A stretch of DNA of 36,480 nt from a virus. Positions 1 through 36,480 of the stretch are shown here, one piece after another; the first letter of the stretch is position 1; the number at the start of each line of letters is the position of its first letter. Made by a program: the position numbers and the translations under genes. The notes under the pieces are model-generated. The model did no database searches. It had not been told where the DNA came from and saw nothing but the letters and a program-made list of their open reading frames with translations. The stretch covers positions 1-36,480 of IMG/VR virus record IMGVR_UViG_3300027805_000040. The stretch is one strand, 5' to 3'.

Positions 1-221
1 GGCTTGTCGCGGCCATGCTCGTCGCACGGCTCATAGGTTTCATGGTAGCGCTCAGGCAGGATCAAGATTCTGTCTGGATCTATTACACGGGCATATAGAT
101 CATACTCATCCTTTTCTACGATGATGTGGTAGGGGACACGCAGAGACTCCAGTGCTTTGCTCGTCAGGCGAGTGTCAGCGCGTCCTTTTGATACAATATA
201 GATCGGATAGCGCGGGTTCAT
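1..221 (-). CDS. TET-associated glycosyltransferase (TAGT)-like protein, 3' part cut off by window edge
   Basis: The first 73 codons are visible, starting at the ATG on 221-219. The N-terminus has the form YPIYIVSKGR, then LTSKALE, VPYHIIVE, DEYDLYARVID and RILILPE. This matches what I know of the N-terminus of phage TAGT proteins, a glycosyltransferase fold associated with TET/JBP hydroxylases that decorate hydroxymethylated pyrimidines in phage DNA. The start codon overlaps the stop of the preceding 89-aa gene (ATGA at 221-218), so the two are probably translationally coupled. The catalytic part lies outside the window, and no TET/JBP or cytosine methylase partner is seen here. Assignment rests on the N-terminal motif only. 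Confidence 0.7.
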   Translation of the reverse strand, partial: MNPRYPIYIVSKGRADTRLTSKALESLRVPYHIIVEKDEYDLYARVIDPDRILILPERYHETYEPCDEHGRDK

Positions 222-487
222 TGCTCAGGCTCACCCTGAACGTAGCGGAGATGCGAGGCGCGACGATGCTCCATCGCAGGGAACCAGATAGCGCGTTGCT
301 TGGGGGTGATGTGTTGCGCCATGACTCTGGCAAATTCTTTCACGTCTTCTTCGTTGCGGAAGCGGACGTTTATCACGCGATATGGGCGGAGATCTTCCAT
401 GACATACTCAGGCATATCTTGCCATTCCTCCTGCCATGCGGAGGGTACGTCAAGGAGTGTCGGTTGGTGGGGGAGTTGGGCGCTCAT
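218..487 (-). CDS. Conserved small phage protein coupled to TAGT-like gene
   Basis: An 89-aa hydrophilic protein with a core of the form FRNEEDVKEFARVMAQ followed by ITPKQRAIWFP. I recall proteins with this VxFxxxEDxxxFAxxxxQxITPKxxxIWFP pattern beside TAGT-like and PP-loop genes in other phages, but I know of no assigned function. The gene ends in an ATGA overlap with the TAGT-like gene and overlaps the end of the upstream 57-aa gene by 38 nt, so all three are probably co-translated. No Shine-Dalgarno sequence precedes its ATG. A role in DNA modification is suggested only by the neighbour. Confidence 0.7.
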   Translation of the reverse strand: MSAQLPHQPTLLDVPSAWQEEWQDMPEYVMEDLRPYRVINVRFRNEEDVKEFARVMAQHITPKQRAIWFPAMEHRRASHLRYVQGEPEQ

Positions 488-623
488 CGATGATCAAGGG
501 CTTTGGTTCTTTGCAGAATTCATCGTAGGCAAGATCGGCTGCTAGGTCACAGGGATTGCAATCGCCGTAGAGCTTGCCGTGGATGCAGTATTCTGACGTT
601 GGGATTGGTTCTTTATCGCTCAT
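450..623 (-). CDS. Small putative zinc-binding protein (57 aa)
   Basis: ATG at 623-621 and TGA at 452-450 give 57 residues. The middle carries Cys13-x-His15-x6-Cys22-x2-Cys25, spacing compatible with a single zinc-binding knuckle. The C-terminus is proline/threonine rich. The N-terminus MSDKEP resembles the MSDN starts of two other early genes here (at 1242 and 3272). The last 38 nt overlap the next gene in another frame. I do not recognise the family. The metal-binding idea is inferred from cysteine spacing. Confidence 0.5.
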   Translation of the reverse strand: MSDKEPIPTSEYCIHGKLYGDCNPCDLAADLAYDEFCKEPKPLIIDERPTPPPTDTP

Positions 624-647
624 TATAAGTCAATTCGCTTGGTAATA

Positions 648-692
648 GGCAGCAGCGCTTACGCAGACACTCGCTGTTTCGGCGCTGCTGCC
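648..692. other. Perfect 11-bp inverted repeat between genes
   Basis: The arms 648-658 (GGCAGCAGCGC) and 682-692 are perfect reverse complements around a 23-nt loop. It sits in the gap between the SSB-like gene and the 57-aa gene. No T-tract follows on either strand, so it does not look like an intrinsic terminator. It may be an mRNA stability or processing hairpin. A CATACATACATACC stretch lies just beside it on the plus strand at about 694-707. Confidence 0.6.
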
Positions 693-717
693 ACATACAT
701 ACATACCAAATTAGGAT

Positions 718-1242
718 CTAGAACGGAATGTCATCGTCTTCCAGTTCCTCAGACTGAGGCTTGGCTTGCGATGACATGGCTTTGGCTTTGGCGGCTTCTG
801 CCTTGCTAGGCGTTTTCGGCACTGACGTGCTGTGTCCAGCGTCTTCAGCCTTCATGCGAGCCAGCAGACGGTCAGCGACTTCCTGCTTGGCTTTGTTGTT
901 CAGGCTGTTGAGCCACTTGGCTTTGATGCGCGTCTCGCCGTTGTATTCCTCTTCTTCCGTCACGATGATGACTTCAATGCCAGCGAAGGAGTCGAGATCA
1001 TCCCAATCGCCATCCCAATCGAATGCCCTGATGAGGCTCTCGACAGTGCGGGGCTTGGCTTTCTCGCTGAGATAACCGCGCCAGACGATCTCTTTGCCTT
1101 TCTGGTCACACTCCTCAGTGACAATGCACGGGATGCGGATGAATGGCGTCCCGCCTTGCGTCTCGTCTAGCCATCCGTTTGGCGGACGTTTGACTGAGCA
1201 GAGGAACTTACCGACAGCATCGATGTATTTATTATCGCTCAT
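718..1242 (-). CDS. Putative single-stranded DNA-binding protein
   Basis: A 174-aa protein with a likely beta-rich N-terminal part (about residues 1-110), a low-complexity Ala/Lys/Ser/Pro linker (about 128-163), and an acidic C-terminus ending DDDIPF. An acidic tail ending in IPF-like residues is the hallmark by which SSB and functionally analogous phage proteins recruit partner proteins. The N-terminal domain does not obviously match bacterial SSB, so it could be a phage-type SSB or a DUF669-like protein. It lies in the same operon as the RecT-like annealase and helicase loader, which fits. There is no Shine-Dalgarno sequence; the leader is A-rich (AAGAATAAAGATCAAT). Confidence 0.6.
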   Translation of the reverse strand: MSDNKYIDAVGKFLCSVKRPPNGWLDETQGGTPFIRIPCIVTEECDQKGKEIVWRGYLSEKAKPRTVESLIRAFDWDGDWDDLDSFAGIEVIIVTEEEEYNGETRIKAKWLNSLNNKAKQEVADRLLARMKAEDAGHSTSVPKTPSKAEAAKAKAMSSQAKPQSEELEDDDIPF

Positions 1243-1250
1243 ATTGATCT

Positions 1251-1562
1251 TTATTCTTCAAACGGATTGGGTTCCGCTTTGGTTGGAGTTATGTGAGTTG
1301 TCGAGAGCACTGCTTGCAGATGACTTTCAGCAGGGCCACTTGCTTTTGGGCTGTATTGGATTCCAGCAACGTGACCCGGGGGCCACTCCTGCGATTCAAT
1401 CAGCTTGGCAATCTTTGCCTGCTCGCCTGCGATGTATTTATACCAAGCATGACACTGCTGATGTTCCATCTTCAGTTCAGCTTTGAATTCTTCAGGCTGC
1501 GTCCTGCGTTTGGCAGTCTTCACCATGAAGATCAATTTACTAGGTTTTGGTTGTTTAGGCAT
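1251..1562 (-). CDS. Hypothetical protein, 103 aa
   Basis: A basic, hydrophilic protein without recognisable catalytic motifs. The N-terminus is lysine/proline rich (MPKQPKPSK), a helical stretch around residues 22-60 has several charged residues, and the C-terminus ends PNPFEE. The ATG follows the stop of the lysine-rich 52-aa gene by 1 nt, and its own stop is 8 nt before the SSB-like gene, so it belongs to the replication operon. Function unknown. Confidence 0.6.
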   Translation of the reverse strand: MPKQPKPSKLIFMVKTAKRRTQPEEFKAELKMEHQQCHAWYKYIAGEQAKIAKLIESQEWPPGHVAGIQYSPKASGPAESHLQAVLSTTHITPTKAEPNPFEE

Positions 1563-1563
1563 A

Positions 1564-1722
1564 TTACTTGGCTTTCTTAGGTGCGTAGACCAGCTTGCGT
1601 TCAGAGAATTTCCCCGTCTTGTTCTTCATTGCTTTGAACGTCTTGGGATCCACTGTTGACTTGGATTTCGGACGGGATGTCCCCGCCTTCTTCCGCTTGT
1701 TGATGTTTTCGTATAGACTCAC
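1564..1722 (-). CDS. Small lysine-rich protein, GTG start, overlaps gp88-like gene
   Basis: A 52-aa protein starting at GTG 1722-1720 (V/M-SLYENINKRKKAG...). Its pattern, an ENIxxKRKKAG block followed by KSKSTVDPKTFKAMKNKTGK, resembles short basic proteins common in phages (I recall forms such as NIHAKRKRIKAGSGEK). The open frame runs upstream to an ATG at 1794, but homology-like sequence begins only at SLYENI. An A-rich stretch (AAATAAGAAACCCAAAC) precedes the GTG, like the leaders of neighbouring genes. Most of the gene lies inside the 3' end of the gp88-like gene in another frame (122 nt shared). Function unknown; nucleic-acid binding is plausible from the charge. Confidence 0.5.
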   Translation of the reverse strand: MSLYENINKRKKAGTSRPKSKSTVDPKTFKAMKNKTGKFSERKLVYAPKKAK

Positions 1723-2365
1723 GTTTGGGTTTCTTATTTGAGAAGTTCTCCAGTAGCGCGAAGGGCGAGCGCCCATAAGCAGCCAAATAATCATCGGTAT
1801 CGATGACTAAGCCAAGCCTATCGGCGGTATCTTCACTCCACACTACCTTTGCATACTTCAGGTTATGGGTTTCGATCAGGTGATCGTGCTTGCCGCCACA
1901 GGACGCCTGCAGGACAAGGTTCTTTGGGATTTGGCCCAAACGATTAACCCAAAAGGTTAACGATTTGGTGAATGCCCAAAAGTGTATATCAGGGTTCTCC
2001 ATGACGAAGAGAAGCCAGCCATCGAAATATGTCTGCGAGAAGAAGTCTCCTGCAGTGTGAATGCGGCAGCGCTTCATACGCTTAGGTTTGGCGCGAGTCA
2101 GGATGCTGCAGACCTGATGCGGAGTCTTGCCTTTGACCGCTTCAAAGTTTGTCCACAGGCGCTGACGCACAGACGGATAGCGCTCAGTCACGGCAGAGTA
2201 GCAACGGAATTCCTGCCTAGGCCCGTTCCATACTTTGCCTGTGTATCGGTCAGCAATGGCGAGACACTTTTCGGCGCCGGGACACGTCGATCCGCTAGGC
2301 AGTGACCACGAATAAGCATCCTTATCGAATACGTATCTATTTACCTTGGTGAATGCGGGGATCAT
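1601..2365 (-). CDS. Gene product 88 (gp88)-like phage protein
   Basis: A 254-aa protein. Features recalling the mycobacteriophage gp88 family are SWSLPSGSTCPGAEKC near residues 19-34, then a region with RCRIHTAGDFFSQTYFDGW (about 99-117), FWAFTKS (about 129-135) and SCGGKHDH. Conserved cysteines and histidines suggest a metal or Fe-S site, but the family's function is not established as far as I know. The last about 44 residues are hydrophilic and low in complexity, and share DNA with a 52-aa lysine-rich gene in another frame. The ATG lies 5 nt after the stop of the upstream gene. Confidence 0.65.
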   Translation of the reverse strand: MIPAFTKVNRYVFDKDAYSWSLPSGSTCPGAEKCLAIADRYTGKVWNGPRQEFRCYSAVTERYPSVRQRLWTNFEAVKGKTPHQVCSILTRAKPKRMKRCRIHTAGDFFSQTYFDGWLLFVMENPDIHFWAFTKSLTFWVNRLGQIPKNLVLQASCGGKHDHLIETHNLKYAKVVWSEDTADRLGLVIDTDDYLAAYGRSPFALLENFSNKKPKRESIRKHQQAEEGGDIPSEIQVNSGSQDVQSNEEQDGEIL

Positions 2366-2370
2366 TGCCG

Positions 2371-2949
2371 TTAGAAATCATATTTGTAGTTTTGGCGCTC
2401 GTCCACAGAATAAACAGTCTCCTGTAGGATGAGCTTCGGAATCGTCTGGACATCGATGATGTAGGACGAATCGTGGAATACAAGGTGATTATTAGGCTGT
2501 ATTGTCATCCGCCCGTTGTCCAGTTTGCACCATATGAACATTTTGTCCTGATCGACGGCATCGCTCCAGCCATCGTTCATATGCGTTGTGCTGAACATAT
2601 ACTCACCTGATTGCAGACCTGACTTGGTCTTGGCTGTGATCTTCATGCCAGACAGGACGGGATCTTCCAGCGTGATGAAATCGTAGCTGTAGCAATTCCA
2701 TGCCTGCGAGTCATCGATGTTCCAGAACTGCTGAGGATCATGCCTGAACGCAATCGCGTTGGGCGGGATGTTGCGATACATCATGCCGCCGTAGCGGAAG
2801 ATGACGTTAATGCCCCAAGCGCGTCCCGGTATAGACGTGATGCCTACCCACATCGCCTCCTGCCAACCAATGGACTTCTCATGGGTGTATTGCGTATCCA
2901 CAAGGATATACTTGTGGGTTGGTATGGAGCCTAGCTTGCAATAACGCAT
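2371..2949 (-). CDS. Hypothetical protein, 192 aa
   Basis: A neutral protein rich in aromatic residues (W, Y, F) and isoleucine, likely beta-structured, with no motif I recognise. Tryptophans occur at regular spacing (GWQEAMW, AWGINV, FWNID, AWNCY, GWSDAV, FIWC). The start overlaps the preceding gene by 19 nt in another frame, which supports co-translation. It is conserved in position within the replication operon between a 113-aa unknown and the gp88-like gene. Function unknown. Confidence 0.6.
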   Translation of the reverse strand: MRYCKLGSIPTHKYILVDTQYTHEKSIGWQEAMWVGITSIPGRAWGINVIFRYGGMMYRNIPPNAIAFRHDPQQFWNIDDSQAWNCYSYDFITLEDPVLSGMKITAKTKSGLQSGEYMFSTTHMNDGWSDAVDQDKMFIWCKLDNGRMTIQPNNHLVFHDSSYIIDVQTIPKLILQETVYSVDERQNYKYDF

Positions 2950-3272
2950 TGTTTTGGTTGCTTCATGTTGAGTGCTTCTTGCAGGAACTTGCAGACGATT
3001 CTGATCCGATTGTTATTCGGCTCGTTGCCTGCGATGCCTTGCGCTTCCACAAGCGCTGCATTCACCAGTTCCTCAGTGCGATTCTTACTGCGAGTCAGGA
3101 TCTTCAGCAGCGCATCTGCTGCGTCAGCCTCGCGCCAATCAAGCGAGCAGCAAACGATCTCATGCCACTCACCATCTACTTTTACTGACCATGACGTGCG
3201 TCTGCAGTCTGGCTCACTGTCATCTTGGGATTGTAAGGGGAACCCGTAGTATTGTCCGTAGTTGTCGCTCAT
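2931..3272 (-). CDS. Hypothetical protein, 113 aa
   Basis: Begins MSDNYGQYYG. The middle contains a WxVKVDGEWHEIVCC strand-like segment and the C-terminal half is helical and charged (about residues 50-105). No family is recognised. No Shine-Dalgarno sequence is present; the leader is ATTATAAATAGAT directly before the ATG, the same A/T-rich type seen before other early genes. It lies 2 nt downstream of the helicase-loader stop. Confidence 0.6.
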   Translation of the reverse strand: MSDNYGQYYGFPLQSQDDSEPDCRRTSWSVKVDGEWHEIVCCSLDWREADAADALLKILTRSKNRTEELVNAALVEAQGIAGNEPNNNRIRIVCKFLQEALNMKQPKQCVIAS

Positions 3273-3274
3273 AT

Positions 3275-3985
3275 CTATTTATAATGGATTGTTGTGGAGA
3301 ACTGCTGGAGTCTGCGAAGGATCGGCTCTCCACGATCCTCCGAAAGCATTTGCCTGAATGATTTGCCGTCAGCATTGCTCGTCGCAATCGTAGGCTTTTT
3401 GTGGGACGTTCTGTATTCCAGAATGTCGAATAGCTCTAGCTCTGCTCGCTCAGTGAACTTCTGTTTGCCTAGGTCATCCAGCAGCAGAATGCTGGCAGAC
3501 TTGCATTCCTTCAGCACATATTCCGCTATATTGCGCTCTTCAGCGCGGGAGTGCCATTGGTCTGCAGCGTATTTGGCAAGCTGAGTTGCCGTCACTCCGT
3601 AGCAGCGTTTGCCTGCGAGCATCTCTCGCTTGATCAGCATCCAAGCAGCGCGAGACTTTCCCTTGCCTGCTGGCCCTACGAAGATCAAACCCTGAGGCCC
3701 ATGCTGCCATGAATCGACTGCCTGAACATAGGGCGCGTAGATGCGAGCAGGATCGGTATCCTGATAGAGCGGAGGACACAGCGAAGTAAATGCGAGCAGG
3801 CGGCTCGCCTCTTCATCTCGTTTCTCCTGTTCTTCATAGCGCTTCTGCTCTTTCTCAGCGCATTCGTCGCACAGGTTGTCAAAGCGGAGCTTGCGTCCTG
3901 CGATGACATAAACCTCGCTTTGGAACGGCTGGAAGCATTCGCTGCAGGCCAGCGTTTCGACTTCCTTCTTCTTGTCACCAATCAT
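3275..3985 (-). CDS. DnaC/IstB-like AAA+ ATPase, putative helicase loader
   Basis: A 236-aa protein from ATG 3985. The N-terminus carries a zinc-finger-like Cys14-x2-Cys17 ... Cys39-x2-Cys42. The AAA+ core has Walker A GPAGKGKS (104-111), Walker B ILLLDD (about 166-171), a sensor-1-like TIATSN (199-204) and arginines at about 224-225 that could act as arginine finger. This is the DnaC/DnaI/IstB layout; such phage proteins load a replicative helicase at the origin. No phage helicase is seen in this window, so it may load the host DnaB-like helicase or one encoded elsewhere. The frame is open upstream to 4057, but the ATG at 3985 overlaps the DUF1376 gene by only 11 nt and places the zinc finger near the N-terminus. 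Confidence 0.85.
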   Translation of the reverse strand: MIGDKKKEVETLACSECFQPFQSEVYVIAGRKLRFDNLCDECAEKEQKRYEEQEKRDEEASRLLAFTSLCPPLYQDTDPARIYAPYVQAVDSWQHGPQGLIFVGPAGKGKSRAAWMLIKREMLAGKRCYGVTATQLAKYAADQWHSRAEERNIAEYVLKECKSASILLLDDLGKQKFTERAELELFDILEYRTSHKKPTIATSNADGKSFRQMLSEDRGEPILRRLQQFSTTIHYK

Positions 3986-4694
3986 ATTCAGAGTCCTTGG
4001 AGGGTTTATCTTTCTTGGGGGTTGCCTTGCCGTAAGCAGGCTGCATTGGACTACCATCTGCCGCCCACTTTGTCTTCACCCGATTCAGCACAGATTGCCA
4101 TTTATAGATCGGACGGTGGTTCCAATCGATCCAGCCTGAGCCTTCCATCTCATCAAACCAATCCTTGGCTTTCCACTCAGCGAGGCCAATGTTCTGAGCG
4201 TAGGCCAGAACATCTTGAAGCGTAGGCCACTCCCGCCCTCTCTCTACTGCTATATTTGAAGATGAAGATGAAGAGTTGCCTTTTGGTTCCAAGCTAGAAC
4301 CCAAGGGTGGTTCGCCTTTGGTTGACGTTTGCTTGGCTTTTCGACGTGCTTTGGCGGATGCAAGCCCCCCTTGGCGGCTCTTCTCCATGAATTCCTCGCG
4401 CTCCCGCTTTAAAGCCTCCAATTTGTCATGCACCAGAACATCACCAACTAGCGAACCAGAATCCAAGGGGGGTTGGAACATGGTTGCAACCGATTGTGCA
4501 AGGGTGGTTGAAGCACCCTTGCCTATGAGACGGGCCAGCTTCTCAGGATCTCTTGGGATGCTGCCATGCTGCCAGCAGTAGGAGAGCAGTCTGATATAGG
4601 CTCCCTCCTCCTCCAAGGTCATCAAGGTGACCCGCTGTGAACCTAGCCAATCGCTAGGGTAAAACATGAAGGCGGGGGCTTTATTCTTGGACAT
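3975..4694 (-). CDS. DUF1376 (YdaU-like) phage replication protein
   Basis: A 239-aa protein from ATG 4694. The N-terminus has the DUF1376 pattern: PAFMFYPSDW, then LTLEEEGAYIRLLSYCW and a region with DPEKLARLIG (about residues 1-60). This domain is common in phage and prophage replication modules next to DnaC-like loaders and is thought to act in origin recognition or primosome assembly. A basic/serine-rich linker with a run of six serines (about 115-150) leads to a C-terminal domain rich in W (about 160-215). An upstream in-frame ATG at 4718 would overlap the previous gene more; 4694 gives a 14-nt overlap. Confidence 0.8.
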   Translation of the reverse strand: MSKNKAPAFMFYPSDWLGSQRVTLMTLEEEGAYIRLLSYCWQHGSIPRDPEKLARLIGKGASTTLAQSVATMFQPPLDSGSLVGDVLVHDKLEALKREREEFMEKSRQGGLASAKARRKAKQTSTKGEPPLGSSLEPKGNSSSSSSNIAVERGREWPTLQDVLAYAQNIGLAEWKAKDWFDEMEGSGWIDWNHRPIYKWQSVLNRVKTKWAADGSPMQPAYGKATPKKDKPSKDSEYDW

Positions 4695-5004
4695 AGTTTG
4701 CGCCTTTATAGACCGCAATTACGGCTGCATGGGATCGTTTCCTGCGAGAATTGGCGTATCCCACTCGCTTGATGATCCCTGACTTCACGGCTGAAAGGAA
4801 CCTCGCGCCCATTGCGTTGTGGTGATTCGGGGGATCACCGCAAAAGTCACGGACATCCTCCGCCGTGAATTCGGAACCGTTTGCCGCCATCGATGCAATC
4901 ACGCCATCACAAGCCATGACCCATTCGCTCGACGTGTTGTCTGAAACTTTCGCAGCGCCTTCATCACGTAGCCTGCGACCTTCTGAGTTATCGTGTCTAT
5001 TCAT
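4681..5004 (-). CDS. Small winged-helix-like phage protein
   Basis: A 107-aa protein. The core (about residues 29-100) reads as VIASMAANGSEFTAEDVRDF, DPPNHHNAMGARFLSAVKSG and IIKRVGYANSRR, and resembles short winged-helix-type proteins I recall from actinobacteriophages (xFTAEDVxxxxGxPxxxNAxGARFxxAxxxGxIxRVGY). This suggests DNA binding, possibly in replication initiation given the DUF1376 and helicase-loader neighbours. The leader is AAATAAATAC before the ATG, and an AGAGGA lies 12 nt upstream, an unusually long gap for ribosome binding. Confidence 0.6.
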   Translation of the reverse strand: MNRHDNSEGRRLRDEGAAKVSDNTSSEWVMACDGVIASMAANGSEFTAEDVRDFCGDPPNHHNAMGARFLSAVKSGIIKRVGYANSRRKRSHAAVIAVYKGANYVQE

Positions 5005-5008
5005 GTAT

Positions 5009-6025
5009 TTATTTAATCCTCTTGGGTTTTGTTTCGGTCATGCGGGTAGTGCCTTGCTTGGTCTTTGCTTCCAAGCTGGAAGGCGTATACCCACGTTTAT
5101 CCGCCCATGCGCGGAATGTTTTGCCATCTATCTCGCCGCCAAACAAGTCAATAATGTCGTTTATTGACGCACCTGTTGTCTCAGCAGCCTCAGCGATTGC
5201 CTCAGCCGTGAAGTATTCGCTGCCCTTGGTAGTGCTGATCTTCCAGCCAGCAACGTCAACGCCCTGAGCCATCAGGTCTTTGGCTTTGTCTTTCGCGTAG
5301 TCCCACAATTCCTTTTTGAAGATGTTCGCCATCTTCAGGAAGTGTCCAAGTTGTTCGGGGTTGCTTGTGACTTGCTCGCGCAATTGCTCAAGGCTCGTCT
5401 CGACCTTCTCGACAACAGCGAGTGAGTCGGACGTAGGCTTTACGATTGCGGGACAAGTGTTTCGCACCAAGCACCAGCCACAATATTCGCAGGGTGTTGG
5501 CTGTTTGTTTGGATCATTATAGGCCGATATGACAGCAGCGACGATAGCCTTGGCCTCGTCATGCGTGAATTCATGGACGATCTGCGTCTGCGAATCGCAG
5601 AAGAGCAGGATGCACGTCCACTTGTCCACGAAGTATGTCTCCATGTTGCCAAGTGCATACGCTGCCATCTGCTCCATGTAGTTCCTGATCTGTCCCGTCT
5701 TGAGATCCAGTGACATCTGGATCTTTGGGATACGGGCATCCTCAGTGCCTACGTGATCCATGCCGCTCGTCTTGACCTTGAGTTGCTCCTCGTCAACTAT
5801 GACATTGGTATCCACGCAGTAGGCCAGCGTTGTTTCGATAGCCCACTGCACGGCTTGCTTTTCGGCATCCGCGAGTTGATCAAGCAACGCTATATTGCCC
5901 GATATGGCTGCACGGTATGCCGCATCCATGTTGGTTCCGCGCTGTGCCGCTGGAGACGAACCTCCAGACGGCTGATAACAAGCGCAAGCTGCCACTTTGG
6001 GCAGCATTGAGTGACGCAGGCTCAT
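5009..6025 (-). CDS. Cas4/RecB-like (DUF2800-type) PD-(D/E)XK nuclease
   Basis: A 338-aa protein. The N-terminus reads like the DUF2800 opening (SMLPKVAACACYQPS, SPAAQRGTNMDAAY). The putative nuclease core includes TSGMD (D90), SLDLKTG (D107, K109) and a Y-x2-Q-helix NYMEQMAAYALG (115-126). A cysteine cluster C179-x2-C182-x2-C185-x5-C191 could bind an iron-sulfur cluster or zinc as in Cas4/AddB-type nucleases. Paired with the RecT-like annealase immediately upstream (ATGA overlap at 6025-6022), it is the likely 5'-3' exonuclease of a two-component recombination system. The C-terminal part (about 200-320) is helical with a weakly conserved SLEAK tail. Confidence 0.75.
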   Translation of the reverse strand: MSLRHSMLPKVAACACYQPSGGSSPAAQRGTNMDAAYRAAISGNIALLDQLADAEKQAVQWAIETTLAYCVDTNVIVDEEQLKVKTSGMDHVGTEDARIPKIQMSLDLKTGQIRNYMEQMAAYALGNMETYFVDKWTCILLFCDSQTQIVHEFTHDEAKAIVAAVISAYNDPNKQPTPCEYCGWCLVRNTCPAIVKPTSDSLAVVEKVETSLEQLREQVTSNPEQLGHFLKMANIFKKELWDYAKDKAKDLMAQGVDVAGWKISTTKGSEYFTAEAIAEAAETTGASINDIIDLFGGEIDGKTFRAWADKRGYTPSSLEAKTKQGTTRMTETKPKRIK

Positions 6026-6816
6026 TTCGTAACGGCTGCGATGAACTTGTCAGGATGGGCCAGAATGCGCTCGCGGTAGGAGCCTTCAGGCACGTCTTTC
6101 CACGTCATGCCATCGGAGATGATATCCTTGGCGACGAGGAATGCAGTGGCAGCGTCACCGTGCTCTGCGATCTTGTCCTCCACGGGAGCATACCAAGCAA
6201 TCTCCTCGACAACCTCAGCATCGATGACCTCCGCCTCGACCTCGACACGGGTTGACTCGACTTTGATCTCGACGGGCTTGGCTTTGGGCGCTGGCTCCTG
6301 CTGCCTGCTTGCTGCAGCGGCAGCGGGTGCTGCGAAGTCTCCCACTTCCTCAGGCGTGTATAGCCCCTGCAGGACGGCAGGGAACACGGCGCGGACTCCC
6401 TCGCTGACAACACGGGCGCGGAGCATCTGGCGCGGATACTTCTTCCAGTTGTCCTTGCCATCGATGCCTGCTGCCTTGGCGCGTTTCATGTCCCAATCAA
6501 CGCGAAGCGATCCGCCCTGAGGGTGCGAGAAGGTTGCGCTGACTTGCGTGTCGGTATGGTCATGCCACTCGACCTTGCCGCCTGCTTGTTGGAAGCGAGC
6601 GAGCATGGCGTCAGAGCGAAGCGATGCCTTGCCCTGAATGATGTGGTATTCGGCTGCAACGCTGCCGGGGTGCTTGCCCTCAGCGGCTGCGACTATCATC
6701 AGGGCCAGCGCTTGATCGACGGTCTTAACGCCAAACAAGCTGGACTTGACGATTGCTGATGCCATCCGCTCCATGTCGGAGATCGACGGCTGTTGTGTGA
6801 CTAGTTCTTGGCTCAT
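6022..6816 (-). CDS. recT: RecT-like single-strand annealing protein
   Basis: A 264-aa protein. The RecT signature is clear around residues 110-160: WDMKRAKAAGI, then NWKKYPRQMLRARVVSEGVR and AVFPAVLQGLYTPEEV. It would anneal complementary single strands produced by the downstream nuclease. After about residue 165 comes an Ala/Pro/Lys/Glu-rich linker and a small C-terminal domain (about 205-264), which in related phage proteins varies. No Shine-Dalgarno sequence; the leader is CTAAATAAATAC immediately before the ATG, nearly identical to the one before the 107-aa gene. Symbol given by family resemblance. Confidence 0.8.
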   Translation of the reverse strand: MSQELVTQQPSISDMERMASAIVKSSLFGVKTVDQALALMIVAAAEGKHPGSVAAEYHIIQGKASLRSDAMLARFQQAGGKVEWHDHTDTQVSATFSHPQGGSLRVDWDMKRAKAAGIDGKDNWKKYPRQMLRARVVSEGVRAVFPAVLQGLYTPEEVGDFAAPAAAAASRQQEPAPKAKPVEIKVESTRVEVEAEVIDAEVVEEIAWYAPVEDKIAEHGDAATAFLVAKDIISDGMTWKDVPEGSYRERILAHPDKFIAAVTK

Positions 6817-6824
6817 GTATTTAT

Positions 6825-7136
6825 TTAGTGGTTTAGGTTGAAGAATGCGGGATTGAGTTTCGGAGCGAGTGCCTTGAGAGTCTTGCGGCTCTTGGGGTAA
6901 TACTCATTCGGATACTGCATGATCCAGCGGCTGCTTTTGTCATACTGAATGATGCGGTTCGTGATTGCGAATCGCGTTATATCAGCAGTGTTACGTAGGG
7001 CGAATGTCTTCATCAGGCGCTGACGATGTTTCTCAATCGTCTTCATGCTGATGTTCAGATCATCGGCCATCTCCTTGTTGCTGCGTCCAAGCGCAATCGC
7101 TGCTGCTACTTGGCGCATCCTGTTGGTCATTGTCAT
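6825..7136 (-). CDS. Stand-alone LuxR/GerE-type helix-turn-helix regulator
   Basis: A 103-aa protein whose residues about 5-60 form a LuxR-type HTH: RMRQVAAAIALGRSNKEMADDL, then NISMKTIEKHRQRLMKTF and ALRNTADITRFAI. There is no receiver or autoinducer domain, so it is a bare DNA-binding domain with a short basic/aromatic tail (about 65-103). It heads the replication/recombination operon and stands just after the promoter-rich accessory region, so it could control either. The ATG lies within AATACATCAATG, again without a Shine-Dalgarno sequence. Confidence 0.75.
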   Translation of the reverse strand: MTMTNRMRQVAAAIALGRSNKEMADDLNISMKTIEKHRQRLMKTFALRNTADITRFAITNRIIQYDKSSRWIMQYPNEYYPKSRKTLKALAPKLNPAFFNLNH

Positions 7137-7151
7137 TGATGTATTAATGGA

Positions 7152-7187
7152 GCGAGCGGGAGAACCGTCAGCTATTCCCCCGCTCGC
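7152..7187. other. Intergenic hairpin, 9-bp perfect stem
   Basis: The 98-nt gap upstream of the LuxR-type gene contains arms 7152-7160 (GCGAGCGGG) and 7179-7187, perfect complements, with a short GAA/TTC extension inside the 18-nt loop. No T-tract follows on the minus strand, so rho-independent termination is unlikely. It may protect the 3' end of the upstream mRNA or mark its processing. Confidence 0.5.
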
Positions 7188-7234
7188 AGTGCTATGTTGG
7201 TTTTGACGTAGTGGTGCTGACGAAAGTCATAGTG

Positions 7235-7564
7235 CTAGATGGCTCGCAGGCTCTTGCCCTTGCACGTCTGAGCCTTGACCATAGTCGCGAGCACTTCACG
7301 GCAGCGCTCCTCATACTGGTCGAGGAACTCCTTGCGGCAGCGGCCCTTGATCCACCACTTGCCACACTCGTCCGCGAGTTTAAGCGCGAGCTTCTTGGAG
7401 TATGCGCGGTTGGTGACGCCACTGCTTTTCGCGGCACGGGACTTGGTAGTCTTGCCGACAACTTTGACAGCAGGCTTGCTGCTGGTGATCTTACTGCGAC
7501 TGATGGATGCTGAATCTCCGAATGTCATAGTATGTATGGATGTATGGTTGTTGTTGATGCTCAT
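7235..7564 (-). CDS. Basic protein with its own promoter (C-terminal part of the read-through frame)
   Basis: From ATG 7564 (109 aa) or ATG 7528 (97 aa). It lies in the same frame as the cysteine-peptidase candidate but is directly preceded by a sigma70-type promoter at 7580-7608, so it is probably expressed independently. The product is lysine/arginine rich with a central KKLALKLADECGKWW segment and a CRKEFLDQYEERCREVLATM helix near the C-terminus. Residues 7-12 of the longer form come from the CATACATCCATACATAC leader-like repeat found near several starts here. Function unknown. Confidence 0.5.
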   Translation of the reverse strand: MSINNNHTSIHTMTFGDSASISRSKITSSKPAVKVVGKTTKSRAAKSSGVTNRAYSKKLALKLADECGKWWIKGRCRKEFLDQYEERCREVLATMVKAQTCKGKSLRAI

Positions 7565-8008
7565 TGATTGAGCATGGGTAATATAGCCCACCCCCATTTT
7601 GCCGTCAATCTTTTTTTTCGGGGGGGTAGGGGGTTCTACCCGCCAAGCCCTACGGATGATGGAGCCTAGGCGGGGGCGGAGCGGATCGTGGATAACCCCG
7701 TCGAGGACGGCGAAGGCATGGCCCCGTATGGTCACGTAAAAGGCTCCCTGAGGGTTCTGGCGGACGAATCGGCGGAGGCTCCCGCTACGGCACACTTGGG
7801 AGAAGCTGTAGCCCACGTCACGGGCCACTTTCTGGACTACCTGACGGAACGGGACGCCTCGACGGTCTTTGCGCCCTGCAGCCTTCAGCGCGGCATGGCA
7901 GCGCGGGTAGGGCAGGCCCGTCACGGCGGCTAGGGCAATGACCGTGCAGTCACGGCGCTCATTGAACCCCTCTGCCCTGAGGCTCTTGGTGTTCGTGTAT
8001 GTATCCAT
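7235..8008 (-). CDS. Papain-like cysteine-peptidase candidate reading through into a second gene
   Basis: A 257-aa open frame from ATG 8008. Residues 1-115 read ERRDC (Cys21), a helix TVIALAAVTGLPY, then GRKDRRGV, and RGHAFAVLDG with His97 and Asp103/Asp108. A buried Cys at a helix start plus GHAxAVxDGxxxD is typical of papain-like (C39-like) folds seen in many phage hypothetical proteins. After residue about 120 the frame crosses what looks like an intergenic region: a GGGTAG hairpin, an A8 run, a promoter with -35 and -10 boxes, and then the start of a second gene. The two would be separate if one homopolymer (T8 at 7611-7618 or G7 at 7620-7626) had a different length. The frame is open up to 8089 but 8008 is the first start after the hairpin at 8023-8044. 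Confidence 0.5.
   Translation of the reverse strand: MDTYTNTKSLRAEGFNERRDCTVIALAAVTGLPYPRCHAALKAAGRKDRRGVPFRQVVQKVARDVGYSFSQVCRSGSLRRFVRQNPQGAFYVTIRGHAFAVLDGVIHDPLRPRLGSIIRRAWRVEPPTPPKKKIDGKMGVGYITHAQSMSINNNHTSIHTMTFGDSASISRSKITSSKPAVKVVGKTTKSRAAKSSGVTNRAYSKKLALKLADECGKWWIKGRCRKEFLDQYEERCREVLATMVKAQTCKGKSLRAI
7580..7608 (-). promoter_or_regulatory. Sigma70-type promoter with GGG-N8-CCC operator-like repeat
   Basis: On the minus strand, -35 TTGACG (7608-7603), 17-nt spacer, -10 TATATT (7585-7580). The -10 lies inside TGGG-N8-CCCA. The 7564 ATG is 15 nt beyond the -10. An even closer ATG (7575-7573) opens a four-codon ORF whose TGA overlaps the 7564 ATG. This is one of four closely related promoters in the accessory region. 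Confidence 0.75.
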
Positions 8009-8022
8009 GTATGGGATCCCCA

Positions 8023-8044
8023 TGCGGGGGCTTGCGCCCCCGCA
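8023..8044 (-). other. Hairpin with GNRA (GCAA) tetraloop
   Basis: On the minus strand a perfect 9-bp stem TGCGGGGGC/GCCCCCGCA closes a GCAA tetraloop. It lies between the end of the DUF932 gene and the cysteine-peptidase candidate. There is no T-tract after it, so it is more likely an mRNA-stabilising or processing element than a terminator. Confidence 0.65.
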
Positions 8045-8055
8045 CAGGGTGCTGG

Positions 8056-8799
8056 TCAGTTGTTGATGAAGTGCTGCGAGAGATCCCACAGCTTCTGGTT
8101 GAACTGCACGTCTGCAGACGGCGAGGAGATGCGGCGGATGCCGTGATAGCGGCTACCACGCGAGACAGTCTCCTGAACGCGATTGAAGACGCTCCACAGG
8201 TCGTTGCGGCTATCTTCCTCGCGGCGGACAACGCCAAGCGCGTTGAGTTGATCCTCGGACGGCTCGTCCCAACGGAGCTTTGCGGCTTCCATGACGAAGG
8301 TCATCTCGACCAACGGGTGCAGCTTGATGCTACGCATGGCCTTGATGGTTTCCAACATTTCGGGGGAGCGACGAGCAATGGTATCCACGGCTTCATGCGC
8401 GGCCTCTACGTTGCACTGACGATGAATCAGGCGAGTCTGGAATAGTGACGTTCCAGCGATGACTCCGTTGCTGCAGACAAAACGGAAAAACCCAAGCGCA
8501 ACACGCAGCGAGGACTTCCCGTCATGGCTGTTGATGATGACGATCTCAGGCTGACCCTCGTCGCCTGCCATCGGCATGATGTCGTTGTGGCGGAGACGCA
8601 CAACGTGTTTTTGGAACCCGCGAGTCTCGGCGCTATTGGCCCTGCAGACCTCGGTGATGCGCGGAACGAATCCGTGCTGTTCCAAATGACTGATGATGTC
8701 GCGAGTCGATACGAATCCGTATTTGTCGCTTGTTGTCGTAGCAGCGTGACTTGCCTCAAGAGGAGTCAGTGCCGTGTTGTAGTCGAGGTTACTGATCAT
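8056..8799 (-). CDS. DUF932 family phage/plasmid-like protein
   Basis: A 247-aa protein. The segment around residues 88-115, NSHDGKSSLRVALGFFRFVCSNGVIAG, is the DUF932 signature. Family members are widespread on phages and plasmids, often near recombination or anti-restriction genes, and no biochemical function is settled as far as I know. The gene has its own promoter (8847-8875) and a leader of about 40 nt that contains a small GTTCC/GGAAC hairpin and the ACCATACATACAAC stretch right before the ATG. No Shine-Dalgarno sequence. Confidence 0.8.
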   Translation of the reverse strand: MISNLDYNTALTPLEASHAATTTSDKYGFVSTRDIISHLEQHGFVPRITEVCRANSAETRGFQKHVVRLRHNDIMPMAGDEGQPEIVIINSHDGKSSLRVALGFFRFVCSNGVIAGTSLFQTRLIHRQCNVEAAHEAVDTIARRSPEMLETIKAMRSIKLHPLVEMTFVMEAAKLRWDEPSEDQLNALGVVRREEDSRNDLWSVFNRVQETVSRGSRYHGIRRISSPSADVQFNQKLWDLSQHFINN

Positions 8800-8846
8800 G
8801 TTGTATGTATGGTTGGTTGTTAATCGTTCCTTAATGGAACATGGGT

Positions 8847-8875
8847 AGTATTGCCCATGCTCGTTTGCCGCGCAA
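8847..8875 (-). promoter_or_regulatory. Sigma70-type promoter with ATGGG-N8-CCCAT inverted repeat
   Basis: On the minus strand, -35 TTGCGC (8875-8870), 17-nt spacer, -10 AATACT (8852-8847). The inverted repeat at 8841-8858 covers the -10 box, a position where a bound repressor would block RNA polymerase. Upstream are A-runs (A7 and A6). It drives the DUF932 gene. Confidence 0.7.
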
Positions 8876-8914
8876 GGGTTTTTTCAAACTTTTTTTCAGG
8901 CCCATTTTACTCTG

Positions 8915-9187
8915 TTAAATAGCCTTACCAACCCATCTCCAGATATGTCCGATCTGCTGACCATTCTCCATGATGGGTTCGTAAACGTGATTTGGTGTCG
9001 GCGCTTTCGGAACGCGAGGAGGCTTTGGTTCTTTCGGCAAAGGCGTCAGCACAACAGCAGTGCCTTGCATCTCAACAAACATTTCAGTGCCTTCACGCAG
9101 TCGCAATTTTTTACGCAGCTTTGCTGGTATGACAATCTGCCCCTTGGTGCTGAACTTGCAGCGATAAAAGTTTGTCATAGCTTTCAT
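8915..9187 (-). CDS. AbrB/SpoVT-like DNA-binding protein
   Basis: A 90-aa protein. The N-terminus (about residues 11-50) has the swapped-hairpin AbrB pattern: FSTKGQIVIPAKLRKKL, RLREGTEMFVEMQG, TAVVLTPL. The rest is proline rich (KEPKPPRVPKAPTP) with a WRW motif near the end. Such proteins act as transition-state regulators or MazE-type antitoxins, but no toxin is seen next to it. The ATG overlaps the upstream stop (ATGA at 9187-9184). Confidence 0.75.
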   Translation of the reverse strand: MKAMTNFYRCKFSTKGQIVIPAKLRKKLRLREGTEMFVEMQGTAVVLTPLPKEPKPPRVPKAPTPNHVYEPIMENGQQIGHIWRWVGKAI

Positions 9188-9414
9188 GCTAGTTGGCTCA
9201 GATCCATTCCCTCGTAGAGAGTTGATGCTGCAGCCTCCTCAGCATCACGCACCCACCTGTCCAATTCCTGATGGTTGAGACGGCAGACGTAGACACTGCG
9301 TCCACGATGTTCGCCCTTGTCGAGACTGACAAAGTAGAAGTAGCCGTCACCATTGCCGACAACCTCCAAGCCAGTATGCACGATGGCTTTGTTTATGCGC
9401 TTTTTAGTGAGCAT
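9184..9414 (-). CDS. Hypothetical protein, 76 aa
   Basis: Starts at ATG 9414, overlapping the upstream stop by 11 nt; the frame is open further upstream, but that would overlap the neighbour more. Sequence includes GDGYFYFVSLDKGEHRGRSVYVCRL in pieces suggesting three beta strands, then an acidic helix (DRWVRDAEEAAAS). It precedes the AbrB-like gene by a 4-nt overlap. I do not recognise it; a role as a partner of the AbrB-like protein is possible but unsupported. Confidence 0.55.
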   Translation of the reverse strand: MLTKKRINKAIVHTGLEVVGNGDGYFYFVSLDKGEHRGRSVYVCRLNHQELDRWVRDAEEAAASTLYEGMDLSQLA

Positions 9415-9631
9415 TGGGAGCCTCCTTGATGCCAACGCAGCCAATATGCTCTAGCTGCTCGCGGCAGACGTTTTCAAAATAGCCTCGCACGTCTGCCATG
9501 ATGCCGTTTGGCCCCTTGCAGATGATGCCCGTATTTGAGCCAAGTGCTGTCCCGTAGTTCAGCACCCAAGCCTCTGGATTCACGTCGAGCGTGAAGTTGA
9601 TCCTGACTCGGATCGATTTTGGTCTTTTCAT
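9404..9631 (-). CDS. Hypothetical protein, 75 aa
   Basis: Starts at ATG 9631 (MKRPKSIRV), directly after the leader AATCCATACATAT; the upstream extension of the frame crosses a GC-rich hairpin and a neighbouring gene and is rejected. The protein has a basic N-terminus, a beta-like INFTLDVNPEAWVLNYG region and a C-terminal YFENVCREQLEHIGCVGIKEA that contains two cysteines. Function unknown. First gene of a three-gene cluster ending in the AbrB-like gene. Confidence 0.55.
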   Translation of the reverse strand: MKRPKSIRVRINFTLDVNPEAWVLNYGTALGSNTGIICKGPNGIMADVRGYFENVCREQLEHIGCVGIKEAPNAH

Positions 9632-9675
9632 ATATGTATGGATTGGTTTGTGGTGCGCTGTTGGCGCTCCATGCC

Positions 9676-9695
9676 GCCCCCGCCGTAGCGGGGGC
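9676..9695 (-). other. Hairpin with UNCG-type (UACG) tetraloop
   Basis: On the minus strand an 8-bp perfect stem GCCCCCGC/GCGGGGGC closes a UACG loop with a C-G closing pair, the classic extra-stable tetraloop. It lies in the gap between the 191-aa gene and the 75-aa gene. No T-tract follows. Confidence 0.65.
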
Positions 9696-9705
9696 AGGAG
9701 GAACG

Positions 9706-10281
9706 TCACTTCTTGGCCTTGTCCTTCATGCGGCGGGTAGGCCACTGGTTGAAGACTTTGCCCAAGCAGGACACGTTGATGATCTGCTGCGTTCTCCAAT
9801 TCTGGACGCTGCTGTCAGCCATTGTGACCGTCAGGATGCTGTGCTGCCACAGGAAGCCAACAACGCTCGCTGCAACAACGCCAGCGCCAACCTTGGCGGT
9901 CAGCTTGGCAACGTAGGCATCGAAAGACGCACCAGCATCTTTGCGGACTTGCTCGCGCATACGAGCGTAGCGCTCTTCACTGATGCGAACCAATTCGGGA
10001 GCACCGTGCGGACGATATCCGAATTCGTTCTTGTTGGCGCTTTCGGTGATGGACTGAACCTTGGCGCGGAACTTTGTTTTCGTCATGTACGAGCAGCGGC
10101 TGTCGCGCATACCGTTCGGGCGAGGAGCGGCCTTGTTGATATCGTAGCCGTGCTCAACGAGCAGCGGAATGATCGTGTTCTCGACATAGCTGACGTACGC
10201 CTGTTCGGCACGGTCAACGCATTCGGCTTTCTGAGGCGCGATGGCCTCAGCTATCGGGTTGGTATGTATTGATGTATTCAT
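9706..10281 (-). CDS. Hypothetical protein, 191 aa, near-leaderless start
   Basis: Starts at ATG 10281 (MNTSIHTNPIAEA). The body is helical and charged, with a hydrophobic Gly/Ala/Val stretch KVGAGVVAASVVGFLW at about residues 131-146 that could be a membrane segment, and a basic C-terminus. No family is recognised. The ATG is only 8 nt past the -10 box of its promoter, so the transcript would have almost no leader. The first codons are built from the ATACATCAATACATACC repeat seen near other starts. Confidence 0.6.
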   Translation of the reverse strand: MNTSIHTNPIAEAIAPQKAECVDRAEQAYVSYVENTIIPLLVEHGYDINKAAPRPNGMRDSRCSYMTKTKFRAKVQSITESANKNEFGYRPHGAPELVRISEERYARMREQVRKDAGASFDAYVAKLTAKVGAGVVAASVVGFLWQHSILTVTMADSSVQNWRTQQIINVSCLGKVFNQWPTRRMKDKAKK

Positions 10282-10289
10282 CAGGTAGG

Positions 10290-10318
10290 AGTATTGCCCG
10301 TCCTTTGCTTTTGGTCAA
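10290..10318 (-). promoter_or_regulatory. Sigma70-type promoter for near-leaderless gene
   Basis: On the minus strand, -35 TTGACC (10318-10313), 17-nt spacer, -10 AATACT (10295-10290). The flanks GGGC...CTACC (10284-10299) parallel the other three promoters. The ATG at 10281 is expected within about 2 nt of the transcription start. Confidence 0.75.
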
Positions 10319-10333
10319 ATCTTTTTTTGGGGA

Positions 10334-10358
10334 GGGGGCAGGGATTTACCCCACCCCC
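10334..10358. other. G/C-run hairpin in intergenic gap
   Basis: The plus strand shows GGGGG-CA-GGG-ATTTA-CCC-CA-CCCCC, a stem with a symmetric CA/CA internal loop. A TTTT follows on the plus strand, an A7 run on the minus. As all genes are on the minus strand it is not a classical terminator for them; it could stop antisense transcription. Confidence 0.45.
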
Positions 10359-10370
10359 TTTTGAGACTAT

Positions 10371-11297
10371 TTAGTGAGCCAATTCAGCCCAATCTTCGTT
10401 GCTGCAGCCCCAATCCTTGAAGTCCTCGCACCCATCGAATCCTTCGTTGTAGGCCATTGCTTCCTTGGAGGTGAGTCTGGTGATCTCGTCTCCCACGTAG
10501 GACGCGCCGACATAGAAGTGCGGACTCTTGCTGCGTCCATAGTACGCATCGGAGTGTCCACGGTCATACGGACTGCCATGCTCGCGATCCAGACGCTCAG
10601 GAGTGCCGCGATCTGCAACCATCTCGGCATCGTGCTTATCGATGGCGTTAAGGATTGTCGCCTTCGCCGTCTCGAAACCGTCCTCAGGCTCAACTGCTTT
10701 GGTGTATCCTCCGACAGAAACGCGACCTGATGGACTGTCTGAGCACATGAAGTAAACGGTGTGCGCTCCCTTGGTTGCATACCGTCCAGTGTGTTCCTTG
10801 CTGTACGCATAGGAGGGATGAGAGAGGTATTGATCCATCGTCCAGCCGCCCTCTGCACGGATTTGCTCTCCAAGAGCAAAGATCTCTTTTGTTGTCATTG
10901 TCTGAAACGTCTTTTTGACAGGTTCAGCACAGCCTGCGCTTTCGGCGTACAGCGCTTCACGCTTCGCGTTTAACGCTTCCTGCACGTTGATGCGGTCAGC
11001 GGGATAGCGGATCTCGCCTTCGTACTCCAACTGTTGCTTCTCGGACGTTGTCTGGTAGTCAGCGCTGACCTCTTCCCACTGCACGGGAAATTCTTTGAAG
11101 CCAATGCTGTTGCTGCACTTCGCTGCGACGAATGCCACTGCGTCTTGGATGCTTTGCACTCCAGTGATGATGTAGTCATTGCCGCCCTTGAATTTCCAGT
11201 GGGCATTCCCACTGGAGAAACGCCCGTCTTTATCGTGCGCTCCGTAGTTCTCAAGGGTTTGGGTGATGACTAGGTATGTATTGGTGTATGTATTCAT
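10371..11297 (-). CDS. Hypothetical protein, 308 aa, near-leaderless start
   Basis: Starts at ATG 11297 (MNTYTNTYLVI); the open frame continues to 11336, but that part lies across the promoter. The C-terminal third contains RGTPERLDREHGSPYDRGHSD, AYYGR and AYNEGFDG pieces. I recall a similar GSPYDRGxADxYYxR...YNxGY pattern in small phage proteins of unknown function. The N-terminal part has a FSSGNAHWKFKGG segment. The ATG starts 11 nt past the -10 box, so the mRNA leader would be about 4 nt. No Shine-Dalgarno sequence is possible there. Confidence 0.65.
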   Translation of the reverse strand: MNTYTNTYLVITQTLENYGAHDKDGRFSSGNAHWKFKGGNDYIITGVQSIQDAVAFVAAKCSNSIGFKEFPVQWEEVSADYQTTSEKQQLEYEGEIRYPADRINVQEALNAKREALYAESAGCAEPVKKTFQTMTTKEIFALGEQIRAEGGWTMDQYLSHPSYAYSKEHTGRYATKGAHTVYFMCSDSPSGRVSVGGYTKAVEPEDGFETAKATILNAIDKHDAEMVADRGTPERLDREHGSPYDRGHSDAYYGRSKSPHFYVGASYVGDEITRLTSKEAMAYNEGFDGCEDFKDWGCSNEDWAELAH

Positions 11298-11307
11298 AAC
11301 GGGTAGG

Positions 11308-11336
11308 AGTATTACCCATCTCCAATAAGCAGTCAA
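11308..11336 (-). promoter_or_regulatory. Sigma70-type promoter with GGGTA-N7-TACCC repeat
   Basis: On the minus strand, -35 TTGACT (11336-11331), 17-nt spacer, -10 AATACT (11313-11308). The inverted repeat 11301-11317 (GGGTA/TACCC) covers the -10 box. It follows the terminator at 11384-11416 and drives the 308-aa gene. Confidence 0.8.
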
Positions 11337-11383
11337 TAGGAAATTTTAGCCCTATTTTACAGAGTAAAAGTCCGATTTTGGCA

Positions 11384-11416
11384 AAAAATTGGGGGAGAGA
11401 CTTTCGCCTCTCCCCC
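11384..11416 (-). terminator. Intrinsic terminator
   Basis: On the minus strand, a 9-bp perfect stem GGGGGAGAG/CTCTCCCCC (arms 11416-11408 and 11399-11391, 8-nt loop) is followed by AATTTTTTG. It lies about 40 nt after the stop of the 93-aa gene and just before a strong promoter, so it separates the virion/tRNA transcript from the accessory region. Confidence 0.85.
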
Positions 11417-11456
11417 GTTACGTGCATGAGGCACGTTAGCCCATTGCCCGTGCTGA

Positions 11457-11738
11457 TTAAGCCTGATCTTCGACTACTTTCAAGTCTGGAGTTGCAGGGC
11501 TTTCTTCGCTCGCCTGCTCAGGCTGTTCGCTCGTTGTTTCAGCACTTTGTTTTGCTGCCATTTTTTCAAGCAGAGCAACAGCAACCATCAAGCGCATGGA
11601 ATGCAGCTTGGTTTGCAAGATGATATCTTGAAAGACGGCTTCGGGGGTGACCTTGTCGATTTCGATCTGCTTGAGAACGCCTTCGACAAGCTGTTCAGGC
11701 GTTTGGGCCTGCTCGTTGGTTTGGTTTTCTTCGCTCAT
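11457..11738 (-). CDS. Small acidic hypothetical protein, 93 aa
   Basis: Very acidic and rich in Glu, Gln, Ala and Thr, with an amphipathic helical middle (LVEGVLKQIEIDKV, LHSMRLMVAVALLEKMAAK). Last gene before the terminator. The leader AAAAATAAAACC precedes the ATG without a Shine-Dalgarno sequence. No family is recognised. Confidence 0.6.
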   Translation of the reverse strand: MSEENQTNEQAQTPEQLVEGVLKQIEIDKVTPEAVFQDIILQTKLHSMRLMVAVALLEKMAAKQSAETTSEQPEQASEESPATPDLKVVEDQA

Positions 11739-11742
11739 GGTT

Positions 11743-12006
11743 TTATTTTTCTAAAGTGTCGCGCTCAACGAGCATTGCCGTAGCGATTTCATACGCTCGT
11801 TTAGCTGCTGTATCAGCCGAAAGATTGTCTTTGAAAATTCCTGCGAGAAGACCTTGCAGCGCCATGCCTGCGAACCAATCGCGGATAGCCATGCCACTAT
11901 TGGGCTTCACTGAGGGGATTTTTCCGTCCCCTGAAAATGCATTCACGGGGAATGCTGGATGATTGTTAAGGCGAGCCATATCTATCGATGTAGTTGATGC
12001 GTTCAT
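11743..12006 (-). CDS. Hypothetical protein, 87 aa
   Basis: Starts at ATG 12006 (MNASTTSID), or possibly at ATG 11979 (MARLNNHPAFP), which follows ATCGATAGAT. The middle has GMAIRDWFAGMALQGLLAGI, a hydrophobic helix, and the C-terminus a TAAKRAYEIATAML helix. Short proteins of this kind (NHPAFP...GMxxRDYFAAxALQG) are common in phages and of unknown role. The leader is AATAAATAGATTT. It lies 54 nt after the tRNA. Confidence 0.65.
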   Translation of the reverse strand: MNASTTSIDMARLNNHPAFPVNAFSGDGKIPSVKPNSGMAIRDWFAGMALQGLLAGIFKDNLSADTAAKRAYEIATAMLVERDTLEK

Positions 12007-12060
12007 AAATCTATTTATTCGGGTGACGCTACGTCAGCGGCATATGGTTTTGCAAGGAAA

Positions 12061-12134
12061 TAGCGGGGAGAGGATTTGAACCTCTGACCTTCAGGTTATG
12101 GGCCTGACGAGCTACCAGACTGCTCCACCCCGCA
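12061..12134 (-). tRNA. tRNA-Met (CAT), initiator (fMet)-like
   Basis: A 74-nt cloverleaf can be folded: acceptor GCGGGG (2-7) with CCCCGC (66-71), D-stem GAGC/GCTC, anticodon stem TCAGG/CCTGA with loop CCCATAA (anticodon CAT), variable AGGTC, T-stem AGAGG/CCTCT with loop TTCAAAT. It closely follows the sequence of bacterial initiator tRNA(fMet). Position 1 (T) does not pair with 72 (T), and the D-stem has A11-T24, both initiator features. Of the three G-C pairs typical of the initiator anticodon stem, two are present (position 29-41 is A-T). No CCA is encoded. It begins 6 nt after the stop of a 49-aa gene and is probably processed from the same transcript. Confidence 0.85.
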
Positions 12135-12140
12135 AAGTTG

Positions 12141-12290
12141 TTATTTGGCGCGTTTTCTTGCAGCTTTCTTTGCTTCACGTTGCACCGAATAGGCAATAGC
12201 AAGAGCCTGTTTCTTAGGCTTTCCTGACTTCAATTCAGCCTTGAGATTTCGGGTGAAGCAGTTCTGCGAGGCGCATTTTCGGATAGGCAT
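12141..12290 (-). CDS. Small basic protein, 49 aa
   Basis: ATG 12290-12288 to TAA 12143-12141. Begins MPIRKCASQNCFTRNLKAEL, followed by KSGKPKKQALAIAYSVQREAKKAA and a basic tail. The NLKxELKxGKPKKQALAIA pattern is one I recall from many short phage proteins of unknown function. Two cysteines near the N-terminus. It starts 1 nt after the stop of the 60-aa gene and ends 6 nt before the tRNA. Confidence 0.65.
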   Translation of the reverse strand: MPIRKCASQNCFTRNLKAELKSGKPKKQALAIAYSVQREAKKAARKRAK

Positions 12291-12291
12291 A

Positions 12292-12474
12292 TTAAACCTC
12301 CACACCTACGGCTTCTGATAGTTTATCGATGTTCCCGTTGTCTAGCTCAAAAGCTAGGTTAATGACCTCGGTTTCATCGGTTGTTTTCGGATCGTAGTAG
12401 ATCTCGCCGCCAACATACGGGACTGCCTCCCAACCTTCTGGTTGCTCGTCCCATTCTGAAAGTAGGATGTCCAT
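12292..12474 (-). CDS. Small acidic protein, 60 aa
   Basis: Acidic (many Asp/Glu), with GWEAVPYVGGEIYYDPK as a likely beta hairpin and an acidic helix at the C-terminus. Its ATG overlaps the stop of the giant gene by 1 nt (TAATG), so it is probably translated by reinitiation. Function unknown. Confidence 0.6.
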   Translation of the reverse strand: MDILLSEWDEQPEGWEAVPYVGGEIYYDPKTTDETEVINLAFELDNGNIDKLSEAVGVEV

Positions 12475-15400
12475 TAAGGTATCTTAATAGGGGGGAAAGG
12501 GGTTTTCAACATCGAACCGACAACATCGTTGTCAGTCACAGGCTTGCCTTTCTTGGCGTTCGCAGCAAGTTTTTTGTGCTCCTTTTCATAGTTCGGGAAC
12601 AGCTTCCTGAGATGTGTCGGAGTCTTAATCAGGAAGTTATTGCCGTTGGCAGGCCCAAGCATGACCCAAGGGTAGGAGGGATGGATCTTGAACTTTGGAT
12701 TCTTCAGGAGCGTATCCCGCATCTTCTTCTCCGCTGGACTCATGGAGGCTTCTTGCTTTGCGTCTTTGCCAAAGTATAGGGCGAAAGCCTTGGGATTTGT
12801 GGAAAGCTGGATCACAGCCACAGCTTGGCCTGTGCTGGCATTAATCATGTCTTCAGAGTCCTGAAGCGCCTTTACCAGATTGGGTAGAGTTGGAATGCCA
12901 GAAACAGACTTTGTGGCTTCGCCTCGCGCTGTGAACGAGTACGCCAAGAACTCCTGCAGGAAGTTCTTGTTAGAACCCAACGCCAGAAGTTTCTTAAACC
13001 ACGGCTTATTCTTATGTGCATTGTAGACCTTCAGAGCCTCGGTCTTCGCGGTAGCCAGAAGTTCAGGGGTATCTTTGGCAACGCGATTCTTGATCGGGGT
13101 TAGCGCCTTGTTGAAGGCAATGATTGCATCCTCTTGAGGCGTATTCGCAGGCGCTGGAATCGGATCTTCTCCACGCTCTGCCCGTAGACGGTTTTTCGCC
13201 ATGCGCCTTGTAGCAGCCTTAATCCGTTGCGCCTTGAGATTGCCAATCTCCAAAAGAACGTGAGTCAGGTCGATCACCCAAGGCTCCAGTTTCCCTGCCT
13301 TGTTAAAGGCATCAACCTCTTTGATGTAGTCCGTCCCGAAAGCAATGTTAGAGCGATGGGCATCGTCCGCCATGACTTGGACGAGATGGTAGCCGTCATC
13401 CACATACTGTTTCATCCTATTACGCACGGCATTCACTGGCCCAAGCCCAAGGTTGCCCCAAACAGCCTTATATAAGATGCCATCTGGCCCCATGACCGTC
13501 TCCTGATTGGACTTGAGAAATTCATGCATCGGCCCACCCATATCCTTTCCAAGGGTGTGATGCCTGTCTGCCTGCACCATGCCAACGCGCTTGCCACTAA
13601 TGTCGCTCAGATCTTTGACGATTGGTTCGACAACCCTGTTCGGATCTATTTTGACAAGAATCTCAGTGCCAGTGTCATCGATTAATCCACCATAAAAGAA
13701 TCCGCGCTGAGGCGCTTTCTTCGGCAGCTTAACCTTTCCAGCTTTTGTGATTGTGAAGTCAGCGACAGGAGGATTCTTGCGCTTGGGAAGCATGAGGGGC
13801 ATATCCCCTTCCTCAGGCGGCTCAATTGAGCGTGAGATGAATCCTCCGCCCTCCATTTCGGTCACGTCATTGAACTCAGGATTCAGCAGTTCGCGGATGG
13901 CGGCTTCTTCGTCTTTCCTATACTGCTCCAAGGTCTTGCCCATCGTCCGCATATGCAGCAAGTCCAGCGTCTTGGTATCAATGTCCACCACGTCACCCAA
14001 GACTTCGGCAGCATTGAGCATATCGTTATTCGCTGAATAGCCCGGGTTGTAGCCCTCAGGGAATGTTCCAGCAGGAGGATGCACGGCGGACATCACGTTC
14101 GACATCTCGGTCAGGATCTCATCAATCGGGCGCTGCATCCCGTTCGGGAAGTGCTTCTTTAAGACCATATATGGATCGACCCTGTCGCCAGTGCGCTTGT
14201 CTGTAGCCGTAACTTCAGGAAGAGAAGCCGTCAGGTCAGAAAGCAAATCCATCATGTAAGACATCGCCGTCTTGTTTAGTTCAATAGAATTGGTCAGTTC
14301 TTCGGCTCGTTCTTTGGCGTCAGCGATTGGAATCTCTCCACGGTTCAGGCGCTCCAAAAAGCCCTTATATTGGCGCTGGAGCATGAATGGCTCAAAGTCA
14401 TTCAGAATCCTGCGAGCGATGGTTGTCAGATGGAATGACCTGTCCAGCCTGCCTAGATCAGCCATAACAAGCCCTGTGAGAGGCGTATTGACCAAGTCCA
14501 TGCCATCGGCCTCAAATCGGTCTTTGCGCCGTAGAACGTCATCCTCGGCCAAATTAGGATCTCTCTCGTAGCGTTGCGGCATGAAGCCAGCATCGGCCTG
14601 TGGATTCTCCCCATCAGAAATCCTGTCAATGGAATCGACCCATTCTATCCACTGCTGCTCCCCGTAGCGGCTTTTCATCAGGCTGACAATTGCCTCCTTA
14701 TTGATGCCCCATTCGATGGCTTGCTCGCCATTGGCGAACTTGATCAGCCAACGGGTATTCAAAGCATCGTCCAGCAGCTTGCCACTAGAGGCCAGCGTCC
14801 TGTTGAAGTCAGGCGTTCTAGCTTCTTCGCGCATCTCCTGCTCAGCAATCTGGTCTTCCAGCGAGGGGATAAGCGCCTCAAATCCATTGATACGGAGCGT
14901 GTTCTCCCAAGCCCCTGCCTTATATCGCGGCCTATCCGTTCCAATAATTGGCGAATCCAACTGCTCAAAGCGCTCCATCGGAAGACCGTTCTGCTTAAAC
15001 ATATTTTGCAGTTCGGCTTGAGCCTGCTCAAAGGTCTTGAGCGGAGGCGGAACAAGCAGCTTGGAGTCTTCGGACGTGTCGCCCTCAAAGTATAACTCAG
15101 GAGAGAATGCGCCGTTACCGTCAGGGCCGGGGACAACACGGATACGGGCAATCCAGCTTCCCTTTTTCTTATCCAGTTCGCCATCGAACCGCACATAGGT
15201 AGAAGGCTCGCGTTGCGGCATGAATTGCGGCTGACCTTCCGCTTCGACACGGGAAATTAATTCGGACGGAACGTCTACCTTCCAGATAGGAACAACGCCT
15301 TCAATAACGCGCTTGCTAAAGTCTAAAGCCTCAGCAGCCGTATTAAATTTCGGACTGATAGGCTTCACTTCTTCAGAAGTGCTAACCCAATAATTTTTGC

Positions 15401-18400
15401 CATCGCTTCGGACTTTCACGTTTGCGCCCTGTTGACCATATTCAGGGATTGTAAGGAATGTATCGGCCACTTTAGCCCCATAGGGCTTCATGTATTTCCC
15501 AATGTCTGAAGGCTGAACCATATCGTAGTAGCCCTTCATTCCCTCTCCGCCGATTGTCATGTCTGCTTCGGCAATTGACTGCCTGCTTGGGCCAGAACTG
15601 CTGATAATTTGTTCGGCCATTTTCTTGCCGATAATTTCGCTTAGCTTGACCTGAGCGGGGCGCTTGCCTTCTTTTGCCTCTTGCTCGACTTCCGCTAGAA
15701 CGTCTTTGATTCGTCCACGGGCATCTATAACAACGCCATCACGTTTTCTTACTCTAGCGAATCCAATTTCGCCCGGCGTCTGTAATACTTCTACGTCCTC
15801 TCCATCAAATGATCGGTCATAAATCGGATCGTTCTTATAGAAAGAGACGAGCATATTTGGATTTTCAGGGCCAGCCTCATCAGCATAGCCAATGCTATCA
15901 ATAATCTGACGCATCATGTCTTGATAGCGCTCAACCTGAGTTACCCCCTTAGTCCACCCAATCCACTCAACATTTCCAACTGGCTTGCTCGGAATGGCAT
16001 TGAACGCATTTATTGCTTCGTCACTTGTTGCTCCATAAGCCTGCAAATACCGTTCGTGTTTTCTGACGGCATCATCAAATGCGCCACGGCTTACCGCTTC
16101 ATCAGCCGAAACAGCCTTTTCTAAAAGCCTTTTATAAAGCTGAAGACCCCAATCGCGCTTGAACGGCATATCAGCAATGCCCATAAAGTCTCCATCTTCT
16201 GCTTCTTGCTTTAGGGTTGCATCGTCAATCAAGGTTTTAGCCATTTCCCCCAAGGTTAATTGGCTTCCAGTAAGGGGATCGGTGACTTCTGTGGAATCGT
16301 TGAGAAGTTTTGTAACAGCCTTTTTCAAAGCAGATGCTTCCATGCCGTCCGCCTGCATTCGTAAATCGTGATACGGGGCAGAAGAATCCATTAATGGGTT
16401 GGACTCTAAGTCACGCTGAACCTCTTGAATGGTTTCCTTAGCAGCCTCCCTGCTTTGCTTGGCAAGAAGCGCCACATATATATTTTCGATTCTCCAGCGG
16501 TTCAGAACATCCAATTGCTTTAATGGATCCTCTTCCCTCCATCCGTAGTCGCGGCCTTTTTGCGCCCTGTCGGATTGGAACTCTTCGATCATTATTCCCA
16601 AGCGCCCGTTTTCATCTAAACGGTATTTATATCTGACATGACCCAAGTAGCCGGGGGCATTCTTATAATGGCTAGAACGAAACTCTCTAATTGGCTTTCC
16701 TTCGCGATTTGGACGAGGAGCCATTGTTAAAACCATCTCATAATATCCGTCTCCGCCCTCAAGCGTGTAGGTTTTATAACGATCTCCTCCATCAACGCTA
16801 ATAAGTGTCGGGCGATTGGCGACGATGTTTTCCAGCAGACGTTCTTTGTTGACCTTGCCATCGTTCTGAGCGGCGAGATTATTGATGATCCTGACGGCAT
16901 CGGTAAACAAGACCTCGTCTTCCCTGACCTTGTTGGGTGAATTCCAAGAAACGCGAACATTTACGCCTTCCGCCGCACGGGATCTGGCTGCAGCTTCTGC
17001 AACTGCTTTTTGATCTGCAGGAACCCTAGCGACAACCATTGTTTTCTTCTTTCCGTCAACTTCCGTTTCTTCGGTGACGATATATTCTCCAAGCATTGCC
17101 AGAGCCTGCTGTGCTGTGACTGCCTTGCCCTGAATCTTGTTCTCCAGTACGCGCCCAAGCTGACTATAAAAGCCTTTTTCGCTTGTGGGTTGCTTCAGTT
17201 CCCTACGGGGCATGAAAACTGGAAGGCTGTTTGTATTTACAGCGTCTGCAAGCGCTGGAGTTATCGGGAAAATCCAACCGTTGTCGGCATCAAGGTAATC
17301 AAACTTCTCTTGTTTCTGTGCTTCGCCAACTGCCTTTTCAAGACTTGTATATTCTTCTACGGCCCTGTCGGGAGCGGTTGGATCAACAGGATCTTTAAGA
17401 TCCTTCATTCCAAGATATACTGGATCACTTAATCCTTGGTCGTTTGGTTTCGGAACTTGGAATGGGAATACCTTGCTGCCGTATTTTTTCAGGAACTTAT
17501 TGACCTCATTGACAGCAATTGTGTCGTAGTACGGCTTGAACTTCGCTCCACCAAAAAACGCAGATCCGCGCTTCGGCTGAATTGTTTGCATCCCCTCTTG
17601 AGCCTTAGAGATAACCTCATTCGCCAAATCCTTGGGCAAAATTGTGCTTAGTGACTTTCCTTTGAAGTCAAACTTCGACATACCGGGAGAGTTTTCATTG
17701 TAAATGATCTCCTTGGTTTTCGGATCAACAGTAACAAATGTGTAAACGCCGCTAGATGTGTACAGAAAAACTTCCACCTGATCTCCGTTCAGGACAGATC
17801 GATACTGTACCTTTTCTAAAGGAGCCATGTCTCGCCAGCGTTTTGCTTGAGTCTCTCCGCCTGACCAGTAGACGTATTTATGTCCGCTTTTGACTGCGTC
17901 TACTATCTGGTTTTTGATCAATGCCATGCCCCACTCGCGGCTTTGGCTGAATGGCGCTTCTGGAGGAGCCTCAGCGTTTTGTACAATCGGATCACCCGCT
18001 TGAATCCGTAGCTTCATTTGCGGGACAGGTTGTTGGCTGGCATCAATAACTCCGCCCTTCATTGGCAACCTGATGCCCTTTTCTCTTGCTTGTCTGATTT
18101 TCCAGACGTTTTGCAAGGTTGAATTCTGCCCAAATTGTTCTAAATACTCGTCCAAGTATTGCTCGGCATCTTCTTGCCGATCAAAATCTTTCTTCAGAAC
18201 AATGTCTGGCCCGTTGTCAAAATTAGCGATGACCTCATATGATGTGTCATATTTGCGATAGCCAATTGGATTTCCTTGCCCATCTTTTTTGCGAGCGGCT
18301 TGGTTTCTGTCACTTTGCATCTCATGGATGTGGCTGATAGGAACCAAATGACTTGTGCCTGTTCCGCCATATGCTCGCATCGGAACATCTGGAGACTGAA

Positions 18401-21400
18401 AATTCCAATTATAGTATGCTGTATAAAAGTCTGCTTCCTGAGGAGTTATGACTCCATTTTTTACAGCAGTTCCAATAACATACAGAGGAATTCCCGTTTT
18501 GGCATCCCACTCGGCAAACGCAGGATCGCTTTTGTATGATTTTTTTAGTTCCGATTCGATTTGTGGAAGCGTCCGCAATGTTGGATCAATGATCATTCGA
18601 TCACCAACGCGCATATGCGCGATATAATACGGATAGTTCTCGTAATGAGTTTCGCGAAACTCAAGACCCTCGGCGCGTCCACGGTTGCTAATTTGAAAAT
18701 CTAGATCGCCCTCTTTAGAAAGGCTTTTCGCGACCCTTTCGGCTTCTGCCCTAGTCTCATAAATTCCCTGAGGCGGCTGAATGTTGGGATAGACTCCCCG
18801 TCCAGCGGCAAAATCAATCTCATACTTGCCAGCGCCATACCCTGAATCTTTCGGTCTTTTGCGGACTTTATATTTTACAACTTCTAAGTTCGGACGAACC
18901 TGAAGGACTTTTTCGCGGTAGTTTGTGTCTCCAAGAATGCGATATCCAGACTCTGCGTATTTGGTATACGTCTTGTCTCCATAGCCAGCCATTCCGGCAG
19001 GCCAGAATCTGCGAATTCCAAGTTCCCCAATGCGATAGGTTCGATTTATCGGATCTTTAATATATCCGTTGATTCTCCAATAGGTAGCAGACTTTCTTTC
19101 TTCGGCTGTAATCTGATTGTCTATGTCGGCAAGGTTGGATTCTGCCTCGTCAAAAGCTGAATCACGCTCTGCAACAGCTTTATCAAGCGCTCGCATTGCC
19201 TTCGGAGTTGCCAAATCTTTGTCTGCAGATCTCTCTAGTTCAGCAGTTATTTCCTCGCGCTTCCTCAAATATTCGGTGTCAAGGCGCTCCCATTCTCTGT
19301 TAGAAAGCACATCACGCTTGTCGGACAATGTTTGCGCTCTTTCATCTGACGCCTCTGCCGTTAAGCGTGACCATCTTTCCGCTTCGTCTGCTCCAAACTC
19401 ATCAAGCGCTTCAAGCGTTTTTAGAAGAGCATAGCGCTCAAGGCTCCACCCTTGTTTTTCAAGTTCTGCAGTGACCTCTTCTTTGATCACGCTGCTAGGT
19501 ATGCGCTTCCTTGCTTTTCTAAGCGCACCAATCGCCTCATTTTCACTATAATATGCTGGAGAACTTACTACGTTTTGCGGAGGAACCCAAATTTTTCCGC
19601 CTTCATCATAGATGCTATACGTTCCTGTATCAGGATTCTGTTTAACGGTGTAATTTCCAACAAGTGCAGGAACTCTTTTGCGAGCCTCGTTATCCAAATC
19701 AATATATTTTCCAAACAAATCTTCTAATTTTGTCAAAAGCCTTTTCCCGCTTGGGGCCATGTTCTTCCACGAAAGCGCCCTGTTAACAGACTCCTGCCCA
19801 CCAAGTATGCTAAGCATGAACTTGATGTTGTTCTGACGGAGATACTCCATCAGGTCTGCCTTATTTACGTTCTTTCCGCCCTTGCTCAGCGTATCAATGG
19901 CCTCATTGATACCGCTCCACTGAACCTCAGCAGGCTTAACCCCGTTCTGAGGGTTGTTCACAATGGCCCGAATTTGCTCAGGAGTCGCGGAAGCGCCCTG
20001 AATCTTCTGATCAACTACGTCCTCAAGCTGGCTCTTAAAGCCGGGATAAACTCGCTCGTCAATCGTCAGTTCGCGCCTTGGGCGCATCGGCATGAACGCT
20101 GCAGCCTCTCGGAGATCGCGCAATTCTTGCAGTTCGTTTGCGTAGTCTTGTCCATAGGCTTCGGAAAATTGATCTCCTAGCGCCTTCTCTTCCTCTTCAA
20201 GCACCCTCAGGCGCTCGCGCTGTTCTCCAGACATCCTGAATCCCTGTTCTTCAACTGTTTCAGGTTGACGAATGCCGCCTTCACGCTGTGGCATGAAGTT
20301 GGCTTTCGCCAGACCATAGGCAACTGGCATTTTGGGAAGAGATGTCGGCGCAATCTGTGCAATATGGTCTATTCGGACGGACATAATCGTCCGATCCATA
20401 TTGAGATCCCTCGGATCGCCTTTCTTGCGGGGAACTTTTGTTCTGTCGGGATTCGCGCCCTCGGTAGCCGTGTCAAAAAGGTTCAGGAAGTCGTTGAAGA
20501 CGTTGCGCTTCATTGCGGCTACCTGAGGATCGGCATCCAGCAACCGCGCATTCGGGCCTGCAACCTGACCAGATTCGGTGTATCCACTGCCGGGCAATCC
20601 CTGCTGCCAGTTATAGAGATACTTGCCCGTGAATTCGTTCCAAAATTGCTCCTTACTGCCCTTCCAAGGCATTAGACGCGCAGGCATTCTGTCGCCCCAT
20701 GCATGGAGCTTATCAAACATTCGTCCAGCCGATATTGCCGTGAAAAGAAAGTTTCCTGCCTTGGACATCATCAAGCCAATCGGAACCAAATCGTAGTATT
20801 TAGGCGAGAAAGCCTCATACTCGCCCTTCTCATTCATCATCGCTGCGTAGTTGACGAGAAACCGCGAGCCATCATTGCGAACCAACGCATCGTTAATATT
20901 CAGAATGACATCTTTGATGCTCTTCGGAAGAAGCGTTTCGGGAAGGCTTTTGATGGCCTCAACCTGAAGAGGACTTAGCGTTCCCCGCATCGTCTCTCCG
21001 CCTTCTTTGGTAGGATCAAAGCGGTTCGGAGCACCGTAGTCAGGAGTGTCCAAGGCTTCTTGGATCAGCTTATTGCGCTGTTTCAGAATGCGCTTGGCTT
21101 CTTTTGGCTGATGGAATCGGGGGGTAACTCCGTCTGGCTGCATGGCAACCTGTCTCGCCACAACAATCTTGCTGCCGACAGGAACTCCCTGAAGATTAAT
21201 CTCCGCTGAGATTGGCCCGTAGCCGTTGCTCTGTTGAACTCCGCTTTCAGTAACGTCCCAAGAACCCTCATAAACAAGCGGCCCTGAAAGGGCTTGCGGA
21301 GCGCCAATGGCAGTTCCATCAGGCCCGATAATCTGAGCCTGCACTTCAGTGACGGGCAACGGGCTATACGTTCCGAAAGCCTCAAGCAACGCCTTGTTCT

Positions 21401-24400
21401 TGACCAGTTCTGAACGAGTAATTCTAGGAGCTTGCTTGCCCTTAACGGCGGGACTGATTTGACCCTGCAAGTCGATCATGGCTTCAAGCGCCTCCCTAGC
21501 AAGCAACTGAACCTCTGGAGTGAACCGCGCTCCGCTGTTGTCTGAAATAATGTCCTGAGAGTCTGGAATATTTAGAAGCTGTTTCATTTGAGACAGCTTC
21601 TTAGAAAGCATTTCAAACTTGTTCCTCTTGAATGCCAGCATTGCCTTGTCAAAAATCGCTTGAATAGCGGGAGTTGGCGCTTTGCCAAATACACGGCTCA
21701 TGCTGTCGGCAGCTAGATCAGCCGTGATTTCTTCGCGTAGCTTTGCCGCTGCCTCTTTCTGATTAACAAGGATTTGGCCTGTTGCGGGATCTCTTAGGAC
21801 TTCATTTGTAACTGGATCGCGCTGAGCAACAGCCGTAAGGAAAAATTCAGGATTAACAGCCGTTCCTGCGTATTTATTCACATAGAGATCTGCAAGTTCA
21901 GCTTCTGTAAGCCCTTCTCCAACCTCAGCTACAACCTGACCATCAGCATTTCGGATCTCCTCCTTGAAAAGAATGCGATATGGCTCAGCCATCAACTGCT
22001 GATATTCGGGAATTTTGCTGAGATGGTGACCAGCCTCATGCCGCAAAGCGGTCAGTGGATCTTGCCCGTTGTTAATCCGCCTAATAACGGCATCGGTATT
22101 GATGACCATCGTTGGCTTGGCATCGTCCATGACGATCTTTGGCCCACGGAACTTGGGAATGCCGCCATACATGACGGTATCGTCTATTGTCCCATCGTAA
22201 AATCCGTCCTGCTCAGCATATGTATTCAGGACATCTTCGCTTTCATTCGGATACTTGGCGCGGAGATGGTCTTTGATCTGCTGTGTGCTTAGAATGCGAA
22301 TGCCAACATTGTTTTGTCCACGGACAAATCCGCCGTTTGCAAGGCTATTAATGCCTGCCAGATCTAGGAGATATTGCCGTCCGAATTCATTGCGAGTTTG
22401 GACGTTTGCGCGTTTCATCCGATCTAGCGCACGTTGATTATTCGCAAGATTTTTACCCGTTGCCGCGATTAGGTCAGGATTATTAGTGGCAACAGCCGCC
22501 TGATTTAGCTGAGCAGCCTGATCAAGCCTCTGTTGTTGGTTTTTCAGGACAACATTCCAATCTGTCATGGCGTCCACGTTGCCACGATCAACGGGATTTA
22601 GATCTTGGTATGCTTTCCAAGCATCAACGTCTTCTTTCCGCCTGCGTCTTGCATCGTAAACAGGATCATCCATCCCGAATACTTTGTTCATTGCACGGGT
22701 TTGCGTCCGTCCCAAGCTAGACCAAAGAAGTCCCTGACCAAGCATGGCAGACATCTCTTCGGCATCCTGTGAATCAGCAATTCCAACTGCCAAGCCAACC
22801 AAAGTTGGTTCTACACCCGCTCGGATATATTCCCTTGTGTTGTCAATAATGCTGTCGAGGCGTTTGCCACCAGATGCAGTGAGCCTGTCGCTTAATCCGC
22901 CCTTTATAGACGTTACTCGGATCGGCTCGCCTCCCTCGGCGCGAGGCGCTCCCTTGCCTGCCTGACGGTCACGGCGGAGTTTGGACATCGTCTCAAAGGT
23001 TCCCGCCTGACCTCCTGCAGAAATGCGCTTGGCCTCATAGTAGTTTCGGATGAACTCAGGAGTAGACTTCAGCATCCGCGCTCCAATTAGCCCCCCAATG
23101 ACGCCAAGAGGAGAGTCAGGCTCTAGCCCGTATCCAATTCCAGCACCAGCAACATAGGGTGAAACTTGACGAATTTTCTTAAAGAAATTGCTTCGGTCAA
23201 TGGCCTCTTGCGCCCGTTTAAGCGACTCATCTACTGCGACTGCAGCTTTTTCTCTTCCAGTAACGCGCTGCGTCTTTTCAAAGTTCGCCTGCTGTTTGGA
23301 GCGTAGCTTTGCGGCATCTTCTGCAAGAAGTTTGTTAACCTCATCAGGGGTTTTTCCACGGAAACGCAAATAATTGGTAACCTTTGGGGTAGCATACGAA
23401 CCCAACTTCAAAAGGTTCATGCCATATCCGACAGCATCTAGACCGAATCCTTCAGGCAAAAGGATTTCGCCAGCGGTCATAATATCTTGATCCAATTCAG
23501 GAATTAGCTTTTTAGCTTCTGCAATGCTTTCCAATCCGCCAATGGTCATCGCCTCAAGATCATCTTGACGTGCAGAAATTGCTTGTTCGCGGGTAAAGTT
23601 GTATTCCCGCATATAGTCCTCAACTGTACCAATACTGGATGTTGCAACTGCATTAACTGCTGGTGCAATGAAGTCCAAATACCTGTGATATGCAGTAGGA
23701 TTGAGCGACTCAAACTCGTATGCCGCACCTTCAAAGTTCTTCCGCGCCTTCCATCGCTCAAAACTGGTATCGTAGCTGTTTAAGCCAACGCTTTCGCTAA
23801 GCAAATCCCATCCCTCAATGCCGCCAGCGCCCATTTTTTGGCCTAGTTTGGCAAGTTGATATGGGAGATCTACGGCAGGAGAAACAAATGCCATAGGCGC
23901 TGCTTTAGTCTTTTCAATGACGTTCTGCTGCGTTGCCAGAATCTGCTCGCGCTGCTCAGGAGTGTATTCCTCCATCACCAAATCAAGATACTCTTTGCCA
24001 GTGAACTCTATGCCTCCGCCCGTGTATCCAGTTTGTGGATAATACTCACCAATTCTCTCAGTTACTCGTTCACGGGCGCGAGGAGGAAGCTGCTCATGCA
24101 ATTGCCATGCGAGATTGTAGTCTTTTCCAGTGATTTCTCCTAAAGCGACATCTCTAATCCCTTTAGCCGCCCCTTTCGCAACCCCTGCCAACGTCTCGCC
24201 AAAGGCAACCGTCATATCAATAGGGAATTTCGCAACTGCTCCGCCAAGGTTCATCCATTGCTCGGAGTTTTTCGGTATGCGCCAAGCGCTATTTGAGCGA
24301 ATATAGTCGTAAACCTCGCGCTCCTGCTTCGCATTCAGCGGAATGTCTGGTCTGATTTTGACGGCTTCAGCCAAATCTTCGATGCTCAAAGAATCGCGGA

Positions 24401-24887
24401 GATCCGTCATGTTGGAATCCATCTCATAGCCGGGCTGATTAGCCGAAAGCTGCAGGAAGATGTCCAATGGCTTGGTTGAAATCTCTTGTTTAGGAGCCTC
24501 TTCTTTAGGCTGAGTAATAATCTCAGGGGCTTTGGTAGGTTCCTCCTGTCTGAATGGGAGCATCCATGCCTTCCAATCCTTCGCGGGGGCGCTTATCTCC
24601 GCGCCTTTGAACATTTGGTCAGCCTTGACAGGCTTTCCAGCCTCTACGCTCTCAGGCTCAGGATTTGCAGGCAGCGGAGGGGCTTTTTCGGCTTTTGCCG
24701 CCTCAGTCAATGGCTCTGCAACAGTACCTTTTTCGGGAACAACTGGAGGAAGCGCCATCCGTTCGCGCTCAACAACATCTTCCGCCTCAGCTAGAATTTG
24801 CTCTGCAGGCATCAACGCAGAAGACGGCTCTTTCTCTTTTTCAAGAGCCTCCTCTGCCTCCCGCAAGATCTCTTCGGCGGTTGCCAT
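12474..24887 (-). CDS. Giant polyvalent phage protein (4137 aa) with HExxH metalloprotease motif and duplicated module
   Basis: An unbroken 4137-codon gene (about 455 kDa). It starts with two copies of an AEEILREAEEALE-like acidic helix (1-40) and a proline-rich linker. Gly-rich hydrophobic stretches lie near 575-605 and 690-720. A zincin motif HEAGHH at 950-955 is followed at a distance by an EEITADLAADSM helix that could give a further ligand. A helical domain around 1400-1530 has AGRMFDKLHAWGDRMPARLM. Residues 1598-2557 and 2558-3221 form two related modules (FMPxRRE start, FxSQL...KIQG, HY...H, ExQSDR at 2189-2194 and 2769-2774, GxxQxxR, then KxYYD...KYG). The C-terminus (3700 on) has VQADRHHTLGKDMGGPMH. 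This layout matches the large polyvalent proteins of phages, which are thought to be packaged and injected. FMPxR motifs separate the segments. Confidence 0.8.
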   Translation of the reverse strand: MATAEEILREAEEALEKEKEPSSALMPAEQILAEAEDVVERERMALPPVVPEKGTVAEPLTEAAKAEKAPPLPANPEPESVEAGKPVKADQMFKGAEISAPAKDWKAWMLPFRQEEPTKAPEIITQPKEEAPKQEISTKPLDIFLQLSANQPGYEMDSNMTDLRDSLSIEDLAEAVKIRPDIPLNAKQEREVYDYIRSNSAWRIPKNSEQWMNLGGAVAKFPIDMTVAFGETLAGVAKGAAKGIRDVALGEITGKDYNLAWQLHEQLPPRARERVTERIGEYYPQTGYTGGGIEFTGKEYLDLVMEEYTPEQREQILATQQNVIEKTKAAPMAFVSPAVDLPYQLAKLGQKMGAGGIEGWDLLSESVGLNSYDTSFERWKARKNFEGAAYEFESLNPTAYHRYLDFIAPAVNAVATSSIGTVEDYMREYNFTREQAISARQDDLEAMTIGGLESIAEAKKLIPELDQDIMTAGEILLPEGFGLDAVGYGMNLLKLGSYATPKVTNYLRFRGKTPDEVNKLLAEDAAKLRSKQQANFEKTQRVTGREKAAVAVDESLKRAQEAIDRSNFFKKIRQVSPYVAGAGIGYGLEPDSPLGVIGGLIGARMLKSTPEFIRNYYEAKRISAGGQAGTFETMSKLRRDRQAGKGAPRAEGGEPIRVTSIKGGLSDRLTASGGKRLDSIIDNTREYIRAGVEPTLVGLAVGIADSQDAEEMSAMLGQGLLWSSLGRTQTRAMNKVFGMDDPVYDARRRRKEDVDAWKAYQDLNPVDRGNVDAMTDWNVVLKNQQQRLDQAAQLNQAAVATNNPDLIAATGKNLANNQRALDRMKRANVQTRNEFGRQYLLDLAGINSLANGGFVRGQNNVGIRILSTQQIKDHLRAKYPNESEDVLNTYAEQDGFYDGTIDDTVMYGGIPKFRGPKIVMDDAKPTMVINTDAVIRRINNGQDPLTALRHEAGHHLSKIPEYQQLMAEPYRILFKEEIRNADGQVVAEVGEGLTEAELADLYVNKYAGTAVNPEFFLTAVAQRDPVTNEVLRDPATGQILVNQKEAAAKLREEITADLAADSMSRVFGKAPTPAIQAIFDKAMLAFKRNKFEMLSKKLSQMKQLLNIPDSQDIISDNSGARFTPEVQLLAREALEAMIDLQGQISPAVKGKQAPRITRSELVKNKALLEAFGTYSPLPVTEVQAQIIGPDGTAIGAPQALSGPLVYEGSWDVTESGVQQSNGYGPISAEINLQGVPVGSKIVVARQVAMQPDGVTPRFHQPKEAKRILKQRNKLIQEALDTPDYGAPNRFDPTKEGGETMRGTLSPLQVEAIKSLPETLLPKSIKDVILNINDALVRNDGSRFLVNYAAMMNEKGEYEAFSPKYYDLVPIGLMMSKAGNFLFTAISAGRMFDKLHAWGDRMPARLMPWKGSKEQFWNEFTGKYLYNWQQGLPGSGYTESGQVAGPNARLLDADPQVAAMKRNVFNDFLNLFDTATEGANPDRTKVPRKKGDPRDLNMDRTIMSVRIDHIAQIAPTSLPKMPVAYGLAKANFMPQREGGIRQPETVEEQGFRMSGEQRERLRVLEEEEKALGDQFSEAYGQDYANELQELRDLREAAAFMPMRPRRELTIDERVYPGFKSQLEDVVDQKIQGASATPEQIRAIVNNPQNGVKPAEVQWSGINEAIDTLSKGGKNVNKADLMEYLRQNNIKFMLSILGGQESVNRALSWKNMAPSGKRLLTKLEDLFGKYIDLDNEARKRVPALVGNYTVKQNPDTGTYSIYDEGGKIWVPPQNVVSSPAYYSENEAIGALRKARKRIPSSVIKEEVTAELEKQGWSLERYALLKTLEALDEFGADEAERWSRLTAEASDERAQTLSDKRDVLSNREWERLDTEYLRKREEITAELERSADKDLATPKAMRALDKAVAERDSAFDEAESNLADIDNQITAEERKSATYWRINGYIKDPINRTYRIGELGIRRFWPAGMAGYGDKTYTKYAESGYRILGDTNYREKVLQVRPNLEVVKYKVRKRPKDSGYGAGKYEIDFAAGRGVYPNIQPPQGIYETRAEAERVAKSLSKEGDLDFQISNRGRAEGLEFRETHYENYPYYIAHMRVGDRMIIDPTLRTLPQIESELKKSYKSDPAFAEWDAKTGIPLYVIGTAVKNGVITPQEADFYTAYYNWNFQSPDVPMRAYGGTGTSHLVPISHIHEMQSDRNQAARKKDGQGNPIGYRKYDTSYEVIANFDNGPDIVLKKDFDRQEDAEQYLDEYLEQFGQNSTLQNVWKIRQAREKGIRLPMKGGVIDASQQPVPQMKLRIQAGDPIVQNAEAPPEAPFSQSREWGMALIKNQIVDAVKSGHKYVYWSGGETQAKRWRDMAPLEKVQYRSVLNGDQVEVFLYTSSGVYTFVTVDPKTKEIIYNENSPGMSKFDFKGKSLSTILPKDLANEVISKAQEGMQTIQPKRGSAFFGGAKFKPYYDTIAVNEVNKFLKKYGSKVFPFQVPKPNDQGLSDPVYLGMKDLKDPVDPTAPDRAVEEYTSLEKAVGEAQKQEKFDYLDADNGWIFPITPALADAVNTNSLPVFMPRRELKQPTSEKGFYSQLGRVLENKIQGKAVTAQQALAMLGEYIVTEETEVDGKKKTMVVARVPADQKAVAEAAARSRAAEGVNVRVSWNSPNKVREDEVLFTDAVRIINNLAAQNDGKVNKERLLENIVANRPTLISVDGGDRYKTYTLEGGDGYYEMVLTMAPRPNREGKPIREFRSSHYKNAPGYLGHVRYKYRLDENGRLGIMIEEFQSDRAQKGRDYGWREEDPLKQLDVLNRWRIENIYVALLAKQSREAAKETIQEVQRDLESNPLMDSSAPYHDLRMQADGMEASALKKAVTKLLNDSTEVTDPLTGSQLTLGEMAKTLIDDATLKQEAEDGDFMGIADMPFKRDWGLQLYKRLLEKAVSADEAVSRGAFDDAVRKHERYLQAYGATSDEAINAFNAIPSKPVGNVEWIGWTKGVTQVERYQDMMRQIIDSIGYADEAGPENPNMLVSFYKNDPIYDRSFDGEDVEVLQTPGEIGFARVRKRDGVVIDARGRIKDVLAEVEQEAKEGKRPAQVKLSEIIGKKMAEQIISSSGPSRQSIAEADMTIGGEGMKGYYDMVQPSDIGKYMKPYGAKVADTFLTIPEYGQQGANVKVRSDGKNYWVSTSEEVKPISPKFNTAAEALDFSKRVIEGVVPIWKVDVPSELISRVEAEGQPQFMPQREPSTYVRFDGELDKKKGSWIARIRVVPGPDGNGAFSPELYFEGDTSEDSKLLVPPPLKTFEQAQAELQNMFKQNGLPMERFEQLDSPIIGTDRPRYKAGAWENTLRINGFEALIPSLEDQIAEQEMREEARTPDFNRTLASSGKLLDDALNTRWLIKFANGEQAIEWGINKEAIVSLMKSRYGEQQWIEWVDSIDRISDGENPQADAGFMPQRYERDPNLAEDDVLRRKDRFEADGMDLVNTPLTGLVMADLGRLDRSFHLTTIARRILNDFEPFMLQRQYKGFLERLNRGEIPIADAKERAEELTNSIELNKTAMSYMMDLLSDLTASLPEVTATDKRTGDRVDPYMVLKKHFPNGMQRPIDEILTEMSNVMSAVHPPAGTFPEGYNPGYSANNDMLNAAEVLGDVVDIDTKTLDLLHMRTMGKTLEQYRKDEEAAIRELLNPEFNDVTEMEGGGFISRSIEPPEEGDMPLMLPKRKNPPVADFTITKAGKVKLPKKAPQRGFFYGGLIDDTGTEILVKIDPNRVVEPIVKDLSDISGKRVGMVQADRHHTLGKDMGGPMHEFLKSNQETVMGPDGILYKAVWGNLGLGPVNAVRNRMKQYVDDGYHLVQVMADDAHRSNIAFGTDYIKEVDAFNKAGKLEPWVIDLTHVLLEIGNLKAQRIKAATRRMAKNRLRAERGEDPIPAPANTPQEDAIIAFNKALTPIKNRVAKDTPELLATAKTEALKVYNAHKNKPWFKKLLALGSNKNFLQEFLAYSFTARGEATKSVSGIPTLPNLVKALQDSEDMINASTGQAVAVIQLSTNPKAFALYFGKDAKQEASMSPAEKKMRDTLLKNPKFKIHPSYPWVMLGPANGNNFLIKTPTHLRKLFPNYEKEHKKLAANAKKGKPVTDNDVVGSMLKTPFPPIKIP

Positions 24888-24888
24888 G

Positions 24889-26706
24889 TTAGTCTACGGC
24901 GATTGCTTGTTCTTCTTCCGCTTGCAGGACTTTTTTCTGATTTAACAGTTCTTTCAGTTCAGTAAATCTTGAGTTATACTCTTCTGTTCCCTTTTGAAGA
25001 CTTGTCATTTCAGTAAGTTTCGTCCTAATTTTTGAGTCAATGTCTCCAAGAGGATCGGGAGTTTGGAGATCAATGGCAACCATTTCTGGACGAATTCCAG
25101 ATTGTTCAGCCAACTTTTTATAGACACTGGTTAACTGATTTTGGCCGCGCTGCCGTTCCATAAACAGCGATTTACCCTGTTTTACGAAGTTTTTGCGTTG
25201 GTCTGGAGCCAATCTTCCGCCAGTGAGCAGACGATTATACTCTGCCCTGATTCGGTCAGGAACGCCAGCGGCATTCTGAGCGTTGGCAAACTCTTGTTCG
25301 CGGACAACACTGCCCGGGTCTAAGAGCTTCATAAAGCTGAAGATCATCGCGAGATCTCCAGCGCCCTCTCCTCCAGACTCGGCCATCCTTTGTGCGCTCT
25401 TGATGTTTGCCCAAGCGTTCTGGACAACCATGTAATCCTTTGATTGCGCGATAAACTCTTTCCTGAGCTTTTGTTCTTCGTCTGTATTAGCGCCAGCGGG
25501 TGCTGACGCTCCTGCCCTTGTTTTTTCAAGTTCCAGCTTTGCTTTTTCAAGAGAAAGTCGCTCTGCCTCGGTCTGAGGAGCCTTTAGTTTTGGAGGCATG
25601 ACCTCCCAATATGTTTCGCCAGTTTCGTTGTCTACGCGCTGTTCTACAACTGGACGCTCATAGCTATCAGGAAGCGGCATTTCGGCCACCCTGCGAGCTT
25701 CTTCGTATGTGGCGTACGCGCCCGGCTGCATTCCAGCAGGGAATTCTGCAGGGACTGCAGGCGTTGGAGCAGAAACTCCAGCGAGTGGTGCGCTCCTTTC
25801 TAGTGCGCTACCCAAGACGGCTCCACGGACTTGCTGACGCATTTCTTGGATCTGCTTCTCCGTCTCGGAAGGAATATATGATACGTTAATTGGCGCTGAA
25901 AGATCCGTAAGAGGAAGCCCCATTGCGTCCGCTGGCAATGCAGGAGGAACTCCACCAGCCTGTGCAACAGCATATTGTTGTGCCATCTCAGGACTAATCC
26001 GCATCTGGTCAGGCGGGACAACATCAGAGGCTCCAAAAATGTCTTCAGTGCCAACGGAGCCGGGCGTAAAAATCGGCGGAGGAGTCAGGTTAAACAAAGA
26101 ACCACCAGCAGGCTCAGGAAGGCGCTCGTCTTCTTCTGGAAGCGGCTCAAGTTCTGGCAACGGCTCTAGCGGCACATCTTCGGGAGCAATATTCAGATTC
26201 GGGTCAACGGGGGTTTCCCCCTCGAAATCTTCCTCATCCTCAACGTCTCCGCCCCTGCGAGACGGAACGGTAGAAGGCTCGCCAATCATTCGGCGCGGAG
26301 GTTTTTTGTTTGCGCCAACTTCGTTAAGACGATTTGACGCTGCTTCTCTTAAATATTGGATGCGCTTCTGCAAAGCCTCTGAAGACCTAGCAGATTTAAT
26401 CTGTTCAATATCCAGCGCCCTGCTGTGCTTGCGTTCTTCTGCCTCAAGCGCTTCTTGTCGCTCGGAAATTGCCGTCAGTCCCTGAAGCGCTCCAGTTCCT
26501 AAAGCCTGTAGGCCACCATATGCAGCGACAGCAGCGGCCTCTGGATTCTCGTCTCCTAAGGCATAAGCGCCAGCAACATCTCTTGTGAAATCTGCAGGAG
26601 TAGCAACTGCTCCAAATGGAGCCAATCCCTCAAGCGCAGACGTAATTTTAGCCTGTCTTGGGGTGAATGCGTATCCTGCTGTTTCTGCTGACATTCGCGC
26701 TGCCAT
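24889..26706 (-). CDS. Putative internal virion / ejected protein, 605 aa
   Basis: Ala/Glu/Pro-rich with a coiled-coil-like region (about 80-125), a long proline- and acid-rich central part (about 130-340) and a conserved C-terminal domain (about 425-540). That domain has SAQRMAESGGEGAGDLAMIF, SFMKLLDPGSVVREQEFANA and AAGVPDRIRAEYNRLLTGG; this pattern recurs in putative internal virion proteins of many podovirus-like and metagenomic phages. It lies between the three tandem paralogues and the giant gene, as expected for ejection proteins. The ATG follows the GGAGGG in the last codons of the upstream gene at a 10-nt spacing. Confidence 0.65.
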   Translation of the reverse strand: MAARMSAETAGYAFTPRQAKITSALEGLAPFGAVATPADFTRDVAGAYALGDENPEAAAVAAYGGLQALGTGALQGLTAISERQEALEAEERKHSRALDIEQIKSARSSEALQKRIQYLREAASNRLNEVGANKKPPRRMIGEPSTVPSRRGGDVEDEEDFEGETPVDPNLNIAPEDVPLEPLPELEPLPEEDERLPEPAGGSLFNLTPPPIFTPGSVGTEDIFGASDVVPPDQMRISPEMAQQYAVAQAGGVPPALPADAMGLPLTDLSAPINVSYIPSETEKQIQEMRQQVRGAVLGSALERSAPLAGVSAPTPAVPAEFPAGMQPGAYATYEEARRVAEMPLPDSYERPVVEQRVDNETGETYWEVMPPKLKAPQTEAERLSLEKAKLELEKTRAGASAPAGANTDEEQKLRKEFIAQSKDYMVVQNAWANIKSAQRMAESGGEGAGDLAMIFSFMKLLDPGSVVREQEFANAQNAAGVPDRIRAEYNRLLTGGRLAPDQRKNFVKQGKSLFMERQRGQNQLTSVYKKLAEQSGIRPEMVAIDLQTPDPLGDIDSKIRTKLTEMTSLQKGTEEYNSRFTELKELLNQKKVLQAEEEQAIAVD

Positions 26707-26710
26707 ATTT

Positions 26711-27448
26711 TTAAGTCCCTCCGTAAGTTAAATTAGTCGCGGGAATATTGAAACGATTGCTTCGGACGTTGCGTCCACCCGATTCCAGATTTGCAGCCGC
26801 TACAACGGCAGGGGCAACATTGCTTGGAGCCATATAAGGAGTAGTGGATGACATAGCGCCACCACCACCAGCACCGCCGACATTGGAAAGCGCCTGAAGT
26901 CGAGCCGCATTGATGTCAAATCCTCCGCCAACATTGCCAATCGATGTATTGGCTAGAGCGTATTGTTGACCAGCAGCGGCATCTGCAGCCATTTGTGCTG
27001 TATTCATTGCGCTCAATCGCCCACCCGCCCTCACAACGGAAGCATTTTGTGCCGTTGCAGCCGATTCGTTTTCTGCAGCAATTGCCGCATCTCTTTGACG
27101 TTTTGCCTCGGCTTCAGCAGCCGCTTTTTTCTCTGCATCAAGTTTTGCTTGTAGAGCCTTGATAGCCTTGTCGTTTTCTGCCTGTTGTGCCGCCGAAGTT
27201 CCTCCGACAACCGTCACTGTTGGACGTTGCGGGTTTACAACTTGGTTAACCGCTCTTCCCACATTTTGAAACGCTCCTCCAACGGCGCGGCCAGCACCAC
27301 TAAAAGCATTTCCAATGGATCTTGTGACATTATTAAATGCCTTACCAATAGACTTGAAAAATCCAAGCATTGGCAAAAGCAACCATTCAGGACGATCAGG
27401 AGAGAACGCCAAGCAAATGGTATCGATGACAAAGTCAACAATACTCAT
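26711..27448 (-). CDS. Tandem paralogue 3: GGGFDINAA / NLTYGG-tail protein
   Basis: A 245-aa protein. It differs from its two neighbours by an N-terminal extension with a hydrophobic segment (IVDFVIDTICLAF, WLLLPMLGFF) and a glycine/valine-rich amphipathic stretch, which suggests membrane contact. A coiled-coil-like KALQAKLDAEKKAAAEAEAK follows (about 92-112). The shared motifs are GGGFDINAARLQALSNVG (about 174-191) and the C-terminal RFNIPATNLTYGGT. The final GGA GGG codons also form the Shine-Dalgarno sequence of the next gene. Function unknown; a virion or assembly role is inferred from position. Confidence 0.6.
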   Translation of the reverse strand: MSIVDFVIDTICLAFSPDRPEWLLLPMLGFFKSIGKAFNNVTRSIGNAFSGAGRAVGGAFQNVGRAVNQVVNPQRPTVTVVGGTSAAQQAENDKAIKALQAKLDAEKKAAAEAEAKRQRDAAIAAENESAATAQNASVVRAGGRLSAMNTAQMAADAAAGQQYALANTSIGNVGGGFDINAARLQALSNVGGAGGGGAMSSTTPYMAPSNVAPAVVAAANLESGGRNVRSNRFNIPATNLTYGGT

Positions 27449-27450
27449 TG

Positions 27451-27987
27451 TTATGCTCCTCCGAATGTCAAGTTCTGAGCCTGTGGCAGTGCGAATCGAT
27501 TTTGCGGGGCATTTGTTCCGCCTGCTTGCGCGTTGGCAGCAAGCAATCCCTGAGGAACTCCCATCGGGGTAGCTCCACCTGAAGCAGCAGGGCCAGACGC
27601 ATATGGCAAACCAGCAGCAGCGCCTGCACCAGCAACATTGCCAAGAGCTTGCATCTTAGCAGCATTGATGTCGAATCCGCCGCCGCCGCCTCCAATGCTG
27701 GAAGTTGCCATTCCTTGCCGTTGTGCGGACTGCTGATCTTGCAATTGCTGTGATGCTTGCAATCCGCTGAGCGAGCGCTGCGCCTGTTGAACAGAGCCAA
27801 GCTGCTGAGATTGCGCCTGTTGATCTTCGGCTTGAATCTTCAACTGCCGCTGACGTTCAGCCTCAGCCTTAGCTGCCGCCGCCGCTGCAGCAGCTTGCTG
27901 TGCCTGCATTTGACGCAGCATAGCGCTATTATCAGGGGCGCTTGGTGCGCTTGGCCTGCTTTGTGATCTTCGTCCTCGTCCTCCCAT
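27451..27987 (-). CDS. Tandem paralogue 2: GGGFDINAA / NLTFGGA-tail protein
   Basis: A 178-aa protein from ATG 27987, the start next to the upstream stop. It has an Arg/Ser/Pro-rich N-terminus, an Ala/Gln-rich coiled-coil-like region (about 25-95), GGGGGGFDINAAKMQALGNV (about 98-117) and the ending RFALPQAQNLTFGGA. The end codons GGA GGA serve as the ribosome-binding site of the next gene (8-nt spacing). Sequence similarity to its neighbours is confined to the two motifs and the general low-complexity layout. Confidence 0.6.
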   Translation of the reverse strand: MGGRGRRSQSRPSAPSAPDNSAMLRQMQAQQAAAAAAAAKAEAERQRQLKIQAEDQQAQSQQLGSVQQAQRSLSGLQASQQLQDQQSAQRQGMATSSIGGGGGGFDINAAKMQALGNVAGAGAAAGLPYASGPAASGGATPMGVPQGLLAANAQAGGTNAPQNRFALPQAQNLTFGGA

Positions 27988-27988
27988 A

Positions 27989-28525
27989 TTATGCTCCTCC
28001 AAAAGTTAGATTTTTGGCTTGAGGCAGAGAAAACTGGTTGGTTTTTTGCGTAGTTCCACCAGTTCCGACATTTTGTGACTCCGCCGTTGTCAATGCAGGA
28101 TTAATCAATGCAGGATTTGCCGCCATATTAGCAGCAGTAGCAGGAAGCGTTGTAGAAGCAGCGCCAAGATTGGCAAGCGCTGAATTCCTAGCCGCATTAA
28201 TATCGAATCCTCCGCCAGTGGCTGCAGTTCCAGCAGCTTCTTGCTCCTGTTTATATTTATTAAGAGCCGCCTGATCTACGAGGTACTGAGATTCATTCAT
28301 TCTGCTAAGAGCATCGGCAGCGCCTTGCGTAGATTGCTGCATACGTTGTTCGGCAGAACGGTTTTCTGCAGTAATTGCAGCTTCACGCTGTGCTTTTTCT
28401 GCTGCAGCAGCAGCATCTCGCGCAGCAGAGATTTGCATCTCCATCATTTGCTTCATCATCGCAGATGAATTATCGGCAGGCATACTATATGTAATGTTGC
28501 CGCCTCCTCCGAATAGTCCGCCCAT
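27989..28525 (-). CDS. Tandem paralogue 1: GGGFDINAA / NLTFGGA-tail protein
   Basis: A 178-aa protein starting MGGLFGGGG. A Met/Ala/Gln-rich helical region (about 22-100) precedes TGGGFDINAARNSALANLG (about 103-121), and the protein ends QFSLPQAKNLTFGGA. It has its own strong Shine-Dalgarno sequence (GGAGGA, 7 nt before ATG), and its end codons GGA GGA GCA TAA supply another one for the next paralogue. First of three tandem copies. Function unknown; likely virion-associated. Confidence 0.6.
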   Translation of the reverse strand: MGGLFGGGGNITYSMPADNSSAMMKQMMEMQISAARDAAAAAEKAQREAAITAENRSAEQRMQQSTQGAADALSRMNESQYLVDQAALNKYKQEQEAAGTAATGGGFDINAARNSALANLGAASTTLPATAANMAANPALINPALTTAESQNVGTGGTTQKTNQFSLPQAKNLTFGGA

Positions 28526-28532
28526 AGTTTTG

Positions 28533-28538
28533 TCCTCC
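28533..28538 (-). promoter_or_regulatory. Shine-Dalgarno sequence of paralogue 1
   Basis: GGAGGA on the minus strand, 7 nt from the ATG at 28525. It fixes the start, and shows that the host uses canonical ribosome binding in late genes, unlike the early genes of this window, which lack such sites. Confidence 0.8.
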
Positions 28539-28591
28539 GTATTTAGTTAGTTGTTATGATTTCTGTGGGGGTAACCCAAGAAAATTGTTTG

Positions 28592-29509
28592 TTATGCCGT
28601 CATTTGTGTAGCATTAAACATTGTTCGATCAAATCCTCCGCCAAAACCTGATTTTCCGCCTGTTTTGGCTTTATAAATCGGCCCGTCAACCGCGCCGTCA
28701 AGACCTCCAAAAATCGATCCGAATAAAGCACCATATGCAGACCCTGTAGGCCCACCAAAAGATCCACCCGTCCATCCTTCAGATCCGCCAATGCTTATAC
28801 CCTTGAGCGCCCGATCTATCCAAGGGGTTCCTGTTTTTACCCCGCCAAGGCTTTTCAAGGCCATCGGAACAACCGCGCCCATAGCGCCAGAGGCTATATT
28901 TCCGCCTCCTCCGCCAATACTATTCATTGCCCCCGTCATTCCGCCGCCTGCAGCCGCTCCAGACGCAGCTTTCGCTGCTCCAGCGCCACTGGTAGCGCCT
29001 TTTCCACCACCCAAAAGGCCACCAAGTCCGCCTGATCCGCCGCCCGATCCGCCCATCATTGCCATTGCTGCAGGAATTGCCGCTGACAGCATATCCGTTC
29101 CAGTTTGAGCCGCTTGCGCTCCAACAGATTCACTGTTGTCCTCAGCTATTTGATAGTTTTCAGGGCTATCTGGAGCAAAGTTGAATCTATTGCTGTCCTG
29201 CTGGCTTTGGCTCTGCATCGCATTCCATTGATTGGCTGCAGATGCCTGTCTTTGGCTTGTGACTGCACGGGAAAAACGATCAGAAGAACCCGCTCCACCC
29301 ATAGCATCAGCCGCCATACGCAAAAGGGCTTCCGTTCGGGCATCAGACTCAGGTTTCCCGTAAAGCTGCCCTTGGGACATCAAGTTCTGAGCATAATTTT
29401 GCCTTGCCGCACGTTCAGAGCCAGCAGAAGGAGCCGCAATTTTATTTGCGCTGTAGTCTGCAGCCGTTGGCAGCGTTGCTTTTTGTACGCCCTGATTTGA
29501 TCCGCCCAT
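28592..29509 (-). CDS. Glycine/alanine-rich putative internal virion protein
   Basis: A 305-aa protein from ATG 29509 (MGGSNQGVQKATLP); the frame is open 12 codons upstream, but those lie in the end of the PP-loop gene. The N-terminal half is helical and Gln/Ser/Arg rich, then comes SESVGAQAAQTGTDMLSAAIPA and a long Gly/Ala-rich hydrophobic stretch (about 145-235) with many GG repeats, and ends in GFGGGFDRTMFNATQMTA. Hydrophobic glycine-rich regions are common in phage ejection proteins. MGGS also starts the 277-aa gene two genes upstream. Confidence 0.55.
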   Translation of the reverse strand: MGGSNQGVQKATLPTAADYSANKIAAPSAGSERAARQNYAQNLMSQGQLYGKPESDARTEALLRMAADAMGGAGSSDRFSRAVTSQRQASAANQWNAMQSQSQQDSNRFNFAPDSPENYQIAEDNSESVGAQAAQTGTDMLSAAIPAAMAMMGGSGGGSGGLGGLLGGGKGATSGAGAAKAASGAAAGGGMTGAMNSIGGGGGNIASGAMGAVVPMALKSLGGVKTGTPWIDRALKGISIGGSEGWTGGSFGGPTGSAYGALFGSIFGGLDGAVDGPIYKAKTGGKSGFGGGFDRTMFNATQMTA

Positions 29510-29513
29510 AAAA

Positions 29514-30362
29514 TTAGTGTTTCTGAGGTTCTTGGTTCCAAACAACGGGTTTTACTCCCAAATCATCAATCACAAGGTCTTCGTATGGTGCAAAGGCCGA
29601 TACATTTGAGATGGTTGCGTTTAGTTTTGGACAATGAACGTGCTTCGGGCCTCGCCTGTCCACGCAGTTAAAACAAACTGGATAGAAATCGGCGTTATTG
29701 GACATATCAGGATTGTTAGCCCACTTGCCATTGCTCTTAACATATCTACTCGGATCGGGGGTGATGCCCTCTGATTCCATGTATGAAAAAATATCTTCAT
29801 CTGACCAATCTCTGAGCGGATACAGGCTGACAGGAGATCCCTCGGAATAACGAATGTGCATAGAGAGCGGAATAGATCCCTTAATCAAATCGGTATCTGA
29901 ACTCTTTGTTCCAATATATGCGGCATCCCAAGGCCAACTGAAGAATCCTGTCGGTCTATTTAGGTAGTCATCTACAGCACAAAGGAATCTCTCCCCTGAT
30001 TTTGGGCGCTCCGTTCCCAAGCACATAACCATGCAAGCCTTGCCCCATTGGTAATACTTCAAAACGTCGAATCTAGGCTCTCCTGTTTCCGTATCAGGGC
30101 CATCTGTAAATACAATTTTTGAAGCGGGATAGTCATGCACTTCAAGATTCCAATGCTTGATCAATTCGTCTGCATACGCATACCGCTGACGCAGCTTCGG
30201 TTCGCGCCAATGGACAACGGGCAAATCAATTTTGCACTGGTATCTTATAATATGGAGCAAAACTGTTGAGTCTTTGCCCCCTGACCACAGGACAACAGCC
30301 TTCGGCCAGCGCTTATTCCATCGAAGCACTCGCTCAATCGTGATGTCCAAAAGGTCTTTCAT
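29514..30362 (-). CDS. PP-loop ATPase of the PAPS reductase family
   Basis: A 282-aa protein. The PP-loop SGGKDS is at residues 27-32. The typical PLRDWSDEDIFSYM (about 182-195), and cysteines C110, C114, C128, C230, C233 and C244, support a PAPS-reductase-like fold, perhaps with a metal or Fe-S site in the C-terminal CFNCVDRRG region. True PAPS reductases reduce sulfate for cysteine synthesis, while relatives activate nucleotides or DNA for sulfur or other transfer. The substrate cannot be told here. It sits inside the virion gene cluster and begins with a 1-nt overlap (TAATG) after the 277-aa gene. Confidence 0.8.
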   Translation of the reverse strand: MKDLLDITIERVLRWNKRWPKAVVLWSGGKDSTVLLHIIRYQCKIDLPVVHWREPKLRQRYAYADELIKHWNLEVHDYPASKIVFTDGPDTETGEPRFDVLKYYQWGKACMVMCLGTERPKSGERFLCAVDDYLNRPTGFFSWPWDAAYIGTKSSDTDLIKGSIPLSMHIRYSEGSPVSLYPLRDWSDEDIFSYMESEGITPDPSRYVKSNGKWANNPDMSNNADFYPVCFNCVDRRGPKHVHCPKLNATISNVSAFAPYEDLVIDDLGVKPVVWNQEPQKH

Positions 30363-31195
30363 TAGTATGCAGTGGCTCCAGCAAGAAGTGCGGTTCCTCC
30401 AAGTTGTCCGCCCATGCCAAGCAATGCTCCTTGTTGTGCGTTGCGAGCGGCGGCATTTTGAACAGCGCCCTGATATAGCATCTGTTGATAATTCTGTTGG
30501 TTGGCGCGATTTGCCTGAGACAGACTGAGAAGATCCCCAATGCCAGTATTGGCAAAATCCGCAAAGCTGCTTCCTAATCCTTGTGCAGCGCCCAAAAGAC
30601 CAGCTTGATAGCGTCCCACTGCCTCCTGATTGGCTACTTCGGCTGCTTGTTTTCCAGCCATCAATGCGCCCGGGTCTAGTCCGCCAGTGGGTGCTCCATA
30701 TGTGTCGGTATAACTGCGCTGAGCAGCAATGTTCCCAAGTTCAAAATCGCGTCCAGCCTGCGTAGCCATGTCAAACAGAGCGGATCTTCCAATCGTGCTG
30801 TCTGGATCAATTCCAGTAGCAGAAATTGCAGAGATGCCTTTTGTTTTGGCCCACTCTTCCATTTGCTTTTTCCAAGCATCAGATGAGGTTGCCTTCTGTA
30901 ATCGCTTCGGAATGTCTTGGCGCATTTGCGCTGTTTCAGGACTTGTAAGCTGTTCGTATCTGCGAGATCTAGCAAGATTCGCCATGCCAAGTTCTCCCGC
31001 CTCGCGAGAAACCTGATTTGGGTTAAACTCTTGCATCTGAGGCGTAATATTTGCTGCAAGTTTGAGCAAATTGGCCTGATTCTGAAGCGCCATCATGCCG
31101 ACTTGGTTTTTCTGACCAAGAAGGGCTGCTTCCATTGCCATGTTCGGACGGCTGATGTAGTCGCCCGGGTTTACTGTTGCTGGTGATCCACCCAT
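30362..31195 (-). CDS. Putative internal virion protein, 277 aa
   Basis: Ala/Gln/Gly-rich and mostly helical, starting MGGSPATVNPGDY. It has several helices (about 15-60 and 80-125), then a FELGNIAAQRSYTDTYGAP segment and a Gln/Asn-rich C-terminal helix ending in GGTALLAGATAY. Such features fit small internal virion or head-tail connecting proteins in podovirus-like phages, though no specific family is recognised. A short AGGA lies 8 nt before the ATG. It lies between the GNAT-like and PP-loop genes. Confidence 0.5.
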   Translation of the reverse strand: MGGSPATVNPGDYISRPNMAMEAALLGQKNQVGMMALQNQANLLKLAANITPQMQEFNPNQVSREAGELGMANLARSRRYEQLTSPETAQMRQDIPKRLQKATSSDAWKKQMEEWAKTKGISAISATGIDPDSTIGRSALFDMATQAGRDFELGNIAAQRSYTDTYGAPTGGLDPGALMAGKQAAEVANQEAVGRYQAGLLGAAQGLGSSFADFANTGIGDLLSLSQANRANQQNYQQMLYQGAVQNAAARNAQQGALLGMGGQLGGTALLAGATAY

Positions 31196-31199
31196 AATA

Positions 31200-31592
31200 T
31201 TATTCCTTTGGTGCTGTGATCTCGTAGATCTCTCTGTTCATCGGAGTAAGTCCAATTTTGGTCATTACTTCGTTTGAAAAATTTGGTCTGCCTTCTTCTT
31301 TAGGGACTCCAACATAAGCAATTGATCCAGACATCTGCACAAACGTGACAAAGTCATTTATTACGCGATATACGTCCCTTGGCCTTGTATGTTTTGGATG
31401 GAATGCGGGATAAACTGTTGGGATGTAAACCCAATCGGAGTATCCAACTAAATTTCCATCTTTATAGTGTCCACAGACATTGATATTGGGATGCTCTACA
31501 ATTTTGTGATCGAACTCTTCGGCAAAGTCTACTGCCTCAAGGAACTCATTGGTTCCATGACGCAACATTTTGTAATTTATGCGTTTATTCAT
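31200..31592 (-). CDS. GNAT-like acetyltransferase candidate
   Basis: A 130-aa protein with a beta-alpha pattern resembling GNAT folds: CGHYKDGNLVGYSDWVYIPTV in strand-like segments, then HPKHTRPRDVYRVINDFVTF as the central helix, IAYVGV, and a C-terminal FSNEVMTKIGLTPMNREIYEI resembling the GF...Y end of acetyltransferases. The acetyl-CoA-binding R/Q-x2-G-x-G/A motif is not clearly present, so it may be an inactive or divergent member. Small GNAT-like genes are often found in phage virion clusters. It lies 1 nt after the upstream stop. Confidence 0.5.
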   Translation of the reverse strand: MNKRINYKMLRHGTNEFLEAVDFAEEFDHKIVEHPNINVCGHYKDGNLVGYSDWVYIPTVYPAFHPKHTRPRDVYRVINDFVTFVQMSGSIAYVGVPKEEGRPNFSNEVMTKIGLTPMNREIYEITAPKE

Positions 31593-31593
31593 G

Positions 31594-31839
31594 TTATGCT
31601 CGGCCTACAAAGACCTCATTTTTGGCAGTATATCCAGCGAATTTTGCCGCCTGCTCCTGAATAACTTTTACCCTGTCAGTAAAGCCGCCACAAACAGCGC
31701 ACGGAAGGCATTCTGGATCTTTATAAGCCGTAAACGGAATTGAAGAATACAGGGGAACCATTGATGTATCCGAAAAAGGACTGATAAACTTGCTAGGAAA
31801 GTCAGTCACTGGAACGGAAGCCTGTGAAATATTGGGCAT
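31594..31839 (-). CDS. Small cysteine-containing protein, 81 aa
   Basis: Starts at ATG 31839 (MPNISQASVP), 1 nt after the nozzle-like gene's stop; the frame is open up to 32052 but that would lie inside the other gene. The C-terminal half has ECLPCAVCGGFTDRV, a Cys-x2-Cys-x2-Cys cluster that may bind metal, followed by a charged helix. No family is recognised; likely a minor structural protein by position. Confidence 0.55.
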   Translation of the reverse strand: MPNISQASVPVTDFPSKFISPFSDTSMVPLYSSIPFTAYKDPECLPCAVCGGFTDRVKVIQEQAAKFAGYTAKNEVFVGRA

Positions 31840-31840
31840 A

Positions 31841-33967
31841 TTAGCAGGGGTTCGATATTTTATACTGAACGGCAGCGGCATTGGCTGCTTGCTGAGCAAG
31901 AATGCCTGCCTGCTCTTCGGCATGAGAGTAGGAAATGAAGGAAAGATATGAGGCTGAGGCTGTAGCCGATATTGACGGGAATCCGACACAGGGAAGCGTG
32001 ACCGTTTTGTATACCTTAGCAAAAAAGGTTTTATTCTCTCCAAGAGGCCCATCTTGAGGGCTTGGAAGAATATCTATCTTTAAAGAGTCTCCTGTTTCTC
32101 CAACAACACAGGTTTGCGTCTCATTGGCATTGGGATTTCCCACAGACTTTTCGCTCCACGGATCTTGGAAAACTCTGACGATTTCAACGCCCATTTCCCC
32201 ACACCATTCAATCAAAATGGAAAATGCCTTGTCTATGTCCGCCGTCAGTGGGCTTTCGCACGTCTCATATCTGGCATTTCTAGTAGCGCTTTCGGTGACC
32301 AACCTTCTGTATTGCGTATTTAAAAAGCCAAGTTCATCAATTTCCGCCTCAAAAGGGGTATTTTCATATTGGTGTCTTTCGCTAATTGCCAGTATGCGAC
32401 GATCTAAGACATTTTGGTATGATCCTTTGCTGCCCCTGAAGCTGGCTCGCACGTCCACAGTGCCTCCGATTTCCTTGCATTCAACCTCAGCATAGACAAA
32501 TTGCTTCAAATCCATCCCGTCTCCAAGCTGAGCAGTCTCAATCTGGCTATAAATGCGGTTATAGAAGCGCGTTGTTGTCCCGTCCTGATTGATTCGGAGA
32601 TAAGAGTCCGTCCGCTCAGGCATGAAAGACTCCCACAAGTGGTTATAGGAGCCATCATTGGTAGCTGCGTAGTCGAGAGAGAACTGAAAACAGCGCGGTT
32701 GTCCGTTCACAACGCCAGTAGTCCACTCAACGGGCCTAGTTCCCTCCCAAACGCCACACCAAGCGGGGTTTCTGGCCTGTCCCCACTCGGATGCAGCGGC
32801 ATAATCCAAGACCATTGTGGCCGAATTAACGGGTTCTAGATAAGGAACAGAGTAAAGCAAGTAGTTCTCAAAGGAAGTAGCGCAAATCTGGCTTTGATTT
32901 CCTGCCATGTAGCGCTTGGTTCGCGCCATTTCCACGTCTTTGTACAAAACCTGAGAAGAAAGATAGCTGGCGGCAGCAACGTCAGCGGCCACCAATCCAC
33001 CCTGAGAATACCACCACATTTGACCAGCCTGAAACGCAATACTTTTGCCTGCAACGCAACCAACGGTAGGATATAGAGTGTTTTGGAAGTTGGCTGTAGA
33101 AGCCCAAGCCGATCTATCAAGAATTCCTGAGGCTAGAGAGAACGTAGACCGATCCGTAAAGACAATTAGGCGGGTATCCGTATTCTGACCGACATACGAG
33201 ACAAGGCCAGTAACGGGACGAGAGAAACTGAAGTCGCCTCGCCCCGCTCCAGATGTTCTTTCAAGCCAACTTGTCGGATCTCCAAGATCTGAGGCCAAAA
33301 CCAAGTTATTGTCAGCTATCCAAAGCCTATTTCCAGAGAACGCCATCCAAGTTCCCACGGGAATCTTGTCGCTCTGAACGCCCGTGCGGTTAGATCCATC
33401 CCAATAAGCTGGTGAGGAAATTCCATCCTGAATCATCACGATACGATGTGATGGGGTTACAGTAGTGTCTCCACCCGTAGAAGTAGTTGCCGATCTTGTG
33501 GCAAGCGTGAAGATGCACCTGTCCACGTCCTCATCCATTTTGACGCCAGCAAGCCTGTAGTCTTCCCAATTTTTGGGCTGCTCAAGTGGGAAAGGAGCGA
33601 AGTAGACGTTGCCGCTCACCGCAAAAATCATGTAGGTCAATTCATCGGCAGCAACGCCCCTTCCGTCCACGTCGAAGATCTGTCGCGGAATAGTGATTAG
33701 CTGTCCGTTAACAGTTTTCTTCTCAGCAGCTTGGGCTTGTTTGTTTGCCGCAAAGAAAACTCCTCCCTGAAGGTTGCCCGGAGGAAGCGAAAGCCTCATG
33801 GCATATCCGGGGCGGGTTTGTGCAATGCCACCGCGAACCGTTACATTAACCCCCCATTTAAGCTGATTTTCTGGAAGCGCCCATGCATTCCTGACGCTAT
33901 TGACGCCCTGAACCCAACCAGCAGTGCTTTTGACAAGCCTGCCTGCGTTGATTTGATCGGACTTCAT
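31841..33967 (-). CDS. Putative tail nozzle / tail tubular protein, 708 aa
   Basis: Begins MKSDQINAGRLVKSTAGWVQGVNSV, followed by a beta-rich protein with many aromatic residues. It has QNTDTRLIVFTDRSTFSLASG, then VGCVAGKSIAFQAGQMWWYSQGG, LVAADVAAASYLSS and EMARTKRYMAGN. I recall similar propeller-like layouts in nozzle (T7 gp12-type) proteins of short-tailed phages. The last 90 residues are Ala/Gln-rich helix. The ATG overlaps the upstream stop by 4 nt (ATGA). The specific family is inferred, not certain. Confidence 0.6.
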   Translation of the reverse strand: MKSDQINAGRLVKSTAGWVQGVNSVRNAWALPENQLKWGVNVTVRGGIAQTRPGYAMRLSLPPGNLQGGVFFAANKQAQAAEKKTVNGQLITIPRQIFDVDGRGVAADELTYMIFAVSGNVYFAPFPLEQPKNWEDYRLAGVKMDEDVDRCIFTLATRSATTSTGGDTTVTPSHRIVMIQDGISSPAYWDGSNRTGVQSDKIPVGTWMAFSGNRLWIADNNLVLASDLGDPTSWLERTSGAGRGDFSFSRPVTGLVSYVGQNTDTRLIVFTDRSTFSLASGILDRSAWASTANFQNTLYPTVGCVAGKSIAFQAGQMWWYSQGGLVAADVAAASYLSSQVLYKDVEMARTKRYMAGNQSQICATSFENYLLYSVPYLEPVNSATMVLDYAAASEWGQARNPAWCGVWEGTRPVEWTTGVVNGQPRCFQFSLDYAATNDGSYNHLWESFMPERTDSYLRINQDGTTTRFYNRIYSQIETAQLGDGMDLKQFVYAEVECKEIGGTVDVRASFRGSKGSYQNVLDRRILAISERHQYENTPFEAEIDELGFLNTQYRRLVTESATRNARYETCESPLTADIDKAFSILIEWCGEMGVEIVRVFQDPWSEKSVGNPNANETQTCVVGETGDSLKIDILPSPQDGPLGENKTFFAKVYKTVTLPCVGFPSISATASASYLSFISYSHAEEQAGILAQQAANAAAVQYKISNPC

Positions 33968-36480
33968 CGCATAATCACGTCAGAGCCATCCCCGTAAACA
34001 ATGTTATTGATCTGAGGGGTAGCCATCGCGTGTCCATCAATGCTTTCCTGTTGGTTTTTCAGGTATGCTATTGCAATCGTCCAATATCGCTGCGCCTGAT
34101 CAGCAAAGTCTTTGTCTTCCAAGTCAACAGCGTGAAGTGCTGTTAGGATGGCTCGCTCGTTTTCCATCGGAATGAAGTCATACATTGACTCAATCGTCGG
34201 GTTCTTCATGCGGTAGATGATCCTCGCCCATGCACAGGGCTGACCTAGGCGAATCCGCCTATACTGAGGGTTCGTGTCGGCTGGATGATACTGCCCAATG
34301 AGCGTCATGTCATTTGTCCGCCCGTAGTCATACGCATAAAGCGACACGAACCCGTCAGTTTTTGGCTTTTCAACCTGTTGGATGCTCTTGACGAGTGTCG
34401 GCGGCTGGATCGAATCCACAATAAACGTGCTATCGGCTGTATTGCCTGCAGTTTGGTATGAGATCCTGCCAACCGTTGATGCCAGATTCCTCGCCTGAGC
34501 CTCGGTTTGATATAGTTCATACTCGTCAGAATCCAACTTCCTGACGTAGTAGTTCGTCCCCGCAACCAGAGGACTTGGAAGAGAGTCCCCGTCTCTCGGA
34601 CGCACCGTAAGGGCTTGTCCTGTCGAGTAAAGCGATGCCGTTTCTACGATGTTCGTAGAAGGAACCGCTGTTACCGTCCTATCCAAGTCGAGGCTGAGTT
34701 GCCCCGTACCGGGAGTAGTGATCGTTACCAAGACGTTGTTGGAATACACCTTGATATCGTCACCAAAAATTTTGATTGTGTAATCTGTTGCCGCAACAAG
34801 AGGAGACGGAAGCGTTCCAGATGTTGAGAACCTCACGATTTCATCATCTTGCAGAAATTGAATACTATCAGGATTGATGCGGTTTTGATATGGCAACGGA
34901 GATGCGGAAACACGTAGCGCATAGTAAGCCTGACCTGTTCCGAATGCCGTGACATTAATAAGGCCAGTAGTTCCTCCAGCATTTGCCGCTCCTAGACTAT
35001 TGTAAATTCTCGCAGTTGCATTTCCTGCGTCCACGTTCAGGAAAAATTGCGTTGTTCCCTTGTCGATTGCAGGAGTTGTGCTCGGAAGATTGTAGTCAGA
35101 AGCGAAATAGATGCCCTGACCAGTTACAAGACCATCATAGTCTCCAACCCATCTGTTGGTAAATCCAACAGCAAATGCTCTCGAAATAAGGACGTAGAAT
35201 TGCCCTGTTCCTACGCTAGTAATGTTTACGGGGCTATAATCGACATTTGTGATCGTGAAACTGGATGAAGAGAACGGTTGCTCCGCTCGGTATGAAGCGC
35301 CCTGAGTAATTGGGCTTGGAAATGTTCCCGTTGTGGTAAACGAGACAAACACACCTGTTGATGGGGTAAACGTGATCGTCGGGCTTCCTGTGTATCCCGT
35401 TCCTTTTGTGACCACGTTAACCCTTACAAGCTGACCTCCAGAAACGGTAGCTGTTGCAGTGGCTCCCGTGCCGCCGCCACCACTGATTGTAACCGCTGGC
35501 GCTTGGGTATATCCCGATCCCCCGTTTGTAACTTCAATATAGTCCAAAAATGAAGTGGTAATCGTGCAAGTTCCAGTGGCATTAGTTCCACCGCCACCTG
35601 TGAATGTAAGTCTAGGAGCAATCACGTAGCCTTCACCCGGGCTATTGATGATCAGGCCATTCACAACATTGGAAGTGTTGTTAATTGTGGCAGAAATAAT
35701 TCCTCCAGAGCCAACAGCTTGTAGCGTGATTCCAGTGATTCCACCGTTGATATCCAAGCCGTTAATTGTTGCCTTAGCGCCTTTCCCTGCTTTTGCAATG
35801 CTCAAGTCTGTTATTGTGACAGTGGCATTCGGCTGATATCCGCTGCCAGCACTAACAACGCCAATTGACGCAACACGTCCAGCGGTTACGGTAATATTGA
35901 ATGTAGCCTGCGTTGTGAATGTGCTGTCGATTTCAATCCCTACTTGGTTTTGAACGTATCCAGCGCCTCCAGTATCGTCCAAGGTAACGGTAGGGGCAGA
36001 CGTGTAACCAGATCCACCCGCGCCCAAGGCGACATTTGTGATAATTCCTGAAGGAACGCCTTTTGCTTGAGCGCCAGACCCTGATGGATTCGGAAGATTC
36101 AAGCCCTCGGCAAGAATGTTGCTTTGCGTTCCAATTGCAACCGTTGCAGGAATCAGCTTAACAAGTGAGTTAGTTCCGCTGCCTGAAGTGATCAGGTTGA
36201 TAGGATTAGTGTCATTCAACGCATCAGAAGATGTCGGATGAATCGTTACAGTGGTCGAGTTGACTGCCCTGACGTAATAGTTTGTGCCAGCCACAAGAGG
36301 TTGAGGAAGAATTCCTCCGTTGGTAGTGGCCTGAACTGCATCTCCTGTAGTAAATCCGTGCGGAACGGCAAACGTCATCTTGGTTTGCGGAGAAATCGGC
36401 TTCTGAAGATCGACGTTAATGGCCGCTGTAGATCCTGTTGTATAAACGGGATTAGTGTTGTTCGTAGCGTCCGCGATAGA
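33964..36480 (-). CDS. Large beta-repeat tail protein, 5' end outside the window
   Basis: 838 codons are visible, and the frame continues past 36480 without an earlier stop; an ATG at 36378 is internal. Two repeat families are present: GSGYTxxPxVTxxGGGGTGATATATV-like repeats (about four or five), and LPxPLVAGTNYYVR-like repeats (about five). These are typical of beta-helical or Ig-like tail and receptor-contacting proteins. The last 140 residues are different: FVSLYAYDYGRTNDMTLIGQY, RRIRLGQPCAWARIIYRMKN and helices ending in DGSDVIMR. This resembles the adaptor domain placed next to a tail nozzle. It is immediately upstream of the nozzle-like gene. Confidence 0.65.
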   Translation of the reverse strand, partial: SIADATNNTNPVYTTGSTAAINVDLQKPISPQTKMTFAVPHGFTTGDAVQATTNGGILPQPLVAGTNYYVRAVNSTTVTIHPTSSDALNDTNPINLITSGSGTNSLVKLIPATVAIGTQSNILAEGLNLPNPSGSGAQAKGVPSGIITNVALGAGGSGYTSAPTVTLDDTGGAGYVQNQVGIEIDSTFTTQATFNITVTAGRVASIGVVSAGSGYQPNATVTITDLSIAKAGKGAKATINGLDINGGITGITLQAVGSGGIISATINNTSNVVNGLIINSPGEGYVIAPRLTFTGGGGTNATGTCTITTSFLDYIEVTNGGSGYTQAPAVTISGGGGTGATATATVSGGQLVRVNVVTKGTGYTGSPTITFTPSTGVFVSFTTTGTFPSPITQGASYRAEQPFSSSSFTITNVDYSPVNITSVGTGQFYVLISRAFAVGFTNRWVGDYDGLVTGQGIYFASDYNLPSTTPAIDKGTTQFFLNVDAGNATARIYNSLGAANAGGTTGLINVTAFGTGQAYYALRVSASPLPYQNRINPDSIQFLQDDEIVRFSTSGTLPSPLVAATDYTIKIFGDDIKVYSNNVLVTITTPGTGQLSLDLDRTVTAVPSTNIVETASLYSTGQALTVRPRDGDSLPSPLVAGTNYYVRKLDSDEYELYQTEAQARNLASTVGRISYQTAGNTADSTFIVDSIQPPTLVKSIQQVEKPKTDGFVSLYAYDYGRTNDMTLIGQYHPADTNPQYRRIRLGQPCAWARIIYRMKNPTIESMYDFIPMENERAILTALHAVDLEDKDFADQAQRYWTIAIAYLKNQQESIDGHAMATPQINNIVYGDGSDVIMR

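Follow-up and report, generated by a model that had tools for sequence, protein, structure and literature searches.

An 18-bp inverted repeat at two positions within tandem phage promoters, with a LuxR/GerE-type protein as candidate regulator

The window, a 36,480-nucleotide (36.5 kb) viral fragment, carries an array of four sigma-70-type promoter-like sites, S1 to S4, between its structural module and its recombination/replication operon. Two of these sites and their counterparts in related contigs share an 18-bp dyad, ATGGG-N8-CCCAT, which from its placement is best read as an element distinct from the promoter, a putative operator. We give about an even chance to the reading that S1–S4 are early promoters read by a host sigma-70-type polymerase and that those of class A/C are then repressed by a phage-encoded LuxR/GerE-type protein.

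Re-inspection of the window found all four sites on the minus strand, exactly where the original prediction had placed them. The array and its surroundings comprise the following features, with classes A and B taken from the alignment described below and G002–G005 denoting related contigs.

11357–11367: AT-rich dyad TTACTCTGTAA; the -35 of S4 lies 31 bp downstream of it.
11308–11336, minus strand: S4 promoter, class B, TTGACT-17-AATACT (9 of 12 consensus matches); conserved in G005 (35728), class B motif in G002–G004.
11299–11319: S4 dyad ATGGGTA-N7-TACCCGT, of the form GGG-N11-CCC, which overlaps the -10 as well as the predicted start; other class B sites are poorly symmetric.
10371–11297, minus strand: 308-aa gene downstream of S4, matching nothing in Pfam or PHROG; its ATG follows the predicted start by about 4 nt.
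10290–10318, minus strand: S3 promoter, class B, TTGACC-17-AATACT (9 of 12 consensus matches), with the imperfect repeat GGGCA-N7-TACCT; conserved in G002 and G003.
9706–10281, minus strand: 191-aa gene downstream of S3, a member of phrog_4687 (function unknown); its ATG follows the predicted start by about 2 nt.
8915–9187, minus strand: MazE/AbrB-like protein, encoded between S3 and S2; without counterpart in two relatives.
8907–8917: AT-rich dyad TAACAGAGTAA; the -35 of S2 lies 42 bp downstream of it.
8847–8875, minus strand: S2 promoter, class A, TTGCGC-17-AATACT, with a weaker -35 (TTGCGC); conserved in G002–G005.
8841–8858: S2 putative operator ATGGGCAATACTACCCAT (ATGGG-N8-CCCAT); the G005 counterpart is ATGGGCAATACTGCCCAT, with 8 of 9 pairs.
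8826–8840, minus strand: S2 predicted +1 and 5'-terminal hairpin GTTCC-ATTAA-GGAAC.
8056–8799, minus strand: DUF932 gene behind S2.
7580–7608, minus strand: S1 promoter, class A, TTGACG-17-TATATT, matching the sigma-70 consensus hexamers at 10 of 12 positions; conserved in G002–G005.
7574–7591: S1 putative operator GTGGGCTATATTACCCAT.
7559–7573, minus strand: S1 predicted +1 and 5'-terminal hairpin GCTCA-ATCAA-TGAGC.
7235–7528, minus strand: 97-aa gene behind S1 (MTFGDS...), the C-terminal part of an open frame (7235–8008) running through S1.
6825–7136, minus strand: standalone LuxR/GerE-type HTH of 103 aa, the candidate regulator; its gene opens the recombination/replication operon.

Sigma-70-type promoters have a TTGACA-like -35, a spacer of 16–18 bp and a TATAAT-like -10, and the window sites carry these elements with a spacer of 17. 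The predicted distance of exactly 17 nt after TTGAC is correct when counted from the six-base -35 hexamer; taken literally from the 5-mer, as TTGAC-N17-WATAYT, the pattern has zero matches. For the motif GGGYWATAYT the window has five matches where 0.34 are expected, a count reached by 0 of 100 shuffles, and four of the five are S1–S4; the fifth (6895, plus strand) falls inside the gerE coding sequence, lacks a right arm to match and was set aside. The GGG-N8-CCC repeat proposed for two of the sites is exact in S1 and S2, while the GGGTA-N7-TACCC-like form proposed for the other two is exact in S4 and weak or partial in S3. The description of the sites as unlinked single-gene units does not hold, as they stand head to tail on one strand in a tandem array; on the minus strand from 12600 down to 6500 a single convincing terminator was found, upstream of S4. 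The open reading frame that contains S1 is kept open in four genomes.

A DUF932 protein search of IMG/VR yielded five contigs (G001–G005), four of them 61–63 kb long, and most of the window genes tested recur in these relatives. Conservation in related phages was one of the points on which the original prediction was to stand or fall. S1 and S2 occur in four relatives, S3 in G002 and G003, and S4 in G005; S1–S3 are also present in a fifth, partial contig, and the most distant relative, G004, has several further such promoters. Corresponding positions hold these sites in four relatives, so chance does not account for them. Scanning for the motif gave 22 such promoters in the window and four relatives, a number that amounts to about three promoter families of independent support, the relatives' sites being largely orthologous. 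Their shared layout is a TTGAC-type -35, a 17 bp spacer, an AT-rich -10 and, usually, an A-tract upstream. The alignment splits them into class A/C (S1, S2 and 11 others) and class B (S3, S4 and 7 others); class A comprises the S1 and S2 families, and class C is a third family (G002 46321, G003 33962, G004 1452). Across 2.9 million viral contigs, the class B pattern matched the five contigs already in hand and no others, and matches to the class A pattern were confined to four of these five. Three contigs found via RecT (L048–L050) have RecT in common with the group, and the promoters are absent from them. Searches with the tail protein and structural proteins found no cultured relative, and a tail-protein scan of bacterial genomes found no prophage.

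In class A/C the 18-bp dyad ATGGG-N8-CCCAT covers the -10 in class A and lies in the -35/-10 spacer in class C. Class A dyads are centred at -9.5, with a mean of 6.4 of 9 pairs, and class C dyads at -18.5, exactly 9 bp further upstream, with the outer five positions all paired in all three members; for a random 18-mer, pairing at every one of the outer five positions has P = 0.0012. The exact form occurs eight times in 283 kb, and all eight copies are at these promoters, whereas control patterns with swapped arms gave 0 at N8 and those with other spacings 0–3. The dyad is thus conserved and separable from the promoter hexamers, and its shift relative to the -10 argues for an operator rather than a by-product of promoter composition.

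The original prediction had envisaged one overlapping operator common to all four window sites. A common dyad does overlap the promoters, with the 9-bp shift in class C, but the window sites do not all carry the same one: the repeat is N8 in S1 and S2 and N11 in S3 and S4, and the symmetry of the latter is poorly conserved in relatives. The class B form, GGG-N11-CC, has good symmetry only in S4 and at G004 60739 and is weak elsewhere. Because class B symmetry is weak and the spacing different, a single regulator for all four window sites appears doubtful.

Two candidate regulators had been proposed, a LuxR-type HTH and an AbrB-like protein; the former is present in all six contigs, while the latter is absent from G004 and G005. 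The HTH matches PF00196 (9.7e-13, 48 bits against a cut-off of 23.5), exceeds the Pfam cut-off in 6/6 contigs and has a conserved recognition-helix region, and its AlphaFold model fits the DNA-binding domains of LiaR, NarL, GerE and TraR to about 1.1–1.7 Å. No other recognised transcription factor came up when 59 and 50 proteins from G002 and G004 were compared with Pfam, in scans that left out a very long protein and small ORFs and in which most phage proteins matched no Pfam family. Regulators of the LuxR/GerE type bind an inverted repeat as a dimer. LuxR-type TraR binds 18-bp inverted repeats (PMC3907764) and the ComA site is a 16-bp inverted repeat (PMC4797271), so the size of the 18-bp dyad fits the LuxR/GerE family. 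On the grounds of co-occurrence and family knowledge, the GerE-type protein is the likeliest reader of ATGGG-N8-CCCAT.

Under the reading that we favour, host housekeeping RNA polymerase would fire the tandem promoters immediately on infection, and the array would serve accessory and takeover genes. No terminator was recognised between S1 and the GerE-type gene, which follows it closely, so the gene's product would be made early. A GerE-type dimer on the class A/C operators would then block polymerase and end the early phase, and the protein would also shut off its own source promoter. Repression is preferred over activation because these promoters already look strong and the operator falls within their -27 to -1 interval; a dimer bound to the dyad would block polymerase, making the operator most likely a repressor site.

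The operators may instead be bound by a host regulator or by a phage protein of no recognised family, with the promoters tuned by host physiology or another phage switch, which we regard as possible but rather unlikely. Such a regulator could be sought among the many regional phage proteins that match no family, and more than one regulator is indeed likely, given that class B and G004 promoters carry dyads of other sequence (CCCAACC-G-GGTTGGG and CCCAAGC-A-GCTTGGG) and that an AT-rich dyad stands upstream of several promoters. Against this explanation, the GerE gene occurs in each of the six contigs, the site size fits its family, and the scans of G002 and G004 revealed no further transcription factor.

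Predicted transcript 5' ends add a second regularity. Sigma-70-type transcription begins about 7 bp downstream of the -10. With +1 placed, as a prediction, 6 bp after the -10, all 13 class A/C sites have a 4-bp stem that begins at +1, compared with 1–14% per shuffled sequence. The hairpin has a 4–5 bp stem with compensatory changes: three of its five pairs vary on both sides, G-U pairs included, 90.9% of cells are paired against 23–40% in slid controls, and the covariation score was reached by 0 of 500 shuffles. A role as DNA operator is disfavoured by the G-U pairs and by a loop length varying from 4 to 7 nt, and N4-type hairpin promoters also appear unlikely, with no virion RNA polymerase recognised and loops of 7–8 nt. 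After the hairpin, the class A/C leader is unstructured and A/C-rich, with a repeated ATACATAC, and has no Shine-Dalgarno motif. The hairpin probably protects the 5' end of the transcript. Stem-loops of the ompA type at the 5' terminus stabilise mRNA, and the likeness lies in a terminal hairpin with an unpaired leader after it; the hairpin predicted here differs in being very small (4–5 bp). In class B, the ATG lies 2–4 nt after the predicted +1 in eight of nine sites, which would give near-leaderless mRNAs from the predicted starts, about 10283 for S3 and about 11301 for S4. In these genomes Shine-Dalgarno-like motifs show only modest enrichment (21–27% against about 15%), which fits these two start types.

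The recurrence of promoter, hairpin and A/C-rich leader together before unrelated genes would also be expected if no regulator were involved, the GGG/CCC being an extended -10-like element plus a GC-rich discriminator and the promoter-leader cassettes having spread by duplication. GGG does stand directly before the -10 in nearly all class A and B sites, and T4-like phages have comparable mobile promoter cassettes, PeSLs (cited in PMC4503421), which are likewise repeated early-promoter cassettes before swapped accessory genes; going by the title of Comeau 2014 as cited there, they pair the early promoter with a terminator-like stem-loop, whereas here the hairpin is at the transcript 5' end and an operator is added. 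We nevertheless judge this explanation unlikely. The class C -10 and discriminator differ from those of class A, and the discriminators GATCAC and GGCAAC lack CCC, yet the dyad persists 9 bp upstream and is therefore not tied to the -10; moreover, its inner pair switches from C-G in class A to G-C in class C.

AbrB-fold proteins bind promoters and the AbrB/MazE-like protein (8915–9187) is encoded between S3 and S2, but it is very improbable as the shared regulator, since G004 and G005 have no PF04014 match and keep the sites, G005 even having the most symmetric operators.

Early promoters of the lambda PR/OR type are strong, sigma-70-type and have their operator within -35 to +1. The phage sites resemble them in both respects, in that the promoters look strong and the dyad lies in the same interval, and differ in that no Cro/CI-type protein was recognised and that there is one operator per promoter across several tandem promoters. 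Many GerE-type proteins act as activators and bind upstream of the -35 rather than inside the core promoter, a habit that counts against the repressor reading. With the tra box and TraR, of the LuxR/GerE type, the group shares the 18-bp inverted repeat and the tetrahelical HTH of PF00196; the phage protein, however, is a standalone 103-aa HTH with no receiver or autoinducer domain, and its candidate sites lie inside the core promoter whereas tra boxes precede the start by about 45 or 65 nt (PMC3907764). With the terms tried, a literature search found no paper giving the tra-box sequence, a GerE consensus or a phage LuxR-type early repressor.

Taken jointly, and only tentatively, these elements would describe uncultured, possibly Verrucomicrobiota-infecting phages in which a tiny standalone GerE-type HTH acts as early repressor through a tra-box-like 18-bp operator at two promoter positions. 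Their mRNAs would have two types of 5' end, one with a hairpin at +1 and an A/C leader free of Shine-Dalgarno motifs, the other nearly leaderless at its AUG start, and a phage-encoded initiator-like tRNA would support such translation. The proposal offers a concrete early-gene control circuit (promoters, operator, candidate repressor and 5'-end types) in a group of phages for which the searches gave no close cultured relative. If true, a quorum-sensing-type DNA-binding domain alone would suffice to repress the early genes of a phage, whose early mRNAs would be built for Shine-Dalgarno-independent initiation; the operator and hairpin rules could be used for spotting early genes in related contigs. 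The Verrucomicrobiota host is only a lead, which comes from the exonuclease (5009–6025): its only cultured-phage matches are two Akkermansia phages, and 4/4 of its genome matches are from Verrucomicrobiota, at 33–39% identity.

Eight promoters have an AT-rich dyad, TTACTCTGTAA or TAACAGAGTAA, located 20, 31 or 42 bp 5' of the -35 box. Copies are found in L035 and L037 and at the following positions in the window:

11357-11367: AT-rich dyad
8907-8917: AT-rich dyad

Because its distances from the -35 box at these eight promoters differ in 11-bp steps, the dyad suggests an upstream site in helical phase. A ninth copy, at 59763 of G004, the most distant of the related IMG/VR contigs, is out of phase, and a tenth is within a gene.

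Perfect dyads also occur inside the spacer at three G004 promoters, at 57611, 849 and about 59800. Their sequences differ (CCCAACC-G-GGTTGGG, CCCAAGC-A-GCTTGGG and CCTACC-AA-GGTAGG), the letters varying while symmetry is retained.

Within window positions 7500-11300, the ATACATAC leader repeat runs into the coding start, so that genes with no relation to each other share similar first residues (MNTYTNTYL, MNTSIHTNP and MDTYTNTKS). The pattern resembles the outcome of an exchange of promoter-leader cassettes.

The minus-strand promoter S1 (7580-7608) is located within an uninterrupted open frame, 7235-8008, running from a phrog_3754-like gene into the 97-aa gene behind S1. This frame stays open in four genomes, and all length differences are in-frame. 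Third-position excess is absent from its 36-codon linker and present in both flanks. It is possible that this is a fused gene with S1 nested inside, yielding one long and one short product.

Two further features of the window:

12060-12135: tRNA-Met gene, kept in all four larger relatives
12474-24887: single open frame of 4137 aa, about one third of the window

Read from the alignment, the tRNA looks initiator-like (1-72 mismatch, A11:U24), which may be relevant if early mRNAs are leaderless. The N-terminal 1000 aa of the 4137-aa frame show 86-87% identity in the related contigs G002 and G003, and only 37-39% in G004 and G005.
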